Source: Micromonospora narathiwatensis
Lineage (GTDB): Bacteria; Actinomycetota; Actinomycetes; Mycobacteriales; Micromonosporaceae
Assembly: GCF_900089605.1 (NCBI RefSeq)
Contig: NZ_LT594324.1
Location: forward strand, 2,294,001-2,358,000
Reading direction: 5' to 3'
DNA: 64,000 nucleotides
Part shown: one piece after another, positions 1 to 64,000 of the stretch
How positions within the stretch are numbered: position 1 is the stretch's first letter
How the letters are laid out: each line of letters opens with the position of its first letter
Position numbers and translations under genes: made by a program
Notes under the pieces: model-generated
Seen by the model: the letters and a program-made list of their open reading frames with translations, nothing else
The model's database searches: none
Told to the model about the DNA's origin: nothing

Positions 1-2014
1 CGTGCAGGAGCCGGGTCATCTTGTCCTCGTTGCGGAACGCGCTGGACACGAAGCCGGCGAGCACCCCCTCGGTGCGGTTGACCCCCTCGTACGGTTTGGC
101 CGGGTCGGGTCCGCAGGCGTAGGGGAGGGTCGCCGAGTAGCGGATCCGTTCGGCGGAACCGAAGTGGATGTCCCCGCCGAGCAGCACCAGCCGGCGCCGG
201 CGTACCCCCTTCTCGTCCGGAGGCGCGGCGGCGAAGAGCCGGGCCAGGATCTTGTGCACGGCGGCGTCGCTGGCCACCCAGGCGTCCTCCGCGTCGGCGG
301 TCCACCGGCCCGCGGTGGCCTTGGCCAGTGGCTGGGCGAGCTGTTCCAGGATGGGTACGCCGAACAGCGCGACCGGCTGGGCGACCACGGTCACCGCGTC
401 GTCGCCGAGGACTCCGCCGCCGGTGAGCATGTCGTCGAGCGGGTGGTCGTCCAGCAGCAGGCCGCCCGGGTTGCCGCTGCCGCCCGGATACTGCCGCCAG
501 GTGCGGGTGTCCAGCGCGACGAGCTGGTAGCGGGGCCAGGTGACGGTGTAGTGGTAGGTCAGCGCGCCGGCCGGCCGGACCAGGCGGCCCTCCTTGGTGA
601 CCCCGGTCGGCAGCCCGAGCCGGGTACGCAGGGCGAGGTCGTCGGCGTCGTTGGGCGTGGCCGACCAGCCGGCCAGCGCGGTCAGCGCCGTGCGGCCCGG
701 TTCCCCGGCGTCGCCGGCGGGAGCGAACCGGTCCGGGGTGTTGCCCCACGCCTGGAAGACCACGAACGCGGCCATCGCGTTGCGGACGATCCGCCGGCCC
801 AGCGCCGAGTTGACCACCGCGTCGGTCACCCAGGACCGGGTCATGTTCCAGTCGTCGGTGACCTCGTGGTCGTCGGCGACCATGTACGTCGACACGTTGG
901 CGAGCTGTCGGCGTACCGCCGCCAGGCCGGTCCGGAATGTGGCCACCGCCAGCCCCTGCCGCTGCCAGCGCTCGTACCGCTCGATGATCTCCTTCTGCTG
1001 GGCACTCGGCGAGTACGCCCGGCCGGCGCGCATCAGGTCGTAGACCGTCTCGCCGGGCCGGCGGCCCTGCGGGTCCTTCAGGATCCGGGTGTCGGCGGGC
1101 AGCACGTGCTCGAACCTCGGCCAGCTCGCCGGCCACAGCACGTCCGACCAGGCCAGCAGGTACATGCACAGGTATTCGCGCAGCGACATCAGGTGGCTGT
1201 CGGCGGCGCCGGAGGTGAACTTCGCGTCCCGCTCCATGGTGGTGGCCCGCTTGCCCGGCAGGTACGTCACGTCGGCCGGCGGCGAACTGGTGCCGACCGG
1301 CATCGTCTCCGGCGCCAGCCCCAGCCGGGCGGCCACCCCCTCGTGCGCGGGCACCGCCGGGTCGCTGCCGACAGGTGGCAGGGCGCCGTGGCCGTGGATG
1401 ATCGCCAGCAGCGGGTCGGCCACGTCGTCGGCGTAGATCTGGTCGCCGCCGAGGACGAGCTGGTGCGGGCGCAGCGTCGGATCGCCGCCGGCCGCGGCGA
1501 TGATCGGGTCGAGGACGGGGAAGGCGTCCTGGCCCTCGCCGTGCGGCTTGCGGCACGAGCCGTGGAAGATGCGCAGCTGGTTCGGGTCGGTCGGCGGGGT
1601 GACGAAGGTGGGCACGGCGGGCGTCGCGGCCGGCGCCTGCGGGTGGCCCTGGTACGTCAGCGCGGCGCGGGCGGTGGCCGGGTCGGCGGCCACCACGTCG
1701 GCGTCGAAGAGGCTGCCCGCGCCGGATCCGCCGGAGAACGACAGGTCGTAGCCGTAGAGGGTGCCCGGTTGCAGGGTCACCCCGGTGACGGTCACCGCGA
1801 CGACGTGCAGCCGGTCGGCGAGCCGTACGGTGGCCCGGGTCCCGGTGCCGACGGTGGCGCCCCGGGCGTAGCCGGGCGCGGGCCCGAGCGCGAAGACGCT
1901 CAACGTCACCGTGCAACCGGCGCGCAGGGCGACGAAGACGGTGACGCTCGTCGGGTCGACCCGGCGCACGATCGGGCCGCAGAGCACGAGGGGCAGGCCG
2001 GTCGGAGCGGTCAT
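1..2014 (-). CDS. PhoD-like alkaline phosphatase/phosphodiesterase, 3' end beyond window
   Basis: Reads leftwards from an ATG at 2014 preceded by AGGGAA, and is still open at base 1 after 671 codons. Metallophosphatase motifs of the PhoD family are in order: GDQIYAD (about residue 190), DDHEVTDDWN (about 377) and GGDIHFG (about 610). These Asp/His/Asn residues bind the metal ions in PhoD enzymes, which cleave phosphate esters, usually outside the cell. No clear signal peptide or Tat motif is seen at the start (it begins MTAPTGLPLVLCG), so location is uncertain. It is divergent from the ABC exporter at 2297. The family call is firm; the natural substrate is unknown. Confidence 0.9.
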   Translation of the reverse strand, partial: MTAPTGLPLVLCGPIVRRVDPTSVTVFVALRAGCTVTLSVFALGPAPGYARGATVGTGTRATVRLADRLHVVAVTVTGVTLQPGTLYGYDLSFSGGSGAGSLFDADVVAADPATARAALTYQGHPQAPAATPAVPTFVTPPTDPNQLRIFHGSCRKPHGEGQDAFPVLDPIIAAAGGDPTLRPHQLVLGGDQIYADDVADPLLAIIHGHGALPPVGSDPAVPAHEGVAARLGLAPETMPVGTSSPPADVTYLPGKRATTMERDAKFTSGAADSHLMSLREYLCMYLLAWSDVLWPASWPRFEHVLPADTRILKDPQGRRPGETVYDLMRAGRAYSPSAQQKEIIERYERWQRQGLAVATFRTGLAAVRRQLANVSTYMVADDHEVTDDWNMTRSWVTDAVVNSALGRRIVRNAMAAFVVFQAWGNTPDRFAPAGDAGEPGRTALTALAGWSATPNDADDLALRTRLGLPTGVTKEGRLVRPAGALTYHYTVTWPRYQLVALDTRTWRQYPGGSGNPGGLLLDDHPLDDMLTGGGVLGDDAVTVVAQPVALFGVPILEQLAQPLAKATAGRWTADAEDAWVASDAAVHKILARLFAAAPPDEKGVRRRRLVLLGGDIHFGSAERIRYSATLPYACGPDPAKPYEGVNRTEGVLAGFVSSAFRNEDKMTRLLH

Positions 2015-2259
2015 GCAAGGTTCCCTTCGCCTCGGCCGTGGTGTCCGGGTCTCGATTGAAGTCGCCGCGTCGCGCCCCGCCTACGGCGCAACAGCGCGAA
2101 GGTTCCGCCGTGCCGGATGACAACCATCGGCCGACGACGCGCCGGCCCGATCCGACCGTCCGGGGTGAACGTCCACTCAGGCCTTTCCGGTGACGGAGAC
2201 CCGACGGTCGATTGCCCCGGCCGCCGGGCAGGCGCTAAGGCACGGCCGCCGAAATTCCG

Positions 2260-2290
2260 TTGTCGCTCCCGGGTGCCGTCCGGTTAGGGT
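2260..2290 (+). promoter_or_regulatory. candidate promoter of the ABC exporter operon
   Basis: TTGTCG at 2260-2265 and TAGGGT at 2285-2290 are separated by 19 bases, slightly long. The -10-like hexamer ends six bases before the ATG at 2297 and there is no Shine-Dalgarno, which fits a leaderless transcript of a kind common in actinomycetes. This is inferred from pattern only. Confidence 0.35.
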
Positions 2291-2296
2291 CGGGCG

Positions 2297-3265
2297 ATGA
2301 TCGAGGTGCACGAGCTGGCGAAGCACTTCCGGGTGCACCGGCGGCCACCCGGGCTGGGCGCCTCGCTGCGCGCCCTGTTCCGGCGCGAGCACGTCACCGT
2401 CCGCGCGGTCGAGCGGGTCAGCTTCACCATTCCCACCGGCGAGGTGGTCGGCTTCCTCGGCCCGAACGGTGCCGGCAAGACGACCACGCTGAAGTGCCTG
2501 ACCGGCCTGCTGCATCCCACCGCCGGCACCGTACGGGTGCTCGGGCACACCCCGCATCACCGGGAGGCCGCGTTCCTGCGCCGGATCTCGCTGGTCATGG
2601 GCCAGCGCAACTCCCTGTTCTGGGATCTGCCGGCCGCGGACGCCTTCGAGGTCAACCGGGCGATCTACGGGCTCGCGGAGGGCCCGTACCGGTCGGCGCT
2701 CGCCGAGCTGGCCACCCTGCTCGACATCGAGGCGCTGCTCGACAAACAGGTCCGGGTGCTCAGCCTGGGCGAGCGGATGCGCTGCGAACTGGCCGCCGCG
2801 CTGCTGCACCGGCCGGACGTGCTCTTCCTCGACGAGCCGACGCTCGGCCTGGACGTCAACGGCCAGGCGGCGGTACGCACGTTCCTGCGCGACTACAACG
2901 CCCGGCACGGCGCGACCGTCCTGCTCACCAGCCACTACATGGGCGACGTGACGGCGCTGGCCCGCCGGGTGCTGGTCATCGACGACGGTGCCCTGCGCTT
3001 CGACGGCGACCTCGCCGCGCTGGTCGAGGCCCACTCGCCGCACCGGCTGGTCCGGGTCACCCTGCGGGCGGCCGTCCCGGCGGAGACCTGGGTCGGTCTC
3101 GGTGAGCTGTCGTCGGTCGACGGGGCCGTGGTCACCCTGGCGGTACCGAGGGCCGAGACGGCGGCGATCGCGGCCCGGCTGCTGACCACCCTGCCGGTCG
3201 AGGACGTGGCGATCGAGGACCCGCCGGTGGAGGACATCATCCGGGCGGTCTTCGCCCATGCGTGA
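2297..3265 (+). CDS. ABC-2 type exporter, ATP-binding subunit
   Basis: A 322-residue ATPase that would power export through the two membrane subunits encoded next. Walker A is GPNGAGKTT near residue 57, the signature is LSLGERMRCELA near 153 and Walker B is VLFLDEPTLGLD near 174. The basic stretch before Walker A and the C-terminal extension resemble the actinobacterial family paired with DUF990-type permeases. It overlaps the next gene by 8 bases, so the three genes form one operon. The substrate cannot be read from sequence; drugs or lipids are typical guesses for this class. Confidence 0.92.
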   Translation: MIEVHELAKHFRVHRRPPGLGASLRALFRREHVTVRAVERVSFTIPTGEVVGFLGPNGAGKTTTLKCLTGLLHPTAGTVRVLGHTPHHREAAFLRRISLVMGQRNSLFWDLPAADAFEVNRAIYGLAEGPYRSALAELATLLDIEALLDKQVRVLSLGERMRCELAAALLHRPDVLFLDEPTLGLDVNGQAAVRTFLRDYNARHGATVLLTSHYMGDVTALARRVLVIDDGALRFDGDLAALVEAHSPHRLVRVTLRAAVPAETWVGLGELSSVDGAVVTLAVPRAETAAIAARLLTTLPVEDVAIEDPPVEDIIRAVFAHA

Positions 3266-4058
3266 CGTGCTGACCGCGTATCCCGCGCTCGTGCGCAGCG
3301 CGACGCTGGTCGCGGTGACCTACCGGGGCCGGATCGCGCTGTCGGTGCTCACCGTCTTCTTCCCGCTGCTGATGATGGCGGTGTGGCTCACCGTCGTGGC
3401 CGAGGGCGGCCCGCCCGCGGGCTGGAGCACCGGTGACTTCCTGTCCTACTACGCGGCGGCCACCCTGCTGTGGAACCTCACCGGCGACCGGGTGGTGTGG
3501 CAGTGGGACGCGGACCTGCGCAGCGGGGACCTGTCCGTGCGGCTGTTGCGCCCGGTGCACCCCTTCCACCAGTACGCCAGCGGCGACCTCGGGCACCGCC
3601 TGCTGTTCCTGACGATGCTGGTGCCGGCCCTGGTGCTCGCCGCGCTGCTCGTGCCCGGCCTGGACTACCCGGTCACGCCCGGCCGGCTGGTCGCCGTCGC
3701 CGCCGCTGTGGTGCTGGCGTACGCGCTCAGCCTGGTCATGGCGTCGACGTTCGCCCTGATCGGGTTCTGGAGCACCCAGGCGTCCAACGTGTGGCTGCTG
3801 TGGTGGGGGCTGGGCTCGTTCGCCTCGGGCTGGGTCGCGCCGCTGGCGCTGATGCCGGACTGGTTGCGTACGGCGGCGCTGGTGCTGCCGTTCCGTACCG
3901 CCATGGGCTTCCCGGTGGAGCTGCTGATGGGCCGCCTCGACGCGGGCCAGGCGGCGTACGGGTTCGCCGTCGGGCTCGGCTGGCTGGCCGTGTTCGGCCT
4001 GCTCTACCGGGTCGCCTGGCGGCGGGGCGTGCGGCGCTACCAGGCGGTGGCCGGATGA
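3258..4058 (+). CDS. ABC-2 family permease, first subunit
   Basis: A 266-residue integral membrane protein with about six hydrophobic segments. It starts inside the end of the ATPase gene, and its stop codon shares bases with the ATG of the next permease (ATGA). It resembles the ABC-2 membrane family with no extracellular binding protein, consistent with an exporter rather than an importer. It probably pairs with the second permease as a heterodimer. Substrate unknown. Confidence 0.85.
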   Translation: MRDVLTAYPALVRSATLVAVTYRGRIALSVLTVFFPLLMMAVWLTVVAEGGPPAGWSTGDFLSYYAAATLLWNLTGDRVVWQWDADLRSGDLSVRLLRPVHPFHQYASGDLGHRLLFLTMLVPALVLAALLVPGLDYPVTPGRLVAVAAAVVLAYALSLVMASTFALIGFWSTQASNVWLLWWGLGSFASGWVAPLALMPDWLRTAALVLPFRTAMGFPVELLMGRLDAGQAAYGFAVGLGWLAVFGLLYRVAWRRGVRRYQAVAG

Positions 4059-4849
4059 GCCGGTGGGCGCGGCAGGCCCGCATCCTGGGGATCTGCTGGC
4101 GGGCGGCGGTGGCCGGCGAGGTGGAGTATCGGCTCAACTTCGTCTCCAACATCCTGCTCAGTACGTTCTGGATGGTGTGGGCGGCGGCCGGCGCGTCGGT
4201 CTACTTCCGGTTCACCGGCGCGGTGGCGGGTTGGACGCACGCCGAGGTGCTGGTCGTCATCGGGTTGTTCTTCGCGATCAACGGCCTACGCCAGGCGCTG
4301 CTGCAACCGAACCTGGAGCGGATGACCGACTACGTGCGGCGGGGCACGCTCGACTTCCTGCTGACCAAGCCGTTCGACGCGCAGCTGCTGGTGAGCCTGC
4401 GGCAGATCCGGGTCAACAACCTGCTCGACCCGGTGCTGGGCCTGACCCTGGCCACGGTCGGGCTCGTCCGGTCCGACCGGGGGGTGTCGGTGGCCGCGCT
4501 GGGCTCGTTCCTGCTGCTGCTGGCGTGCGCGATCCTGCTGATGTACGCGCTGACGGTGGTGCTGATGGCGCTCTCCGTGGTGCTGGTCGCCGCCGAGGAA
4601 CTCGACCGGGTCTCGTACGCCTTCGTCGAGCTGTCCCGCTTCCCGGTGGACCTGTACCGCAACCCCGCGCAGGCGGTGCTGACGGTGGTGCCGGTGGCGT
4701 TCCTGACCACGTACCCCGCCGCGGCGCTGCTGGGCCGGCTCGACCCGTACCTGCTGCTGATCGCCCCGGCGGTGGCGGTCGGCGCGGTCGTCGTGGCCAC
4801 CGTGGCCTGGCGGCGTTCGCTGCGCTCCTACTCCGGCGCGAGCAGCTGA
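4055..4849 (+). CDS. ABC-2 family permease, second subunit (DUF990-like)
   Basis: A 264-residue membrane protein starting at the ATG of an ATGA overlap with the preceding permease. An in-frame open stretch continues upstream but is only the other gene read in a different frame. About six membrane segments are visible. It carries the pattern of the DUF990/ABC2_membrane_6 family (YVRRGTLDFLLTKPFDAQ near residue 90). It is the last gene of the exporter operon and is followed by a strong inverted repeat. Confidence 0.85.
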   Translation: MSRWARQARILGICWRAAVAGEVEYRLNFVSNILLSTFWMVWAAAGASVYFRFTGAVAGWTHAEVLVVIGLFFAINGLRQALLQPNLERMTDYVRRGTLDFLLTKPFDAQLLVSLRQIRVNNLLDPVLGLTLATVGLVRSDRGVSVAALGSFLLLLACAILLMYALTVVLMALSVVLVAAEELDRVSYAFVELSRFPVDLYRNPAQAVLTVVPVAFLTTYPAAALLGRLDPYLLLIAPAVAVGAVVVATVAWRRSLRSYSGASS

Positions 4850-4872
4850 GCCGGCAGATCCGGTCGTACGGC

Positions 4873-4910
4873 GGGGACCCGGGCCGTCGCCGGCGACGGC
4901 CCGGGTCCCC
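4873..4910. terminator. bidirectional hairpin terminator
   Basis: A perfect 38-base palindrome (19-base arms beginning GGGGACCCGGGCC) lies between two convergent genes ending at 4849 (+) and 4927 (-). It can serve both transcripts. There is no U tract, which is normal for terminators in these genomes. Confidence 0.8.
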
Positions 4911-4926
4911 GTCACGCCCTCGTGAA

Positions 4927-5781
4927 TCAGTAGACGGTCACGCCGTAGGCACTGGCCGCCGCAGGCACCGGCTGGTAGAACGTGGTGCCGCCGGACTTGC
5001 AGTCACCGCTGCCGCCGGAGGTGATGCCGAGCGCCTTGGTGCCGTCGTAGAGCGCGCCGCCGGAGTCGCCCGGCTCGGCGCAGACGGTGGTTTGGATCAT
5101 GCCCCGGACGGTACCGCCGCCCTGGTAGCGAACGGTCACGTTCAGGGCCGTAACGGTGCCGCTCTTGGTGCCGGTGGTCGAGCCGGACCGTTTGACCGCC
5201 TCACCCACGTACGCGTTGGCGGCGGTGTAACCGCCGGGGTGGCTCAGCCCGGTGTTGTCGTAGCGGACCAGGGCGTAGTCGCTGCCGGGGAAGGTGGAGC
5301 CGGTGGTCGGGCCGATCAGGGTCTTCAGGCCGGAGTCGGTGTACCAGGTCTTGACGACGTTTCCGCAGTGCCCGGCGGTGAGGAAGTAGTACACGCCGGA
5401 CTTGACCACGTTGAAGCCGAGCGAGCAGCGGTAGCCGCCCCCGTAGATGGCGTCGCCGGCCGACAGCAGCGGGCGGAAGGTGCCGCGGGACCGGTCGACC
5501 CGGATCGCGCCCGCCTCGGCTCCGGCGCTCCTCTTGAGCGTGGCGACCTGGGCGGCCGAGACGGTGTCGTCGGCGGTCACCACGACCCGTCCGGAGACGG
5601 TGTCAACGTGCCAGGCGATGCCCTCGACGCCGGAGGCCCGTACGGCGGCGTCGACCCGGGCGAGCTGGCCCGCCGTGTAGCTCGGCGGAGCGGCGGCGGC
5701 CGGGACGGCGAACGCGCCGGCGGCCACCAGGCCGACGGTCGCGGCGAGCAGCGGAGTCAGTCGGTTACGGCGGATTCTCAC
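4927..5781 (-). CDS. secreted streptogrisin/alpha-lytic-type serine protease (S1E-like)
   Basis: A 284-residue extracellular chymotrypsin-fold protease. Residues 1-30 form a signal peptide ending in AAA. A pro-region of about 80 residues follows. The mature domain has the triad in TAGHC (His), SDYALVRYD (Asp) and GDSGG (Ser), plus paired cysteines. The pro-region is the chaperone that folds such enzymes and is then removed; here it is short, as in streptogrisins A/B. The ATG is preceded by GAGGAGACC, a good ribosome binding site. The gene stands alone, convergent with the exporter operon. Confidence 0.93.
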
Positions 5782-5966
5782 GGTCTCCTCCTCAGACGGT
5801 GAAGGCCGCCGGTTGCGTCGGCGTCCCTGCCGGTCGCCGGGGCGGGGTCGGGGTCTGACCTCGACGAACGCTGTAGCGGTGAGTATCTACTTGGATCGAT
5901 GCGCCTGCAAGGGGTCGTTCCCGGGCGGCCCGCGGTGGTTAGGGTGTGGGCGGGGGAGGTGCGCCG

Positions 5967-8762
5967 ATGGCATCGGAGCTGAGCAGGGCCGCGCTGGCCG
6001 GACTGGAGGCGGCGGTCCCCGGGGGTGTGCGCACCCGGGCCGCCGACCGGCTGGGGCTCGCCCACGACGCCTCCCACTACCTGCTGCATCCGGCCGCGGT
6101 GGTCGCCCCGGCCGACGCGGAGCAGGTCGCCGCGCTGCTGCGGCACAGCCGTGGCACCGGCACCCCGCTGACCTTCCGTTCGGGCGGCACCAGCCTCAGC
6201 GGTCAGGCGGTCACCGACCGGCTGCTGGTCGACACCCGCCGGCACTTCCGTGACCTGGCCGTCCTCGACGAGGGCCGTCGGGTCCGGGTGCAACCGGGGG
6301 TGGTGCTGCGGCAGGTGAACAACCGGCTCGCCCCGTACGGCCGGCGGCTCGGGCCGGACCCGGCCAGCGAGTCCGCCTGCACGGTCGGCGGTGTGGTGGC
6401 CAACAACTCCAGCGGCATGACCTGCGGCACCGAGTTCAACACCTATCGGACCCTGGAGTCGCTGCTGCTGGTGCTGCCCAGCGGCACGATGCTGGACACC
6501 GGCGCCCCGGACGCCGACGACCGGCTGCGGGCCACCGAACCCGAGCTGTACGCCGGGCTGCTGCGGCTGCGTGACCGGGTCCGTGGCAACCCCGACTCGG
6601 TGCGCCGGATCCGCGCCCAGTACGCCATGAAGAACACCATGGGGTACGGGGTGAACGCCTTCCTCGACCACGACACGCCCGCCGACCTGCTCACCCGGCT
6701 CGTGGTGGGCAGCGAGGGCACCCTCGCGTTCGTGGCGGCGGCGACCTTCCACACCGTACCGGCGCACCGGCACGCCGCGACCGGCCTGCTGGTCTTCGAC
6801 ACCCTGGGCGCGGCGATGGCGGCCATGCCGGCCCTGGTGGCCGCCGGGCCGGCGGCGATCGAGCTGCTCGACGCCGCCGCGCTGCGGGTCGCCCAGGCCG
6901 ACCCGAAGGCGGACGCCGCGCTGCGCGGCCTCGCGGTGCGCGAGCACGCGGCGCTGCTGGTCGAGTGGCAGGAGTCCGACCCGGACGTGCTCGACGAGCG
7001 GGTGGCGGCGGCCCGGCCGGTGCTGGCCGAACTGCCGCTGACCGCCCCGGCCCGGCTCAGCGGCGAGGCGGCGGCCCGCGCCGCGCTGTGGCACATCCGC
7101 AAGGGCCTCTACGCCGCCGTGGCTGGCGCCCGCCCGTCCGGCACCACCGCGCTGCTGGAGGACATCGCCGTCCCGGTGGAGGCGCTCGCCGACACCTGCG
7201 CCGCGCTCGCCGACCTGTTTGCCCGGCACCGGTACGAGCAGAGCGTGATCTTCGGCCACGCCAAGGACGGCAACCTGCACTTCCTGCTCAACGAGCGGTT
7301 CTCCGGCGGCGTGGCCCCGGCGCGCTACGCCGACTTCACCGAGGAGATGGTCGACCTGGTGCTCGGCCACGGCGGCACGCTCAAGGCCGAGCACGGCACC
7401 GGCCGGGTGATGGCCCCGTACGTGCGCCGCCAGTTCGGCGACGAGCTGTACGCGGTGATGCGCGAGCTGAAGACGCTCTGCGACCCCGACGGCGTGCTCA
7501 ACCCCGGGGTGCTGCTCAGCGACGACGCCGAGATCCACCTGCGGCACCTGAAGACCGTGCCCACGGTCGAGCCCGAGGTGGACCGCTGCGTCGAGTGCGG
7601 CTACTGCGAGCCGGTCTGCCCCAGCCGCGACCTGACCACCACGCCCCGCCAGCGGATCGTGCTGCGTCGGGAGATCGCCGCCGCCCGCGCCGCCGGTGAC
7701 CAGGCACTGGTCCGGGAGCTGACGGCCGCGTACGGGTACGACGCGGTGGACACCTGTGCCGTCGACGGCATGTGCGCCACCGCCTGCCCCGTGCTGATCA
7801 ACACCGGTGACCTGGTGAGGCGGCTGCGTACCGAGCGTGTCGGTCGGGTCGCGCAGGCCGGTTGGCGCGGGGCGGCCAACCGGTGGGGCGCGGCCACCAG
7901 GGGCATTGCGGGTGGGTTGAACCTGGCCGGGGCGCTGCCGCCCGCGTTGCCGGAGGCCGGCACCCGGGCGGCCCGGGCGGTGCTCGGCGTGGAGCGGGTG
8001 CCGCAGTGGCGGCGGGACCTGCCCCGGGGCGGCACGGCGCGTCGCCCCCGCCCGGTGGACGATCCGGACGCCGTCTTCGTACCGTCCTGTCTGGGCACGC
8101 TGTTCGCGCCGGCCGAGGGCGGGTCGGGCGTCGCCGCCGCGCTGCTCACCCTCGCCGAGCGGGCCGGGCTGCGCCTGCTCGTGCCCGACGGGGTGGCGAG
8201 CATGTGCTGCGGCACGCCCTGGTCGTCCAAGGGCCTCACCGCCGGCTACCAGGCGGTACGCGACCGGGTGCCGGCGGCGCTGCGGGCGGCCAGCCGGGAC
8301 GGCGCGCTGCCCGTGGTCAGCGATGCCGCCTCCTGCACCGAGGGTTTCGCCAAACTGCTCGCCGACGCCGGTGGGCTGCGGGTGGTCGACGCCGTCGGGT
8401 ACGTCGCCACGGAGTTGCTGCCCCGGCTCACCGTCCGGCGCCGGTTGGGCTCGCTCGCCCTGCACCCGACCTGCTCGTCCACCCGGCTCGGGCTGGACGA
8501 GGCGCTGCTCACCGTGGCCCGGGCGGTTGCCGACGAAGTGGTGGTGCCCGAGGGCTGGCAGTGCTGCGGCTTCGCCGGCGACCGGGGGCTGCTGCATCCC
8601 GAGCTGACCGCCTCGGCCACCCGGGCCGAGGCCGACGCCGTCGCCGGCCGTTCCTTCGACGGGTACGCCTCGGTGAACCGCACCTGTGAGATCGGGATGG
8701 CCCGGTCGACCGGGCAGCCGTACCGCCACCTGTTGGAGCTGCTCGCCGACGCCACCGCCTAG
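5967..8762 (+). CDS. FAD-linked oxidase fused to Fe-S/CCG protein (YdiJ-type 2-hydroxyacid dehydrogenase)
   Basis: A 931-residue fusion. Residues 40-240 are a PCMH-type FAD-binding domain (FRSGGTSLSGQ; VGGVVANNSSGM). About 250-510 is the FAD-oxidase C-terminal domain, with the family motif FGHAKDGNLHF. Two ferredoxin-like Cys clusters follow (CVECGYCEPVCP near 540, CAVDGMCATACP near 597), then two CCG domains (MCCGTPW near 746, QCCGFAGDRG near 866). This order matches D-2-hydroxyglutarate/D-lactate dehydrogenases that feed electrons to the respiratory chain. The ATG is chosen over an upstream GTG at 5946 because GGGGGAGGT precedes it by six bases. The exact substrate is not fixed by sequence. 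Confidence 0.88.
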   Translation: MASELSRAALAGLEAAVPGGVRTRAADRLGLAHDASHYLLHPAAVVAPADAEQVAALLRHSRGTGTPLTFRSGGTSLSGQAVTDRLLVDTRRHFRDLAVLDEGRRVRVQPGVVLRQVNNRLAPYGRRLGPDPASESACTVGGVVANNSSGMTCGTEFNTYRTLESLLLVLPSGTMLDTGAPDADDRLRATEPELYAGLLRLRDRVRGNPDSVRRIRAQYAMKNTMGYGVNAFLDHDTPADLLTRLVVGSEGTLAFVAAATFHTVPAHRHAATGLLVFDTLGAAMAAMPALVAAGPAAIELLDAAALRVAQADPKADAALRGLAVREHAALLVEWQESDPDVLDERVAAARPVLAELPLTAPARLSGEAAARAALWHIRKGLYAAVAGARPSGTTALLEDIAVPVEALADTCAALADLFARHRYEQSVIFGHAKDGNLHFLLNERFSGGVAPARYADFTEEMVDLVLGHGGTLKAEHGTGRVMAPYVRRQFGDELYAVMRELKTLCDPDGVLNPGVLLSDDAEIHLRHLKTVPTVEPEVDRCVECGYCEPVCPSRDLTTTPRQRIVLRREIAAARAAGDQALVRELTAAYGYDAVDTCAVDGMCATACPVLINTGDLVRRLRTERVGRVAQAGWRGAANRWGAATRGIAGGLNLAGALPPALPEAGTRAARAVLGVERVPQWRRDLPRGGTARRPRPVDDPDAVFVPSCLGTLFAPAEGGSGVAAALLTLAERAGLRLLVPDGVASMCCGTPWSSKGLTAGYQAVRDRVPAALRAASRDGALPVVSDAASCTEGFAKLLADAGGLRVVDAVGYVATELLPRLTVRRRLGSLALHPTCSSTRLGLDEALLTVARAVADEVVVPEGWQCCGFAGDRGLLHPELTASATRAEADAVAGRSFDGYASVNRTCEIGMARSTGQPYRHLLELLADATA

Positions 8763-8835
8763 TGGTTCGCCTTCGGGCACCGCTGCCGGCGGGGCTGTAC
8801 GTGGGCAACGGCCACGGCAAGCTGGTCGGAGCTAC

Positions 8836-9300
8836 TCAGGTGGTCGAGCTGGGCGCGGTGGCTGCCGCAAAAAACCTCCCGAGGTCCGGAAAATGGTGCG
8901 GTTGCTCATTGACAATCCGCTGGAACAGCGGCTGTTTCGCCATCACTTCGGCAACCTTCGTCCAATCCGATCGTGCATCGTCCGGGAACCGGGAGCCAAC
9001 CCGTACGGCATAGTCGACCGCTCCCGCCATCAGGTCGGCGATGGTCAGGGCGCGAGCCAGTTCCTCGCCGGAAAGGTCGAGTGGCCTGCGTTCGAATAGG
9101 TATGGGCGGAGTTCTGGCCGCTGGAAAATCAGGGCAAGCGCAGAGTCGTAACGTTCGCTCGCATGATTCAGCACCTCGTACCTGCTGAAGAGGTTGGCGA
9201 TGTTTACCTGCTTTTCGAGTTTCCTCGTCTGCGCGGCCGCGAAGTAGAGTGTGACAACAACCGCAACCAGGCTGAGAATCTGCACGATGTCACCGGCCAC
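8836..9300 (-). CDS. small membrane-anchored protein of unknown function
   Basis: A 154-residue protein with one N-terminal hydrophobic segment (residues 5-20, ending YFAAAQTRK) and a soluble alpha-helical, charged remainder containing LFSRYEVLNHASERY and WTKVAEVMAKQPLF. The GTG at 9300 is chosen because GGGAG lies six bases upstream; the frame stays open further upstream but runs into low-complexity Pro/Arg coding and the divergent gene. This stretch is visibly richer in A/T than its surroundings, which hints at later acquisition. I do not recognise a family. It resembles one-TM DUF4760-like proteins only in layout. Confidence 0.65.
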   Translation of the reverse strand: MAGDIVQILSLVAVVVTLYFAAAQTRKLEKQVNIANLFSRYEVLNHASERYDSALALIFQRPELRPYLFERRPLDLSGEELARALTIADLMAGAVDYAVRVGSRFPDDARSDWTKVAEVMAKQPLFQRIVNEQPHHFPDLGRFFAAATAPSSTT

Positions 9301-9469
9301 TGGCGCTCCCGCTCGATCAAGCCGTTCTGTGAATCGGACTATCCTCAATGGTAGGACGAGGTATCCAATGGCGACTGTCCGCGAGCGGGCGAGTGGGCGC
9401 GGATGCGGTCGCGGCACCGGAGGCCGACGGCGAGGGGGGAGACGGCCCGGTGGCGTAGCATTCGGCGGC

Positions 9470-9907
9470 GTGCTGCGGAGTTGGTGGTTGGCGGGCGTCA
9501 TGCTGGCATGCGGGTTGCTCGTGGTGGCCACCCAGGACCAGCCGTGGGTCGCCGTCGTCGAGTTCCTCATCTTCGCGGCGTTGGCCGTCCTGTTCTCGCC
9601 GCTGGTGTTCCCGAGGTCGCTGACCGCCGCGCAGGCACAGGAACGCAGCGCCCGGGACGGCCGGCCGATCGTGTACTGGCGGCCCGGCTGTCGGTACTGC
9701 CTGCGGCTTCGGCGGCGGCTCGGTGGCCGGGCCGGTCAGGTGCACTGGGTCGACATCTGGCGTGACCCGGCCGGAGCCGCCGCGGTGCGGGCCATCACCG
9801 GGGGCGACGAGACGGTGCCGACCGTGGTGGCGCGCGGCGAGGCGGCGGTGAACCCGGAGCCGGCCTGGCTGCTACAGCGGCTGACCTCACCGTCGTCACC
9901 CGTCTGA
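9470..9907 (+). CDS. glutaredoxin-like membrane protein
   Basis: A 145-residue protein with two hydrophobic segments (about residues 5-22 and 27-48) followed by a thioredoxin-fold glutaredoxin domain. The redox motif is GCRYC (CxxC), and a cis-Pro segment TVPTVV lies near residue 117. It probably reduces mixed disulfides, as mycoredoxins do, but is membrane-tethered. The start is uncertain: GTG 9470 begins directly before the first membrane segment, whereas an in-frame ATG at 9369 has a good AGGACGAGG ribosome binding site but adds a low-complexity Gly/Arg stretch. Confidence 0.75.
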   Translation: MLRSWWLAGVMLACGLLVVATQDQPWVAVVEFLIFAALAVLFSPLVFPRSLTAAQAQERSARDGRPIVYWRPGCRYCLRLRRRLGGRAGQVHWVDIWRDPAGAAAVRAITGGDETVPTVVARGEAAVNPEPAWLLQRLTSPSSPV

Positions 9908-9959
9908 GCATCATCCAGCGGATCCACTGGGGACCGAGACGTGAGTCGAGGGGCTATAG

Positions 9960-9983
9960 TTCTCATTATCGAGAATGATAATG
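9960..9983. promoter_or_regulatory. operator-like inverted repeat before the HTH regulator
   Basis: CATTATC (9964-9970) and GATAATG (9977-9983) form a perfect repeat around GAGAAT. A second nested pair, TTCTC (9960-9964) and GAGAA (9971-9975), overlaps it. It sits nine bases before the ATG of the regulator gene, and TATAGT at 9955-9960 could be its -10. Placement suggests autoregulation. The AT-rich GATAATG arms recall Fur-family boxes, but no Fur-family gene is nearby. Confidence 0.55.
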
Positions 9984-9991
9984 TCTAGGGC

Positions 9992-10609
9992 ATGACCTCG
10001 TCGGCCGACCGCTGGGCGGGACTGGCGCTGCATCCGGTGCGGATCCGGATCCTGCGATCAGTCGCCGGTGCCCGCCGTACCACTCGCGACCTTGCCGCTG
10101 CCTTGCCGGACGTGCCGCAGGCCACCATCTACCGGCACGTGGCGGCGCTCGTGGCGGGCGGACTCCTCGACGTGGTCGAGGAGCGGAAGGTGCGCGGCAC
10201 CGTCGAGCGGGTGTACACCCTGCCCGCCCACGGCGCGGCGCTCGGGCCGGCGGATCTCGCCGACGCCAACGCCGAGGATCACGGGCGGTGGTTCACCGCG
10301 TTCGTGTCCAGCCTGCTCGCGGAGTTCTCCCGGTATCTGTCCCGGGACCGGATCGACCTGGTCGCCGACGGCGTCGGCTACCAGCAGGTGGTGCTGCACC
10401 TCTCCGACGAGGAGTTCGCCGAGTTCGCCGCGGAGCTGGCCGGGGTGATCGCACCGCGACTGGCCAACCGACCCGGCCCCGGGCGGGTGGCTCGCCTGCT
10501 GGCCACCGTCCTGATGCCGGCCGAGCCGGCGTCCGACACCAGCTCCGCCGCGCCGCAGCCGGCCGCCGAACCGGCAACCGGATCACCCGACGACGCCGAC
10601 CCGCACTGA
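9992..10609 (+). CDS. ArsR/PadR-like helix-turn-helix transcriptional regulator
   Basis: A 205-residue regulator with an N-terminal winged HTH (residues 10-75; RTTRDLAAALPDVPQATIYR is the helix-turn-helix) followed by a wing (RKVRGTVERVYTL). A C-terminal domain of about 90 residues may sense a ligand, and the tail is Pro/Ala-rich and probably unstructured. It is co-directional with the small gene at 10657, 47 bases downstream, which is a likely partner. Its own promoter carries the inverted repeat at 9960-9983. Confidence 0.82.
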   Translation: MTSSADRWAGLALHPVRIRILRSVAGARRTTRDLAAALPDVPQATIYRHVAALVAGGLLDVVEERKVRGTVERVYTLPAHGAALGPADLADANAEDHGRWFTAFVSSLLAEFSRYLSRDRIDLVADGVGYQQVVLHLSDEEFAEFAAELAGVIAPRLANRPGPGRVARLLATVLMPAEPASDTSSAAPQPAAEPATGSPDDADPH

Positions 10610-10656
10610 CCACCACCCTCGGCCCGCCGACCCGGGCCCGACGGAAGGAGTTCCCC

Positions 10657-11028
10657 ATGGCCGTGTTGGCCGTCACCGGCGAGCAGATCGACATCCATTT
10701 CAGCCCCGGCGAGCGACTCTGGCTCAGCCGCGACCAGCTGACCGTCCCGCTGGCCGCCGTACGACAGGTGGCCTGCGTCGACCAGCCGCTGCGGCTGGCC
10801 CGGGGCGCCCGGCGGGGCCTCGCCGTCTCCGGCTTCCTCAAGATCGGTGTCTGGGGCGTCTTCGGTGGTCCCCGCCAACTCGTCTCGGCCCGCCGGGGCG
10901 AACCCGGCCTGCACCTGACGCTCGACAGGTCGGCCGCGAACACCGAGTTCGACGAGATCGTGCTGTCGGATCCGGCGGCACCGAGGCTCGTCGAGGCGAT
11001 CCGGCACGCGACGGCGGGCCGGTCGTGA
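10657..11028 (+). CDS. conserved hypothetical protein, possible PH-like fold
   Basis: A 123-residue soluble protein behind a strong GGAAGGAG site. The pattern is all-beta with short strands (LAVTGEQIDIHFSPGE, LTVPLAAVRQVACVD, GEPGLHLTLDRS) and a final helix, resembling a widespread actinobacterial family of about 120 residues thought to be PH-like. It contains no catalytic motif. It probably shares a transcript with the HTH regulator. Function unknown. Confidence 0.75.
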   Translation: MAVLAVTGEQIDIHFSPGERLWLSRDQLTVPLAAVRQVACVDQPLRLARGARRGLAVSGFLKIGVWGVFGGPRQLVSARRGEPGLHLTLDRSAANTEFDEIVLSDPAAPRLVEAIRHATAGRS

Positions 11029-11232
11029 CCGGGGAGCGGCTGCCCATCGCCGGGTCGGCGGGTTCTCCACCGGCATGCGGCAACGACTGAGCCTGGCCAC
11101 CGCGAGGATGCCAACCGAACGCGTGCCCGCCGGTCGAACCCCGGTGGGGGACGGGCCGCCCGGGCTACGGTGCGGGTGACGACGGCTTCCGGCGGACGTA
11201 CCGGGCCACGGTGGTGTGGGGGTGGGGCAGCG

Positions 11233-12111
11233 ATGTCGCCAGGGGCGCCGGCGCGGCCGTTGACCGGACGGGTCGCCGTCGTCACCGGAGCCGCGCGCGG
11301 CATCGGCCGGGCGGCGGCCGTGGCGCTCGCCGAAGCCGGCGCGGACGTGGCCGGCCTGGACGTCGCCGGGCCGGTCAGCCCGATCCTCGACTTCCCGCCC
11401 GCCACCCCGGAGGACCTGGCCGAGACCGGCCGGCTGGTCACCGCGGCCGGCGGACGCTGGTCCGGGCACGTCGCCGATCAGCGGGACATCGGTGCCGTCC
11501 GGGCGGTCGCCGAGGCGGTCGAGCGGGACCGGGGCGGTGTCGACGTGCTCTTCGCCAACGCCGGCATCCAGGCGTTCAAGCCGCTGCTGGAGATGGCCGA
11601 CGCGGACTGGCACGACCAGGTCGACGTCAACCTGACCGGCACCGCGAACGTGCTGCGGGTCTTCGCCCCGCTGCTGGTACGCCGCGGCGGCGGGCGGATC
11701 ATCGTGACGTCCTCCACCCAGGGGCAGCACGGCACCCGGAACGGGTCGGCCTACTCGGCGTCGAAGTGGGGGCTGCTCGGGCTGGTGAAGTCGGCCGCGC
11801 TGGAGCTGGGCGGATACGGGATCACCGTGAACGCGGTCATCCCCGGGCTGGTGGACACCACCCTGACCCGGCACGAGGACCGGTACGCGCAGGCGCTCGT
11901 CGAGGGCGGGCGGACGCCGTCCGGTGACCCCGGCGCCGACGAGCGCACCATGGTCGAGATGCTGCGGGCGAGAACCCCCCTGGGGGTGCCCTGGGTGCAG
12001 CCGACCGACGTGGCACCGCTGGTGGTGTTCCTCGCCTCCGACCAGGCGCGGATGGTCAGCGGCACCTCGTTCGCCGCGACCGCCGGGGACAGCGCCCGCG
12101 TCACCGCCTGA
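11233..12111 (+). CDS. SDR family oxidoreductase (canonical)
   Basis: A 292-residue classical short-chain dehydrogenase. The nucleotide-binding motif is TGAARGIG near residue 18, NAG is in FANAGIQ near 110, and the catalytic residues are the Ser of TSSTQG and YSASK near 177. The substrate loop near 205-250 is longer than usual (TRHEDRYAQALVEGG), as in mycofactocin-associated or carveol-type SDRs. GGTGGGG precedes the ATG. Its stop lies six bases from the end of the convergent racemase gene, so it is transcribed separately from the encapsulin operon, although it could supply it. Confidence 0.9.
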   Translation: MSPGAPARPLTGRVAVVTGAARGIGRAAAVALAEAGADVAGLDVAGPVSPILDFPPATPEDLAETGRLVTAAGGRWSGHVADQRDIGAVRAVAEAVERDRGGVDVLFANAGIQAFKPLLEMADADWHDQVDVNLTGTANVLRVFAPLLVRRGGGRIIVTSSTQGQHGTRNGSAYSASKWGLLGLVKSAALELGGYGITVNAVIPGLVDTTLTRHEDRYAQALVEGGRTPSGDPGADERTMVEMLRARTPLGVPWVQPTDVAPLVVFLASDQARMVSGTSFAATAGDSARVTA

Positions 12112-12117
12112 CCACGG

Positions 12118-12810
12118 TCACCGCCCGTACGGGCGGCGGGTGACGCTGGCGTGCAGCATCCGGGTGAGGGTGACGATGTCGAACACCGGCACGCCGAGCC
12201 GGGCCTGGATCCGGTGCGCGAACGGCACCAGGTCGGTGCACTCGATCACCAGCGCGCCCAGGTCCGGATGGGTCCGGGCGAGGGCGTCCACCCGGTCGTC
12301 CACCTCGGCGGCGAGCCGGTCGACGTCGAGCCGGTCGCGGCGTCCCTCCAGCATCACCTCGCGGAACTCCGGCTGGTCGGCCATGCCGGTGACCGCGACC
12401 GGTAGGTCGTGGGCGCCGATCGCGGCGAGGTGCCGGGGGCTCAGGGCCCGCTCGTCGGCGACCAGCAGCCCAACCGTCCGGTCCGTCATGCGGTGCACCA
12501 TCGGCAGCTGGATCAGGCTGGAGGACCACAGCGGCACGTCGACCGCGGCGGCCAGTTCGGCCTGGAAGAGCACGAGGAAGCCGCACGCCCCGGTGATGCC
12601 GGCGACGCCGGCCGCCTGGAGGTCCCGGGCGGCGGTGACGAACGGTTCCAGCAGGGTCGGGTCGGCCTCGCGGACCAGCCGTCGCGGGGTGGCGCCCTCG
12701 ACCACCCGGTAGACGACGGGGAAGTCGAAGGTCGCCGGGTTGCGGATGTGTCCGGGGATCTTGTCGAAGCTGGTCTGGAGGCAGAGCACCCCGATCGCGG
12801 CGTCGCTCAC
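12118..12810 (-). CDS. Asp/Glu/hydantoin racemase-family protein
   Basis: A 230-residue protein of the aspartate/glutamate racemase superfamily. These enzymes invert the alpha carbon of an amino acid using two cysteines; candidates here are the Cys of ITGACGFL (near 75) and of VIECTDLVPF (near 190). The GTG start overlaps the stop of the upstream oxidoreductase (GTGA), so the two are translationally coupled. As the last gene of the encapsulin operon, paired with a D-amino-acid oxidoreductase, it suggests handling of D-amino acids. It could also be a decarboxylase or isomerase of the same fold. Confidence 0.8.
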   Translation of the reverse strand: MSDAAIGVLCLQTSFDKIPGHIRNPATFDFPVVYRVVEGATPRRLVREADPTLLEPFVTAARDLQAAGVAGITGACGFLVLFQAELAAAVDVPLWSSSLIQLPMVHRMTDRTVGLLVADERALSPRHLAAIGAHDLPVAVTGMADQPEFREVMLEGRRDRLDVDRLAAEVDDRVDALARTHPDLGALVIECTDLVPFAHRIQARLGVPVFDIVTLTRMLHASVTRRPYGR

Positions 12811-14090
12811 CGGCGTCCCCTTCCGAAGCGGTCCAGGGCGAACGTCTCCAGCGGCAGGTCGGGATCCTTGCCGTCGAGGAGCTGGGCGAGCAGCCGCCCG
12901 CCGGCCGGCGCCAGCCCCATCCCGATGTGGCCGTGCCCGGTCGCCACGCTGACGTTGCGGTACGTCCCGGCCCGGCCGATCAGGGGCAGGCTGTCCGGGG
13001 TGCAGGGGCGCAACCCGCTCCACACGTGCAGCCGCCGGTCGGTGTCCAGCCCCGGCAGGTACGACCGCACGGTGCGCAGGATCCCGTCGACCCGGCGCGG
13101 CGACACGGAGTTGTCGAGGCCGGACAGTTCCAGGGTGCCGCCGACCCGGATCCGGTCGCCCAGTGGCATGACCGCCACCTTGCCCTCGCTGAGCAGCATC
13201 GGCAGCCTGGGGGTGCCCGGTCCGGCCGGGACGGTGACCGTGTAGCCCTTGGCGGGTTGCAGCGTCAGCCCGACGCCGAGCGTACGGGCGCAGGCCGCGG
13301 ACCACACCCCGGCGGCGATCACCACCTCGGTCGGGTGCAGGTCGCCACGGCTGGTCCGGACGGCACGTACCCGCCGGCCGGTCACCTCGAAGTCGCGGAC
13401 CTCGGTGCCGGTGACGATCTCCACGCCCCGCTCGCGCAGCAACCGGGCGAACCCGAGCAGGAACGCGGGGATGCGTAGGGCGGCGCCCTCCTCGTTGAGC
13501 AGCGCCCCGGCGATGGCGAAGTCCACCCCGGGTTCCAGCCGGGCCAGTTCCGCCCGGTCGAGTTCGCGCAGCGGCACGCCCCGCTCCACGGCGGCGGGGA
13601 TGCCGCGACGGGCCTGCGCGTACCCCTGCTCGGTCCTGCAGGCGAGCACCATGCCGCGGGCGGTGAGGGTGTCGGCGAGGTCACCGTCGGCGCAGACCTC
13701 GCGGAGGATGGCCAGGCTGCGCTGCTTGAGCGCGAGCAGCACCTCGAACCCGGCGCGGGCGTGCCGTTCGGTGCAGTGCCGCCGGAAGTGCCACAGCCAG
13801 GCCAGCAGCCCGGCGTCCCGGCGCGGCCGGACGTGGAACGGGCTCTCCGGGTCGAGCAGCCAGCGCAACCCCTTCGCCGCCACGCCCGGCTCCGCGAGGG
13901 GCGCGGAGCCCTGGGTGCCGACGAAGCCGGTGTTCCCGGCCGAGCAGGCGGCCGGGTCGCCGACCTCGTGCCGGTCGACCACGGTGACGGTGTGCCCGGC
14001 CTGGCGCAGGAACCAGGCGCAGAACAGACCGACGACGCCCGCGCCGATGACCAGGACGTCGGGGTCGTGCCGGGCGGGCGTCGTCGCCAT
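12807..14090 (-). CDS. FAD-dependent D-amino-acid dehydrogenase-like oxidoreductase (DadA-type)
   Basis: A 427-residue DAO-fold flavoenzyme. The dinucleotide motif VIGAGVVGLFCAWFL lies at residues 15-29 and the FAD-contact motif CSAGNTGFV near 50. A C-terminal nucleotide segment, HGHIGMGLAPAGGRL, lies near 390. It resembles DadA, which oxidises D-amino acids to 2-oxo acids with electrons passed to quinone. It lies 12 bases after the encapsulin gene and overlaps the racemase gene, so it belongs to the same operon. The likely job is oxidising a D- or N-alkyl amino acid made in this pathway. Confidence 0.87.
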   Translation of the reverse strand: MATTPARHDPDVLVIGAGVVGLFCAWFLRQAGHTVTVVDRHEVGDPAACSAGNTGFVGTQGSAPLAEPGVAAKGLRWLLDPESPFHVRPRRDAGLLAWLWHFRRHCTERHARAGFEVLLALKQRSLAILREVCADGDLADTLTARGMVLACRTEQGYAQARRGIPAAVERGVPLRELDRAELARLEPGVDFAIAGALLNEEGAALRIPAFLLGFARLLRERGVEIVTGTEVRDFEVTGRRVRAVRTSRGDLHPTEVVIAAGVWSAACARTLGVGLTLQPAKGYTVTVPAGPGTPRLPMLLSEGKVAVMPLGDRIRVGGTLELSGLDNSVSPRRVDGILRTVRSYLPGLDTDRRLHVWSGLRPCTPDSLPLIGRAGTYRNVSVATGHGHIGMGLAPAGGRLLAQLLDGKDPDLPLETFALDRFGRGRR

Positions 14091-14102
14091 CGCTGCCTCC
14101 GG

Positions 14103-14978
14103 TCAGAGGGTGACGACGAAGAAACAGGTGGGCAGGTTGACCACGACCCGCTCCCAGATCTCGGCGCGCAGCGCCACGCCGGGCTCGGCGAAGGTGCCGG
14201 GCGGCGGCTCGGCGAACCCGATGGTGGACCTTCCGGCGTCGAAGAGCAGCGCGCCGTGGCCGAAGTCCCCGACGATCGCGGTGCCCGGGTCGACCAGCCG
14301 GGTACGCACGATGAAGACGCCGTTCTCCTCGACGTCGCGCATCAGCTGCCCGGAACCGAGCAGCCGGTAGTAGTCGGCCGGGTTGATGATCAGCCCGTCG
14401 GCGGTGCTGCCCATCTGCTCGACCTCGTTGCAGGCGGCCAGGATGGTGGACGCGAACGGCCCCGGGTCGGTGAGCCGGCCGATGTCCGGCATGTTCAGCA
14501 GCCCGCCCTCGCCGCGCAGGATGGTGTGGTTCTCGGCGGTGGCCAGGCGGACCACGAGGCGGTAGTTGATGAACTGCTCGAAGCTGGTCGGGTCGTCCCA
14601 GAGGGTGTCCGGCACCTGTACCCAGGCGGTGGTGGTGAGCAGCGGCGGGACGGGGGAGCGGTGGAAGTGGTTGGCCGCCTCCCGCCGCAGGTCCGCGCCG
14701 TCGACGGCGGGGTCGCCGGGCCGGGGCGGGCTCTCGTGCCAGTAGAACTCCTGCGGGTCCCGGGAGAGGTCCACCACCTTGAGCATGTTCCGGGACGGGT
14801 AGCGGGGCTTGCGCCGGGAACTGGTCAGCGAGTCGGTGATGGTGACGTCGTAGTCGACGCGGGTGTCGAAGCCGTCCTTGGCGAACGCGTCGACGAAGAG
14901 TCCACCGGGCGACATCTGGGTCTTCCGTTCGGCGACCACCTCGGCGATGGTCCGCTTGACGGCGTCGGTGCGCTGCAT
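14103..14978 (-). CDS. HK97-fold encapsulin-like shell protein (family 3-like)
   Basis: A 291-residue protein with the layout of an HK97-type capsid/encapsulin protomer. It has a short N-terminal helix (1-22), a long E-loop-like segment rich in Arg/Pro (53-90), a spine-helix segment SFEQFINYRLVVRLATAEN (132-150) and a loop GEGGLLNMPDI (157-166). The C-terminal capsid signature PGTAIVGDFGHGALLFDAG (231-249) is followed by EIWERVVVNLPTCFFVVTL (273-291). No portal, protease, terminase or tail gene is near, so this is not a prophage. Encapsulins of family 3 are known inside biosynthetic clusters with sulfotransferase and SDR genes, exactly the neighbours found here. Cage formation is inferred. 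Confidence 0.78.
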   Translation of the reverse strand: MQRTDAVKRTIAEVVAERKTQMSPGGLFVDAFAKDGFDTRVDYDVTITDSLTSSRRKPRYPSRNMLKVVDLSRDPQEFYWHESPPRPGDPAVDGADLRREAANHFHRSPVPPLLTTTAWVQVPDTLWDDPTSFEQFINYRLVVRLATAENHTILRGEGGLLNMPDIGRLTDPGPFASTILAACNEVEQMGSTADGLIINPADYYRLLGSGQLMRDVEENGVFIVRTRLVDPGTAIVGDFGHGALLFDAGRSTIGFAEPPPGTFAEPGVALRAEIWERVVVNLPTCFFVVTL

Positions 14979-14997
14979 GGTCCGGTATCCCCTTCCG

Positions 14998-15837
14998 TCA
15001 GGCCGGCCGGCGGGCGACGAACATGCCCCAGCCGAACTCGCCCCGGTCGATCGCGGCCTGGATCTCGTCGCAGGAGTCGGCGAAGTTGAGGATCCAGCTC
15101 CGCGCCGCCTCGTCGTCGGTGCCGGCGGCCCGCTCCCGGGCGGTGCGCCCGAGCACCCGGTATGTCTGCCGGATGTGCGCGTCGAGGCTGCGCGCCGTGA
15201 CGTCGACGAAGCCGGCCGCCTCGAGGGCCCGGCGGTAGCCGTCGAGGGAGTAGCCGCCGTTCCAGCGCACCCGGTCGTAGACGTGCCGGCGGGCCGCGTC
15301 GCCGATCTCCGGTTTCGGCTGCAGGAAGTCGGAGAAGGCCAGCACCCCGCCGGGGGCGAGCACCCGGAACATCTCGGCGTGACTGCGGGGCTTCTCCGGC
15401 ACCAGGAACAGCGCGTCCTGGCTGACCACGTGGGTGAAGGCGCCATCGGCGTACGGCAGGGCGGTGGCCGAGCCGTGTCGGAACGCCAGGCGCGGTCCGC
15501 CGCCGCGCTCGGCGAGCTTGCCCTGGGCGAAGCGGACCCGCTCGATGCTCAGGTCCAGGCCCTCGCCGCGGCACCCGGTCCGCTCGGCGAGGCGGAGCAG
15601 GAAATTGCCGCAGCCGCAGCCGACGTCGAGGATGTTCGCGGTGGCGTCGATGCCGGCATCGGCGGCCAGGATGTCGGAGGTACGGTCGGCCGCCGCGTGG
15701 TAGTCGGTGTCCGCGTCGTCGGCGAAGTAGCCGGTGTGCAGCACGCCCTCGCTGTTCCAGAAACTGAGGTACGTCTGCGTGGTCCGGTCGAAGAACTCGG
15801 AGACGTCCCGCTCGGTGAACTGGCTGGTCGTGGCCAT
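14998..15837 (-). CDS. class I SAM-dependent methyltransferase (sarcosine/dimethylglycine MT-like)
   Basis: A 279-residue methyltransferase. The SAM-binding motif ILDVGCGCGNFL is at residues 69-80, the acidic loop GEGLDLSIERV near 92 and the post-motif VVSQDALFLVPEK near 136. The layout and the HTGYF segment near 34 resemble enzymes that methylate glycine derivatives or small amines, so N-methylation of an amino group is a reasonable guess. It starts at ATG 15837 behind AAGGAGTG and lies 19 bases before the encapsulin gene. Confidence 0.87.
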   Translation of the reverse strand: MATTSQFTERDVSEFFDRTTQTYLSFWNSEGVLHTGYFADDADTDYHAAADRTSDILAADAGIDATANILDVGCGCGNFLLRLAERTGCRGEGLDLSIERVRFAQGKLAERGGGPRLAFRHGSATALPYADGAFTHVVSQDALFLVPEKPRSHAEMFRVLAPGGVLAFSDFLQPKPEIGDAARRHVYDRVRWNGGYSLDGYRRALEAAGFVDVTARSLDAHIRQTYRVLGRTARERAAGTDDEAARSWILNFADSCDEIQAAIDRGEFGWGMFVARRPA

Positions 15838-15873
15838 GGGTGCACTCCTTCGTGCGACGGTGGGTCGGCGGGG

Positions 15874-16704
15874 TCAGGCGTAGGTGTCCGTGCGGACCCC
15901 GGTGAGGTGCGGCAGGTCGGGCCCGGTGACGCCGGCGCCGCCGTCGATCAGGTGCACCCCGGCGGTCACGTACGACGCCCGCTCGCTGGCCAGGAAGGCG
16001 GCCACGGCGGCGACCTCCTCGGGGCGGGCCAGCCGGCCGAGCGCGCTGTGGTGTCCCATGGCGCGCAACCGGGCCTCCACGTCGCCGTCCTCGCCGGCCA
16101 GCCGGGCCGCGGCCCGCTCCATCGGCGGGGTGCGTACGCCACCGGGGGCGAGCACGTTGACGGTGATGCCGTCGCGGCCGACGTCGACGGCGAGCCCCTG
16201 GGCGAAGCGGACCAGCGCCGCCCGGGTGATCCCGGAGAGCACCAGCGGCGGGATCGGTACGCAGGCGGTCTCGGAGGCGACGAGCAGCAGCCGCCCCCAA
16301 CCGGCGGCGCGCAGGTGCGGCAGCGCGGCCAGGGACAGCCCGACCGCGGGCAGCAGCACCCGGTCCACGGCGGCCCGGTAGTCGTCCGGCCCGAACGCGG
16401 TGGCGGTGCCGATCGGCGGGCTGCCGCCGCCGACCAGCAGCACGTGCAGGCCGCCGAGATCGGCGGCGACCCGGTCGATCCAGCGCGCCGCGGCGGCGGT
16501 GTCGGTCAGGTCGACCCCGGCGACGCTGACCCGGCCGGTGGCGACCCGCGCGAGTTCGCGTTCGGCGTCGGCGAGCCGGTCCGGGTCGCGGCCGCAGACC
16601 GCCACGTGCGCGCCCTCGGCGGCGAACTCCTTCGCACAGGCCAGCCCGATGCCGCTGGTGCCGCCCGCGACGACCGCCACCCGTCCCTTGAGTCCGAGAT
16701 CCAC
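15874..16704 (-). CDS. SDR-fold protein with non-canonical active site
   Basis: A 276-residue Rossmann protein. The cofactor motif GGTSGIG is intact at residues 14-20. The NNAG stretch is replaced by VGGGSPP (91-97), and the YxxxK catalytic pair is replaced by S157-G-I-T-R161, although the Ser of ASE (144) remains. SDR relatives with this S..R pattern are known, but without Tyr and Lys normal hydride chemistry is doubtful. It may bind NAD(P)H for another reaction or act structurally. The GTG start is set by GGGAGG seven bases upstream. Confidence 0.82.
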   Translation of the reverse strand: MDLGLKGRVAVVAGGTSGIGLACAKEFAAEGAHVAVCGRDPDRLADAERELARVATGRVSVAGVDLTDTAAAARWIDRVAADLGGLHVLLVGGGSPPIGTATAFGPDDYRAAVDRVLLPAVGLSLAALPHLRAAGWGRLLLVASETACVPIPPLVLSGITRAALVRFAQGLAVDVGRDGITVNVLAPGGVRTPPMERAAARLAGEDGDVEARLRAMGHHSALGRLARPEEVAAVAAFLASERASYVTAGVHLIDGGAGVTGPDLPHLTGVRTDTYA

Positions 16705-16708
16705 GTCG

Positions 16709-17674
16709 CTACCTCCCCGTCCCGGCCGGTGTGCCGTCGTCCTGTCGTGGGCCGGCGCCGGGCGGCGCGTCCCGGTAGCCGTAGCGGCCGAACAGCGGCC
16801 AGGCCAGCGCCGTGGCGGCGAACCGCTGGCCACGGGTCAGGGTGCCCCGCCAGGCGTCGTCGGAGTCCCGGATGCGGGTCGGGCCGGTACGGAACCGGTC
16901 CGGGTTGCCGGTCACGGTGTGATTGGGGCGCAGTGCGACGGTGCGGTCGCGGACCGGGTTGCCGGCCGGGTCGGCGTCGACGAACCGGAGCAGCGCGTCG
17001 ACGGTGCCGGCCGGGTCGGCGGTGAACTCCTCGTAGCGCAGGAACATCGACCGCTGCGGGTGCCGGCGGGTGATGGCCGTCGAGGCGAGGTTGAAGCCGT
17101 GCCAGTACCCGGTGCTGCGCGCCGCCGACATGGCGTAGACGTACTCCTTCGGCTCCCGCCAGGAGTGCGCCACCGCCCGGGGATCGCGCACCAGGTGCAG
17201 CCAGTACGCGGTGACGCCGGGAACCTGCGGCAGCAGGGCCGCCTCGCCGGGGATCTTGGTGCTGTCCACGATCACCCGAGCGCCGGTCCGCCCGGCGACG
17301 CCCCGGTAGACCGCGCCCATCAGCGCCGCGTGCGCCCGGATCTCCTCGTCGTACGCGCCCCGGCGCAGCACCCGCCAGGTGTGCCGGGTGCGTACCCGGG
17401 TGCGTTGGCGCCGGATGACGGCGGCGGCGTGCGCGTCCAGCGAGCCGTCCGGCGGCAGGCCGATGCGCAGGATCTCGGACCAGAGCGGGCAGCGGGTCAG
17501 CGGGCTGCCGCAGCCGCAGCGGTCGTTCACGCCCCGGCCGGTGGCGTTCTTCCACAGGAAGTGCAGCTCGCCGACGTGCAGGAAGCCGGGCACCTCGCCG
17601 AGGACGTTGCCGATGATGGTGCTGCCGTTGCGGCACCAGCCCGTGACACTGAGGACAGTCAACCGCTCGCTCAT
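16709..17674 (-). CDS. PAPS-dependent sulfotransferase
   Basis: A 321-residue sulfotransferase. The 5'-phosphosulfate loop is GWCRNGSTIIGNVLGE (12-27) and the 3'-phosphate motif is LVRDPRAVAHS (161-171). A Cys cluster CGCGSPLTRC (53-62) may bind a metal or form disulfides and is common in bacterial tyrosylprotein/carbohydrate-type sulfotransferases. The C-terminal 25 residues are Gly/Pro/Asp-rich and look unfolded; such a tail could dock into a shell, but this is speculation. Its ATG overlaps the MFS gene stop, and the SDR follows after 4 bases. Confidence 0.87.
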   Translation of the reverse strand: MSERLTVLSVTGWCRNGSTIIGNVLGEVPGFLHVGELHFLWKNATGRGVNDRCGCGSPLTRCPLWSEILRIGLPPDGSLDAHAAAVIRRQRTRVRTRHTWRVLRRGAYDEEIRAHAALMGAVYRGVAGRTGARVIVDSTKIPGEAALLPQVPGVTAYWLHLVRDPRAVAHSWREPKEYVYAMSAARSTGYWHGFNLASTAITRRHPQRSMFLRYEEFTADPAGTVDALLRFVDADPAGNPVRDRTVALRPNHTVTGNPDRFRTGPTRIRDSDDAWRGTLTRGQRFAATALAWPLFGRYGYRDAPPGAGPRQDDGTPAGTGR

Positions 17675-18855
17675 GCGACCACCTCGCTACGCTCGGCGGC
17701 CGCGTGAGGCTCCAACCGGCCGATGCGCAGCGCCATCACCGCCGCCACGGCCGCGCAGGCCGCGCCGGCGGCGAAGACCGCCGGGTAGCCGAGGCCGGCG
17801 GCGACCAGGCCGGTGACCGGCCCCCACACCGCCAGGCCGAGATCCCAGAACGAGGTGTACGCCCCGATGGCCGCGCCCTGCCGGGCCGGGTCGGCGCGGT
17901 TCATCACCATCAGCGCCAGCGACGGGTGCAGCAGGGAGAACCCGATCCCCATGACGATGCTGCCGGCCACGGCGATCGGGAGGTTCGGCGCGACGGCGAT
18001 GACCAGCAGGCCGAACGCCTCGCCGACGCCGCACCAGGCGGCCACCCGCCGGGGGCCGAGCCGGTCGGGCAGGTGGCCGATGACCAGGCGGGTGCCGGCG
18101 TAGACGGCGCTGAAGCAGCTCAGCACCAGCACGCCGGATCCGATGCCCCGGGCGTCCAGGTGCAGCACGACGAACGCGGCAAGGCCGGCGTACCCGGCGG
18201 CACCGAAGGCGAGCGCGACGCCGGGTGCCAGCGCGGGCCGCAGCAGCAGCCCGCCGCCCCGGGACGGGGGCACGGTCCGGGCCGGCGCCGGTACGAGAGC
18301 GACCAGGGCGGCGGCGAGCAGCGGCGCGGCTGCGGCGAGCGCCCACACCGCCGGGTAGCCGAACTGCCCGACGGTGGCGCCGAGGAAGGTGCCGGCGGAG
18401 ATCCCGCCCCACATGCTGACCCCGTACAGGCCGATGAGTTGGCCGCGCCGGTGGTGGGGCGCGAGGTGGACGGTCCACACCGCTCCGGCGGTGAACAGCG
18501 CGGCCTCGCCGGTGCCGAGCAGCAGCCGGACCGTCACCAGCGCGGGCACGCCCAGAGGGGCCAGGTAGAGCAGGCCGCCGGTGGCCACCACGAGCGCGCC
18601 GACCAGCATGACCGCGCGGTGGCCGTACCGGTCGGCGAGGGAACCGGCGACCGGGCGGACGAGCAGCGCGGTCACCGCGGTCACGGTGACCACCAGCCCG
18701 ACGACGAGGTCCCCGCTGTGGTGGCGTTCGCGCAGGAAGGCGGGGAGCACGGGGATCACCGCGGTGAGGCCGACGTAGCCGGCGAAGAGGCCGCCGAAGA
18801 TGCCGACCAGCGCCAGCCGGGGCAGGGTGGCCTCGCGGGTGTCCGCGGCGGTCAC
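17671..18855 (-). CDS. MFS exporter
   Basis: A 394-residue major facilitator protein with 12 hydrophobic segments. The motif between segments 2 and 3 is GSLADRYGHR, the usual signature of drug:H+ antiporters. The GTG start shares bases with the stop of the aminotransferase gene, and its own stop overlaps the sulfotransferase start, so it is embedded in the encapsulin operon. The likely role is export of the pathway product, giving self-resistance or secretion. Confidence 0.88.
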   Translation of the reverse strand: MTAADTREATLPRLALVGIFGGLFAGYVGLTAVIPVLPAFLRERHHSGDLVVGLVVTVTAVTALLVRPVAGSLADRYGHRAVMLVGALVVATGGLLYLAPLGVPALVTVRLLLGTGEAALFTAGAVWTVHLAPHHRRGQLIGLYGVSMWGGISAGTFLGATVGQFGYPAVWALAAAAPLLAAALVALVPAPARTVPPSRGGGLLLRPALAPGVALAFGAAGYAGLAAFVVLHLDARGIGSGVLVLSCFSAVYAGTRLVIGHLPDRLGPRRVAAWCGVGEAFGLLVIAVAPNLPIAVAGSIVMGIGFSLLHPSLALMVMNRADPARQGAAIGAYTSFWDLGLAVWGPVTGLVAAGLGYPAVFAAGAACAAVAAVMALRIGRLEPHAAAERSEVVA

Positions 18856-20165
18856 GGCCGGGCCAGCGCGACGCCGTGGCCGGCGGCGACCTTGCGTACC
18901 GCCCGGATCAGGTCGTCGCAGTCGTCGAGGGTGAGGTTGGACGACAGCGGCACGTCGACGGTCTCGGTCAGCAGCCGCGCGGTGCGCGGCAGCATGGCCC
19001 GGATCTCCCCGGGGTCGGCCGTGTGGTAGAGGAACCGCCAGTTCCAGAAGGCCCGGACGTTGAGGTCGTCGTCGGCGCCGATGTTGCGGGCGTCGAAGCC
19101 CTCGGCCCGCAGCGCGCGGGCGAACCAGCCGGCGTCGCCGTCGGGCACCCGGAACACGAACGCCTCCCCGAGGTACGCCCCGGGCGCGACCGGCCGGCGG
19201 ATCGCGATGCCGGGCAGGTCGGCCAGGGCGGTGGCGACGTGGGCGTAGTTGCGGTGGAACAGGGCCAGCCGCTGGGGCAGCCGGGTCAGTTCGGCGCGCA
19301 GCAGGGCGGCGCGGATCTCGTCCATGCGCAGGCTGAGCAGGGGCAGGTCGAGGCCGCTGAGCGGCGGTTCGGCGCCGGCGAAGTGCCGGCGCAGCCGGCC
19401 CTCGTACGCCCCGGACAGGGCGACCGCCCGGGCGAACAGGGTGCTGTCGTCGGTGACCAGGAAGCCGCCCTCGCCGCAGTTGAGCGCCTTGTCGGACTGG
19501 GTGCTGAACGCCCCGGCGGTGCCGAAGGTGCCCAGCTTGCGGCCGTTGAGTTCCGCGCCGAGGGCGGGTACGGCGTCCTCGATCAGCGGTACCCGCATCT
19601 CGGCGGCGAACGCCGCGAGGGCCTCGACGTCGGCGGCGAACCCGCGCATGTGCACCGCCACGATGCCCCGGATGTCGGGATGCCACCGGCGGCGCAGGTC
19701 GTCCAGGTCCATCCGCAGGTCGTCGTCGACCTCGATCAGAAATGGTCGGCAGCCGGCCATGACAATGGCGCTGGGGGTGGCGACGAAAGTGAATCCCGGG
19801 CAAGCGACCAATGATCCGGCCGGGACCCCGGCGCCCATGACGGACAGCGCCAGGGCGGCGGTGCCGCTGGAGACGGCGAGGGCATGCCGGGTGCCGAAAT
19901 AGCGGCACAACTCGTCCTCGAACCGGCCGCATTCGGTTTCGTTCTGCGGACGGTGGTCGTAACGGAAGTAGAGGTGACTTCGGACAGCTCGGAAAGCGGC
20001 CTGCTCGTCGTCGGGGTGTATGAAGACCGCGCCCTTGTCGTAGGTGGGCCAGGGCGCGCGGCGGACCGGTACGCCCCCGTGGAGGGCGAGCTGTCTGTCC
20101 AGATCAGCGCCGTGTGACACCGGCATTGGCCGGGTCGGCGCGGGAGCTTCGTTGTTCCCGTTCAC
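18852..20165 (-). CDS. DegT/DnrJ/EryC1/StrS-type PLP aminotransferase
   Basis: A 437-residue fold-type I PLP enzyme. The cofactor phosphate motif SSGTAALALS is near residue 99, the PLP-stacking segment IEDAVPALGAE near 195 and the Schiff-base lysine is K226 in STQSDKALNCGEGG. This family transaminates keto groups of sugars or cyclitols, and some members make amino acids. The N-terminal 30 residues are Pro-rich and probably flexible. GAGGAG lies seven bases before the GTG start. It is the first gene of the encapsulin operon, so the substrate may be an amino-sugar, cyclitol or keto acid. Confidence 0.88.
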   Translation of the reverse strand: MNGNNEAPAPTRPMPVSHGADLDRQLALHGGVPVRRAPWPTYDKGAVFIHPDDEQAAFRAVRSHLYFRYDHRPQNETECGRFEDELCRYFGTRHALAVSSGTAALALSVMGAGVPAGSLVACPGFTFVATPSAIVMAGCRPFLIEVDDDLRMDLDDLRRRWHPDIRGIVAVHMRGFAADVEALAAFAAEMRVPLIEDAVPALGAELNGRKLGTFGTAGAFSTQSDKALNCGEGGFLVTDDSTLFARAVALSGAYEGRLRRHFAGAEPPLSGLDLPLLSLRMDEIRAALLRAELTRLPQRLALFHRNYAHVATALADLPGIAIRRPVAPGAYLGEAFVFRVPDGDAGWFARALRAEGFDARNIGADDDLNVRAFWNWRFLYHTADPGEIRAMLPRTARLLTETVDVPLSSNLTLDDCDDLIRAVRKVAAGHGVALARP

Positions 20166-20370
20166 CGGCGGACTCCTCGGGCACGCGGCGGCAATTCCTA
20201 TTAAGGCGACAGGATTTGCGGGCTGTGTTCCGGGCGCGGTCGCCCGGCGGTCGCGGGCCCGCCGCGATCCCGCCGACGGGCAGGGAATGCCACCAGATCC
20301 GACGTTGGTGGTGCCGTAGATCCAGTGACCAACATGATTGCCCTACGCGACCCGAGTCGTCAACCGTGCG

Positions 20371-20404
20371 TCTATTTATTTGTGGCTCTGGTGACGACCG
20401 TCAA
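20371..20404 (-). promoter_or_regulatory. candidate promoter of the encapsulin operon
   Basis: Read on the minus strand, TTGACG (20404-20399) is followed about 17-20 bases later by the AT-rich CAAATAAATAGA (20382-20371), the only such block in the 253-base gap before the aminotransferase. The gap has no gene. A promoter here would give a leader of about 200 bases, long enough for further control. Pattern only. Confidence 0.35.
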
Positions 20405-20418
20405 TAGCGAAGTATCGT

Positions 20419-21084
20419 TTACGCAGACCGGAAACGGACGTCGCGGGCGGCCCGGACGCGCCGCGCGACCCGTGCGCCCGGGCTGGGTCGGGCGGTGCGG
20501 GACATGGTGTGCTCCACCGCCGTCGCCAACGCCCGGGCCACCGACGACGGGTCCCGGGCGTCGCAGGCGGTCAGGGGTACGCCGACGGGCAGCGCGAGCG
20601 CCGCGCGGACCTCGTCGAGCGGGTGGTGCGCCACCCCGTCGAAGCGGTTCACGCAGACCGCGAACGGCACCTCGCTGTCCCGCGTGAAGTAGTTGACCGC
20701 CGGGAACGAGGCGGCCAAATCGCGGGCGTCCGCGAGTACCAGCGTGCCGATGGCGCCCCGGCACAGGTCGTCCCGGATCGGGTCGAGCCGGGGCTGGCCG
20801 GGCGCGCCGAACAGGTACAGCACGAGGTCGGGGCCGATGGTCAGCCGTCCGACGTCCAGCGCAAGGGTGGTGGTCCTCTCGTCCAACCGGTCGGCGGTCT
20901 CGCCGGCTGCGGTCGTCCACGCCTCGGCGTTGATCGGAGGGATCTCCGAGACGGACCGTACGCAGGTGGTCTTGCCGACACCGAAGCCACCCGCGATGAC
21001 GATCTTCGCCGAGGTCTGCGGCGGGGTGTCAGGCAAGCTCGCGGAGGCCATCGCGCAGTCTCTCCAGAAGGCGGAAGTCGACAT
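20419..21084 (-). CDS. cvnD: conservon GTPase CvnD
   Basis: A 221-residue small GTP-binding protein of the Ras-like/MglA type found in actinobacterial conservons. The P-loop is GGFGVGKTT near residue 33, the switch region contains LYLFGAPGQPRLD near 90 and the specificity motif is NRFD near 146. In conservons CvnD acts with the kinase-like CvnA, the roadblock CvnB and the DUF742 protein CvnC as a membrane-linked switch. It starts within the end of cvnC (56-base overlap if ATG 21084 is used; an ATG at 21051 is a later in-frame choice). The Arg-rich C-terminus could help membrane contact. Confidence 0.9.
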   Translation of the reverse strand: MSTSAFWRDCAMASASLPDTPPQTSAKIVIAGGFGVGKTTCVRSVSEIPPINAEAWTTAAGETADRLDERTTTLALDVGRLTIGPDLVLYLFGAPGQPRLDPIRDDLCRGAIGTLVLADARDLAASFPAVNYFTRDSEVPFAVCVNRFDGVAHHPLDEVRAALALPVGVPLTACDARDPSSVARALATAVEHTMSRTARPSPGARVARRVRAARDVRFRSA

Positions 21085-21364
21085 TGTGGTGGTCGGCGTG
21101 GATCAGCAGCCGGTCGGTGGAGGCGAGGTCGTCCACGACCACCCGGGTCACCCCCAGGGACATCCGGCAGACCGCGGAGAGTTCGGCCACCGAGCGCGCC
21201 GCCCCGCGGGCCTGCTCGTACAGCGTCCTGGCCTCGGGGAGCAGACCCGAGGCGAAGACGGCGTCGTAGTACGGCACCGAGACCAGGGTGTGCACCAGCA
21301 GCGGCGCCCGGGTGCGGGTCCGGCCGGTGGTCAGCACGTACGGCCGTACCTTCCAGTAGGTCAT
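21029..21364 (-). CDS. cvnC: conservon DUF742 protein CvnC
   Basis: A 111-residue winged-helix DUF742 protein (VRPYVLTTGRTRT near residue 6; the HTH-like core SVAELSAVCRMSLGVTRVVVDDL near 58 is given here in outline). Its ATG sits in TGATG, where the ancestral cvnB stop overlapped it. The transposon left end lies only 32 bases upstream, so cvnC and cvnD are now separated from cvnA by about 1.3 kb of foreign DNA, which probably breaks coupling. The family function is regulatory and poorly known. Confidence 0.85.
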   Translation of the reverse strand: MTYWKVRPYVLTTGRTRTRAPLLVHTLVSVPYYDAVFASGLLPEARTLYEQARGAARSVAELSAVCRMSLGVTRVVVDDLASTDRLLIHADHHNVDFRLLERLRDGLRELA

Positions 21365-21396
21365 CAGAGTCGCGGCGTGGAAACCTGGCTGTTTAC

Positions 21397-22726
21397 GGCC
21401 GGGAGGAAACGCCGCTCCCTCCCCTCAATATTTGTCTTACATGGACGGTCGTTAGGGTGTGGGGCGTGGGTGAGGTGGTGAAGCGGGCGTACAAATACCG
21501 CTTCTACCCGTCGCCTGAACAGGCGGAGCTGCTGAATCGCACGTTCGGGTGTGTGCGCGTGGTGTACAACCGGGCGTTGGATGCTCGTACGCGGGCGCGG
21601 TCGGTTGACGGTCAGCACACTACGTACGGGCAGTCGTCCGCCTGGTTGACCGATTGGAAACGCACCGATGAGTTGGCGTTTCTGAACGGGGTGTCGTCGG
21701 TGCCGTTGCAGCAGACGTTGCGGCATCTGCAGGCCGGGTTCACGGCGTTCTGGGACAAGCGGGCCCGGTATCCGAGGTTCAAGTCCAAGCGCAAGTCGCG
21801 GGCGTCGGCGGAGTTCACCCGCTCCGCGTTCTGCTGGCGTAACGGTCAGCGCACCCTGGCCAAGATGAACCCCCCGCTGAACATCGTCTGGTCCCGGCCA
21901 CTGCCCGAGGGTGCGCAGCCGTCCACGGTCACCGTGTCCCGCGACCCTGCCGGCCGGTGGTTCGTCTCCATCCTGATCGAGGACCCGACCGGGGCGCCGC
22001 TGCCGCCGGTCACGACGGAGGTGGGCGTGGACGCGGGGATCACCAGCCTGCTCACCCTGTCCCACCCGATCCCCGGGATGAGCGACGAACAGGGCAAGGT
22101 CACCAACCCGCGTTACGGACAGACCGACCAGCGCAAGCTCGCCAAGGCGTAGCGGAACCTGGCTCGCAAACAGAAGGACTCCGCGAACCGGGCCAAGGCC
22201 CGGCTCACGGTGGCCCGGATTCATGCCCGTATCGCCGACCGGCGGCGGGACCACCTGCACAAGCTGACCACTCGACTCGTCCGCGAGAACCAAACGGTCG
22301 TGATCGAGGACCTCAGCGTGCGCAACATGCTCCGTAACCGGCGTCTGGCTCGTGTCATCTCCGACGCGGCCTGGTCCCAGTTCCGGACGATGCTGGAGTA
22401 CAAGGCCCGGTGGTACGGCCGTGAGGTGATACCGGTCGACCGGTGGTATCCGTCGTCCAAAACCTGCTTCACGTGCGGACAGGTCAACAACACTCTCGCC
22501 CTCAACGACCGCGTCTGGACGTGCCTCGGCTGCGGGGCTGAGCATGACCGGGACATCAACGCTGCCAAGAACATTCTCGCCGCCGGGCTGGTGGAGAGGT
22601 AAAACGCCTGCGGAGCTGAGGTAAGACCTCAAGGGAAACCTCCCGGAAAGGCAGTCGGCGATGAAACAGGAAACCCCGTGGGCGACCGTGGGAATCCCGG
22701 TCCCTTCAGGGCCGAGAGGATGTCAA
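21397..22726 (+). mobile_element. IS608-like, tnpB-only insertion (1,330 bp) in cvnB
   Basis: The left end follows TTAC (21393-21396) and the right end finishes in TCAA (22723-22726), the target and right-cleavage tetranucleotides known for IS608. Each end has a hairpin: GGGAGG/CTCCC at 21401-21419 and CGGTCCC/GGGCCG at 22699-22715. There are no terminal inverted repeats or target duplication, as expected for this group. Joining 21396 to 22727 restores the cvnB frame up to a stop that overlaps the cvnC start, which confirms both ends. No tnpA gene is present, so movement needs a transposase in trans. Confidence 0.85.
21475..22602 (+). pseudogene. tnpB: TnpB RNA-guided nuclease with in-frame amber codon
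   Basis: About 376 codons, beginning VKRAYKYRFYPSPEQ. RuvC residues are all present: D186 (GVDAGI), E278 (IEDLS) and D360 (HDRDIN). The zinc finger CFTCG...CLGCG is intact. A TAG at 22150-22152 (codon 226) replaces what is probably CAG in a KLAKAQRNLARKQK-like stretch. It splits RuvC-I from the rest, so no full nuclease is made unless the stop is suppressed. The start could also be GTG 21466. The rest of the reading frame shows no decay, so the mutation is recent or an error. Confidence 0.88.
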
Positions 22727-22742
22727 CCGGTACGAGACGACC
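22603..22742 (+). ncRNA. predicted omegaRNA (reRNA) scaffold and guide
   Basis: The 124 bases between the tnpB stop and the right end contain several hairpin-forming blocks (GAGGTAAGACCTC; GGGAAACCTCCC; the terminal CGGTCCC/GGGCCG). In TnpB systems this region is the guide-RNA scaffold and the guide is the flanking DNA. Here the guide would begin CCGGTACGAGACGACC at 22727, which is cvnB sequence. The 5' end of the RNA normally lies inside tnpB and is not fixed here. Confidence 0.55.
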
Positions 22743-23067
22743 CGCAGGTCGCAGCCGGGGGCGGTGGCCACCGCCGACCCGCATGAACAGCAGGTGCCTG
22801 CGGGCAGCCGGACGGTCAGGTACTCGGAGGCGCCGAGGTCCAGCAGCGCGGCGCCGTGGTCGGCCATGCTCAACAGCCCGCGGTCAGCGCGGGAAGCCGG
22901 TCGCCGGCGTCCCGGCCGACGCTGTCGGACGCGGCGAGCTGCAGACCGTCCAGCGACATCAGGATCGCGTGGGTGACCCCGGGAACGTCCTCGGCGAACT
23001 GGCGGACCAGCCAGGCGCAGCCGGGCAGCCCCTGGCCGGTGCCGTCGCCCGGGTGTGCGTGGGTCAC
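22706..23067 (-). pseudogene. cvnB: conservon roadblock protein CvnB, frameshifted and interrupted
   Basis: Residues 1-66 read normally from GTG 23067 (LVRQFAEDVPGVTHAILMSL is the roadblock start), then hit TGA near 22872. One missing base there restores GLLSMADHGAALLDLGASEY. Another base missing after LPAG and a short deletion after MRVGG are needed before VATAPGCDLRVVSYR. The transposon then replaces the last 11 codons. Roadblock proteins control the partner GTPase, so the conservon switch is probably broken. Single-base gaps next to GGC runs could also be sequencing errors. Confidence 0.8.
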
Positions 23068-24233
23068 TGTCGTCCTTCGGCGGTGGTGTTCCGGGCGTCG
23101 CCGACACCAGCGGCGAACGCCGCCGTCTCGTCCGGCCACGCCTCGGGCGGGGATCCGGCTCCGGCGTCGGCCGGCGGGCGCGGCATCGCGGCGGCCTCGT
23201 CGCGGACCGTGCGCCGCACGCGTGTGGGCAGGCCGGGCTCCGGCTGCTGCTGCTCGGTGGCCGGAGTGCCCAGCGCGGCCAGGCGTACGGTCGGCGAGTG
23301 GGCGCTGCCGCGTCGCGCGGCCGTCGGCGTACTTCGTCGGTCGGTCGCGCCGGCGGGCCGGGCCGGCGACGGCGGCGCGGAGTCGGGGCCCGGCTCGGCC
23401 GGGATCTCGCAGAGCAGCGCGCCCGGGACCAGCACGGTCGCCGTGGTGCCGCCCGAGGGCCGGTTGGTGAGGGTGACCCGCAGTTGGTGGGCGACGGCCA
23501 GGTGGGCGACGACGGCGAGCCCGAGGTGGGCGGTCGGGTCGAGGGTGACCGGGCTGGCCGGCTGGCCGTCGAGCAGCGCGTTGAGCTGGGTGAGCTGGTC
23601 GGGATGGAGACCCACGCCGGCGTCCTCGATCCGCAGCAGGACGCCGCCGTCCTCGGTGATGAACGCGGAGACGAGCACCGGGGCGGCGGGCGGGGAGAAC
23701 CGGCTGGCGTTGTCCAGCAGTTCGGTGAGCACCCGGATCAGGTCGTCGGCGGCGAACTCGACCACCGCCAGCTCCACCACGTGTCCCACCCGGACGCGGG
23801 GGTAGTGCTCGACGGCCGAGGTGGCCGCCCGGATCACGTCGACCAGGGTGACTGTCCGCGGGTCGGGGTCCTCGACCCGGCGGTCCAGCAGGACCTGCAG
23901 GTTCTCCGCGTGCCGGCGGATGCGGGTGTTCGCGTGGTCGATCCGGTAGAGCCGTTCCAGCCGGTCCGGGTCCTGCTCGTCGGCCTCGACGGCCGCCAGG
24001 TGCGAGCCCACCTGGTAGGCCAGGGCGAGGACCCGCAGCGCGAACTGCTCGCAGATCGCCGGCCAGGGGTCGGGCGCGGGTTCCTCGGGTGGCGGGGGCG
24101 GGGGCTGGGGTGTCCCTTGTGGCGCGACGGACCAATGGGCGACCGTCGGGTCCAACCAGCGCGCCGCTCGTTGCCGCCAGCCGGCTCGGCGTCGATCCGC
24201 CGACGACACTGGCACGATGTCGGTGCTTCTCAC
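23064..24233 (-). CDS. cvnA: conservon histidine-kinase-like ATPase CvnA
   Basis: A 389-residue CvnA-type protein. It has a helical dimer region (about 60-130), a GHKL ATPase core with N-box ELLDNASRFSPP near 190 and G1 box IEDAGVGLHPD near 222, and a long Pro/Ala-rich tail from 290. The usual sensor and transmembrane half is absent, as in short conservon kinases. A Pro run (PPPPPPEE) near residue 45 is a linker. The stop overlaps the cvnB start. The GTG at 24233 has no clear ribosome binding site, so the true start may lie some codons later. Confidence 0.85.
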   Translation of the reverse strand: MRSTDIVPVSSADRRRAGWRQRAARWLDPTVAHWSVAPQGTPQPPPPPPEEPAPDPWPAICEQFALRVLALAYQVGSHLAAVEADEQDPDRLERLYRIDHANTRIRRHAENLQVLLDRRVEDPDPRTVTLVDVIRAATSAVEHYPRVRVGHVVELAVVEFAADDLIRVLTELLDNASRFSPPAAPVLVSAFITEDGGVLLRIEDAGVGLHPDQLTQLNALLDGQPASPVTLDPTAHLGLAVVAHLAVAHQLRVTLTNRPSGGTTATVLVPGALLCEIPAEPGPDSAPPSPARPAGATDRRSTPTAARRGSAHSPTVRLAALGTPATEQQQPEPGLPTRVRRTVRDEAAAMPRPPADAGAGSPPEAWPDETAAFAAGVGDARNTTAEGRQ

Positions 24234-24461
24234 GAAATTACCGGCCTGTCCGTGATCATCGGCTCTGGCATGGTGCAGCAGTCAACCATCCTTTATGTGC
24301 CGTTCGCAACGTCCACGGTCAACTTGGCAGGATTACCCTGCCTACCTCGCCGCGCGATCACGATTGCTACATCGGCCTCGGTGGGCCAGACGCAACAGCC
24401 GGGCGGCGGTTTTTTCGGCGCGTTTCGGCCGAGACCCGGCCGGCGGACGCCCGGGCCGATG

Positions 24462-24477
24462 CGGCATGATCATGCCG
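24462..24477. promoter_or_regulatory. 16-bp palindrome before the GDSL gene
   Basis: CGGCATGATCATGCCG is a perfect palindrome ending 22 bases before the ATG at 24500. Its position relative to the gene fits an operator. No linked regulator gene is visible, so its binding protein is unknown. Confidence 0.4.
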
Positions 24478-24499
24478 TCGAGCGGGAGGGGACGGGCGG

Positions 24500-25126
24500 A
24501 TGACGGTGCAGGTGCCGCACGGCGGCCGGGTGCTCTTCATCGGCGACAGCATCACCGACGCCGGCCGGGACCGGTCCCGCGGCGACGACCTCGGCACCGG
24601 GTACGCCATGATGGCCGGCGCGTGGTTCACCGCCCGGCATCCCGCCCACCGGGCCGGTTTCGTCAACCGAGGCGTCAGCGGTGACCGGGTACGCGACCTG
24701 CGCGCCCGCTGGGAGGGCGACTGCCTGGCCCTCGCCCCGCAGGTGGTGTCGGTGCTGATCGGCATCAACGACACCTGGCGGCGGTACAGCGAGGACGACC
24801 CGACCAGCGCCGCCGACTTCGCCCGCGACTACCGGCACATCCTGGAGTCGACCCGGCGGCTGGGCGCGCGGATCGTCCTGATCGAACCCTTCGTGATCCC
24901 GCTCGACGACGCCAAGCGCACCTGGCGGGAGGACCTCGACGCGAAGGTCGACGTGGTCCGCCGGCTCGCCGCCGAGTACGACGCGACGCTGGTCGCGGTG
25001 GACGAGCTGTTCCGGTCCGCCGACGTCGACGACCGGGTGTGGACCAACGACGGGGTGCACCTCACGCCGTTCGGCCACGCGCTGCTCGCCCAGCAGTGGC
25101 TGCGGGCGGTCACCCCGACCGTCTGA
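24500..25126 (+). CDS. SGNH/GDSL-family hydrolase
   Basis: A 208-residue esterase/lipase-type hydrolase. Block I is FIGDSITDAGRD near residue 13 (catalytic Ser in GDS), block II Gly is in NRGVSGD near 57, block III is GINDTW near 91 and block V is DGVHLTPFG near 184 (Asp and His). No signal peptide, so it is probably cytoplasmic and may remove acyl or acetyl groups from carbohydrates. GGGAGGGG precedes the ATG. The GNAT gene follows 26 bases later and may be co-transcribed. Confidence 0.92.
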   Translation: MTVQVPHGGRVLFIGDSITDAGRDRSRGDDLGTGYAMMAGAWFTARHPAHRAGFVNRGVSGDRVRDLRARWEGDCLALAPQVVSVLIGINDTWRRYSEDDPTSAADFARDYRHILESTRRLGARIVLIEPFVIPLDDAKRTWREDLDAKVDVVRRLAAEYDATLVAVDELFRSADVDDRVWTNDGVHLTPFGHALLAQQWLRAVTPTV

Positions 25127-25152
25127 GGGCCGGCGGCGAACGGGGTGACGAC

Positions 25153-25680
25153 ATGAACGAGCACTCGATCCGGCTGCGGCCGGTCGTCGAGGAGGATCTG
25201 GCGATGTTCCGTCGATTCGCGACGGAGCCGGGCCTCATCGGTCTGGACTGGACCGGATTCAAAGACCCGCAGGAGCCGGCGCGTCGCTATGCCACCGACA
25301 GCTATCTCGGCGCCGAGAGCGGCCGGCTGATGGTCCAGGTGGTGGACGAACAGGCCGCGGCCGGGTTCGTGAGCTGGGCGCTTCGGGACTTCGGCGGCCC
25401 CACGAAACACTGGGAGATCGGGATCGCGCTGCTGCCGGAGTGGCGCGGGCACGGGATCGGTTGGCGGGCGCAGGCGATGCTGTGCGACTACCTGTTCACG
25501 CACACCCCGGTGCAGCGCATCCAGGCGGGCACCCACCCGGAGAACATCGCCGAACAGCGGTCCCTGGTGAAGGCCGGATTCCAGCTGGAGGGCGTGGTGC
25601 GGGCCTGCGAGTTCCGGGACGGCCGATGGTGCGACGGGTACCTGTACAGCCGGCTGCGCAACGACCCGTCGCCCCGCTGA
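25153..25680 (+). CDS. GNAT-family N-acetyltransferase (RimJ/RimL-like)
   Basis: A 175-residue acetyltransferase. The acetyl-CoA motif is LLPEWRGHGIGWRAQAML near residue 97, and HPENIAEQRSLVKAGF near 130 is the RimJ/RimL-type second half. The target could be a protein N-terminus, an antibiotic or a small amine; nothing here decides it. GGGGTGA precedes the ATG at 25153. Confidence 0.88.
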   Translation: MNEHSIRLRPVVEEDLAMFRRFATEPGLIGLDWTGFKDPQEPARRYATDSYLGAESGRLMVQVVDEQAAAGFVSWALRDFGGPTKHWEIGIALLPEWRGHGIGWRAQAMLCDYLFTHTPVQRIQAGTHPENIAEQRSLVKAGFQLEGVVRACEFRDGRWCDGYLYSRLRNDPSPR

Positions 25681-25700
25681 CCTTCCGGGACGGATCGCGG

Positions 25701-26048
25701 TCAGGCCGCGGGCGTGACCGCCACCGGCGCCCGGTTGTCGGACCGCGGCGAGGTACGCCGTTCGGCGGATCGGGGCAGCGGGGTGGAGCGCCCGGCCGGC
25801 GCGTCCTGGTCCTGCTCGGCGGTCGGTTCGGCCCCGACCGTACGCGGGCCGCACCGCGCCACCCGCAGCCCGTCCTGTGCGCTGTTCCACGCGGCGCAGG
25901 GCCAGCCCGCGCCGAGGCAGCTCGGGCTGTCGCAGGATCCGTTCTCGTCGGGCTGGTGGGTGTCGGCCACCGCGGCGGCGAGCCGCCACAGCAGCGGGTC
26001 GCTCACCTCGGCCGGCCGGTCGTCGCGCTCTGTGCTGGCGTCGGGCAT
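25701..26048 (-). CDS. hypothetical protein with Cys motif
   Basis: A 115-residue protein. The first half is ordered and has a short Cys-containing motif, CDSPSCLGAGWPC, then an AWNSAQDGL segment. The second half is a charged, Pro/Ser/Arg-rich tail that looks disordered. The three cysteines could bind a metal. ATG 26048 follows GGGGGAC; an upstream ATG at 26078 has a purine run directly against it, too close to use. Similar short proteins occur in actinomycetes without known function. Confidence 0.6.
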   Translation of the reverse strand: MPDASTERDDRPAEVSDPLLWRLAAAVADTHQPDENGSCDSPSCLGAGWPCAAWNSAQDGLRVARCGPRTVGAEPTAEQDQDAPAGRSTPLPRSAERRTSPRSDNRAPVAVTPAA

Positions 26049-26175
26049 GATCAGGTCCCCCTCTTCGAGCGGGCTCATCCTTTCCAGTCCGCTCGCCGGC
26101 CAAACCTGTCAGCCACGATTTCCCGCCGCCCCCGGGGTGGACGGCTCCGCCGGGCGTGGGCATAGGCTGGGTGCC

Positions 26176-26796
26176 GTGGCGAGGTACTACGACCTGCATC
26201 CGGACAACCCCCAGCCGCGCACCCTGCGACAGGTGGTCGACCTGATCCGGAACGACGGGTTGATCGCCTACCCGACGGACTCCTGTTACGCCTTCGGCTG
26301 CCGGATCGGCAACCGGGACGGTCTGGACCGGATCCGGGACATCCGCCGGCTCGACGACCGGCACCACTTCACCCTGGTGTGCCGCGACTTCGCCCAGCTC
26401 GGCCAGTTCGTCAAGGTCAGCAACTCGGTCTTCCGCCTGGTGAAGGCCGCCATCCCGGGCAGTTACACCTTCATCCTGCCGGCCACCCACGAGGTGCCGC
26501 GTCGGCTCCAGGAGCCCCGCAAGCGAACGGTCGGGGTACGCGTACCCAGGCACACGGTCACCCAGGCGCTGCTCGCCGAGATGGGGGAGCCGCTGCTCTC
26601 CAGCACCCTGCTGCTGCCCGGCGACGAGGAGCCGATGAACCAGGGCTGGGAGATCAAGGAACGACTCGACCATCTCGTCGACGCCGTGATCGACGCCGGC
26701 GAGTGCGGCCTGGAGCCCACCACCGTGGTCGACCTGTCCGGTCCGGAACCGGAGATCCTGCGGCACGGCGCCGGCGACCCGGCCCGCTTCGCGTAG
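26176..26796 (+). CDS. Sua5/YciO/YrdC-family protein (YciO-type)
   Basis: A 206-residue YrdC-fold protein. YrdC-family proteins bind ATP and make threonylcarbamoyl-AMP for tRNA t6A, but the YciO branch has a less certain role. Here the entrance is IAYPTDSCYAFGC near residue 29, the loop is HHFTLVCRDFAQL near 70 and TVGVRVPRH near 118. The GTG start lies six bases after TAGGCT, so the mRNA may be leaderless. With no second copy in view, I cannot say whether this supplies t6A. Confidence 0.87.
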   Translation: MARYYDLHPDNPQPRTLRQVVDLIRNDGLIAYPTDSCYAFGCRIGNRDGLDRIRDIRRLDDRHHFTLVCRDFAQLGQFVKVSNSVFRLVKAAIPGSYTFILPATHEVPRRLQEPRKRTVGVRVPRHTVTQALLAEMGEPLLSSTLLLPGDEEPMNQGWEIKERLDHLVDAVIDAGECGLEPTTVVDLSGPEPEILRHGAGDPARFA

Positions 26797-26860
26797 CGAT
26801 TTACCCTGTTCCACCCCGTCGGCGCCACCCGCCGTACCACCATGTTGGGGCGGCGAGCGG

Positions 26861-28450
26861 GTGACGGGGGGCGACGTGAGCGGACTCGTGCTGATCGCGG
26901 TGCTGGGCGCCACCGTGCTGATCGGCACCACCATCGGGGGCCGCTACAGCGTCGCGCCGCCCGTGCTGCTCATCACCTTGGGGGCGGGGCTCGGCCTGCT
27001 GCCCCCGTTCTCCCACGTGACGCTCGAACCGGACGTCGTGCTGCTGCTCTTCCTGCCCGCGATCCTCTACCGGGAGAGCCTCGTCATCAGCCTCCGCGAG
27101 ATCCGGGCCAACCTCTTCGTCATCACGCTGCTCGCCGTCGGGCTGGTGATCATTACGGCGGTCGCCGTCGCGTACGCGGCGCAGGCGCTCGGGGTCTCGC
27201 CAGCGGCGGCCTGGGTGCTCGGCGCGGTCCTCGCGCCGACCGACGCCGCCGCCGTCGCCGGCCTGGCGAAGCGGATGCCGCGCGGCATCCTCACCACCCT
27301 GCGCGCGGAGAGCCTGATCAACGACGGTACGGCCCTGGTGCTCTTCTCCGTCACCGTCGGGGTGATCGTCGGCGGGGCGGTGCCCGGCCCGCTCGGCCTG
27401 ACCGGTCGCTTCGTCGGCTCGGCCACCTTCGGGGTCGCCGCGGGCCTGCTCGTCGGCGGCGTGGTCATCCTGATCCGCAAGCACGTCGACGACCCGCTGC
27501 GCGAGGGCGGACTGAGCATCCTCACCCCGTTCGTCGCGTTCCTGCTGGCCGAGGCGGTGCACGCCAGCGGCGTACTCGCGGTTGTGGTCGCCGGCCTGCT
27601 GCTCTCGTACGCCGGGCCGCGGGTGATCCGGGCCCGCTCCCGGCTGACCGCGATCGCGTTCTGGGATCTCGCCACCTTCATGATCAACGGCAGTCTCTTC
27701 GTGCTGCTCGGCATGCAGGTCCCGCGCGCGCTGCGCGGCATCACCAGCCACACGCCGACCCAGTCGCTGGGCGTCGCGGTGCTGGTCACCCTGGTCGTGG
27801 TGGCCACCCGGATGGTCTGGCTGCAGTTCGTCCTACCCACCCTGCAGGCCATCGACCGACGCGAGTCCCAGCGGGCCCGCCGCTTCGACTTCCGGGTCCG
27901 CACCGCCGCCGGCTGGGCGGGCTTCCGGGGCGCGGTCTCGCTCGCCGCCGCCCTCGCCGTCCCGGTCACCACCCACTCCGGCACCCCCGTGCAGGACCGC
28001 GACCTGATCATCTTCGTCACCGTCACGGTCATCGTGCTGACCATGCTCGTGCAGGGCACCACCCTGCCCGCCGTGGTCGGCTGGGCCGGGCTGGTCGGCG
28101 ACCAGGAGCGGGAGGACGAGGTGCGCTGGGCCCGGATCCGGGCCACGGAGGCCGGGCTGGCCGCCCTGTCCCAGGTCGCCGTCGACGTCGGCGCGTCGCC
28201 GGATGCGGTCGACCGGCTGCGCGCCGACTACCAGGAACACCTGGAGGACGCGCGCTCGCCGGGCAATGAGCAGAACGCGCGGGAGCGCGAGACCGCCCGG
28301 CGGTTGCGCCTCGAACTGCTCGACCACAAACGGCGGGAGATCACCCGGCTGCGGAGCACCAACCAGATCGACGACGCGGTGCTACGGCAGGTGCAGGCCG
28401 CCCTCGACATCGAGGAGATCCGGTTGCTGGGCCCGGAGAGCGAGGACTGA
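26861..28450 (+). CDS. CPA1-family Na+/H+ antiporter
   Basis: A 529-residue transporter with about 12 membrane segments over residues 1-400. The ion-binding motif is LAPTDAAAVAGL near 127 (Asp essential in CPA1) and ESLINDGTALVLF near 150 is the second conserved segment. The cytoplasmic tail of about 120 residues is charged and helical. GTG 26861 and GTG 26876 are both possible starts; the second has GGGGGG just upstream. It exchanges Na+ or K+ for protons in pH and salt homeostasis. The stop lies six bases from the convergent ABM gene. Confidence 0.92.
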   Translation: MTGGDVSGLVLIAVLGATVLIGTTIGGRYSVAPPVLLITLGAGLGLLPPFSHVTLEPDVVLLLFLPAILYRESLVISLREIRANLFVITLLAVGLVIITAVAVAYAAQALGVSPAAAWVLGAVLAPTDAAAVAGLAKRMPRGILTTLRAESLINDGTALVLFSVTVGVIVGGAVPGPLGLTGRFVGSATFGVAAGLLVGGVVILIRKHVDDPLREGGLSILTPFVAFLLAEAVHASGVLAVVVAGLLLSYAGPRVIRARSRLTAIAFWDLATFMINGSLFVLLGMQVPRALRGITSHTPTQSLGVAVLVTLVVVATRMVWLQFVLPTLQAIDRRESQRARRFDFRVRTAAGWAGFRGAVSLAAALAVPVTTHSGTPVQDRDLIIFVTVTVIVLTMLVQGTTLPAVVGWAGLVGDQEREDEVRWARIRATEAGLAALSQVAVDVGASPDAVDRLRADYQEHLEDARSPGNEQNARERETARRLRLELLDHKRREITRLRSTNQIDDAVLRQVQAALDIEEIRLLGPESED

Positions 28451-28456
28451 GCGGCG

Positions 28457-28789
28457 TCAGCTGCCCTCGGGTACGGCCATCTCGCCGAGCGGCGACCAGT
28501 CCTGCTGCGGCACCGTGGCGTTCACGATCCGGGGCGTCTCGGCCAGGTGCGGCGGCAGGGTTCGCTGCGCCTCGCGGAAGTGCGCGGACTGCACGTGCGC
28601 CGCGCCGGCCTCATCGTCCCGGAACGCCTCGACCAGTACGTACTCGGTCGGGTCGTCGAGGCTGCGGGACCAGTCGAACCACAGGCAGCCGGGCTCGGCC
28701 CGGGTTGCCTCGGTGAACTCGGCGGCGATCTGCGGCCAGCGGTCGGCGTGCTCGGGCCGTACCCGGAACTTCGCGGTAATGAAGATCAT
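28457..28789 (-). CDS. antibiotic biosynthesis monooxygenase (ABM) domain protein
   Basis: A 110-residue single-domain protein with the ferredoxin-like ABM pattern: ITAKFRVRPEHADRW at the start, ATRAEPGCLWFDWSRS near 28, and FRDDEAGAAHVQSAHFREA near 56. Relatives such as YgiN oxidise quinols without cofactor; others degrade haem or act in polyketide pathways. No pathway genes are adjacent, so a housekeeping quinol-oxidation role is the simplest reading. Confidence 0.88.
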   Translation of the reverse strand: MIFITAKFRVRPEHADRWPQIAAEFTEATRAEPGCLWFDWSRSLDDPTEYVLVEAFRDDEAGAAHVQSAHFREAQRTLPPHLAETPRIVNATVPQQDWSPLGEMAVPEGS

Positions 28790-28822
28790 GGGCCAAGGCT
28801 ACTGGCCGGCGGTGCCGCGCGG

Positions 28823-29473
28823 TCACTCCTGATGGGTGGGCGGTTCGCGTCGTCGTCGCCGCCGCGCCAGCAGCAGCGTGCCCACCACGGCCGCGCCGGC
28901 CACCACCACCGCCACGACCGCCGGCGTCCGCGTCGACCCGGTCGACGGCGAAACCCCGGGCCCCGCGACCGGCGACTCCTGCGGCGGATCGCTGGGCGGG
29001 TGCGTCGGCCCGGGGAACAGGTAGGCGTTGCTGGCGACCTGGGCGCCGGTCGTGGCGGACTCCACCGACGTGACGGTCACCCGGTTGCGGACCACCGCGC
29101 CCGGCGGCGCACCCGGGCGGACCCGGCCGCTGATCGTGACCCGGGGCGCTCCGGGGGTGGCGCCCAGGGTCAGGTCGCCGAGGTCGCAGACGACCGTACG
29201 CGGGGACGTCGTGCAGCCGCCCGGATCGGCCTGGGCGGTGACATCGTCGAGATCCGCCGTCGTGGTGAAGGTGACCCGGGCGGCCGTGAGGGCACCGGTG
29301 CCGGAGATGGTGACGGTGTGTGTCACCCGCTGTCCGGGCAGCGCCCCGAACGGTGTCGACGTGAGCACCGGCGCGAAGTTGACCACGGGCGCGGGTGACG
29401 CTGTCGGTGTCGGGGCGGACGGGGCGACGGCGGCCGTCAGGCCCACCACCGACGCGGCAACCGACTCCCACAT
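28823..29473 (-). CDS. cell-surface protein with DUF11-like domain and C-terminal anchor
   Basis: A 216-residue exported protein. Residues 1-20 are a short signal peptide. A beta-rich domain of about 110 residues (VTHTVTISGTGALTAARVTF; VVRNRVTVTSVES) resembles DUF11 adhesin-like repeats. A Pro-rich stretch leads to one membrane segment near 185-203 and a basic stop ARRRRRRE. No LPxTG-type sortase site is present, so it stays membrane-anchored. The ATG at 29473 is chosen at the hydrophobic N-terminus; the frame is open further upstream. Confidence 0.75.
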   Translation of the reverse strand: MWESVAASVVGLTAAVAPSAPTPTASPAPVVNFAPVLTSTPFGALPGQRVTHTVTISGTGALTAARVTFTTTADLDDVTAQADPGGCTTSPRTVVCDLGDLTLGATPGAPRVTISGRVRPGAPPGAVVRNRVTVTSVESATTGAQVASNAYLFPGPTHPPSDPPQESPVAGPGVSPSTGSTRTPAVVAVVVAGAAVVGTLLLARRRRRREPPTHQE

Positions 29474-29585
29474 TCCCACACCATAGGCCGGCCGGAAGCC
29501 GGGCAGCGGGCGTTGCCCCCGGTCGTACCTCGGTGGTGGCGGCACCGGCTCCCCGGGGCCCGTGCCGGTCGGAGCCGGGCGGACG

Positions 29586-30551
29586 TCAGCCCTTCCGGAC
29601 CGTGGTCAGCAGCTCCGCCGCCCGCCGGTCGGCGAACGCGGTCACCGCCTGCTGACCGGCGCCGAAGACGATGGCCACACCCAGCAGCGCCGCCGTGCTG
29701 CCCACCGTCGTCTCCACCAGGCCGCCGATGACCAGCATGATGCCGGCCACCGCGACCAGCGGGCCGACGGCCAGTTTCAGCAGGCCCTGCTGGAACGGCA
29801 ACTTGTACGGCAGCCCGCCGGACCGCGAGGTGATCATCGAGGGGAGCGCGCTGATGAACGCGCCCAGCGCGCCGGCGAGCAGCACGAAGAACAGCAGCCG
29901 CCACGCCGCCACGCCGGTCGCGTCGGTCGGCGGCTTGAGCAGGTGCACGTCGCTGCTGCCCCACTGCACCAGGACCATCAGCGCCTCGGCCACCAGCGCG
30001 AACACGGAGATGCCCAGCATCCGGTTCCGCAGCCGGCGGGCGGACTCGTGGAACTCGTCCGACGCCGCGTGGGTACGCAGCAGCAGCGCCTGGACCTTGG
30101 CCCGGAAGACCTCCGGCGCGGCCAGGTCCTTCGCCGCGTCGAAGTCCACCAGCACCCGGTCGTCCGCCTTGAGGTACTGGGCGGCCGAGTCCTGGTACGC
30201 GGGCAGCAACCCGATCAGCTCCTCCGGCGTCCGTAGCTCCACCACGGCCCGCTCCACCGCGTGGATGGTCTGCCAGGCGTACTCGATCTTCCCGCCGCGC
30301 AACCAGTCGACCACCCCGCTGCGGCCGAGGACCGCCTCCACCCCGGACAGCTGTTGCCGCAGCTGGGCGACCCTGGCGGCGTTCGTGGCATCGCCCGACC
30401 CCAGGCTGAGCAACTGCTGGTAGAGGTCGTCGATCTTGGTGCGGACCCGCACCTGCCAGACCGCGACGGGCACGGCGCCGGGGCCGCCTCCGGTCGGCGT
30501 CGCCTCGGTCGGGGCCTCCGGTGTGACACTCGGCTGAACCTCAAGAGTCAT
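29586..30551 (-). CDS. multi-pass membrane protein of unknown function
   Basis: A 321-residue protein. A Pro/Thr-rich N-terminus is followed by a helical region (35-160; KIDDLYQQLLSLGS and RVAQLRQQLSGVEAVL look coiled-coil) and then four hydrophobic segments from about 180 to 300. The order resembles bacterial proteins with a cytoplasmic sensor-like helix bundle before a membrane domain, but I recognise no family. GGAGGG precedes the ATG. It is divergent from the CBM2 gene at 30901. Confidence 0.7.
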   Translation of the reverse strand: MTLEVQPSVTPEAPTEATPTGGGPGAVPVAVWQVRVRTKIDDLYQQLLSLGSGDATNAARVAQLRQQLSGVEAVLGRSGVVDWLRGGKIEYAWQTIHAVERAVVELRTPEELIGLLPAYQDSAAQYLKADDRVLVDFDAAKDLAAPEVFRAKVQALLLRTHAASDEFHESARRLRNRMLGISVFALVAEALMVLVQWGSSDVHLLKPPTDATGVAAWRLLFFVLLAGALGAFISALPSMITSRSGGLPYKLPFQQGLLKLAVGPLVAVAGIMLVIGGLVETTVGSTAALLGVAIVFGAGQQAVTAFADRRAAELLTTVRKG

Positions 30552-30900
30552 GGCGACCGCCCTCCACTCGCCGGTCGGTCGTCCGTGACGAGCGACGATC
30601 CGTCCTGCTCCATGTACGAGTATCCGCAGGTCAGGGCCATGATGGCCAGAGTGGGCCGGTCGCTTGTCACGCAATTTGCGCATCGTCGGCGCACCCGCCG
30701 GCATGCGCGGGGGCTGCGGAGTTGACCGGGTCGTGGCGGTTGTGGTCGGTGCCGTCGGGTCCCTACGATTATCTATCGAACCGCTTCAATGGGCGATTGT
30801 TCGTCCCCGAGGGTCCGGGCCGCCCGCGATGGCGCCTCGCCGGCGAGCACACGGCGGGCGTCCCGCCCGTCGTGCGGCATCCCACCTCCGAGGAGATCGC
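30552..30900. other. 349-base divergent intergenic region
   Basis: No convincing gene is seen. A possible plus-strand promoter is TTGTGG (30740-30745), 18 bases, then TACGAT (30764-30769). This would give a 5' leader of about 130 bases for the CBM2-metzincin gene. The AT-richer patch ATTATCTATCGAACC at 30768-30782 supports an initiation region. Confidence 0.4.
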
Positions 30901-32120
30901 ATGAATCGAGGATCCTTCCGCCGTGCCCTCGTGGGCCTGCTGGCCACGGCGGTGGTGGTGGCGGGCGGGGCGCTCGTCACCGACGCGCGGGCGGCCGCGG
31001 CCGGTTGCCGGGTCACCTGGACGGTGACCACACAGTGGAGCGGGGGGTTCGGCGCGGACGTCGCCGTCACCAACCTCGGCGACCCGGTGACCGGCTGGAC
31101 GCTGCGCTGGACCTTCCCGGCCGGGCAGACCGTGACCCAGGCATGGAACGCCACCGTCAGCCAGAGCGGCAGCGCGGTGACCGCGACCAACGTCGACTAC
31201 AACGCCGCCATCGGCACCGGCGCCACCGTCTCGTTCGGCTTCAACGGAACCTGGACCGGCAGCAACCCGGCCCCGACGAGCTTCTCGCTCAACGGCACCA
31301 CCTGCACCGGCGGCACCACCCCGACCAGCACTCCCTCGCCGACCCCGACCCCCACGCCGACCGCCACCACCCCGCCGAGCAGCGGGTGGAACCCGCCGGC
31401 CGCGCTGGTGCAGCCGCTCGACGAGGTGTGGCGGCACCAGGAGAGCACCTACTCCAACCTGTACGCTTCCGGAACTACGGGTGGGACCAGATCATGGCCA
31501 ACCGGGGCTCGATCAACTACTGCGTACGCTGGGACTCCACCGTGCACGTCACCGCGGCCCAGCGCGACGCCGTGCACGCCGCGCTGGCCCGGCAGTTCGG
31601 CAAGTGGATGGCCGTCATGGCCGGGCACAACGGCTGGCCGTACGCGCAGGTGCCGGTGAAGGTCGTCGGCTGGGCGGTCCGCGACCGGGCCCAGTTGGAG
31701 TGGACCGACACCTCCGTCGACATCTACGTCAACAACATCCGCGAGAACGCGCCGCAGTGCGCCGAGCCGTGCGGGCGCTTCTTCAACCAGAGCGGCAACT
31801 ACCCGAACTGTCCCGGCGGTGCCGCGCACCACTACGACATGTCGCTGTGGCTGACCGCCGGGTTCGGCGGCGGCGCCGGTGGTGACTGGGGCCAGCGGAT
31901 CGGCAGCGAGTACCTCATGAGCAACCTCAACGCCGACAACGTCCACATCCTGCTGCACGAGATGGGGCACAGCTTCGGGCTGGACGACTTCTACGACTGG
32001 ACGCCGACCGGCCAGTGCTGCTTCATCATGAAGGCGGGCAGCGCCACGCAGATCACCGAGTTCGACAAGTGGATGTTCCGCGACTGGTGGCGGCACCTGA
32101 AGAACCGCTACGGATACTGA
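30901..32120 (+). pseudogene. secreted CBM2 (cellulose-binding) metzincin-like protein, frameshifted
   Basis: Residues 1-33 are a signal peptide. A CBM2 domain follows ([19 protein letters not shown] to FSLNGTTC, about 36-135), then a Thr/Pro linker, then [14 protein letters not shown]. The frame breaks at 31465-31467: one base missing would give [11 protein letters not shown]. The second frame (31467 to 32120) carries the zinc-protease motif HEMGHSFGLDD near 31950 and ends RHLKNRYGY. CBM2 proteins bind plant polymers; this catalytic family is uncharacterised. Either a real frameshift or an assembly error. Confidence 0.82.
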
Positions 32121-32126
32121 CCGCGC

Positions 32127-32161
32127 GCCGCCGGGCGGGGCGACCGAGCCCGCCCGGCGGC
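32127..32161 (+). terminator. hairpin terminator after the CBM2-metzincin gene
   Basis: GCCGCCGGGCGGG (32127-32139) pairs perfectly with 32149-32161 around a nine-base loop, six bases after the stop codon. No U tract. Separates it from the downstream nicotinate phosphoribosyltransferase. Confidence 0.7.
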
Positions 32162-32264
32162 CCGCCGGGCCGGTCCACGGCCCTCGCCACCCGCCCGGAT
32201 TACCCGTTCTCGTCCCGCGACGCCGACGGGTCGACCACAGTGGGGGCGGGGCCGAGGAGGTGAC

Positions 32265-33593
32265 GTGACCGGACTGCGTACCGACCTGTACGAGCTGCGG
32301 ATGGCGGCAAGCTACCTGCGCCGGGGCATGGTGGAGCCGGCCACCTTCAGCCTCTTCGTCCGCCGGCTGCCGCACCGGCGCGGGTTCCTGGTCGCGGCCG
32401 GCCTGGCCGAGGCGCTGGCCTTCCTGGAGAGCTTCGCCTTCGACCACGACGAACTGGGCTACCTGCGCGACGTCGTCGGGCTGGACGACCCGGCCCTGGC
32501 GGCGCTCGCCGGGCTGCGGTTCACCGGCGACGTCTGGGCGGTGCCGGAGGGCCGGGCGGTGTTCGCCGACGAGCCGCTGCTGGAGGTGACCGCGCCGATC
32601 GCGGAGGCGCAGCTGGTGGAGACCGGGGTACTGAACCTGGTCACCTTCCACACCACGGTGGCGACGAAGGCCGCGCGCTGCCGGATCGCCGCCGGTGACG
32701 CGCAGTTGATCGACTTCGCGTTCCGGCGTACGCACGGGATCGAGGCCGGGGCGGGCGTGGCACGGGCGTCGGCCATCGCCGGCTTCGCCGCGACCAGCGA
32801 CGTGGAGGCCGCCCGGCGTTACGGGCTGACCCCCTCGGGGACGATGGCCCACTCGTACGTCGAGGCGTTCCCCGACGAACGGGCCGCGTTCCGGGCCTTC
32901 GCCGCCGACTTCCCGGTGAACCCGATCTTTCTCGTCGACACCTACGACACCCCCGAGGGCGTACGGGCCGCGGTCGACGTCGTCGCCGAGCTGGGGCTGA
33001 CCGGGCCGGTGGCGGTCCGGCTCGACTCGGGTGATCTCGCCGCGCTGGCCCGCCAGTCCCGCGCGATCCTGGACGGCGCCGGCCTGACCAGGGCGAAGAT
33101 CGTGGCCAGCGGCAGCCTCGACGAGGACGTGATCGCCGGCCTCGTCGCCCAGGGCGCACCGATCGACGGGTACGGCGTCGGCACCCGGATGGGGGTCTCC
33201 TACGACGCGCCGTCGCTGGACAGCGCGTACAAGCTCGTCTCGGTCGGCGACCGGCCGGTGCTCAAGCTGTCGCCCGGCAAGGCCACCCTGCCGGGCCCGA
33301 AGCAGGTTTTCCGGGATCCGGCCGGGGCCAGCGGCGACGTGATCGGGCTGCGTGACGAACCGCCGTCGGCTGGCCGGGAGCCGTTGCTCGTACCGGTCAT
33401 GCGCGGTGGACGCCTTCTCGCGGTGGCCGATCCGGCCGGCGAGGTGCGCGCCGCGCGGGACCGGTGCCGTGCCGATCTCGGCTGGCTGCCCGACGCGGCG
33501 CGTCGCCTGACCGACCCTGTCCCGCTCGTCGCCACGGTGAGTCCGGCCCTGGCCGCGCTCCACGACCGGGTGCGGGCGCGACTGGGGTACTGA
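32265..33593 (+). CDS. pncB: nicotinate phosphoribosyltransferase
   Basis: A 442-residue enzyme of NAD salvage that joins nicotinate to PRPP, with ATP use. It starts TDLYELRMAASYLRRG, typical of the family. FRRTHGIEAG near residue 153 holds the His that is phosphorylated in PncB, GTMAHSYVEAFPDE near 193 is the conserved substrate segment, and VDTYDTPEGVR near 226 and LDSGDLAALARQ near 250 bind PRPP. The length is normal. GAGGAGGT precedes the GTG start. Confidence 0.93.
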   Translation: MTGLRTDLYELRMAASYLRRGMVEPATFSLFVRRLPHRRGFLVAAGLAEALAFLESFAFDHDELGYLRDVVGLDDPALAALAGLRFTGDVWAVPEGRAVFADEPLLEVTAPIAEAQLVETGVLNLVTFHTTVATKAARCRIAAGDAQLIDFAFRRTHGIEAGAGVARASAIAGFAATSDVEAARRYGLTPSGTMAHSYVEAFPDERAAFRAFAADFPVNPIFLVDTYDTPEGVRAAVDVVAELGLTGPVAVRLDSGDLAALARQSRAILDGAGLTRAKIVASGSLDEDVIAGLVAQGAPIDGYGVGTRMGVSYDAPSLDSAYKLVSVGDRPVLKLSPGKATLPGPKQVFRDPAGASGDVIGLRDEPPSAGREPLLVPVMRGGRLLAVADPAGEVRAARDRCRADLGWLPDAARRLTDPVPLVATVSPALAALHDRVRARLGY

Positions 33594-33608
33594 GCCCGGC
33601 GGCGGGCC

Positions 33609-33624
33609 TGTACCATCTGGTACA
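33609..33624. promoter_or_regulatory. TetR-type operator on the start codon of the SRPBCC gene
   Basis: TGTACCA-TC-TGGTACA is a perfect 7-base inverted repeat. Its last base is the A of the ATG at 33624. TACCAT inside it could be the -10 of a leaderless transcript, because no ribosome binding site exists. The TetR gene two positions downstream in the same operon is the natural binding protein. Confidence 0.7.
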
Positions 33625-34100
33625 TGGATTGTCAGGAGACGATCTCCACCACCGCGAGCATCGAGCACTGCTGGGCGGCGCTGGAGGACGTGACGAGCTA
33701 TCCGCGCTGGACGACGTCGATGTCGGCTGTCGAACCGCTCGACGGTCCGGCGCTGCGCACGGGCCACCGGTTCCGCATCCGGCAGCCCGGCCTGCCGGCG
33801 ACGGTGTGGCGGGTCTGCGAGCTGAACCCCGGCACCTCGTTCGCCTGGGACGCGCACGCGCCCGGGGTGCACACGCTCGCCCACCACCGGCTCGACCGCC
33901 AGCCGGACGGGACGACCCGCATCCGTATCGGCATCCGGCAGACCGGCGCCCTCGCCTGGCTGGTCGCGCTGCTGATCGGGCCCCGGACGCGGCGATATCT
34001 GCGGATGGAGGCGGCCGGCCTCCGGGCGGCCGCCGAGGCCGTCGCGGCGGACGGCAGCGCGGCGACCGACGACGGCACGGCGTCCACCGGTGGCCGGTGA
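33624..34100 (+). CDS. SRPBCC/polyketide-cyclase-like protein
   Basis: A 158-residue START/Bet v1-fold protein. The opening STTASIEHCWAALEDVTSYPRWTTSM is the usual SRPBCC start and the last helix is LRMEAAGLRAAAEAV. The central segment GALAWLVALLIGPRTRRYL is unusually hydrophobic for this fold. Such proteins bind hydrophobic ligands. The coding end overlaps the TetR gene by 11 bases, so the two are co-expressed and the ligand may be the TetR inducer or its target. Confidence 0.85.
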   Translation: MDCQETISTTASIEHCWAALEDVTSYPRWTTSMSAVEPLDGPALRTGHRFRIRQPGLPATVWRVCELNPGTSFAWDAHAPGVHTLAHHRLDRQPDGTTRIRIGIRQTGALAWLVALLIGPRTRRYLRMEAAGLRAAAEAVAADGSAATDDGTASTGGR

Positions 34101-34659
34101 CGCCCGCGAGGCGCTGCTCGACCGGTGCGTCGCCTTTTTGAAAGAAGGCGGGTTCAGCCAGCTCAGCCTGCGCGAGATCGCCTCCGGTACGGGCACCAGC
34201 CACCGCATGCTCATCTACCACTTCGGCAGCCGCGAGGGCCTGCTCGCGGAGGTGGTCCGGCGGATCGAGGCCGAGCAGCGCGCCGCGCTCGTCGCGCTCG
34301 CCACGGAGACGGACGACCCGGTCGAGGTGAGCCGACGGTTCTGGCACCGGCTCGCCGACCCGGCGTTGGCCCCGGCGGAACGGCTGTTCTTCGAGATCTA
34401 CGCGCACGCGCTGTTCGGCCGCTCCTGGACCGAGCCGTTCCGCGCCTCGGTCATCGCCGCCTGGGCCGGCCCGGTCGAGGAACTGTTCGTGCGGCTCGGG
34501 TTCGACCGCGCGCAAGCCCGACAGCGGGCCCGGCTGGGCCTCGCCGCGACCCGTGGCCTGCTGCTGGACCTGCTGATCACCGGTGACCGGGAAGTCCTGG
34601 ACGCCGCCGCCGACCTGTTCGCCCACCTCGTCACGGCGCCGCAGACGCCGAAGGGGTGA
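34090..34659 (+). CDS. TetR-family transcriptional regulator
   Basis: A 189-residue regulator. The HTH lies at residues 20-45 (LSLREIASGTGTSHRMLIYH), followed by FGSREGLLAEVV, typical of TetR. The C-terminal helical ligand domain has PLDL-like packing segments (LAATRGLLLDLLITG). It starts at GTG 34090 inside the SRPBCC gene. It probably represses its own operon through the palindrome at 33609-33624 and could also affect the monooxygenase 71 bases downstream. Confidence 0.9.
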   Translation: MAGDAREALLDRCVAFLKEGGFSQLSLREIASGTGTSHRMLIYHFGSREGLLAEVVRRIEAEQRAALVALATETDDPVEVSRRFWHRLADPALAPAERLFFEIYAHALFGRSWTEPFRASVIAAWAGPVEELFVRLGFDRAQARQRARLGLAATRGLLLDLLITGDREVLDAAADLFAHLVTAPQTPKG

Positions 34660-34730
34660 CCGGTGGCAGGCGTCTCGATATCGTCACGCCCAGGGACAGC
34701 AGTCACCGGTCCGAGCCAAGGGGGTGCGGG

Positions 34731-36287
34731 GTGGACGCGGTCGAGGTGCTGGTGGTCGGTGCGGGTCCCACCGGGCTCGCCACGGCCGGGCAACTGGCCA
34801 CCTTCGGCGTACGCGTCCGCGTGGTCGACCGGGCCCTCGACCGGGCGCGTGAATCCCGCGCGCTGGCGATCCAGCCCCGCACCCTGGAGGTCCTCGCCGG
34901 CATCGGCGTGACCGATCAACTGGTCGCCGAAGGCAACCGCGCGGCGCGGCTGTGCCTGCACGCGCAGGGCCGGCAGCGGGTGCTGCCCCTGTTCGACCTC
35001 GGTCTGCGGGACACCGCGTACCCGTTTCTGCTGATCCTGTCCCAGGCCGAGACCGAACGGATCCTGGGCGAGCGGCTCGCGGAGGGCGGGGTCCCCGTCG
35101 AACGCGGCGTCGAACTGGTCGGGTTGGACCGCGCCGGGGACGGGGTGACGGCGACGCTGCGGCACCACGACGGCGGCGACGAACGCCTGTCCGCCCGGTA
35201 CGTGGTGGGCTGCGACGGCGCGCACAGCGCGGTCCGCCGGCTGGCCGGGATCGGGTTCGAGGGCGGCACGTACCCGCAGACGTTCGTGCTGGCGGACCTG
35301 GAGGCCGACGGCGTCGACGGCGGGGCCACGCACGCCTTCCTCGCCGGGCAGGGGATGCTGCTGCTCTTCCCGCTCGGCCGGCCGGCGACCTGGCGGCTGC
35401 TGGCCATGCGACCACCCGCCGACCGGACCCCGCCGGACGCCCCGGTCACCCTCGACGAGGTGCAGGCCCTCGCCGACCGCTACACCGGCGCGGCGCTGCG
35501 GCTGCACGACCCGGTCTGGATGACCAACTTCCGGCTGCACCACCGCGCCGCCACCCACTACCGGTCCGGGCCGGTGTTCCTGGCCGGCGACGCCGTGCAC
35601 ATCCACAGCCCGGTCGGCGCGCAGGGCATGAACACCGGCATCCAGGACGCGGTCAACCTCGGGTGGAAACTCGCCCAGGCATTGCGGGGCCACGCCGATC
35701 CGGCGCTGCTGGACAGCTACGAGGCGGAACGGGCACCGGTCGGCCGGATGGTGCTGCGCTTCACCGACCGGGCGTTCACCGCGGCCACCTCCACCGGCCC
35801 GCTCGCCCGGTTCGTCCGGACCCGGGTCGCTCCCGTGCTGATGCCCGCCGTGCTCGCCCCCAGGCGGGTACGCGCCACCGCCTTCCGCACGATGGCGCAA
35901 CTGGACATCGGCTACCGGCACAGCCGGCTGTCGGCGCAGGGCCCGGGCGCACCGCGTACCGGCCCCCGGGCCGGCGACCGGCTGCCCGACGCCCCGGTCG
36001 CCGGCACCACGCTGCACCGGCTCACCGCCGCACCCGGCTGGCACCTGCTGGTGTGCGGTCCGCCCACGGCCTGGCCGCCGGACACCGTCGCGCCGCTGAG
36101 CCGCGCCGGCCGGGTCACCGTCCACCGGCTCACCGCGGCCGACGCCGGCCCGGCACTGCGCCGCCTCGGCCTCGCCCCCGACGCGGCCGGCCTCTGCCTG
36201 GTACGCCCCGACGGGCACATCGGCTACCGCTGCGGCGGCGGTGACCTCACCGGGCTGGCGGCGTACCTGGGCCGTTGGCTCGGCTGA
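34731..36287 (+). CDS. FAD-dependent aromatic monooxygenase (PheA/TfdB type)
   Basis: A 518-residue group A flavoprotein hydroxylase. FAD motif VVGAGPTGLATAGQL near residue 7, DG motif GCDGAHSAVRR near 161 and GD motif VFLAGDAVHIHSPVGAQGMN near 284. A thioredoxin-like C-terminal domain of about 150 residues follows, as in phenol hydroxylases and antibiotic-tailoring oxygenases. GTG 34731 has GGGGTG five bases upstream. It follows the TetR-SRPBCC pair and may be its target. The 3' end overlaps the minus-strand gene at 36247 by 41 bases. Confidence 0.9.
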   Translation: MDAVEVLVVGAGPTGLATAGQLATFGVRVRVVDRALDRARESRALAIQPRTLEVLAGIGVTDQLVAEGNRAARLCLHAQGRQRVLPLFDLGLRDTAYPFLLILSQAETERILGERLAEGGVPVERGVELVGLDRAGDGVTATLRHHDGGDERLSARYVVGCDGAHSAVRRLAGIGFEGGTYPQTFVLADLEADGVDGGATHAFLAGQGMLLLFPLGRPATWRLLAMRPPADRTPPDAPVTLDEVQALADRYTGAALRLHDPVWMTNFRLHHRAATHYRSGPVFLAGDAVHIHSPVGAQGMNTGIQDAVNLGWKLAQALRGHADPALLDSYEAERAPVGRMVLRFTDRAFTAATSTGPLARFVRTRVAPVLMPAVLAPRRVRATAFRTMAQLDIGYRHSRLSAQGPGAPRTGPRAGDRLPDAPVAGTTLHRLTAAPGWHLLVCGPPTAWPPDTVAPLSRAGRVTVHRLTAADAGPALRRLGLAPDAAGLCLVRPDGHIGYRCGGGDLTGLAAYLGRWLG

Positions 36288-36969
36288 CCGGCCCCGGGGA
36301 GCCGCCGGTCGCGGCCGGAGTGCGGCGGGCCAGGTAGACGACGTCCGGTTCGCCGCGCGGCACGTCGACGAGGTGAGTGGTGACCGAACCGATCATCGCC
36401 GCCAGCCGGGCGGCGTACCCGGGCGAGGCCGAGGCGCTCCAGACGGCCAGTACGCCGTCGTCGGCCAGCCGGTCACGCAGCAACGCGGTGCCGACCTCGT
36501 CGTAGAGTGCGGCGTTGGGTGGGAAGACGGTCCAGTCCGGGCCGTTGTCGATGTCGAGGCAGATGGCGTCGAAGACGTCGTCGGTGCCTCGGAGCCAGTC
36601 CAGGAGATCCTCGTTCACCACCCGTACCCGGGGGTCGTGCAGGCCGCCGCCGCTGTAGGGGGCGAGGCGACGGCGATGCCACTCGATCAGCGTCTCCTCG
36701 ATCTCCAGTACGACGATCTCTCCGGGCGTCGTCGACGCCACCGCCTCGGCCAGCGAGAAGCCCACGCCCAGCCCGCCGATCAGCACCCGCGCCCCGGGCC
36801 GTACGAGGTGGAGGGCCTCGCGTACGAGCAGCCGCTCCGACGTGCCGGCCCGGGTGTCCATCAGGAAGACCCCGTTGCTGACGATCTCGAAGTGCCCACC
36901 GCACTGCCGGAGCACCAGCTCGCCCCGGTCGGTCACCACCCGGTCGACCACCGCACCCGCTTGGCTCAT
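36247..36969 (-). CDS. spermidine-synthase-like methyltransferase-fold protein
   Basis: A 240-residue protein with the aminopropyltransferase/SAM-binding core: LIGGLGVGFSLAEAV near residue 64, VLEIEETLIEWHRR near 87, and DAICLDIDNGPDW near 134. Polyamine synthases of full length have an extra N-terminal beta domain; here only a short one is present, so the enzyme may transfer a different group. The last 41 bases overlap the end of the monooxygenase gene on the other strand. Confidence 0.78.
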   Translation of the reverse strand: MSQAGAVVDRVVTDRGELVLRQCGGHFEIVSNGVFLMDTRAGTSERLLVREALHLVRPGARVLIGGLGVGFSLAEAVASTTPGEIVVLEIEETLIEWHRRRLAPYSGGGLHDPRVRVVNEDLLDWLRGTDDVFDAICLDIDNGPDWTVFPPNAALYDEVGTALLRDRLADDGVLAVWSASASPGYAARLAAMIGSVTTHLVDVPRGEPDVVYLARRTPAATGGSPGPVSRANGPGTPPAR

Positions 36970-37081
36970 CCCGCCAATCTAGGTCGAAAGATCAGGTTTG
37001 GCGCGCCATTTCGGTTTCGGCCGGAGGTTTGCCGGGCCCGGAACCGGGAAACGGCACCGCGCCGTGGAAGAGGAGTACGGG

Positions 37082-39532
37082 GTGCCGGCGGACGTGGACC
37101 CGGGGTGTGAGCTGTGCAGCAGACCTCCGCCGCCCGGTTGGACGTTGGCGTACCGGGACGGCGAGACGCCCGACGAGGAGGGCACGCGGGAGACGATCCT
37201 GACCCTGGGCAACGGCTACCTGGCCACCCGCGGGGCGGCTCCGGAGGCGTCGGCCGACGGCGTCCACTATCCGGGCACCTACCTCGCCGGCTTCCACAAC
37301 CGGCTGTTTGACACGGCGGGTGACGAGAGCATCGTCAACCTGCCCAACTGGCTGCCGCTGACGTTCCGTCCCGCCGGCGGTGACTGGTTCGCGTCCGGGC
37401 AGGGACGGCGACTGCACGAGCACCGGATGCTGGACCTGCGGCGCGGGGTGTACCTGCGGGAACTGGTCGTGGTCGACCGGGCGCGGCGGCGTACCCGGGT
37501 CCGGCAGCGCCGGTTGGTGTCGATGGCGCACCCCCACCAGGCGGCGCTTCAGACGAGCATCATCGCGGAGAACTGGTCCGGCCGGCTGGAGATCAGGTCG
37601 GGCATCGACGGCGGGGTGGTCAACGCGAACGCGCCGGCGGAGGCCGGGAGCTGCGGGCGGCACCTCACCGAGGTCGCGACCGGCGGGGACGACGCGGAGA
37701 CCGTCTGGCTGACGGCGGTGACGACCAACTCCCGACACCAGGTGGCCGTGGCGGCCCGTACCCGGATCTCCGATGGCGTCGCCCACAGCAGGCAGCCGAT
37801 CCACGGGCCGGACGACGTGAGTCAGCTGATCGGGATCGACGTGACGCCCGGGGAACGCGTCGTGGTGGAGAAGACCGTCACGGTCTTCTCCAACCGGGAC
37901 CGGGTGGTGTCCGTGCCGTTGTCCGCCGCCCTGGAGGAGCTGCGGCAGGCGGGCGAATTCGCCCTGGCGCTGGCCGAACACGCCGCCGTGTGGACCCGGC
38001 TGTGGGCACGGTTCCGGCTCGACGTCGGCGAGAAGCACGCCTGGCAGCTGCCGATCCGGGTGCACACCTTCCATCTGCTGCAGACGCTGTCGCCGCACGT
38101 CATCGGCCTGGACGCCGGGGTGCCCGCCCGGGGACTGCACGGCGAGGGCTACCACGGGCACATCTTCTGGGACGAGCTGTTCGTCTATCCGTACCTGGAT
38201 CTGCGGATGCCGGAGCTGACCCGGGCCCTGCTGGAGTACCGGCACCGGCGGTTGACCGCGGCGCGGCGGCAGGCGGCCGGGGCGGGCATGCCGGGCGCCC
38301 TGTTTCCCTGGCAGAGCGGCGACAGCGGCCGGGACGAGAGCCCGTCACGTTCGCCGTCCCCGGTGACGGGGGAGTGGATGGACGACTACACCGGCCGGCA
38401 GCAGCACGTCAACCTGGCCGTGGCGTACTGCGTGTGGCGGTACTGGGAGACCACCGGCGACCTGTCGTTCCTCGCCGCCTGCGGGCTGGAGCTGCTGGTC
38501 GAGACGGCGCGGTTCTGGGCCGGTCTGGCCACCTACGACCCGGCCGACGACCGGTACGACATCCGCGGCGTGATGGGCCCGGACGAGTTCCACGACGGGT
38601 ACCCGGGCCGGCCCGGCCAGGGGCTGGACAACTGCGCGTACCTCAACGTGATGGTCGCCTGGGTGCTCGGCCGCGCCGTGGAGGCCTGCGCGATCGTCGC
38701 CCGGCACCCGGGGGCCAGGCCGTGGCGTGCGGTCGCCCCGACCGACGACGAGCGGCGCCGCTGGGCGCACGTCGGGCGGCGGCTGCGCCTGGCCTTCCTC
38801 GACGACGGGATACTCGCCCAGTTCGAAGGGTACGGCGACCTGGCGGAGCTGGACTGGGACCGCTACCGGCAGCGGTACGGCGACCTGCGGCAACTGGGGC
38901 CGCTGCTGCAGGCCGAGGGAGACCACCCGAACCGGTACCGGATCTCCAAGCAGGCCGACGTGCTGATGCTGCTGTACCTGTTCAGCGCCGAGGAACTCAC
39001 CGCCCTGGTGCGCGGCCTCGGGTACGAGTTCGACCCCGCCCGGATTCCCGACACCGTCGACTACTACCTGTCCCGTACGACGCACGGATCCACCCTGAGC
39101 CGCGTCGCGCACGCATGGGTGCTGGCCCGGACGGACCGCCGTCGCTCCTTCGAGATGCTGGTGACCGCGCTCGGCACCGACCTCGCGGATCCGCAGCGCG
39201 GCTCGACGCGCAACGGCATCCACCTCGGCGCCAGCGCCGGAACGCTGGACATCCTGCAACGGTGCTACACCGGCCTGGAGATCCGCGACGACCTGCTCCG
39301 GCTCAACCCGCTGCTGCCCGAGGGGCTCGACCGTCTCGACTTCGTCATCCGGTACCGCAACCAGTTGATCTCCCTGCACGTCGACCACGAACGGCTGCGG
39401 CTCACCGCCGCCCCAGGGGCGGCTGAGCCCGTGCCGGTGGCCGTCCGGGACAGGTCCTTCCCGCTCGCCCCCGGCTCGACCATCACCGTCGCCCTACCAC
39501 CATCGGCCCCGGTCAACGGGTCCCCGACCTGA
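37082..39532 (+). CDS. glycoside hydrolase family 65 (disaccharide phosphorylase)
   Basis: An 816-residue GH65 protein, full length. The N-terminal beta-sandwich (about 1-270) starts with ETILTLGNGYLATRG. The (alpha/alpha)6 catalytic domain has HGEGYHGHIFWDELFVYPY near 350 and the general acid Glu in VMGPDEFHDGY near 497. The phosphate-binding HGSTLSRVAHAWV is near 665. These enzymes split trehalose, maltose or kojibiose with phosphate to glucose-1-phosphate. GTG 37082 is chosen because AGAGGAG precedes it; upstream starts would add an Arg-rich tail. Confidence 0.9.
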   Translation: MPADVDPGCELCSRPPPPGWTLAYRDGETPDEEGTRETILTLGNGYLATRGAAPEASADGVHYPGTYLAGFHNRLFDTAGDESIVNLPNWLPLTFRPAGGDWFASGQGRRLHEHRMLDLRRGVYLRELVVVDRARRRTRVRQRRLVSMAHPHQAALQTSIIAENWSGRLEIRSGIDGGVVNANAPAEAGSCGRHLTEVATGGDDAETVWLTAVTTNSRHQVAVAARTRISDGVAHSRQPIHGPDDVSQLIGIDVTPGERVVVEKTVTVFSNRDRVVSVPLSAALEELRQAGEFALALAEHAAVWTRLWARFRLDVGEKHAWQLPIRVHTFHLLQTLSPHVIGLDAGVPARGLHGEGYHGHIFWDELFVYPYLDLRMPELTRALLEYRHRRLTAARRQAAGAGMPGALFPWQSGDSGRDESPSRSPSPVTGEWMDDYTGRQQHVNLAVAYCVWRYWETTGDLSFLAACGLELLVETARFWAGLATYDPADDRYDIRGVMGPDEFHDGYPGRPGQGLDNCAYLNVMVAWVLGRAVEACAIVARHPGARPWRAVAPTDDERRRWAHVGRRLRLAFLDDGILAQFEGYGDLAELDWDRYRQRYGDLRQLGPLLQAEGDHPNRYRISKQADVLMLLYLFSAEELTALVRGLGYEFDPARIPDTVDYYLSRTTHGSTLSRVAHAWVLARTDRRRSFEMLVTALGTDLADPQRGSTRNGIHLGASAGTLDILQRCYTGLEIRDDLLRLNPLLPEGLDRLDFVIRYRNQLISLHVDHERLRLTAAPGAAEPVPVAVRDRSFPLAPGSTITVALPPSAPVNGSPT

Positions 39533-39542
39533 GGAGAGACAG

Positions 39543-39875
39543 ATGACCGTCACCGTTCCCGACGTGATCACCCGCTACTACCGACTCATCGGCGAATCGG
39601 ACGTGGACGCCTTCGTCGCCTGCTTCACCGACGACGCGATCGTCGCCGACGAGGACCGCACCTACGACGGCCCGGCCGCGATCCGCGCCTGGCGGGAGCG
39701 GACCGCGGCCGAGTACGCGTACGACGCCGTGCCGGAGACGGTCGAGGAGGAGGCCGGCGGCAACCTGGTGGTGACAGCCCTCGTGTCGGGCACGTTCCCG
39801 GGCAGCCCGATCCGGCTGCGCCACCGGTTCACGCTGCGCGACGGCCTGATCGGCGCCCTCGACATCCGGCAGTAG
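39543..39875 (+). CDS. SnoaL/NTF2-like domain protein
   Basis: A 110-residue NTF2-fold protein: VITRYYRLIGESDVDAFVACFTDDAIVADED is the typical opening and WRERTAAEY follows. The conserved pocket can bind small hydrophobic molecules. GGAGAGACAG precedes the ATG, 10 bases after the GH65 stop, so it is co-transcribed with the phosphorylase. Its role there is unknown. Confidence 0.85.
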   Translation: MTVTVPDVITRYYRLIGESDVDAFVACFTDDAIVADEDRTYDGPAAIRAWRERTAAEYAYDAVPETVEEEAGGNLVVTALVSGTFPGSPIRLRHRFTLRDGLIGALDIRQ

Positions 39876-39886
39876 CGGCGCCCGGA

Positions 39887-40090
39887 TCAGGGGTGATCCT
39901 GGCCAGTCACCTCGTCGGCCCAGAACACCTTGACGCGAGACGTGTCGTCGTGGTCGATGACACACCGAAACCTGATCTCGTGGGCCGCCTGGGCACCCTC
40001 GATGACGTTCAGGGTGTCGCCGATGGTCACCTCGTAGCCGTCGTCCGCGAGGGACTCCTCGGGATTCACCCGGAGCCGAAACTCGAACAC
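39887..40090 (-). CDS. small hypothetical protein
   Basis: A 67-residue acidic, beta-rich protein (FEFRLRVNPEESLADDG; VTIGDTLNVIEG). GTG 40090 lacks a good ribosome binding site. The frame extends without a stop back to the TGA of the radical SAM gene (40127-40129) and is in phase with it, so the true start may be elsewhere or the two may have been one frame. I recognise no family. Confidence 0.5.
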   Translation of the reverse strand: MFEFRLRVNPEESLADDGYEVTIGDTLNVIEGAQAAHEIRFRCVIDHDDTSRVKVFWADEVTGQDHP

Positions 40091-40126
40091 CCGCTCGTGG
40101 TTGAAGCTGCGTTTCGTGTCCTCGAC

Positions 40127-41440
40127 TCAGCCGTCGGCGACGGGCAGGATCGTGCGGCTCCTGCCCGGGCGGGGATACGCCTCGGCCGCCGCGGCCAGCC
40201 GGGCGGCGTGGTCGCGCTGCTTCTGCCAGTGCCCGTAGAGGGCGCCACGCTGGGAGAGCCGGTCGACCTCGCTGATCGTCTCCGGGGCCACGTCACCGGG
40301 CGGCGCGTCCCGCCACGGTGTACCCGGCAGCGGCATGAAGGTGTGGGCGTGGATGCGGGCGCCCAGGTCCGCGAGTTCGCGGGCCAGGCGCAGCGACGCG
40401 TCGACATCGTCCTGGTTCTCACCCGGCATCCCGAAGATCATGTCGACGTTGATCCGGAAGCCCTCCTCGACGCCGAGACGTACGGCCCGTTTGACCTCCT
40501 CGACGCCGTGTCCCCGCTTTGCGGCGTCGAGCACGCGGTCCGAGCCGGACTGGGCGCCCACGATGATGTTGTTGTTGGCGCAGTGCTTGCGGACCAGCCG
40601 CAGCGCCTCGCGGGAGACGTGCTCGGGCCGGATCTCACTCGGGAACGAGCCGAAGAAGACCCGCCCGTCCGGGCCGATCCCCTCCTTGCAGGACGCGAGC
40701 AGCTCCTCGACCGCGTCCAGGTTCGGCTCGTCGGTCTGGCTGCCGTACGACAGCGCGGTGGGGGTGATGAACCGGACGTCGCGCAGCCCGCGCCGCCGCA
40801 TCTCGTCGACGTGCCAGCGTACGTTCGCCACGCTGCGGTGCCGGAACCTCGCCGAGAACATGAAAGGGGTCTGGCAGAACCGGCACGAGAACACACAGCC
40901 TCGGGTGATCTCAAGGGCGTTGAACCGGTCCCACCTGAGCGAGAAGCCGCGGAACTCGTCGAGCGGACGCCGCTGGGGACGCCCGGTCCGCACCACCGCG
41001 CCGGTGGCGTCGCGGTAGGCCAGGCCGGGGATGCCGGTCGGGTCGCCGACCGCGTCCACCAGGCTCAGCAGCGTCGGCTCGCCCTCTCCGACCGCCGCGA
41101 TGTCCCACCCGGCGTCCAGGGTCTGCACGGGCTCGGCGGTCGCGTGCACCCCGCCGGCGAGGTGCGCCACGTTCGGCGCGTCGGCCAGCGCGCGGATCTG
41201 GGCCAGCTCGCGGGCCAGCGCCTCGGCGTCGGGGGAGTAGAACGACCACAGCACCAGCACCCGGGCCGCCGAGGCCGACGCCGCCCGGATGTGCGCCGCG
41301 GTCGCCTCCGGGGTCTCGCCGAAACGTACCTCGTACCGGGTGGACGTCTCGTGCTGCTCCAGCGCCCCGAGCAGGACGTGCAGTCCGTACGTCACCGCCT
41401 TGCGATACCGCAGCACCAGCACCAGCTCGGGAGCGCCCAT
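40127..41440 (-). CDS. B12-binding/radical SAM protein (MJ_1487-like)
   Basis: A 437-residue protein. Residues 1-150 form a cobalamin-binding-like Rossmann domain (LVLVLRYRKAVTYGLHVLLG; AGGVHATAEP). A radical SAM core follows with the 4Fe-4S motif CVFSCRFC near 190 and the SAM segment INVDMIFGMPGE near 348. It resembles a family called B12-binding/radical SAM, MJ_1487, in which many members bear no clear His for cobalamin. The substrate is unknown; methylation or ring rearrangement is typical of the class. The Cys-rich region is intact. Confidence 0.85.
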   Translation of the reverse strand: MGAPELVLVLRYRKAVTYGLHVLLGALEQHETSTRYEVRFGETPEATAAHIRAASASAARVLVLWSFYSPDAEALARELAQIRALADAPNVAHLAGGVHATAEPVQTLDAGWDIAAVGEGEPTLLSLVDAVGDPTGIPGLAYRDATGAVVRTGRPQRRPLDEFRGFSLRWDRFNALEITRGCVFSCRFCQTPFMFSARFRHRSVANVRWHVDEMRRRGLRDVRFITPTALSYGSQTDEPNLDAVEELLASCKEGIGPDGRVFFGSFPSEIRPEHVSREALRLVRKHCANNNIIVGAQSGSDRVLDAAKRGHGVEEVKRAVRLGVEEGFRINVDMIFGMPGENQDDVDASLRLARELADLGARIHAHTFMPLPGTPWRDAPPGDVAPETISEVDRLSQRGALYGHWQKQRDHAARLAAAAEAYPRPGRSRTILPVADG

Positions 41441-41466
41441 GGCGGCGATTGTGCCAGCCGGTGGGC

Positions 41467-42210
41467 CTACAGCCGGTGCCGGACCCAGACGTTGGGCTCC
41501 ACGTACACGGCGTGGTCGTGGGTGACGTCGCAGTGCACCGGCACCAGGGCACCCGGCACGTGCACCGGGCCGCTGGTGTCGAACGGCAGGCCCGTCCAGG
41601 AGCGCCAGTCGGCGAGCGTCCCGCTGATCGTCATGGATCGGGTGGCGACCCGTTCGATGCGCCCGCCGGCGCGCACGTGCACCCGCAGCCACGGGTCGAC
41701 CGGCAGGCCGTCGTCGCGGACCTGCGCCGCGTACTCGGTCATCGGCAGGTCGGGCTGGGTGTGCTTGCCGCTCGGGCGGACCGGGGCGACGAGGGTGTCG
41801 TAGCCGAGCTTCGCGACGGCCTCCCGCATGGCGGCGAGCATCAACGCGGACAACCCGCTTCCGCGCCGGTCCGGGCGGATGCAGATTTCGATTGCCGAGA
41901 CGATGTTCGGGCTGCCTCCGGTGAGCCGGTTGATGAGGCCACGCTGGATCACCCGGTCCCAGCCGCCGTCGGGAAGCTCCGCCTCCGTCCAGCGCAACGG
42001 CACGGCGTACGCCCGCGCGACGGCACGTCCCGGGTCCGTGGAGTCGACGGCGGCGAAGACGAATTCGGGGAAGAGGTCGTGGGCGACGCCGTAGTACATG
42101 GAGGCTATCGGGTCCCAGAGCATGAACTGCGGCCATGCCCCGTCGAAGTCTTCGTCCAGACGCGGGGCGAGGTCGGGGCGGTCCGCCAAGCTCACGATGT
42201 CGATAGCCAC
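41467..42210 (-). CDS. GNAT-like acetyltransferase
   Basis: A 247-residue protein. The acetyl-CoA loop is EICIRPDRRGSGLSALMLAAM near residue 108 (R-R-G-S-G-L). The remainder, with HDHAVYVEPNVWVRHRL at the end, is longer than a simple GNAT domain. GTG 42210 has no clear ribosome binding site; an upstream in-frame start at 42246 is possible. Substrate unknown. Confidence 0.72.
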   Translation of the reverse strand: MAIDIVSLADRPDLAPRLDEDFDGAWPQFMLWDPIASMYYGVAHDLFPEFVFAAVDSTDPGRAVARAYAVPLRWTEAELPDGGWDRVIQRGLINRLTGGSPNIVSAIEICIRPDRRGSGLSALMLAAMREAVAKLGYDTLVAPVRPSGKHTQPDLPMTEYAAQVRDDGLPVDPWLRVHVRAGGRIERVATRSMTISGTLADWRSWTGLPFDTSGPVHVPGALVPVHCDVTHDHAVYVEPNVWVRHRL

Positions 42211-42313
42211 GGCGGCAGGGTAGAGCGCCGAACGGTGGGAGAGCACGCCAATTTCGGGGACCGTCCTCGGCGGGAGGCGTTCCGCGACGACCCCGCCTAC
42301 CTATCCTGGTCGG

Positions 42314-42601
42314 GTGGATCTGGAGTTCAGCGGCGAGATGTGGTTCTGGAGGGGCCCGGCGCCGTGGCACTTCGTCACCGTTCCCGAGGAACAGTGCGGT
42401 GACCTGGCAGCGGCGTCCGCCTCGGTGACCTACGGCTGGGGCATGATCCCGGTCACGGCGCGGATCGGGAGCACCGGGTGGCGGACGTCGCTCTTCCCGA
42501 AGGACGGGCGGTACGTCGTGCCGGTGCGGGCGTCGGTGCGCAGCGCCGAGAGGATCGAGGTGGGCGACGTGGTGACCGTCCGACTGACCGTCGACGTCTG
42601 A
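42314..42601 (+). CDS. DUF1905 domain protein
   Basis: A 95-residue beta-barrel protein that fits DUF1905: FSGEMWFWRGPAPWHFVTVP, GWGMIPVTARIG and SLFPKDGRYVVPVRASVR. Family function is unknown; members often stand alone or fuse with YdeI-type domains. TATCCT ends six bases before the GTG start, suggesting a leaderless transcript. Confidence 0.88.
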   Translation: MDLEFSGEMWFWRGPAPWHFVTVPEEQCGDLAAASASVTYGWGMIPVTARIGSTGWRTSLFPKDGRYVVPVRASVRSAERIEVGDVVTVRLTVDV

Positions 42602-42655
42602 CCAGCCGGTGCGCCGCGATCCATCCGACGAGGCGACTACAGCCGCAGCCGGGTA

Positions 42656-42680
42656 GCGCGGGCGTTGGCCCGGCCCGCGC
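42656..42680. terminator. hairpin between convergent genes
   Basis: GCGCGGGC (42656-42663) pairs with GCCCGCGC (42673-42680) around a nine-base loop in the 105-base space between DUF1905 (+) and the response regulator (-). It can stop both transcripts. Confidence 0.55.
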
Positions 42681-42706
42681 CGCCGGCTGACCTACCGGTC
42701 TACGCC

Positions 42707-43369
42707 TCAGGAGCCGTGGCGGCGCAGGTAGGTGAGGACCGCCAGTACCCGGCGGTTGGTGTCGTCGCTGGGCGGCAGGTCCAGCTTGGTCAGGATGTTG
42801 CCGACGTGCTTGCCGATCGCCGCCTCGGTGACGTGCAGCCGCGCCGCGATCGCCGCGTTGGAGTGACCCTCGGCGAGCAGCGCGAGCACCTCGCGTTCGC
42901 GGGCGGACAGGGCGGCGAGCGGGTCGCGCGGCCGGTGCAGCAGGTGCCGGACCACGTCGGGGTCGATGGCCGTTCCGCCGCCCACCACCCGGCGCAGGGT
43001 GTCGGCGAACTCGGCGACGTCGGCGACCCGGTCCTTGAGCAGGTAGCCGACCCGCCGGCCGTCGCCGCTGTCGAGCAGCGCGGAGGCGTACTCGGTCTGC
43101 ACGTACTGGCTCAGCACGACGACCGCGAGCCGCGGCCGTTCGGCCCGGAGCGTGACGGCCGCGCGCAGGCCGTCGTCGCGGTGGTCGGGCGGCATGCGGA
43201 TGTCGGTCACGAGCAGGTCCGGCTCGTCCGCGCGGACCGCGTCCAGCAGGGCCGGGGCCGAGCCGACGGCGGCGACCACCTCGAAGTGGAACCTGGTCAG
43301 CAGGCCGACCAAACCCTCGCGCAGCAGGACCTCGTCCTCGGCGAGCACGACGCGGATCACGGGCGGCAC
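42707..43369 (-). CDS. NarL/LuxR-type response regulator
   Basis: A 220-residue regulator. Receiver domain 1-125 with acidic pocket ED (residues 11-12), phosphorylated Asp in LLVTDIRMP near 56 and Lys in YLLKDRV near 110. LuxR-type HTH at 150-210 (LSAREREVLALLAEGHSNAAIAARL). The start overlaps the kinase stop region by 13 bases, so kinase and regulator are co-translated. The inverted repeat upstream of the kinase is a candidate site for it. Confidence 0.93.
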   Translation of the reverse strand: MPPVIRVVLAEDEVLLREGLVGLLTRFHFEVVAAVGSAPALLDAVRADEPDLLVTDIRMPPDHRDDGLRAAVTLRAERPRLAVVVLSQYVQTEYASALLDSGDGRRVGYLLKDRVADVAEFADTLRRVVGGGTAIDPDVVRHLLHRPRDPLAALSAREREVLALLAEGHSNAAIAARLHVTEAAIGKHVGNILTKLDLPPSDDTNRRVLAVLTYLRRHGS

Positions 43370-44652
43370 GGCAGCTCCACCCGCACGAGCGTAGGCCCGC
43401 CGGCCGGGCTGGCGAGCAGCAACCGCCCGTCGACGGCGGCGACCCGGTCGGCGAGGCCGGTCAGACCCGTACCCCGGGCCGGGTTGGCACCGCCGCAGCC
43501 GTCATCGGAGACCTCGACGACGAGGTTGCGGCCCGCCTGGGTCAGCCGTACCTCGGCCCGGGTCGCCCGGGCGTGCCGGGCGACGTTGCCCAGTGCCTCC
43601 GACACCACGAAGTAGGCGGTGGTCTCGACGAGCACTGGCAGGGGGCGGGCGAGGTCGGCGTGGACGGCGACCGGGATGGTGGCCTCGCCGGCCAGTTCCC
43701 GCGCGGCGCCGGCCAGGCCGAGTTCGGTGAGGTTCTGCGGCCGGATGCCCTGCACGATCTGCCGGAGCGTGACCATCAGGTCCTTGGCCTGCTCGTGCGC
43801 GATGGCCAGTGGCCGGGCGGCGGGCGAGTCGTCGGGTACGTCGAGCCGGGCCAGTCCCAGTTGGAGGGTGAGGCTGGTCAGCCGGGGCTGCGCGCCGTCG
43901 TGCACGTCGCGCTCGATGCGCCGGCGTTCCGCCTCGTACGCGTCGACCAGGCGGGCCCGTGAGCGGGTGACCTCCCGCAGCGCCGCGCCGTCGGCCGGTG
44001 GCCCACCGAGCAGCCGGCGGGCCACGGCGGCCTGCCCGGCGACGAGCAGGCCGGCCAGGTACCACAGCACCGGGACGAGCAGGAGCCCCACGATCGCGTA
44101 GGGGATCGCCTGGCCGGGCGTGTCGACCGTGGTCCACACCAGGACCACCCGGTCTTCGTCCGCGGCCAGCCATGGCCCGGCGAGCAGCGTGAGGTCCAGC
44201 AGGACGAGCATCGAGAACATCCAGTACGCGATCGGCACGACCCCACCCAGCCAGCAGGCGTACACGACCTCCCGCCACGCCGTCGCGCTGGTGTACCGCG
44301 CCGACAGGCCGCTGCGGGGGCGTTGCTCGGGTAGCGGGCGCGGGTCGACGACACCGAGTCGCCACCGCTCGAGCATGGTCACCGGGATGGTCACGATCGG
44401 GGCGAGGAGCACCAGGGCTATGCCGGTGACGGCGAGGAACAGGATGATCGGCAGCCCGATGGGGCGGTCCTGCCGTACCGCACCGACCACCGCCAGCAGC
44501 GGCGCGCCGACGATCAGCAGCGCGACCGTCAGCACCCCGGCGATCGGCACGGTGGTGACGGCGTACGCCAGGGCCCGCCAGGGCCATGCGGAGATCAGGT
44601 AGTCGCGCCGGCGCAGCGCCGCGGCCAGGTACGGGGGTTCGTCCACGGTCAT
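43357..44652 (-). CDS. membrane sensor histidine kinase (HPK7/NarX-like)
   Basis: A 431-residue kinase with about six membrane segments across residues 25-210 and no large extracellular domain, so it probably senses the membrane or acts with a partner. The HisKA_3 box is RRRIERDVHDGAQPRL near 240 (phospho-His in DVHDG). The ATPase has VVSEALGNVARHA near 350 and SDDGCGGANPARGTGL near 390. It is transcribed ahead of the response regulator. TAGCTT ends six bases before the ATG, so the mRNA may be leaderless. Confidence 0.92.
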   Translation of the reverse strand: MTVDEPPYLAAALRRRDYLISAWPWRALAYAVTTVPIAGVLTVALLIVGAPLLAVVGAVRQDRPIGLPIILFLAVTGIALVLLAPIVTIPVTMLERWRLGVVDPRPLPEQRPRSGLSARYTSATAWREVVYACWLGGVVPIAYWMFSMLVLLDLTLLAGPWLAADEDRVVLVWTTVDTPGQAIPYAIVGLLLVPVLWYLAGLLVAGQAAVARRLLGGPPADGAALREVTRSRARLVDAYEAERRRIERDVHDGAQPRLTSLTLQLGLARLDVPDDSPAARPLAIAHEQAKDLMVTLRQIVQGIRPQNLTELGLAGAARELAGEATIPVAVHADLARPLPVLVETTAYFVVSEALGNVARHARATRAEVRLTQAGRNLVVEVSDDGCGGANPARGTGLTGLADRVAAVDGRLLLASPAGGPTLVRVELPCRP

Positions 44653-44703
44653 GTCGTCAAGCTAGCCAGGCGCCCGTCGCCCGGCCCAGCCGTCTGGACC
44701 CCC

Positions 44704-44733
44704 TTTCGGGGTATGCCTGGCCCTACCCCGAAA
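44704..44733. promoter_or_regulatory. 10-bp inverted repeat between kinase and DUF998 gene
   Basis: TTTCGGGGTA (44704-44713) and TACCCCGAAA (44724-44733) form a perfect repeat with a 10-base spacer. It lies about 50-80 bases before the kinase start and about 50 before the divergent membrane gene, in a position for the two-component regulator to control both. Confidence 0.62.
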
Positions 44734-44785
44734 TGACCGGCTGCGCCCAGTGCGTCATCCCACCCTGGGGCGCTGCACTGGGCGA

Positions 44786-45430
44786 ATGCGCATCCATCGC
44801 CTCGGCTCCTACAGTTGGCTGCTCGCCGCACCCCTGTTCCTGGCCGCGAACGTGATCAGCGGGCTGGCGTGGCGGCACCCGCCTTTCAGCTGGGCCATTC
44901 ACAACATCAGCGACCTGGGCAACGTCACCTGCGGCAGGTGGGACACCACCCGGCCGCGCGAGGTCTGCTCGCCGTGGCACGTGGCGATGAACAGCGCCAT
45001 GATCGTCACTGGCGTGCTGCTCGCGCTCGGGGTGCTGCTCACCTGGTCGGCGCTCGGCCGCGGCGCCGCCACCACGGCCACGCGGCTGCTGGCGCTCGCC
45101 GGTGCGGGCGGGTACCTCCTGGCCGGGGCGTACCCGGCGGACGTGAACGAGAACAACCACTTCCTCGCGGCACTGCTGATCTTCGTACTCGGTAACGTCG
45201 GGATGATCGTGGCGGCGCTGGCCCGACGGTCGCCGGTGCTGGGCGCGATGCGCGAGGACAGCCTCGCGCTGGGCCTGACCGGCCTGGCCGGCACGGTCCT
45301 GTTCCTGGCGCAGGTCGACCTCGGGATCGGCGTCGGCGGCATGGAGCGGGTGGCCGTCTTCCCGCTGCTCGCCTGGACGGTCGTGGTCGCGGTCCGGGTC
45401 ATGCGGGAGGCCCCTGGCCCCCGGCGGTAG
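44786..45430 (+). CDS. DUF998-family membrane protein
   Basis: A 214-residue membrane protein with six hydrophobic segments and the DUF998 layout (NISDLGNVTC near residue 40; VNENNHFLAALLIF near 120). Function unknown. It is divergent from the sensor kinase across an inverted repeat, and so may be the target of that system. The ATG at 44786 starts just before the first membrane segment. Confidence 0.85.
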   Translation: MRIHRLGSYSWLLAAPLFLAANVISGLAWRHPPFSWAIHNISDLGNVTCGRWDTTRPREVCSPWHVAMNSAMIVTGVLLALGVLLTWSALGRGAATTATRLLALAGAGGYLLAGAYPADVNENNHFLAALLIFVLGNVGMIVAALARRSPVLGAMREDSLALGLTGLAGTVLFLAQVDLGIGVGGMERVAVFPLLAWTVVVAVRVMREAPGPRR

Positions 45431-45468
45431 CCGTCGGTGCCGCTATCGTCTCGTCCCTGCCGTGGTGT

Positions 45469-45498
45469 GCCGGGCGGGGCGGTGGCGCCCCGCCCGGC
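45469..45498. terminator. hairpin terminator between convergent genes
   Basis: GCCGGGCGGGGC (45469-45480) pairs perfectly with GCCCCGCCCGGC (45487-45498) around six bases. It lies between genes ending at 45430 (+) and 45507 (-) and probably ends both transcripts. Confidence 0.75.
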
Positions 45499-45506
45499 GT
45501 CGGGCG

Positions 45507-45866
45507 TCAGCCGCCGCAGTTGTTGTTGCGCACCGGTTGCGTCAGCTTCTCCTGCGTGCCGAACTTCGCGTAGACGCGCAGGTAGCACGGCAGGTCGACG
45601 TCGCCGTAGTAGCTCTGGGTCGCGTTGTCGTAGTAGGTGGTGCCGCTCTGGGCGACCTGCCAGCCGCCGCTGTCGCCTGACTGGATCTCCCAGTAGACGT
45701 CGCCGGCGCAGCCCTGCAGGCCCTGCGACCAGGCGATGATGTTGGCACCGTTGTAGATCTCGGACTGCACCAGGGTGCAGGTCGCCGCCTGTGCCGGGGC
45801 GGCGCCGACGAAGAGTCCCGCCGTCAGCAACGCGCCCGCTCCGACCGCTGACATCAGTCTGCGCAT
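45507..45866 (-). CDS. small secreted Cys-containing protein
   Basis: A 119-residue precursor. Residues 1-28 are a signal peptide ending AQAA, and the mature part has four cysteines (residues 30, 53, 94 and the last in RNNNCGG) that could make two disulfides, plus many Tyr/Gln/Asn/Gly residues. GGAGG precedes the ATG. It looks like a secreted beta-rich protein. I recognise no family. Divergent from the small peptide gene at 46051. Confidence 0.75.
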   Translation of the reverse strand: MRRLMSAVGAGALLTAGLFVGAAPAQAATCTLVQSEIYNGANIIAWSQGLQGCAGDVYWEIQSGDSGGWQVAQSGTTYYDNATQSYYGDVDLPCYLRVYAKFGTQEKLTQPVRNNNCGG

Positions 45867-46050
45867 GGTCGATTACCTCCAAGGTGGACGGTGGATCTTC
45901 ATCGGAGCCTAGCCGCATACGAAAAGAAGCTTCAACTACTATCGGCAACTCCGTTGGAAATCTTCGCGGCAGGAAGCGAATACTCTACATATTTCCATCG
46001 ATCGAGGTTAGGCTCTGGGCCTGTCCCGACGTGATTCAACGGAGGTGCCC

Positions 46051-46134
46051 GTGAGGAAGATGACCGTCCGCCGCAAGAGCACGTTGCGTCTGCTGTCCGG
46101 CGCCCGCCGGCTCTGGATCGAGTGGTGCTGGTAG
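46051..46134 (+). CDS. 27-residue Trp-rich peptide, candidate RiPP precursor
   Basis: GTG 46051 is preceded by GGAGGTG (46041-46047), one of the best ribosome binding sites in the window. The peptide has a basic leader-like part (RRKSTLRLLSGARR) and a hydrophobic aromatic end, LWIEWCW, with three Trp and one Cys in the last six residues, right at the stop codon. Tryptorubin-type (atropopeptide) precursors have such aromatic C-terminal cores cross-linked by a P450, and a P450 gene lies at 47976. The TPR gene follows 55 bases later. An internal ATG at 46060 is an alternative start. Expression and modification are inferred. Confidence 0.6.
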   Translation: MRKMTVRRKSTLRLLSGARRLWIEWCW

Positions 46135-46189
46135 CTCGCGGCACGGCGGGCGCTCCCGGGCGCCCGCCCCTGCGGCGAGCGGGCCGGCC

Positions 46190-47890
46190 GTGACCGGCGA
46201 GCGCGGCTACGACTGCCACCGCGACCACGGCCCGTACGCGGGGGTCGCGGACCTCCTCGCCCGGATCGCCGGCGACCACCCGCGCCTGGCGTCGCGCCAC
46301 ACGGTCGAACTGCGCGCCATCGCACCCCGGCTCGACCCGGCGGCACGACCGGCCGCCGAGGAGGAGCCGATCCGGTTTCACCCCGCCCGCCGCACCGCCT
46401 GTCTGGCCTACGGCGCGGCCGAGTTCGTGGCGGCCTGGGCGAGCACGCTCCGGCACCCGGTCATGGTGCGGTTCGACCACGTCGACAACGCCGACGAGAC
46501 CACCCGCGAACTGCTGGACGCGCTGACCCGCCGAGTCGCGTCCACCCCGGTACGCCTCGACCTGCGCGACGGCGGCGCCGACCGGCCGGTGGCGGCCGAC
46601 CCCGCCCCGGAGGCGATCCGCGCGGCCCTGGGCGACAGCCTGGCCCGAGGCTTCTACCATCACGCGGCCCGGACGGCCCGGCGCGGGCGCGCCCTGGTGA
46701 CCCCGGACGGCGACCTGCGGCACTGGTGGGCCTTCACCACCGGCCTGGCGACCGCGCTCGCGGCGTTGGACCGCGCCGCCGAAGCGCTCGATCTCTACCA
46801 CGAGGCACGTGCCGCCACCGACGACCCGAAGATCACCATGTCGGCCGCGTACGCCACCGCCATGCTGTACGCCCGGCACCTCCCGGCGGGCGAGCAGGAT
46901 CCGGCGCGGGCGCGGCAGTGGCTGGAACAGGCGCTCCACCTCGCCGCCGGGCTGGCCGACCCGCGGCAACGGGTGATGTCCACCGTCTTCTACGAGCAGG
47001 GTCTGGCCCTGCTGGACAGCCGGGCGGGTGAGCCGGCCCGCGCGCTGCGGCTGATCGACGACGGGCTGGCCCGGCTGACGGCCGTGCTCGCCCCCGGTGA
47101 ACGTCCGCAGGATCTGGCCCGGCTCCGCCACAACCGGGCGCAGGTGCACCTGGCCCTGGGCGATCCGGAGCGGGCGCTGGCCGACCTCGACGTCGTGATC
47201 GCGCAGGATCCCGACAACTGTGAGTACTACGTGGACCGGGCCGCCCTGCACCGGGCGGCGGGCCGGTGGCGTGCCGCGATCAGGGACTACGACACCGCCG
47301 TCCGCCTCGGACCGCACCTGCCCGAGGCGTACTACAACCGGGCCGTGCTGCGGCACGAGCGGGGTCGCTCCGAGCGGGCCCGGGTCGACCTGGAGCGCGT
47401 ACTCGCCATCGACCCCGGGCACCTCGACGCCCGGATCGCCCTGGTCAACCTGCACCTGGAGGGCGGCACGGCCGACGCTGCCGAGGCCGCCGCGCGGGCC
47501 GGGCTGACGCTCGCCCCGCAGGAGCCCGCGCTGCTGTGCACCCTCGGGCTGATCCGCTCCGAGCGCGGCAGCCTCGCCGAGGCCGAGGAGCTGCTGAGTC
47601 GGGCCCTGGACGGCGATCCCGAGCTGGTCGAGGCGTGGACGAACCGGGCCGCCGTACGGTTCGACCGTGGCGAGTTGGTCGCCGCCGTGGCCGATCTGGA
47701 CCGGGCGGTCGCGCTCTCCGCGGCGCCCGTGCCCCGCTACAACCGGGGTACGGCGTTGGCGCGGCTGGGGCGGTGGGACGACGCCGCCCGCGATTTCGCC
47801 GACGCGCTCGCCCAGCCCGGTGTGGACCGGGCGCTGCGCCGCGACCTGCGCGCGGAGCTGGCCCGCTGCCGCCGAGCCCTGGCCGGATGA
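46190..47890 (+). CDS. TPR-repeat protein with degenerate ATPase-like N-terminus
   Basis: A 566-residue soluble protein. Residues 60-140 resemble the Walker B/sensor part of a STAND-type ATPase (VMVRFDHVDNADETTRELL) but no Walker A is seen. From about 145 to the end are TPR-like helical pairs (QVHLALGDPERALADLDVVI; YNRAVLRHERGRSERARVDL; WTNRAAVRFDRGELVAAVADL). TPRs hold partner proteins or peptides. It is co-directional with the Trp-rich peptide gene, so it may bind that peptide. It ends convergently with the P450 gene. Confidence 0.82.
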   Translation: MTGERGYDCHRDHGPYAGVADLLARIAGDHPRLASRHTVELRAIAPRLDPAARPAAEEEPIRFHPARRTACLAYGAAEFVAAWASTLRHPVMVRFDHVDNADETTRELLDALTRRVASTPVRLDLRDGGADRPVAADPAPEAIRAALGDSLARGFYHHAARTARRGRALVTPDGDLRHWWAFTTGLATALAALDRAAEALDLYHEARAATDDPKITMSAAYATAMLYARHLPAGEQDPARARQWLEQALHLAAGLADPRQRVMSTVFYEQGLALLDSRAGEPARALRLIDDGLARLTAVLAPGERPQDLARLRHNRAQVHLALGDPERALADLDVVIAQDPDNCEYYVDRAALHRAAGRWRAAIRDYDTAVRLGPHLPEAYYNRAVLRHERGRSERARVDLERVLAIDPGHLDARIALVNLHLEGGTADAAEAAARAGLTLAPQEPALLCTLGLIRSERGSLAEAEELLSRALDGDPELVEAWTNRAAVRFDRGELVAAVADLDRAVALSAAPVPRYNRGTALARLGRWDDAARDFADALAQPGVDRALRRDLRAELARCRRALAG

Positions 47891-47924
47891 TCCCGCCCGC
47901 CGCCCGCCGCCGGCGGGACGGGAT
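47890..47924. terminator. imperfect hairpin between TPR and P450 genes
   Basis: ATCCCGCCCGCCG (47890-47902) pairs imperfectly with CGGCGGGACGGGAT (47911-47924). It starts at the TPR stop codon and precedes the convergent P450 end at 47976. Confidence 0.5.
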
Positions 47925-47975
47925 GACCTCGCCGCCGATCGCCCGCCTGGCTGGCCGGTGGCGGTCGACGGTCGG

Positions 47976-49220
47976 CTACCAGGTCACCGGCAGCGCCGGA
48001 GGGCCGAGGATCGCGTGCCCTGCCTTCCACGACACCTGATCGGCGGGCACCGCGAGTCGCAGACCGGGAAGCTCCCTCAGCAGCAGCGCGATGGCGGTGC
48101 GGACCTCGAGGGCCCCCAGGTGGGCGCCGATGCAGTGGTGCGGGCCGTACCCGAAGGACAGGTGCGGGTTCGGATCACGAGCGAAGTCCATCCGCTCCGG
48201 GTCGGGAAAGACCGCCGGATCACGGTTGGCGGCGTCGTGCGACGGGATGACGATGTCGCCCTCGGCGAGCCGGGCGCCGCTGGGCAGCTCCACGTCCGCC
48301 ATGACCCGGCGCGGCATCTCGTCGCCGTTGGAGGTGGAGTAGAGCCGTTCCAGCTCGGTGACGGCGGAGTCCACCTGCTCCGGATGGTCGAGCAGGTACT
48401 CCCACCCGGTCCGGTCCTTCTCGTACGGGCGGGTCCGCAGCACGTGGACGAAGGTGGCGATCGAGCTGGCGGCGGTCTCCCAACCGCCGACCACCAGTGA
48501 GATCGGCAGCTTGACCTGGACGTCCATCGGTTCGGTGGCGGCGGCCGTCGCGATCCGGGTCAGCAGGTCGTCGGTGGGACAGCCGCGTCGCTGGTCGAGC
48601 TGGTTCCACAGGTAGCCGCCCATTTCGTCGGCGGACCGGGCGGCGTCGTCGCGGCTGAGATCGCCGGCGCCGAGGAACATGTCGCCCCACCGGCGGAACT
48701 GCAGCCGATCTTTCTCGGGCAGGCCGAGCAGGTCGCAGACGACGTCGAGGGTGAAGGGGATGGCGAAGTCCCGGACCAGGTCGGCCGGGTGGCCGCCGGC
48801 GATCAGTTCGGCCAGTCGGGCCTCGGCCGCCGCCCGTACGGTGGTGTGCAGGTCGGCCACCGCCCGCTTCGTGAACGAGTCCTTGACCGTGCCCCGCACC
48901 CGTGCGTGCTCCGGACCGTCCATGCCGAGCATCGTTCCCGCCACGTCGATCTGATCGGCGTGCGCGGCGGCAGCCCGAGAGAACACGTCCTGCCGGCGCA
49001 ACACCTCCCGCACGTCCGCGTACCGGCAGATCAGCAACGCCGGGACCAGCTCGCCACCGACCTGGCGGACGATCGGCACCACGCCGGACCCGGAGGCGGC
49101 GAACCGCGCGTAGTGCGGGTGCTTCTCGGGGCCGGGCGGGCGGTTCACGCCGTCGGCGTCGACGTAGAAGGGATGGGGCAATCCAGTGGCGATGTCCTGA
49201 CCCGGGGTGATCATTTGCAC
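47976..49220 (-). CDS. cytochrome P450
   Basis: A 414-residue P450. The haem loop is FGYGPHHCIG with the ligand C363, the ExxR pair is in TELERLYS near 287 and the I-helix is VVGGWETAASS (Glu-Thr instead of the usual Asp-Thr). It needs ferredoxin partners, none of which are adjacent. Its closest coding neighbours are the TPR gene and the Trp-rich peptide, so it is the only visible candidate to modify that peptide. A role in another natural product pathway is equally possible. GTG 49220 or ATG 49214 may start it. Confidence 0.92.
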   Translation of the reverse strand: MQMITPGQDIATGLPHPFYVDADGVNRPPGPEKHPHYARFAASGSGVVPIVRQVGGELVPALLICRYADVREVLRRQDVFSRAAAAHADQIDVAGTMLGMDGPEHARVRGTVKDSFTKRAVADLHTTVRAAAEARLAELIAGGHPADLVRDFAIPFTLDVVCDLLGLPEKDRLQFRRWGDMFLGAGDLSRDDAARSADEMGGYLWNQLDQRRGCPTDDLLTRIATAAATEPMDVQVKLPISLVVGGWETAASSIATFVHVLRTRPYEKDRTGWEYLLDHPEQVDSAVTELERLYSTSNGDEMPRRVMADVELPSGARLAEGDIVIPSHDAANRDPAVFPDPERMDFARDPNPHLSFGYGPHHCIGAHLGALEVRTAIALLLRELPGLRLAVPADQVSWKAGHAILGPPALPVTW

Positions 49221-49228
49221 ACGATCTC

Positions 49229-49258
49229 ATCGACCAGCACTCTCGGCAATCGGTCGAT
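49229..49258. promoter_or_regulatory. inverted repeat just upstream of the P450 gene
   Basis: ATCGACC (49229-49235) and GGTCGAT (49252-49258) form perfect 7-base arms nine bases from the P450 start at 49220. The position suits an operator over the promoter. Confidence 0.4.
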
Positions 49259-49280
49259 GGCGAACTGTTATGTCACCTCG

Positions 49281-49301
49281 TGTTCCTGCCTGGGACAGGA
49301 A
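49281..49301. promoter_or_regulatory. second inverted repeat between FUSC and P450 genes
   Basis: GTTCCTG (49281-49287) and CAGGAAC (49295-49301) are perfect arms with a seven-base spacer, lying 16 bases after the FUSC stop. It may end the FUSC transcript or serve as an operator for the P450 gene. Confidence 0.4.
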
Positions 49302-49316
49302 CTGTCGGGCACCGTG

Positions 49317-50480
49317 CTAACGGCCCTTGGCGTCCTCGGTGGCGGCTTCCCGGACCAGTTGGTTGGCCTGTTGGGGGGCGATGCCGGTAGCGCGCATCAG
49401 ATCGCTGGCGGCGCTGCGAATCTGCAACGTGATGGTCTCGCCGAACGGGCCGATCTGGGCCCGGTCGCTCTGCCCGGCCAGGCGGGCGGCCTCGAGGATG
49501 CTCTTCCGGGCCTGCCCGGATCCCCGGGCGGTGGCGCACTCGCGGCGAAGATGGCTCAGGGCGTCACCGAGGGCGCTGACCGCCCGGTGCAGCGACGGCG
49601 GTAGTGGCTCCTGGTACTCCAGGAGGGTGGCCACCCGCCGGATCATCACCCGGATGTCGGTGGTGAAGCCGTCCAGCTGGTTGGCGGCGGCGCGGATCTG
49701 CTGGTAACGGCTGCGACGCTGGTGGCGCCACCACGGGGCGATGGTCACGACCTCCTCGGCGCCCAGCAAGGCTTCGTTCAGGTGTTTGGCGTCGGTGTCG
49801 ACGGTGTTGAGGCGGCCCATTGCCTGCATGGCCAGGTTCCGGTCGCCGGCGGCGAGGGCCTGGGCGGTGGTGTGGATGGCGGCGGCGAGGTTGGCGAAGA
49901 ACGGCTTGGCGGCGCGGTCAACGGACCGTAACGGGTCCAGGGGCAGCAGCGTTGCCACCGCGAGGAAACCGACCGAGGCGCCCACGGCGGCGTCGAGGAT
50001 GCGGGGTAGTTCGAGGTTGCGCTGGTTGCCGGCGAGCGTGGCGAACAGCGTGGCGGTGGCGCCGGCCTGACTGACCAGGGCGCCGCTGCGGCCGGCGACC
50101 AACAGGCCCAGGGCGATGGAACTGGAGACGACCAGGGCGATCTGCCACGGTCCGCTGCCGATGAAATAGAGCAACGCGTCGGACACGGTGATGCCCAGTC
50201 CTACGCCGATGAGTAGTTCCACGGTCTGTCTGGTGCGTTGTCCGGTTGCGGAGGCGATGGTGGCGAGGGCGGCGGCGGGCGCGAAGACCGGCGCGTTGCG
50301 GCCGAGGAAGTCCGTGGCGATGATCCAGGCCGCGGCCGTGGCGAGCCCGGCCTGAACGGCGATCACCGCGATGGCGGCCAGTTGCCGGGTGGCGAAGAAG
50401 GACCGTACGGCCGCCCGCGCCCGCCCGGAGGGCCCGGCCGGATCGCTGGGCCGCTGGTTTCGGGCACCCCGGAAGGCCAT
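49317..50480 (-). CDS. FUSC-family membrane protein (aromatic-acid-exporter-like)
   Basis: A 387-residue protein. Residues 30-180 hold about five membrane segments (AVIAVQAGLATAAAWII onward) in the FUSC layout, and the remaining 200 residues are cytoplasmic helices. FUSC proteins such as AaeB export aromatic acids; the short form here lacks the second membrane half, so it may act as an oligomer. ATG 50480 has GGGAAGG upstream; an in-frame TTG at 50510 is less likely. Confidence 0.85.
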   Translation of the reverse strand: MAFRGARNQRPSDPAGPSGRARAAVRSFFATRQLAAIAVIAVQAGLATAAAWIIATDFLGRNAPVFAPAAALATIASATGQRTRQTVELLIGVGLGITVSDALLYFIGSGPWQIALVVSSSIALGLLVAGRSGALVSQAGATATLFATLAGNQRNLELPRILDAAVGASVGFLAVATLLPLDPLRSVDRAAKPFFANLAAAIHTTAQALAAGDRNLAMQAMGRLNTVDTDAKHLNEALLGAEEVVTIAPWWRHQRRSRYQQIRAAANQLDGFTTDIRVMIRRVATLLEYQEPLPPSLHRAVSALGDALSHLRRECATARGSGQARKSILEAARLAGQSDRAQIGPFGETITLQIRSAASDLMRATGIAPQQANQLVREAATEDAKGR

Positions 50481-50791
50481 GGGACGGCCTTCCCGATCCG
50501 CCGGAAACAATTCCGGTCACCAGACCTTATCCGGGCGGGTCCGAGCCCGATCAGCGCTGCTCGGCCCGGGCACCGACGGTGAGGGTGCTCGGCGTTGAGG
50601 CGAGCGCGGTGCCCGGTTTCGACCTCGCCCGTTCCGTCGCGCTGCTCCTGTTCCCGGACAGCCTTCCACCGAGCCGGACGACGGCCCCGCGTAACCGGGC
50701 ACCGCAGCGCCCGGCAGGGATCACGTGACAGCGGAGAAGAATGTGGTGTCCTCGGTGAACCTCCTGCGGCCCAGACGCAACAGAGAAGGCG

Positions 50792-51346
50792 ATGGACAAC
50801 GAGGAACTGATCGCCGCCATGGCGGGCGGTGACGACACGGCACTGCGCGAGCTGTTCTCGCGGCATGCGCCGTGGCTGGCTGCCCGGCTGCGCGCGGTGC
50901 TGCCCGCCGCCGACGTGGAGGACGTGCTGCAGGAGACGTTCCTGGCGGCCTGGCGGGGGGCCCGAGGCTACCGGCGGGAGGGTGCCGGCGGGTGGCTGTG
51001 GGGGATAGCCCGCCGGCAGGCCGCGCTGTGGCTGCGCCGGCGCGGGCGGCCCGAGGCGTTGCTGTCCGCGGTGGGCGACAGCCACGAGCCGCAGTCCGCG
51101 GACCCGGTGGAGGCGGCACTGTCCAGGCTGGAACTGGCGGATGCCGTCGAGGCGTTGGGGCCGGCGGGCAGTCCGCAGCGCGAGACGTGGCGGCTGATGT
51201 ATGTGGAGGACAGGGCGGTGGCGGAGGTGGCTGAGCTGATGGAGGTTCCCGAGGGCACGGTGAAGAGCCGCGCGTACCAGGTCCGCCGGCTGTTGCGGGC
51301 GGCGCTGCGGCGGGACCGGCCTCTGCGGGACGGGAGCGGGCGATGA
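50792..51346 (+). CDS. ECF-type sigma factor
   Basis: A 184-residue extracytoplasmic-function sigma factor. Region 2 is ELFSRHAPWLAARL to VEDVLQETFLAAWRGAR (residues 20-57) and region 4 is VAEVAELMEVPEGTVKSRAYQV near 147-168, with the usual -35-recognising HTH. AGAAGG precedes the ATG. Its stop overlaps the next start (ATGA). It heads a five-gene operon whose second gene takes the place where an anti-sigma factor is normally encoded. Confidence 0.92.
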   Translation: MDNEELIAAMAGGDDTALRELFSRHAPWLAARLRAVLPAADVEDVLQETFLAAWRGARGYRREGAGGWLWGIARRQAALWLRRRGRPEALLSAVGDSHEPQSADPVEAALSRLELADAVEALGPAGSPQRETWRLMYVEDRAVAEVAELMEVPEGTVKSRAYQVRRLLRAALRRDRPLRDGSGR

Positions 51347-52062
51347 CCGGTGAACATGAGGTGACCGGCGACCGCGAGAACCCGGCAGACGTCGATCTGG
51401 GCCGGGTCTGGATCGGGGTGGCCGCGCAGGTGTGGCGCCGCCGTCCCGGGCCGGTGGAACGGCTGGCCGCTCGGGTGCTGCGCGCACCGGGCCTGGCCCG
51501 GGCGCTGGTGACCACGCCGTCGCTGCTGCTCGGGTGGATCATCGCCACCGCGGTGGTGCTGGTCGCCGGGACGCTGGCCACCCGGGGGACCGGGACACCG
51601 TACGTGGCTCTGCTCGCCCCGGGCGTCGCCGCGGCGGGCATCGCGTACGCGTACGGGCCGGGAGTCGACCCCGCCTGGGAGCTGTCGTGCAGCATGGCGG
51701 TCAGCGACCGGATGGTGCTGCTGGTCCGGGCACTGGCGGTGTTCGGCCTGAACGCGGTGCTCGGGCTGGCCGCCTCGGCCTCGTCGGGCGCCGTCACGGC
51801 GGTCACGTTCGGCTGGCTGGTCCCGATGACCGCGGTGTGCGCGCTGGCCCTGGCCGCCGCGACACTCGCCAGGTCCGCGAACGTGGGCGTGGTGGCGGGT
51901 GTCGCCGGCTGGGTGATCACAGTCTTGTCCGGGCAGGTGGTTGCCGGACGGCTGACCGCCGCGGTCACCGATTCCACGCTGGCGCTTCCCTATCTGGCAT
52001 TCGCCGGCTGCTGCGCGGCGATCGTGCTGTACACGACCCGGATCCCGAAAGGAGCGTCATGA
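51343..52062 (+). CDS. membrane protein in anti-sigma position
   Basis: A 239-residue membrane protein. The first 60 residues are cytoplasmic and basic (GRVWIGVAAQVWRRR), then six hydrophobic segments follow. There is no zinc-binding HxxxCxxC anti-sigma motif. The ATGA overlap on both sides places it between the sigma factor and the ABC ATPase. It may be a membrane anti-sigma factor that senses transport state, or an extra transporter subunit. Confidence 0.72.
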   Translation: MTGEHEVTGDRENPADVDLGRVWIGVAAQVWRRRPGPVERLAARVLRAPGLARALVTTPSLLLGWIIATAVVLVAGTLATRGTGTPYVALLAPGVAAAGIAYAYGPGVDPAWELSCSMAVSDRMVLLVRALAVFGLNAVLGLAASASSGAVTAVTFGWLVPMTAVCALALAAATLARSANVGVVAGVAGWVITVLSGQVVAGRLTAAVTDSTLALPYLAFAGCCAAIVLYTTRIPKGAS

Positions 52063-52805
52063 ACGTCGAGACCACCGAGCTGACCCGGCGACTCGGCCGA
52101 ACCCAGGCGGTGGCCGGGGTGACGATGGCGACCGGACGCGGGGTGTTCGGACTGCTCGGCCCGAACGGGGCGGGCAAGACATCGCTGCTGCGGATGCTGG
52201 CCACGGTGCTGCCGCCGACCTCCGGGCGTATCCGGCTGCTCGGCCGCGATCCCGGCGACTACGGGCAGCGCAAGCAGATCCGGCGCAGGCTCGGCTACCT
52301 GCCGCAGAACCTGGGTTACTACCCGGGGTTCACGGTCGTGGAGTTCGTCGAATACTTCGCTCTGTTGAAGGAGATGCCGCCGTCGGAGGTGCACCGCGCG
52401 GTGGCGGCTGCGGTCGAGCGGGTGGGCCTGGGTGACCAGGCGAAGGCGAAGCTGCGTACCCTCTCCGGCGGGATGCTGCGCCGGGTGGGGGTCGCCCAGG
52501 CGATCGTCAACGAGCCCGAACTGCTGCTGCTGGACGAGCCGACAGCCGGACTGGATCCCGAACAGCGGGTGGCGTTCCGTGCCCTGCTGCGCGACGTCGG
52601 ACAGCGCGCCACCGTGATCGTCAGCACGCACCTGGTCGAGGACGTCGGTGCCGCCTGCACCCAGGTCGGCCTGATGGACCGCGGAAGGATCGTCTTCCGT
52701 GGCACCCCGGAGGAGTTGACCGTCCGCGCCGAGGGCACCGACGCGGCGGGAGATTCCCCGCTGGAACGCGGATACAGCGCGATCCTGGCGCAGGCACGGG
52801 CATGA
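52059..52805 (+). CDS. ABC transporter ATPase
   Basis: A 248-residue ATPase: Walker A GPNGAGKTS near residue 32, signature LSGGMLRRVGVAQA near 128, Walker B LLLLDEPTAGLD near 148, and the switch His in VSTHLVEDV near 188. AAAGGAG precedes the ATG. It pairs with the two membrane proteins that follow. The likely process is export or membrane maintenance under control of the ECF sigma factor. Confidence 0.93.
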   Translation: MNVETTELTRRLGRTQAVAGVTMATGRGVFGLLGPNGAGKTSLLRMLATVLPPTSGRIRLLGRDPGDYGQRKQIRRRLGYLPQNLGYYPGFTVVEFVEYFALLKEMPPSEVHRAVAAAVERVGLGDQAKAKLRTLSGGMLRRVGVAQAIVNEPELLLLDEPTAGLDPEQRVAFRALLRDVGQRATVIVSTHLVEDVGAACTQVGLMDRGRIVFRGTPEELTVRAEGTDAAGDSPLERGYSAILAQARA

Positions 52806-54271
52806 CCGCCGCGCACCCCGCACCGGTACCGACCCGGGCGGCGCCGGATTCGCCCCGCCGGCTCGACGCGGCCGGGCGGCTGCTGCGGCTGGAACTGCGC
52901 CGCAACGCGATGCTGTGGATGCTGCCGCTGACCGCCGCGCTGTTCTGGCTCGTCAACCACCGGCAGAGCATGGCGTACCCACCGTTGTGGAATGTCCGCG
53001 CCATGACCATGCAGACCACGGCGGTGGCGGTTCTCGCGCCGACGGTCGTCGGTGCCGCGGCCTGGACCGGGTCGCGGGAGGGCCGCCATGGCCTGGCCGA
53101 TCTGGTGGTGGGCACCGCCCGGCCCCGCTGGGCCCGTCAACTCGCCGCCTGGGCCGCCACCACGGGCTGGGCGATCGTCGCCTACCTCGGCTGCGTCGCT
53201 GCCGTGTACGGTGCCACCGCCTGGCAGGGTGCCTGGGGCGGTCCGCTGTGGTGGCCGGCGGTGGTCGGCGCGGCGAGCGTGCCGGCGTTCGCCGCGCTCG
53301 GGTTCGCTGCCGGGGCGCTGCGCCCCAGCCGGTTCACTCCGCCGCTGGTCGCGGTCGGCGCTTTCCTCGCGCTCGAACTCGGCGCACAGTTCATCCACGG
53401 GGACCGGTCGTACTGGCAGATTTCCCCGCTGGTCGCCGGTCCCTGGGAGATCGGCCCCAACGAGGGCGCCGCGATCTTCCACCCCTACCTGCCCGACCTG
53501 CCCATCGCCCAGGTGATCTTCCTCGCCGGTCTCACCGCGGCCCTGCTGGGCGTACTCGGTCTGCCCGTCGGCTCCGGTGGGCGGTGGCTGCTCCGGTGCG
53601 CCGTGGTCATCACGGCGGTGGGTCTGCTCGCGGCCGGCAGCGCCGTCGCCCTGGCCGGCACCGGCCGGCTCGGCGCGCACGGCATGATTTCCATCCCCGC
53701 CCTGCACGATCCGGCCGATGACCGTCCGATCCGCTACACCCCGGTCTGCAGCAACACTCCGATCCCGGTCTGCCTGCACCCCGCCTATTCCTTTGAACTA
53801 TCCGTGGTGGCGGACGCACTTGAACCGGTGCTCGACGAGGTGGCGGGCCTGCCCGGCGCGCCGGTTCGCATCGAACAGGTTGCCGCGAACTATGCGCAGG
53901 GAGCGGACAACACCGTCGAGGTCCGGGCGGACGTCCCTTCGTCGAGCGGCGCGACGCCGGTGCTCCATCTGCTCCTGCCCAACCAGCTACCGGGCCCCCA
54001 CCTGACCGGCCGCGAACTGGCTGCCACGGTGGCGACGCAGACCGGGCACGAGATCGTGGCGAGCGTTGTGGGCGCGGGCCGCCGCCCCACGTCCGCCCAG
54101 CAGGCGGTGACCGCGGCGATCCTGAAGACCTTCGCCACAGAGCCGGACGCGCAGATCGCCGCCGCGGCTCAGCGGTTCGCCGCGCTGCCGTCCGACGCGC
54201 GGCGCGCCTGGCTCAGGGAGCATCTGGCCGCGCTGCGGGCCGGCCACATCACCCTGGCGCAGCTGCCATGA
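52802..54271 (+). CDS. ABC-2-type permease with extracellular domain
   Basis: A 489-residue membrane protein with six to seven hydrophobic segments in residues 35-280. A soluble domain of about 200 residues follows, containing CSNTPIPVCLHPAY, whose Cys residues suggest it lies outside the cell. Translationally linked by ATGA overlaps on both sides. The outer domain could bind the transported molecule or a stress signal. No family name beyond ABC-2-like can be given. Confidence 0.75.
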   Translation: MTAAHPAPVPTRAAPDSPRRLDAAGRLLRLELRRNAMLWMLPLTAALFWLVNHRQSMAYPPLWNVRAMTMQTTAVAVLAPTVVGAAAWTGSREGRHGLADLVVGTARPRWARQLAAWAATTGWAIVAYLGCVAAVYGATAWQGAWGGPLWWPAVVGAASVPAFAALGFAAGALRPSRFTPPLVAVGAFLALELGAQFIHGDRSYWQISPLVAGPWEIGPNEGAAIFHPYLPDLPIAQVIFLAGLTAALLGVLGLPVGSGGRWLLRCAVVITAVGLLAAGSAVALAGTGRLGAHGMISIPALHDPADDRPIRYTPVCSNTPIPVCLHPAYSFELSVVADALEPVLDEVAGLPGAPVRIEQVAANYAQGADNTVEVRADVPSSSGATPVLHLLLPNQLPGPHLTGRELAATVATQTGHEIVASVVGAGRRPTSAQQAVTAAILKTFATEPDAQIAAAAQRFAALPSDARRAWLREHLAALRAGHITLAQLP

Positions 54272-54930
54272 CCGGGGACAAGGCGCGTCAGGCGACGGCC
54301 GGTGGGGTGGCTCACCTCCAGGCGCTTCGGCCGGGCCTGCGCCTGGCGCGTCTGCATCTGGCCAGCCGCCGGGTCCCGGTGGCGCTGGCCGCGGTCGCGG
54401 CCTGCGCCGTCCTGCTGCGGGTCGCGCTGCACTGGCCCTGGGACGCCTACGGCGCGCTGCAGTTGCCGCTGATCTTCGAGGCCGCGTGCGCCGCGGTCAT
54501 CGCGGTCACCACGGCAAGCCCGTTCGGTGGGCCGGAACGCGCCACCGGCCGGCGGCTGCCGTTCCTCCGGCTGGGCGCCGTCTTGGCGCTGACCACCATC
54601 GCGGCCGGTGCCCTGGCGGCCGCCGGCGTCGGTGCGCACCTGGCGGGCGGCACCCTGGAGGTGCTCCGCAACACGGCCGGGCTGACCGGCATCGGCCTGC
54701 TCTGCGCCGCCCTGCTCGGCGGGGCGCTGGCCTGGACCGGCCCGACGGTCTACCTGATAATCGCCGTGTACGCGCTGTACACGCAGTGGCACGGTCCGGC
54801 CCTGACCACGCCCTGGATCTGGCCGGCCCGACCCGGGCACGACATCGGCGCCGTACTGTGCGCCGGCCTGGTGTTCGCCGCCGGAATGTTGCTCGTCACG
54901 GTGCGCGGAGCCCGCGATCCGGTCGACTGA
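54268..54930 (+). CDS. membrane protein, last gene of the sigma-ABC operon
   Basis: A 220-residue protein with six hydrophobic segments after a short cytoplasmic start (RLHLASRRVPVALAAVA). Its size and position suit a second permease half. ATGA overlap links it to the preceding permease. The closing turn lies inside, with a short basic and acidic end. Function is inferred from context only. Confidence 0.75.
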   Translation: MTGDKARQATAGGVAHLQALRPGLRLARLHLASRRVPVALAAVAACAVLLRVALHWPWDAYGALQLPLIFEAACAAVIAVTTASPFGGPERATGRRLPFLRLGAVLALTTIAAGALAAAGVGAHLAGGTLEVLRNTAGLTGIGLLCAALLGGALAWTGPTVYLIIAVYALYTQWHGPALTTPWIWPARPGHDIGAVLCAGLVFAAGMLLVTVRGARDPVD

Positions 54931-54963
54931 GCACGTGTCGACGGGCAGCGCCCGGAACATCCC

Positions 54964-56253
54964 TCAACGAGGTTCCGCGCTGGACGGCGTTCGTGCGAGG
55001 GCCGCGGCCCGCGGTGGTTGACCTTGGTCGGCGGGTGGTTGCGGCGCGGTGGGCCGCGCTGTCTCGCCGGTGGCGAGCGCCGCTGCCGCATCCGGTCCGG
55101 CCCGGAGCCGCCCGCCGTGGACGGCGCCGACCGCGGCCACCAGACAGATCGTGGCGGCCGCCAGGAGCGTCAGCCGGTCGCCAACGTGGACGGCGGCGGA
55201 GCCGAGGGGGATCGCCAGCGCGATCGGACCGAACATCGCGGTGTTGGCGGTCCCGGCCGCGCGGCCGAGCAGCGCGGCCGGCGTGTACGTCTGCACCGCG
55301 GTCACCGCGGCGACCAGGGCCCAGGGCAGGCCGACGCCGGCGATCACCGAGGCGACCACCGATCCGGGCCACCAGGGCAGGCAGCGGAGCAGGCAGTTGA
55401 CGGCGAACAGCGCCGTGCCGGCGACGCCCATGGTGACCGGGCTCCACCTGTTGATGAGCCGCCCGACGACGAGACCGCCGACGACGGAACCGGCGCCCTG
55501 TGCGCTGAGCAACACCCCGAGGAACGTCGCCGGCAGGCCCAGCTCCGTGGCGACGATCTCGTAGTTGGCGGCGGTCGTGAACCCGGACATGGCGATCGAC
55601 ACGGCGGCGAGCCCGACGGTGACACGCGTCGCCCGCTCCGCGAGCAGGACGGCGAGCCCGGCGCGCATGCCGTGCTGGCGAGCAGCCGGTTGGCCGGGTT
55701 GCGGATGCGTCAGCCGCACGGCCGCGTACAGGACGGCGACCAGGACCGGCATCGCCGCGCTGAGCAGGGCGACCGCGTGGCCCCCGCGCCACGCGTACAG
55801 GCCCACGCCGGCCAGGGGCGCGACGAGCTTCATGCCCTCCTGCGCGCTGGAACGCCAGCCGTTGACGTCGCCGAGTTCCGTGGGGGACAACGCGGATGGC
55901 AGCAGCGCCGTCTCGCCCGCGTCGATCAGCACGTAGCTGACCCCGTACGCGCCGGACACCAGGAAGATCAGCCACGTCTGGTCGGTGTCCCGGACCGCGA
56001 GGAGGCTCAGGAGAACGGCGGACAACCCGAGGTTGACCGCCATCACCAGCGGTCGCCTCGGTGCCCGGTCGAGCAGCCCGCCCAGCCAGGGGCCGGCGAG
56101 GACCGGGGTGTAGACACAGAGCCCGGCGAGGGCCGCGAGGCTGGTGGATCCGGTGAGGTCCAGGATCCAGATCCCGGCGACCAGTGCCATGGCGCCGCTG
56201 CCGAAGCCGGACAGCAGCGAGATCGCCACGAACAGGCCGGCGTTGCGGCGCAT
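54964..56253 (-). CDS. MFS transporter (drug-efflux-like)
   Basis: A 429-residue major facilitator protein with 12 hydrophobic segments. The motif LGGLLDRAPRRPLVMAVN follows segment 2. It ends in a Pro/Ala-rich cytoplasmic tail. GGAGG precedes the ATG. It lies behind the HTH regulator gene on the same strand, with an operator-like repeat between them. The likely role is drug or metabolite efflux controlled by that regulator. Confidence 0.88.
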   Translation of the reverse strand: MRRNAGLFVAISLLSGFGSGAMALVAGIWILDLTGSTSLAALAGLCVYTPVLAGPWLGGLLDRAPRRPLVMAVNLGLSAVLLSLLAVRDTDQTWLIFLVSGAYGVSYVLIDAGETALLPSALSPTELGDVNGWRSSAQEGMKLVAPLAGVGLYAWRGGHAVALLSAAMPVLVAVLYAAVRLTHPQPGQPAARQHGMRAGLAVLLAERATRVTVGLAAVSIAMSGFTTAANYEIVATELGLPATFLGVLLSAQGAGSVVGGLVVGRLINRWSPVTMGVAGTALFAVNCLLRCLPWWPGSVVASVIAGVGLPWALVAAVTAVQTYTPAALLGRAAGTANTAMFGPIALAIPLGSAAVHVGDRLTLLAAATICLVAAVGAVHGGRLRAGPDAAAALATGETARPTAPQPPADQGQPPRAAALARTPSSAEPR

Positions 56254-56261
56254 CGATCCTC

Positions 56262-56298
56262 CAAGGTTGAGTCGAGACGGCTCAAATCCTCAACCTTG
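56262..56298. promoter_or_regulatory. inverted repeat in the MFS promoter region
   Basis: CAAGGTTGAG (56262-56271) and CTCAACCTTG (56289-56298) are perfect 10-base arms with a 17-base spacer, nine bases before the MFS ATG. A small palindrome CTCAACCTTGAG (56289-56300) lies within. It differs from the TGTCAA repeat next to it, so a second regulator could act here. Confidence 0.5.
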
Positions 56299-56326
56299 AG
56301 CAGAGGTCAGGCAATATGGTTCGGAG

Positions 56327-56347
56327 GTGTCAATGTTCTGTTGACAC
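56327..56347. promoter_or_regulatory. operator copy 1, at the regulator stop codon
   Basis: GTGTCAA-N7-TTGACAC: seven-base arms at 56327-56333 and 56341-56347. It overlaps the stop codon of the HTH regulator (56330-56332) and lies 75-95 bases before the MFS start. The same TGTCAA-N7-TTGACA pattern occurs at 56814-56832. Confidence 0.65.
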
Positions 56348-56812
56348 GAGTGCTCCCAAGTTTGTCGCGACCGCCTGCGTCGGCCCTGGCAACCGTTCGG
56401 CTCCCGCTTCGGCCAGGTCGACCGCGAGGAGCGAGGCCAGCGCGTACAGCGCGCCGGGATCGGCGTCGAGGGCCACCTCCGCGGTCGTCCGCACGAGGGC
56501 CGCACGCCGGAAGCGCGTATCCCACCGCCGGTCCGCGTCGATCCATCGCTGGAGATCGAGGACCGCACTCCGGATCGCCGCGATCCGGGTCGAGTATCCG
56601 AAATCCTGTTCCTGCCGCCGCGACCGTCGCGCGGTGGCCAGGCGCTGCCGGCGTTGCTCTGCGGCCTGCCGGCTGCCGAGGCCGAGAGCGGCAGCGATCT
56701 GAGCCCACGTCGCACCCGCGTGGCGCACCCGGTCGATCAGCGCCAACTCCCGCTCGTCCAGCCGGACGCGATCGGCGGCGATGTCGGCCAGCTGAGTCAG
56801 GTCGGGCGTCAC
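56330..56812 (-). CDS. HTH regulator of the adjacent MFS gene
   Basis: A 160-residue protein. Residues 30-60 are a sigma-region-4-like HTH (ATWAQIAAALGLGSRQAAEQ). The rest is a helical domain with RWIDADRRWDTRFRRAA near 90 that may bind a ligand. Two copies of TGTCAA-N7-TTGACA flank the gene, one at its start and one at its stop, so it probably regulates itself and the MFS gene. The GTG start is eight bases after a TTGACA half-site and has no ribosome binding site, so the true start may be a little later. Confidence 0.72.
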   Translation of the reverse strand: MTPDLTQLADIAADRVRLDERELALIDRVRHAGATWAQIAAALGLGSRQAAEQRRQRLATARRSRRQEQDFGYSTRIAAIRSAVLDLQRWIDADRRWDTRFRRAALVRTTAEVALDADPGALYALASLLAVDLAEAGAERLPGPTQAVATNLGALVSTEH

Positions 56813-56813
56813 A

Positions 56814-56832
56814 TGTCAACGCTACATTGACA
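56814..56832. promoter_or_regulatory. operator copy 2, at the regulator start
   Basis: TGTCAA (56814-56819), seven bases, TTGACA (56827-56832). It lies two bases from the regulator start codon, in a position to block its own transcription. The spacing and arms equal those of the copy at 56327-56347. Confidence 0.65.
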
Positions 56833-56900
56833 GCGGAGGGCGAAGGCCGCCCGGTTGGCGGGCGGCACGCCACGGACGGCGATCCTGCCGGAGGCAGGGC

Positions 56901-57341
56901 TCAAAGCATCTGGAGATACTCGCCGTAACCCTCACGTTCGAGATCGTCACGAGGGACGAACCGAAGTGCGGCGGAATTCATGCAGTAGCGCAACCCGCCG
57001 GCTTCCACGGGACCGTCGTCGAACACATGACCGAGGTGGCTGTCCCCGTGTGCGGACCGGACCTCGGTACGGGTCATGCCGAGACTGGACTCCTGACGTT
57101 CGACCACGTTCTGCGGTTCGATCGGCCTGGTGAAGCTCGGCCAGCCGGTCCCGCTGTCGAACTTGTTGGTGGAGGCGAACAGGGGTTCACCGGACACGAC
57201 GTCGACGTAGATGCCCGGCTCCTTGTTGTCCCAGTACGCGTTGTCGAAGGCTGGTTCCGTCCCCGCCTCCTGAGTCACTCGATACTGGTCCGGCGACAGC
57301 CGGGAGATCGCCTCAGGGGTCTTGCGATACGGGTGTGACAC
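56901..57341 (-). CDS. msrB: peptide-methionine (R)-S-oxide reductase
   Basis: A 146-residue MsrB. GTGWPSF near residue 65 and [13 protein letters not shown] near 118 hold the active site; the Cys of RYCMN reduces methionine R-sulfoxide. The two CxxC zinc sites found in many MsrB proteins are absent, as is the usual recycling Cys (the position is Thr in [10 protein letters not shown]), so a thioredoxin-independent or different reductant is likely. GGAGGAG precedes the GTG start. Confidence 0.93.
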
Positions 57342-57498
57342 CGGTTGCTCCTCCCGGACGGGTCGTAGACAGGAGAGGCTCGGCTCAAGCCGACCACCGC
57401 ACGCGTACCCCGCCTGCCCGTGACTAGTCGCGGCCTCGGCGATGGGTGGTGCCGGACGGGACGGCCCGGCGCGCGCGAAACGCTCGGCACGGCGGCGG

Positions 57499-58107
57499 TC
57501 AGCCGGCCAGCCAGAGCGAGGCCCGCTTGATGTACACGACCTGTGCGGCGAACGCGACCAGGGCCACCGCCACCCCGAGTCCGATCGCCAGCGCGGTGCC
57601 TGCGCCCGACACCCCGGTCAGCAGGGCCGCGCACACGCCGATCAGCAGTGCGTTCACCGCGCCGACCATCGCCGCCGTGGTCAGCAGCAACTGCCACCGA
57701 TTGGGCTTGGTGGCCACCGCTGCCGAGATCGCCCGGACGTCGCCACCGCCGGTCACCGCGTCGGCGAAGAAATCGTGCTCGCCGGCCAATCGCTGGTGGT
57801 AGTACGCACGGATGCGCTGGATGCGCTTGAGGTCCAGCGAGTTCTCCACCATGTTCTGCACCAGCCGGCCGAAGGTGAGCAGCCCGGTGATCACCAGGGT
57901 CGGCAGCACCGCGCCCAGGTACGGCTTGGTCAGGTGCCCGCTGCTGGAGACGAAGCCCAGCCCGATCAGCGAGGCGGAGAGCAGCGACAGGAACACGGTC
58001 GCCCGCCCGACGGACTCGGTGATCGTGGCGCTGCGGGAGGTCTGGAGCACGAAATGCTCGGTGGTCAGGGCGCTCAGCAGCCCCTGTTCGCGCGCGTCGT
58101 CGTCCAT
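57499..58107 (-). CDS. four-segment membrane protein
   Basis: A 202-residue protein. A short cytoplasmic start is followed by hydrophobic pairs near 35-80 and 140-190, with a soluble loop between containing [20 protein letters not shown]. The pattern resembles small RipA-like or YfhO-type membrane proteins, but I recognise no family. GGGGGGGG precedes the ATG at 58107. It lies beside the nuclease/immunity pair, with no clear link. Confidence 0.7.
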
Positions 58108-58178
58108 GCCGCCCCCCCCAACGGTGCTGGATACGGCCAGGATACGAAGGTCAGAGCGCCCCGTGGTCCGGTACGGAG

Positions 58179-58859
58179 TTAGCCGAGACGCCGGGTGAGC
58201 AGCCGGTCCAGGGCGGGACCGTACGGGGTCGGGTCGATGTCGCCCTCGAACACGACGGCCAGCTCGTCGACGTCGAGGTCGGGGGACACGCAGTAGTCGA
58301 CCATGCCGCCGTTGGAGGTGACCAGCAGCAACCGCGTCGAGGCGATCTCCTGCTCCTCGTCCCAGTCCGCGAGGCCGTCGGGCTCGCCGGCCTGCTCGGC
58401 GATGGTCCGCATGTGCCTCGGGTGCATCGGCCCGAACGCGGTGCGCCCGCCCGAGGTGAAGCCGGCGTGGACCTGCCGCAGGAACGCCCGCAGCGGCTCG
58501 GGGAATTGCTCCCAGAACGGCGGCTCCACGAAGCTGGCCGGGTCGAAACCGATCCAGGACAGCAGCCGGCCGTCGGAGTCTGTGGCCAGGTAGAGCAGGG
58601 CGGGCTCGTCGTCGGCGAGGTACGCCCGGACGTCGGCGAAGCGGGTCCGCAACGCCACCGCGAACTCCGGCAGCGCCGCGAGAAGCGGCTCGTTCCACAG
58701 CGCCAGCGCCGCCGCGAGCCGGGCCCGCGGGTCGGTCGCCGTCGCGATCGGCTGCCACTGGTACGGCAGGCGCCGCGCCTCGGCCGAGCCCGGTTCGACG
58801 AGCACCAGGTCCAGGCCCGGCAGGGTGTCCGCGACGGCGGCGAGATCAACCTGCGACAC
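58179..58859 (-). CDS. putative immunity protein (SUKH/SMI1-KNR4-like)
   Basis: A 226-residue soluble acidic protein. The pattern LLYLATDSDGRLLSWIGFD near 88 and the YCVSPDLDVDELAVVF segment near 188 fit SMI1/KNR4-type immunity folds only loosely. It starts 12 bases after the nuclease stop, with GGAGA between, so the pair is translationally linked. In toxin-immunity loci the immunity gene follows its toxin in this way. The role is inferred from position and loose pattern. Confidence 0.55.
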   Translation of the reverse strand: MSQVDLAAVADTLPGLDLVLVEPGSAEARRLPYQWQPIATATDPRARLAAALALWNEPLLAALPEFAVALRTRFADVRAYLADDEPALLYLATDSDGRLLSWIGFDPASFVEPPFWEQFPEPLRAFLRQVHAGFTSGGRTAFGPMHPRHMRTIAEQAGEPDGLADWDEEQEIASTRLLLVTSNGGMVDYCVSPDLDVDELAVVFEGDIDPTPYGPALDRLLTRRLG

Positions 58860-58871
58860 CGTGTTCTCCTG

Positions 58872-59762
58872 TCAACCCTGGCTGCGCAGCAGCTGGCCGA
58901 TCGTATCCCGGAGCTGCTTGCGTACCGCGGACTCCAGCTGGAGCTGGCTCGCCTGCCATTGCGGGTCCACCCCGCTCATGCCGGCGACGCTACGTGAGGA
59001 CTTCGACAGGTTCGACTTGTACGACAGCCATTGCAGGTTCACCCGCGCGTTGACCACCTGGTACATGTTCTGCGGGCTGAGCCGCAGGAAGCCGGGCATG
59101 TGAATGATCTCCGCCAGCGGGATGATGTGGTCCGGTGACACCGCCGACAGGCCGTTCGTGTTCGGGCCGCCGATGGTGTGCCCGGAGGACGCCGGATACG
59201 CCGGATCACGGGCGCCGATCGGCGGGCGGGGCTGGCCGCGCAGGCTCACGTTGCGGAAGTCCGGTGGGCTGAGATCGCGAAGCACGCGGTAGAGCGGGCG
59301 GACCGCCGAACTCGGCGGGACGCGCCAGTGCTTGCCCGGCGCCGGTGGGGCCGGTGGCTGCCAGCCGGCGGGCACCTGCTTGGTGGCGTCCCCGATCGCC
59401 TTGAGATCGGCGGGCCTCGGTCGGGTGAGCTCCGGTGAGCCGGCGGCGGTGTCCTCAAGCGTCTTCATCGCCTCGATGCAGGCGTTGATCCGCGCCTTCG
59501 CCTTGGCGAGTTCGGCGTTGAGTTTCGCGGCCTCGGCGTTGTACGCGGCGTAGGCGCCCTGCTGCCGCGGCAGGGTGAACAGGTGCGGCTTCGCGTTGTG
59601 CGCCTTGATCTTCGCGTCGACCCCCAGCAACGCGGCGAGCGGCTCCGCGCACAGGTCGGCCGGGGCCGCGGACGCCGGGGCGCCCGGGAGGACCAGGAAC
59701 GCGCAGGCGAGGACGAGGACGAGCAGGCGTGCGCCTCGGCGCGTTGACGCAGGTCGCAGCAT
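58872..59762 (-). CDS. secreted HNH-nuclease-like protein
   Basis: A 296-residue exported protein. Residues 1-32 are a signal peptide (LVLVLACAFLVLPG, cleavage after ASA). A coiled-coil-like helical region follows (KAHNAKPHLF; AAKLNAELAKAKARINA), then a Pro-rich linker. The C-terminal HNH-type motif has DHIIPLAEIIHM near 218, NLQWLSY near 247 and SNLSKSSRS near 255. The fold binds metal and cuts nucleic acid. GGAGGG precedes the ATG. A toxin used against neighbours is a reasonable reading. Confidence 0.78.
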   Translation of the reverse strand: MLRPASTRRGARLLVLVLACAFLVLPGAPASAAPADLCAEPLAALLGVDAKIKAHNAKPHLFTLPRQQGAYAAYNAEAAKLNAELAKAKARINACIEAMKTLEDTAAGSPELTRPRPADLKAIGDATKQVPAGWQPPAPPAPGKHWRVPPSSAVRPLYRVLRDLSPPDFRNVSLRGQPRPPIGARDPAYPASSGHTIGGPNTNGLSAVSPDHIIPLAEIIHMPGFLRLSPQNMYQVVNARVNLQWLSYKSNLSKSSRSVAGMSGVDPQWQASQLQLESAVRKQLRDTIGQLLRSQG

Positions 59763-59903
59763 CGGTTGCCGACCCTCCGTGATCGCGGTGATACGCTATC
59801 GATCCAAAACATATCGAACGACCGCCATGTTGGGAAAGTCAGCCCACAGTGGCGTCGCGACTGTTCGCGGTTGCCCGGTGGTGACATGCCAGGGGAGGCG
59901 TAG

Positions 59904-60842
59904 GTGTCACAGGAGCCGGGACAGCCCACGCCGCCGCAGTTCCCGCCACCCGACGACGCCCCATCGACGGGCGCGCAGCCGCCCGCCAGCGAGCGTCCGC
60001 CGATCCCCGAACCCCGGGACCACGAACCGCCGCAGGCCGGGGAAGCGGTCCCGCCCGGCCAACCGCTGCCATCGCCACCCGCACCGCCGCCACCGCCCCC
60101 GCCGAATGCCCCCGGCCAGCCCGTGGCACCGCCACCCCGGCAGCCCCTTCCGCCGCCACCCGGCTATCCCGTGCCGCCGCCACCGGGACATCTCATGCCA
60201 CCGCCACCCGGGCAGCCTGCGCCGGGATACTCCGGCCCGCCGGTCCAGCCCGCGCCGTGGCCGATCGCGCCGCCCGGGTACGGGCCGGGCGCGCCAGCGG
60301 GGCCCCCGGTCGGCCCGCTTGTGCCCGGAGCGCCCGGCGGGCAGCCGCCCTACCCACCCGCGCCCACCGCCGTCGGCGGCGGCAAACGGGTCTGGATCAT
60401 CGCCGCGGTGGCCGCCGGGGTGCTGCTCCTGGCCGCCTGCGGCGTCGGCGCGTACCTGGTGGTGGGTCACACCGGCGTGTCGAAACCGCCCGCCGTCACC
60501 GACGAGACCCGGATCCGCAAACTCGTCGAGGACTTCGCTGCCGCCGTCGACCGTGACGACCAGCAGGCAATCCTGAATCAGGTCTGCGCCGCCGAGGCCG
60601 AGGACATCATGGCGGACGACGACTTCGACCCCTCCCTCGCGCCGCCCGCCAACCCGCCCTCGGTCCGGCCGGTGACGGTCGCTGACATCCAGGTCAGCGG
60701 CGACACCGCCAGCGCCCGGGTCTCCCGCCCGTCGCAGCCGGACGTGACCCTGCACTTCCGCAAGGAGGGCGGCGCGTGGAAGGTCTGCGCCCCAGCGGGT
60801 GACCCCGCCGAGCCGAGCGCGAGTGCCAGCCCGACCGGCTGA
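59904..60842 (+). CDS. Pro-rich single-pass membrane protein
   Basis: A 312-residue protein. About 155 residues are Pro/Gly-rich repeats with many PPPPG units. One membrane segment follows (VWIIAAVAAGVLLLAACG near 165). The outer domain of about 100 residues is DUF4878-like (TRIRKLVEDFAAAVDRDDQQAILNQVC; VTLHFRKEGGAWKVC) with two Cys. Such proteins sit in the envelope; the function is unknown. GGGGAGG precedes the GTG. The divergent neighbour is the secreted nuclease gene. Confidence 0.8.
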   Translation: MSQEPGQPTPPQFPPPDDAPSTGAQPPASERPPIPEPRDHEPPQAGEAVPPGQPLPSPPAPPPPPPPNAPGQPVAPPPRQPLPPPPGYPVPPPPGHLMPPPPGQPAPGYSGPPVQPAPWPIAPPGYGPGAPAGPPVGPLVPGAPGGQPPYPPAPTAVGGGKRVWIIAAVAAGVLLLAACGVGAYLVVGHTGVSKPPAVTDETRIRKLVEDFAAAVDRDDQQAILNQVCAAEAEDIMADDDFDPSLAPPANPPSVRPVTVADIQVSGDTASARVSRPSQPDVTLHFRKEGGAWKVCAPAGDPAEPSASASPTG

Positions 60843-60892
60843 CAACGGGGCTCACCCGGGCCGTGGCGTTCCCGCAACGACCACGACCACGA

Positions 60893-61651
60893 TCACGGCT
60901 CGGGCGTACCTTGATCCTGCCCGACCGCCGCGCGGCGCTGCCGCTGGGCGGTGGCGAGCCGGACGGCTGCCCAGACCGCGGTCGCCCACGCCGCGGCGAG
61001 CAGGTACCCGCCCAGAACGTCGGTGAGCCAGTGCACGCCCAGATACAGCCGGGAGAAGCCGACCAGCAACACCAGCAGCCCGGCGCCCGCCCAGGCCGAC
61101 ACCCGCACCGCCGGCACCGGCCAACGTCGACAAGCCAGGTACGCCAGCGACGCGTACGCCGCGACCGCCTGCGCGCTGTGCCCGGACGGGAACGAGAACC
61201 CGCTCGCCGCCGAGATCATGTCCGGCAGCGTCGGCCGGGGGCGGGCGATCAACAGCTTCACCCCGTTGACCAGGGCGCTGGTGCCCCCGCTGACCAGCAC
61301 CATCAGCGCCGCGGTGCGCCACCGGGAGCCGGGCAGGGGCATGGCCAATGCCGCGACGGCCACCAACGCCAACGCCATCCAGATCCCGCCCAGCTCGGTG
61401 ACCACCCGCAGAGCGGCGGTGAGCCCCCCGGTCCGGTGAGCGACCACCCAGGCGGTCGCCGCGGCATCACCCGCCGCCAGATCGTCGTTCTCCCGTACGC
61501 TGTCGGCGAGCTCGCCCAGCCCCCACCCGGCGGCGGCGATCATCAGGAAACTGACGGTCAACGGCAGACCGAGCGCCCCACCGGGTGTGAGGCGGGCAGC
61601 CAGCCAGGACCGTACGGCCATGCTGCCGACAGTTTGCTCTCGCGGACTCAT
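60893..61651 (-). CDS. PAP2-family membrane phosphatase
   Basis: A 252-residue protein with six membrane segments and the three PAP2 motifs in order: KLLIARPRP near 130, PSGHS near 153 and SRLYLGVHWLTDVLGG near 199. The conserved His of PSGHS and the final His attack phosphate. These enzymes remove phosphate from undecaprenyl pyrophosphate or phosphatidic acid, so a cell-wall lipid-recycling role is likely. Confidence 0.92.
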   Translation of the reverse strand: MSPREQTVGSMAVRSWLAARLTPGGALGLPLTVSFLMIAAAGWGLGELADSVRENDDLAAGDAAATAWVVAHRTGGLTAALRVVTELGGIWMALALVAVAALAMPLPGSRWRTAALMVLVSGGTSALVNGVKLLIARPRPTLPDMISAASGFSFPSGHSAQAVAAYASLAYLACRRWPVPAVRVSAWAGAGLLVLLVGFSRLYLGVHWLTDVLGGYLLAAAWATAVWAAVRLATAQRQRRAAVGQDQGTPEP

Positions 61652-61726
61652 GCGTTGATCACCACCCGTGCGACGGTAGCGCGTGGGGATGGTGGCACCG
61701 GGCGTCGCCCCGGACCTGTGCTCTGC

Positions 61727-62086
61727 CTACTGGCCGAAGGTGAAGCGCAGGTTCGCGTTGATCAGTTCGTTGAGTCGTCTGCGCAGGTGTCCCAGCAGCG
61801 ACGGGTCGGGCACCGGTTCGGCCACCAGCAGGCTCCAGCGCAACCGCGTACCGCATCCGCCGTCAGGCACCAGGTCGAAACGCACCTGAGCGTCCGGTAG
61901 CCTGGGCCACAGCGACGACCAGACGACCAGGCGCGGATGCTCGGCGCGCAGGATACGGGGTGCCTGTTCGTCGTCCAGCAGGTGCAGCCAGGGACGTGCC
62001 GGGTCGCGGGCGGGCTCGGTGAGCGCCTCGAAGACCACGGCCGGTGGTGGCGGCTGGGTGCGCGTACGGCTGCCGGCTTCGAGCAT
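61727..62086 (-). CDS. SRPBCC-family protein
   Basis: A 119-residue START-like protein. It starts MLEAGSRTRTQPPPPAVVFEALTEP and contains FDLVPDGGCGTRLRWSLLVAEP. It lies 8 bases behind the SRPBCC gene at 62095, which makes a tandem pair. Ligand unknown. The ATG at 62086 has no strong ribosome binding site, so it is probably translated by coupling. Confidence 0.78.
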   Translation of the reverse strand: MLEAGSRTRTQPPPPAVVFEALTEPARDPARPWLHLLDDEQAPRILRAEHPRLVVWSSLWPRLPDAQVRFDLVPDGGCGTRLRWSLLVAEPVPDPSLLGHLRRRLNELINANLRFTFGQ

Positions 62087-62094
62087 GTCTCGGG

Positions 62095-62562
62095 CTACTG
62101 GCCCTCGCCGGCCTCGACGAGTCGGGCGAGGTTCGCCAGCGCCATGCGCGTACCGGTCTCGTTGTCGGCGGCGGGGACACTGTCGGGGATGCCGTCGTGT
62201 ACGACGAGGACGTCGGTGCCGCCGTCCACGTCGGTCAGCGTGGTGGTCATCGTCATGACGCCGCCAAACGCCGGATCACCGGTCTCGAACTCGAACTCTT
62301 CGACCACCTGCTCGTCGGGCACGAGCCGGAGGAAACGACCGTGGTAGGTGTCGGTGTGGGACGACGACTTGCCGGCACCCTCGGTCGTGTCGTAGGTGAG
62401 CGAGACGCGGAAGGAACCACCTTCGCGGGCGTCGAAGTGATGGACCTGGCTGCTCATGCCGGCTGGTACCCGCCACCTGGCGATCGCGTCGGCATCCACC
62501 AGCGCCCGGTAGACGGCGGCGCGTGGGGCCTTGACCTGCTGAGAGACGCGAGTCGAATACAT
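62095..62562 (-). CDS. AHSA1/SRPBCC-family protein
   Basis: A 155-residue AHSA1-like protein: VSQQVKAPRAAVYRALVDADAIARWRVP at the start, SQVHHFDAREGGSFRVSLTYD near 38, and HDGIPD near 128. It is the first gene of a two-gene pair with the shorter SRPBCC protein. The family ranges from Hsp90 activators to lipid-binding or unknown proteins. Confidence 0.88.
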   Translation of the reverse strand: MYSTRVSQQVKAPRAAVYRALVDADAIARWRVPAGMSSQVHHFDAREGGSFRVSLTYDTTEGAGKSSSHTDTYHGRFLRLVPDEQVVEEFEFETGDPAFGGVMTMTTTLTDVDGGTDVLVVHDGIPDSVPAADNETGTRMALANLARLVEAGEGQ

Positions 62563-62640
62563 GGGCTCAACATAGTGCGTACGCCGGTCCGGCACCGGGT
62601 GACCGGATCGACCCGGGCGCCGGCGAGGGATGATGGCCGG

Positions 62641-63204
62641 GTGGGCAGAGGGCGATGGGCGGGCGTGCCGCGCCCGGTTCGGGTGATCGTCACGGCCGCC
62701 GTACTCGTGTTCGCCTACGGCGGGTTCGTACACCTCATCGACCTGTTCGGCGGCAGGGCCGGCCCGCTTCCGTCGACCCCTGCCTGGCTGTCCCTCTACT
62801 TCGTGTCGCTGACCGTGCTGGACCCGCTCGCGGCGCTGCTGCTGGCGTTGCGCCGGGTCGAGGGGCTGGTGCTGGGCTGCGTCGTTCTCGCCACCGACGC
62901 GATGGCGAACGGGTACGCCAACTACGTGCTGGACGGCACCGAGGGAGTCACTGCCGGGCGGATCGGGCAGGCAGTCGTCGCGGTGCTCGCCGTGGCGCTG
63001 GTCGTGGCCGCGCCGCGTATCGCGCCATGGCTTGAGCCGGTGTCGGGGCTCCGCGGAGATCCGCGCCCTCGTCGGCGAGGCGCTCCTTGGAAAGGTCGTC
63101 GATGCCGAAGCGCGTCCGGCCGGCCAACAGGTCGGTGCGCCCTCGGCGTCGACACTAACCCCAAACCGAACCCACTCGACCTGAAACACCCACACGGCCA
63201 GTGA
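62641..63204 (+). CDS. four-segment membrane protein with an odd tail
   Basis: A 187-residue protein with four hydrophobic segments through residue 130 (VIVTAAVLVFAYGGFVHL; VLAVALVVAAPRIAPW). The remaining 55 residues are Arg/Pro/Gly-rich and non-hydrophobic, unlike the rest, and look like readthrough into unrelated sequence. The original stop may have been lost near 63050. Function unknown. Confidence 0.6.
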   Translation: MGRGRWAGVPRPVRVIVTAAVLVFAYGGFVHLIDLFGGRAGPLPSTPAWLSLYFVSLTVLDPLAALLLALRRVEGLVLGCVVLATDAMANGYANYVLDGTEGVTAGRIGQAVVAVLAVALVVAAPRIAPWLEPVSGLRGDPRPRRRGAPWKGRRCRSASGRPTGRCALGVDTNPKPNPLDLKHPHGQ

Positions 63205-63237
63205 CGGCTTGCCTCACACCACCAGGGGCTCTTCTGC

Positions 63238-64000
63238 TCACTCGGCTCGTGGCGGATGCGGCTGGGCATGTCGGGCGAGGGCCGCCGCGGCGGTGACAGC
63301 GAGCACGAAGCCCAGCACCGCCACCGGCGCGAACCCGGACCGGACGCGGTCGCCGAGCAGTAACCAACCGACCAGCGCCGGCGCCACGGTCTGCCCGACG
63401 ATGGTCGACGCGGAGGCGACCGTCACCGACCCGCGTTGCAGCGCGGTCGCGTACAGGAGCAGCCCGTTCAGGCCTGCGATCACCATCGCGTAACTGATCG
63501 GGTTGGTAATCAGGGCCCATACCGTGTCGATCCGGCCGAGCAGCCGGGCTCCGAGGGCCGCTGACCCGAAGGACAGCCCGGCCAGCAGGCCCGGCAACGC
63601 GGGACTGCGCATCCGAGGGCTTCCCAGATATGCGCCGACGGTCAGCGTGATCACCGCCCCGAGCAGCCACCAACCGGCCATCCTCGGCACCTCGGACGGC
63701 GGCCCGGTGACGGCCGAGATCACCAGCAGCGCCAGTCCGACGATCACCCCGCCGATCGCGATCGCGTCCTGCATCACCAGCCGGACGCGCAGTACCAGCA
63801 TGGCGAGGACCGCGACGATGCTGAGGTTCGCCGCTCCCACCGCCTGGACCGCGAAGAGCGGTACGGTCCGTAGCGCGGTGAAGGTGAGTCCGGACGATGC
63901 TCCGTCCAGCGCCAGGCCCGCGGCGTACGGCCCGGTGCGCAGCAACCGCCACAACAGCCGAGGATCAAGGTGCGCGGTGGCCGCGATCCGCCGCGCCCCG
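63238..64000 (-). CDS. EamA/DMT-type transporter, 5' end beyond window
   Basis: 253 residues visible, with no start inside the window; the frame is open through 63999 and begins ARRIAATAHLDPRLL. It has about eight hydrophobic segments and drug/metabolite-transporter pattern (VGAANLSIVAVLAMLVL; TIVGQTVAPALVGWLLLGDRV near the end, typical of EamA repeats). It probably exports a small metabolite. The stop lies 33 bases from the convergent membrane gene. Confidence 0.85.
   Translation of the reverse strand, partial: GARRIAATAHLDPRLLWRLLRTGPYAAGLALDGASSGLTFTALRTVPLFAVQAVGAANLSIVAVLAMLVLRVRLVMQDAIAIGGVIVGLALLVISAVTGPPSEVPRMAGWWLLGAVITLTVGAYLGSPRMRSPALPGLLAGLSFGSAALGARLLGRIDTVWALITNPISYAMVIAGLNGLLLYATALQRGSVTVASASTIVGQTVAPALVGWLLLGDRVRSGFAPVAVLGFVLAVTAAAALARHAQPHPPRAE

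Follow-up and report, generated by a model that had tools for sequence, protein, structure and literature searches.

A self-contained family 3 encapsulin operon in Micromonospora narathiwatensis and a candidate docking tail on its SDR-fold protein

Introduction

Why should a capsid-like protein be encoded in the middle of a small biosynthetic operon, and what might the resulting cage contain? The question is raised by an eight-gene locus of Micromonospora narathiwatensis, which lies within a 64,000-nucleotide stretch of DNA analysed here as a whole (the window). Family 3, or natural product, encapsulins were described by Andreas and Giessen in 2021 (PMC8346489), and the term ‘family 3 encapsulin’ is also used in PMC8229669. 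According to the sections of PMC8346489 drawn on here, the sole studied family 3 cluster leads to peptides with 6-chloromethyl-5-methoxypipecolic acid, the published scheme for such clusters places an SDR before sulfation, and the role of the encapsulin in that one cluster was stated as unknown in 2021. Chloromyxamide is named in passages of PMC10435759, PMC10619280 and PMC13269418. The literature searched established neither cargo nor role for a family 3 encapsulin, and no publication pairing an encapsulin with Micromonospora was found in a search that did not cover most subscription papers or bioRxiv preprints outside PubMed Central.

Results

An eight-gene operon built around a family 3 shell

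Gene families were assigned using Pfam and NCBIfam. The operon comprises eight minus-strand genes (12118–20165), beginning with a DegT/DnrJ/EryC1-type aminotransferase (18852–20165; PF01041, 191 bits) whose start codon is either the GTG at 20165 or the ATG at 20126. It overlaps by 4 bases an MFS transporter (17671–18855; PF07690, 153.6 bits), a probable exporter, which in turn overlaps by 4 bases a 321-aa PAPS-type sulfotransferase (16709–17674; PF13469, PF00685). After a gap of 4 bases follows an SDR-fold protein of 276 aa with a GTG start (15874–16704; PF13561/PF00106), then, 36 bases on, an accessory SAM methyltransferase (14998–15837; PF13649) and, 19 bases further, the 291-aa HK97-type shell protein (14103–14978; NF041188). 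A 12-base gap separates the shell gene from that of a DadA-like FAD enzyme of the D-amino-acid dehydrogenase/glycine oxidase kind (12807–14090; PF01266, 226 bits), and a final 4-base overlap leads into an Asp/Glu racemase superfamily protein (12118–12810; PF01177, 33.1 bits; NF005679). Coordinates and family profiles thus bear out the earlier note, which had described eight minus-strand genes, most with 4-base overlaps or gaps under 40 bases, encoding a sulfotransferase, an SDR, an aminotransferase, an exporter and a racemase, with no PKS or NRPS; none occurs among the eight genes. Scanning the window against Rfam and for tRNAs gave no matches.

The shell protein, which contains PGTAIVGDFGHGALLFDAG, scores 318.4 bits against NCBIfam NF041188 (encap_f3; cut-off 180), and its close homologues bear the family 3 encapsulin name at NCBI. 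The sole Pfam family listed for it (E ≤ 1e-3) is PF05065 (Phage_capsid), at 24.1 bits marginally below the cut-off of 24.2; PF04454 (Linocin_M18), the mark of family 1 encapsulins, gave no match. A profile search of the PDB identified HK97 capsids as the nearest solved relatives (gp5, 2gp1, E 2.8e-9), while a sequence search of the PDB returned no family 3 structure. The best Foldseek match of the shell model, itself of low confidence, was the HK97 prohead 8fqk (E 3.5e-6). These matches place the protein in the HK97 fold, and its setting is biosynthetic: no phage structural or packaging genes were found in a scan of ten window neighbours and the remaining seven operon proteins. We conclude that 14103–14978 almost certainly encodes a family 3 shell, and consider it likely that this shell assembles. 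The earlier note had proposed just such an HK97-fold shell of 291 residues between the methyltransferase and the DadA-type gene, in an encapsulin-containing biosynthetic operon. NF041188, the PDB profile matches and the coordinates agree with it, as do the NCBI names and, on the low-confidence model, the fold comparison.

The operon is a conserved, sharply bordered unit

In a survey of 28 loci (tblastn at 1e-10, covering at most 10 kb to either side), the same gene set was recovered elsewhere: all eight genes occur in the same order in 17 loci, and L026 also has the complete set, though with the aminotransferase relocated. The MFS gene alone is missing from L014, and four loci lie on contigs cut short (L001, L020, L027, L028), L027 also lacking a DadA gene between shell and racemase. 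In the five others (L015, L021, L023, L024, L025) only the methyltransferase is missing and the rest is intact, so methylation is not part of the core; the ‘aminated, methylated, sulfated’ product of the earlier note loses its second adjective.

The shell occupies the same operon position in Micromonospora, Nocardia, Nonomuraea, Streptosporangium and metagenome-assembled genomes of other groups. Genes flanking the eight are common to some close Micromonospora loci (e.g., L002–L004, L008) but differ among more distant ones, and the flanks of the window matched no other locus compared; 12118–20165 is therefore the conserved unit. Conservation within it is highest for the shell in 25 of 27 loci, a tally from which the three-gene locus L027 was excluded; mean identity is 82% for the shell and 70–78% for the other proteins. 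Compared with seven equally long Micromonospora shells, it gives dN/dS values of 0.17–0.33.

A shell above the cut-off was present in 40 of 160 genomes of the genus, 23 of them of the window's type (type A). Orthologues of the sulfotransferase (E < 1e-140) and of the racemase (E < 1e-110) occur in exactly those 23 of the 160 genomes, in each case both near the shell and on one contig. The remaining 17 shells fall into two other types, 16 being typed by locus sequence (10 type B, 6 type C) and the 17th, G427, from L094. The presence of the operon in the genus is all-or-none, and we have little doubt that it is one functional unit. Being small, sharply bordered, present all-or-none in the genus and free of any giant synthase, the whole system could be moved to a laboratory host, and it offers a clean setting in which to ask what family 3 cages contain.

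The enzymes point to a probable sulfated amine product

No PDB relative of the sulfotransferase was found at E ≤ 1. A sulfotransferase is present in 16 of 16 further loci spanning the three shell types (L099 repeats L017); all 13 type B and type C loci read have one. The nearest solved relative of the aminotransferase is 8-amino-3,8-dideoxy-octulosonate transaminase (5k8b), with 2-deoxy-scyllo-inosose aminotransferase (5w70) also listed; its D212–K213 (numbering of the 424-aa form) is invariant. The DadA-like enzyme reaches 291 bits against NF001933, under the cut-off of 383, and has glycine oxidase 4ysh as its PDB match. The racemase exceeds the cut-off of NF005679 (264 bits against 231), with C76 and C191 identical in those of the 27 type A sequences that align at these positions, and no PDB relative was found at E ≤ 0.1. 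For the methyltransferase, 3bus (E 4e-24), MitM (E 7e-23) and D-glucose O-methyltransferase 6uv6 (E 1.4e-22) score alike, and so no product can be called from it.

A small sulfated amine is the probable product of the operon enzymes, and we think it likely that a sulfate ester forms on an amine-bearing small molecule, whether retained in the product or only transient. Under the scheme we propose, the shell protein would self-assemble into a cage and one or more pathway enzymes would enter it, the likeliest being the SDR-fold protein by way of its C-terminal tail, possibly together with the sulfotransferase. The racemase and the FAD enzyme would act on an amino acid, the aminotransferase would put an amine onto a keto intermediate, and the sulfotransferase would add sulfate with PAPS as donor. 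In loci that have it, the methyltransferase would cap the product; the MFS protein would export it, while the cage would shield the cytoplasm from a reactive carbonyl or sulfate-ester intermediate. Taken as a whole, the explanation that this is a self-contained operon of the family 3 (‘natural product’) encapsulin kind, its cage holding at least one of the pathway enzymes, has, in our judgement, an even chance of being correct.

An SDR-fold protein with an altered active site and a conserved tail

In place of the classical YxxxK of SDRs, the SDR-fold protein has SxxxR (S157–R161; 16222–16236, minus strand), which aligns with YNVTK of 3ai3 and SNIMR of 2z1n. S144, S157 and R161 are invariant in 28 of 28 sequences, as are G14, G18 and G20 of the glycine-rich dinucleotide-binding motif. 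Among the best 120 of 3478 homologues SGxxR occurs in all 120 and YxxxK in none, and SxxxR is found in all 35 called SDRs (29 type A, 6 type C). When 61 relatives were searched, scoring no more than 41 candidates in each genome, SDRs at E ≤ 1e-45 were found in 11 genomes, every one with a family 3 shell. The whole SDR domain aligns with both sorbose reductase (3ai3), which has the canonical YxxxK, and APE0912 (2z1n), which shares the Ser/Arg site. Replacement of the Tyr/Lys dyad complicates the published idea of an SDR step followed by sulfation, and the active site fits poorly with this simplest reaction scheme.

Beyond the SDR domain lies a conserved 16-residue C-terminal tail (residues 261–276; 15877–15924, minus strand), a candidate shell-docking peptide that neither 3ai3 nor 2z1n possesses, the latter ending at its DGGA strand. 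The tail follows the pattern GPxLPHL...[RK]DT[YF]x; its end, [DN]T[YF], is present in 45 of 54 SDRs remaining after an 85% identity filter and is preceded by a variable stretch. It is missing from all six type C SDRs shown and lost in Nocardia SDRs. In the AF2 model (mean pLDDT 86.1), the linker 256–263 falls below 50 and the last six tail residues average 72.

The earlier note had instead favoured the sulfotransferase C-terminal tail and the aminotransferase N-terminus for docking, and conservation supports neither. The sulfotransferase stretch after RYGY varies in length and sequence, and the conserved part of the aminotransferase N-terminus is no add-on because it lies inside the region aligned to the known enzyme 5w70 (query 19–320). 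The conserved terminal add-on is located on the SDR, whose tail, judged by sequence, is the better candidate, although the Nocardia loss and the structural model weaken the case. Some enzyme of the operon is probably a cargo; that the SDR is one falls just short of even likelihood. The operon thereby supplies a named docking candidate.

Twelve shell positions, five of them within residues 1–13, are fixed in the four Nocardia shells but occur almost nowhere else; residue 13 is Q in 11 shells named Nocardia among 120 homologues and E or D in most others. A partnership between the shell N-terminus and the SDR tail is nevertheless only weakly indicated, because L028 retains the tail though it lacks the N-terminal helix of the shell, residue 9 varies outside Nocardia as well, and Nocardia is one clade. 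The structural model of the shell was too weak to position anything.

Two other shell types

Type B loci (L086–L089, L094, L101) pair the shell (mean identity to type A 43%) with a sulfotransferase of another Pfam family, PF19798, an MFS gene of the same cluster as in type A (L086–L089) and a DAO-type flavoenzyme (5 of 6 loci). Unlike type A, they have NRPS loading and reductive release through an NRPS-reductase, and an aldo/keto reductase; no SDR of the type A/C set was found in the loci read. Type C loci (L090–L093, L095, L096, L098) share the shell, the sulfotransferase (mean identity to type A 43%) and the SxxxR SDR (45%), but the shell is only 28% identical on average and the route uses a carrier-bound amino acid. 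A LysW-type carrier was called in 6 of 7, alongside a LysX-type ligase, a reductase, a kinase/deacylase and a split transketolase, with CysN/CysD in three loci. The aminotransferase, racemase and DadA clusters of type A have no members in the type C loci read.

Discussion

The operon is a family 3 encapsulin system of the kind already published in 2021, and may belong among the six classes of PMC8346489. As far as the consulted sections of that paper describe them, its systems share the shell family by NCBIfam model, the sulfotransferase–SDR pair, a biosynthetic setting and a mostly actinobacterial distribution, whereas the present operon lacks an NRPS, a PKS and an amino-group carrier protein; the main text mentions neither Micromonospora nor racemases.

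Three alternatives bear on this reading. An origin of the shell gene as a prophage remnant, or its presence in the operon by chance as a non-compartment capsid, is highly improbable: the near-match to Phage_capsid and the HK97 capsids as nearest structures would suit a phage origin, but constant position across genera and metagenome-assembled genomes, the strongest conservation in the operon in 25 of 27 loci and the absence of phage structural families among the ten scanned window neighbours argue against it. A more serious, though still minority, possibility gives the tail a structural or active-site function within an SDR oligomer (as subunit interface or substrate lid), the cargo being the sulfotransferase or several enzymes. 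SDR C-terminal segments often touch neighbouring subunits, which, with the pLDDT of the last six residues, favours this; the sulfotransferase is moreover the one enzyme class found in all three shell types read, and adjoins the shell in types B and C. Yet 2z1n, the closest of the solved relatives that share the SxxxR site, has no such tail, type C SDRs keep the site pattern without it, and type A sulfotransferases show no conservation of their own tail.

It is also conceivable, if unlikely, that sulfate serves as a leaving group, a vicinal amine displacing it to give a strained N-heterocycle in a biological Wenker-type reaction, with the cage confining the alkylating intermediate. In the azinomycin route, as outlined in the relevant part of PMC9570651, DADH is sulphated and the amine then displaces the sulfate to form an aziridine; the carrier, ligase, reductase, kinase/deacylase and split transketolase of type C resemble this route. 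In type B, the NRPS with its terminal reductase, the aldo/keto reductase and the sulfotransferase would lead from amino acid to amino alcohol to sulfate, and the seven-carbon skeleton of 6-chloromethyl-5-methoxypipecolic acid would fit chloride opening of such a ring. The methyltransferase resembles MitM, which we take to be the mitomycin aziridine N-methyltransferase, but 3bus and D-glucose O-methyltransferase match it equally well. The ring-forming enzymes of the azinomycin/vazabitide-type sulfate-elimination pathway are AziU3/U2 and Vzb10/11; all eight operon genes have other family assignments, and no ring-forming enzyme was identified. The carrier protein, LysX-type ligase and transketolase of that pathway are present in type C and absent from the eight type A genes, which also include no NRPS. 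In the literature searched, only unrelated work on vanadium catalysts joins ‘encapsulin’ with ‘aziridine’.

Returning to the caged pathway, a more speculative extension, to which we give a low probability, is that type A, B and C shells are chambers for one chemistry. Three unrelated routes would each provide a vicinal amine and hydroxyl, sulfate would be added to the hydroxyl, and its displacement within the shell would yield an N-heterocycle that is electrophilic. Retained in types A and C, with a tail specific to type A, the Tyr-less SDR-fold protein would then be a non-redox partner and shell-docked cargo rather than a ketone reductase, which offers a testable common chemistry across the shell types.

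A conserved encapsulin operon

The eight minus-strand genes at 12118-20165 are a genuine family 3 encapsulin operon, as the earlier note had correctly named it. This kind of system is already in the literature, and close homologues of the operon's shell protein (14103-14978) already stand in public databases as 'family 3 encapsulin nanocompartment shell protein'. Its value is that of a minimal, sharply bounded member, for which specific and testable claims on cargo and chemistry can be made.

All eight genes occur in the same order in 17 of the 28 shell-bearing loci that we compared. The methyltransferase is the sole gene missing at five loci and the MFS gene at one, while contig ends cut four short, one of which (L027) also lacks the DadA gene. 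At one further locus, L026, the set is complete with the aminotransferase relocated. This locus lies in a metagenome-assembled genome labelled Chloroflexi, where the aminotransferase is both moved and inverted; if the binning is right, it suggests transfer between phyla. Flanking genes are common to some close Micromonospora loci and not to the remaining loci, and the window's own flanks had no match at any other locus compared. In 25 of 27 loci none of the other seven proteins is as conserved as the shell (L027, with three of the genes, was omitted), and the shell's dN/dS is 0.17-0.33 between the window copy and seven Micromonospora copies of equal length.

Distribution and shell types

Across the genus, the family 3 model scored above cut-off in 40 of 160 genomes. 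Sulfotransferase matches were found in 71 (E < 1e-140 in 23) and racemase matches in 24 (E < 1e-110 in 23). The two sets of 23 are the same genomes, all within the 40, and each carries shell, sulfotransferase and racemase within ~6 kb on one contig. Among the 160 genomes we saw neither close enzyme orthologues without a shell nor a shell of the window's kind (type A) without both orthologues.

The 40 shell-positive genomes comprise 23 of type A, 11 of type B and six of type C, so that three distinct family 3 types occur within the genus (L042-L057, L086-L094). Fourteen type A shells were typed by sequence and nine by co-located enzymes; 16 of the 17 others were typed by sequence (10 B, 6 C), and locus L094 gave the type of the remaining one, G427. 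A class-wide search placed the model above cut-off in nine of 394 genomes. We read at length nine loci from the 17 non-A genomes (L086-L094) and seven from the class-wide set (L095-L101). Three of these are type A (L097, L100 and L099, which repeats L017), and the others fall into two types. A maximum-likelihood tree of 44 shell rows (43 distinct) separates A, B and C into three groups, with support of 100/99, 96/92 and 100/100.

Type B loci encode an aldo/keto reductase, a sulfotransferase of another Pfam family and an NRPS that ends in a reductase; four of the six also have an MFS gene, and five have a DAO-type flavoenzyme. Type C loci encode a LysX-type ligase, LysY-type reductase, kinase/deacylase, split transketolase, sulfotransferase and SDR, together with a LysW-type carrier (6/7 loci) and CysD/CysN (three); the carrier, reductase, kinase and CysD/CysN labels come from reading the sequences. 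Each of the 16 loci L086-L101 has a sulfotransferase, which is thus the only enzyme class that all three types share in the loci read.

An atypical SDR with a candidate docking tail

Judged by its sequence, the operon SDR is not a classical SDR. Where sorbose reductase (3ai3) has YNVTK, the window SDR aligns SGITR and APE0912 (2z1n) SNIMR. All 28 of the operon SDRs compared have Ser144, Ser157 and Arg161; SxxxR is found in each of the 35 SDRs called in loci, of which type C contributes six. Of 3478 homologues, the best-scoring 120 all have SGxxR, and none of these 120 has a YxxxK spaced in the same way from a serine. The nucleotide-binding glycines are retained. Simple ketone reduction is doubtful, because the catalytic Tyr and Lys are gone. 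Halohydrin dehalogenases are likewise SDR-fold proteins in which Arg stands in place of the Lys, and catalyse a ring-forming displacement; they keep the Tyr and have lost the glycine motif, which makes the analogy a loose one. Close structural matches to the SDR model (m60ece8195aa6) include 6ci8 and 6ci9, a microcompartment-associated aminopropanol/aminoacetone dehydrogenase: another compartment-linked SDR, with an amino ketone as substrate.

The SDR extends ~20 residues past its last SDR strand, first as a GPxLPHL block and then through some four variable residues to a terminal [RK]DT[YF]x, and we regard this tail as a candidate shell-docking peptide. [DN]T[YF] lies within the last eight residues in 45 of 54 sequences and is absent in nine (the 54 being 148 minus those >85% identical). 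Type C SDRs end near DGGNTRG in six of six shown, and in 2z1n the chain stops with the DGGA strand. SDRs at E <= 1e-45 were found in 11 of 61 relatives' genomes (eight type A, three type C), all of which also carry a family 3 shell. Against docking, the motif is lost from the four Nocardia SDRs in the alignment, although their loci keep the shell. In the predicted model (mean pLDDT 86.1), linker 256-263 scores under 50, and the final six residues, which have no regular structure, average 72; this is compatible with a flexible peptide, and also with a tail that packs against the SDR itself. The earlier note had favoured the sulfotransferase C-terminal tail and the aminotransferase N-terminus for docking. 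The former end is variable and the latter belongs to a known subfamily, and both fare worse than the SDR tail.

A missing methyltransferase and an SDR without the DTY tail coincide at the four Nocardia loci (L015, L021, L023, L024) and at L100, whose shell groups with the Nocardia shells. Five of 12 lineage-specific changes in the four Nocardia shells fall within the first 13 residues.

Predicted chemistry

Racemase cysteines C76 and C191, the pair expected of a two-base racemase, are kept wherever aligned (27 type A rows). D-amino-acid dehydrogenase and glycine oxidase are the nearest relatives of the flavoenzyme, and those of the aminotransferase are enzymes aminating keto sugars and cyclitols; for the sulfotransferase, no solved structure matched at E up to 1. 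Taken together, these four enzymes suggest a small sulfated molecule that carries an amine.

The gene content of types B and C leads in both cases to an amino or imino alcohol, a possible substrate for sulfation. In azinomycin biosynthesis, according to PMC9570651, a neighbouring amine displaces sulfate to give an aziridine. The only studied family 3 cluster, as described in PMC8346489, yields chloromyxamides with 6-chloromethyl-5-methoxypipecolic acid. By our own inference, the carbon skeleton of this acid would be consistent with an aziridine-type ring opened by chloride. Sulfate displacement would be a bold reading, and there is little in the type A operon itself that supports it directly.

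Neighbouring genes

A row of histidine-kinase-like, DUF742 and GTPase genes (20419-24233), which we take to be conservon-like, encloses a TnpB/IS605-type gene split into two reading frames (21457-22152 and 22210-22602). A large plus-strand protein (5946-8762) fuses an FAD oxidase to an iron-sulfur part (PF02913, PF01565, 4Fe-4S). A second SDR (11170-12111, plus strand) is convergent with the operon, six bases from its end; it has a canonical YSASK site and a long insertion that, we presume, recalls mycofactocin-coupled SDRs.
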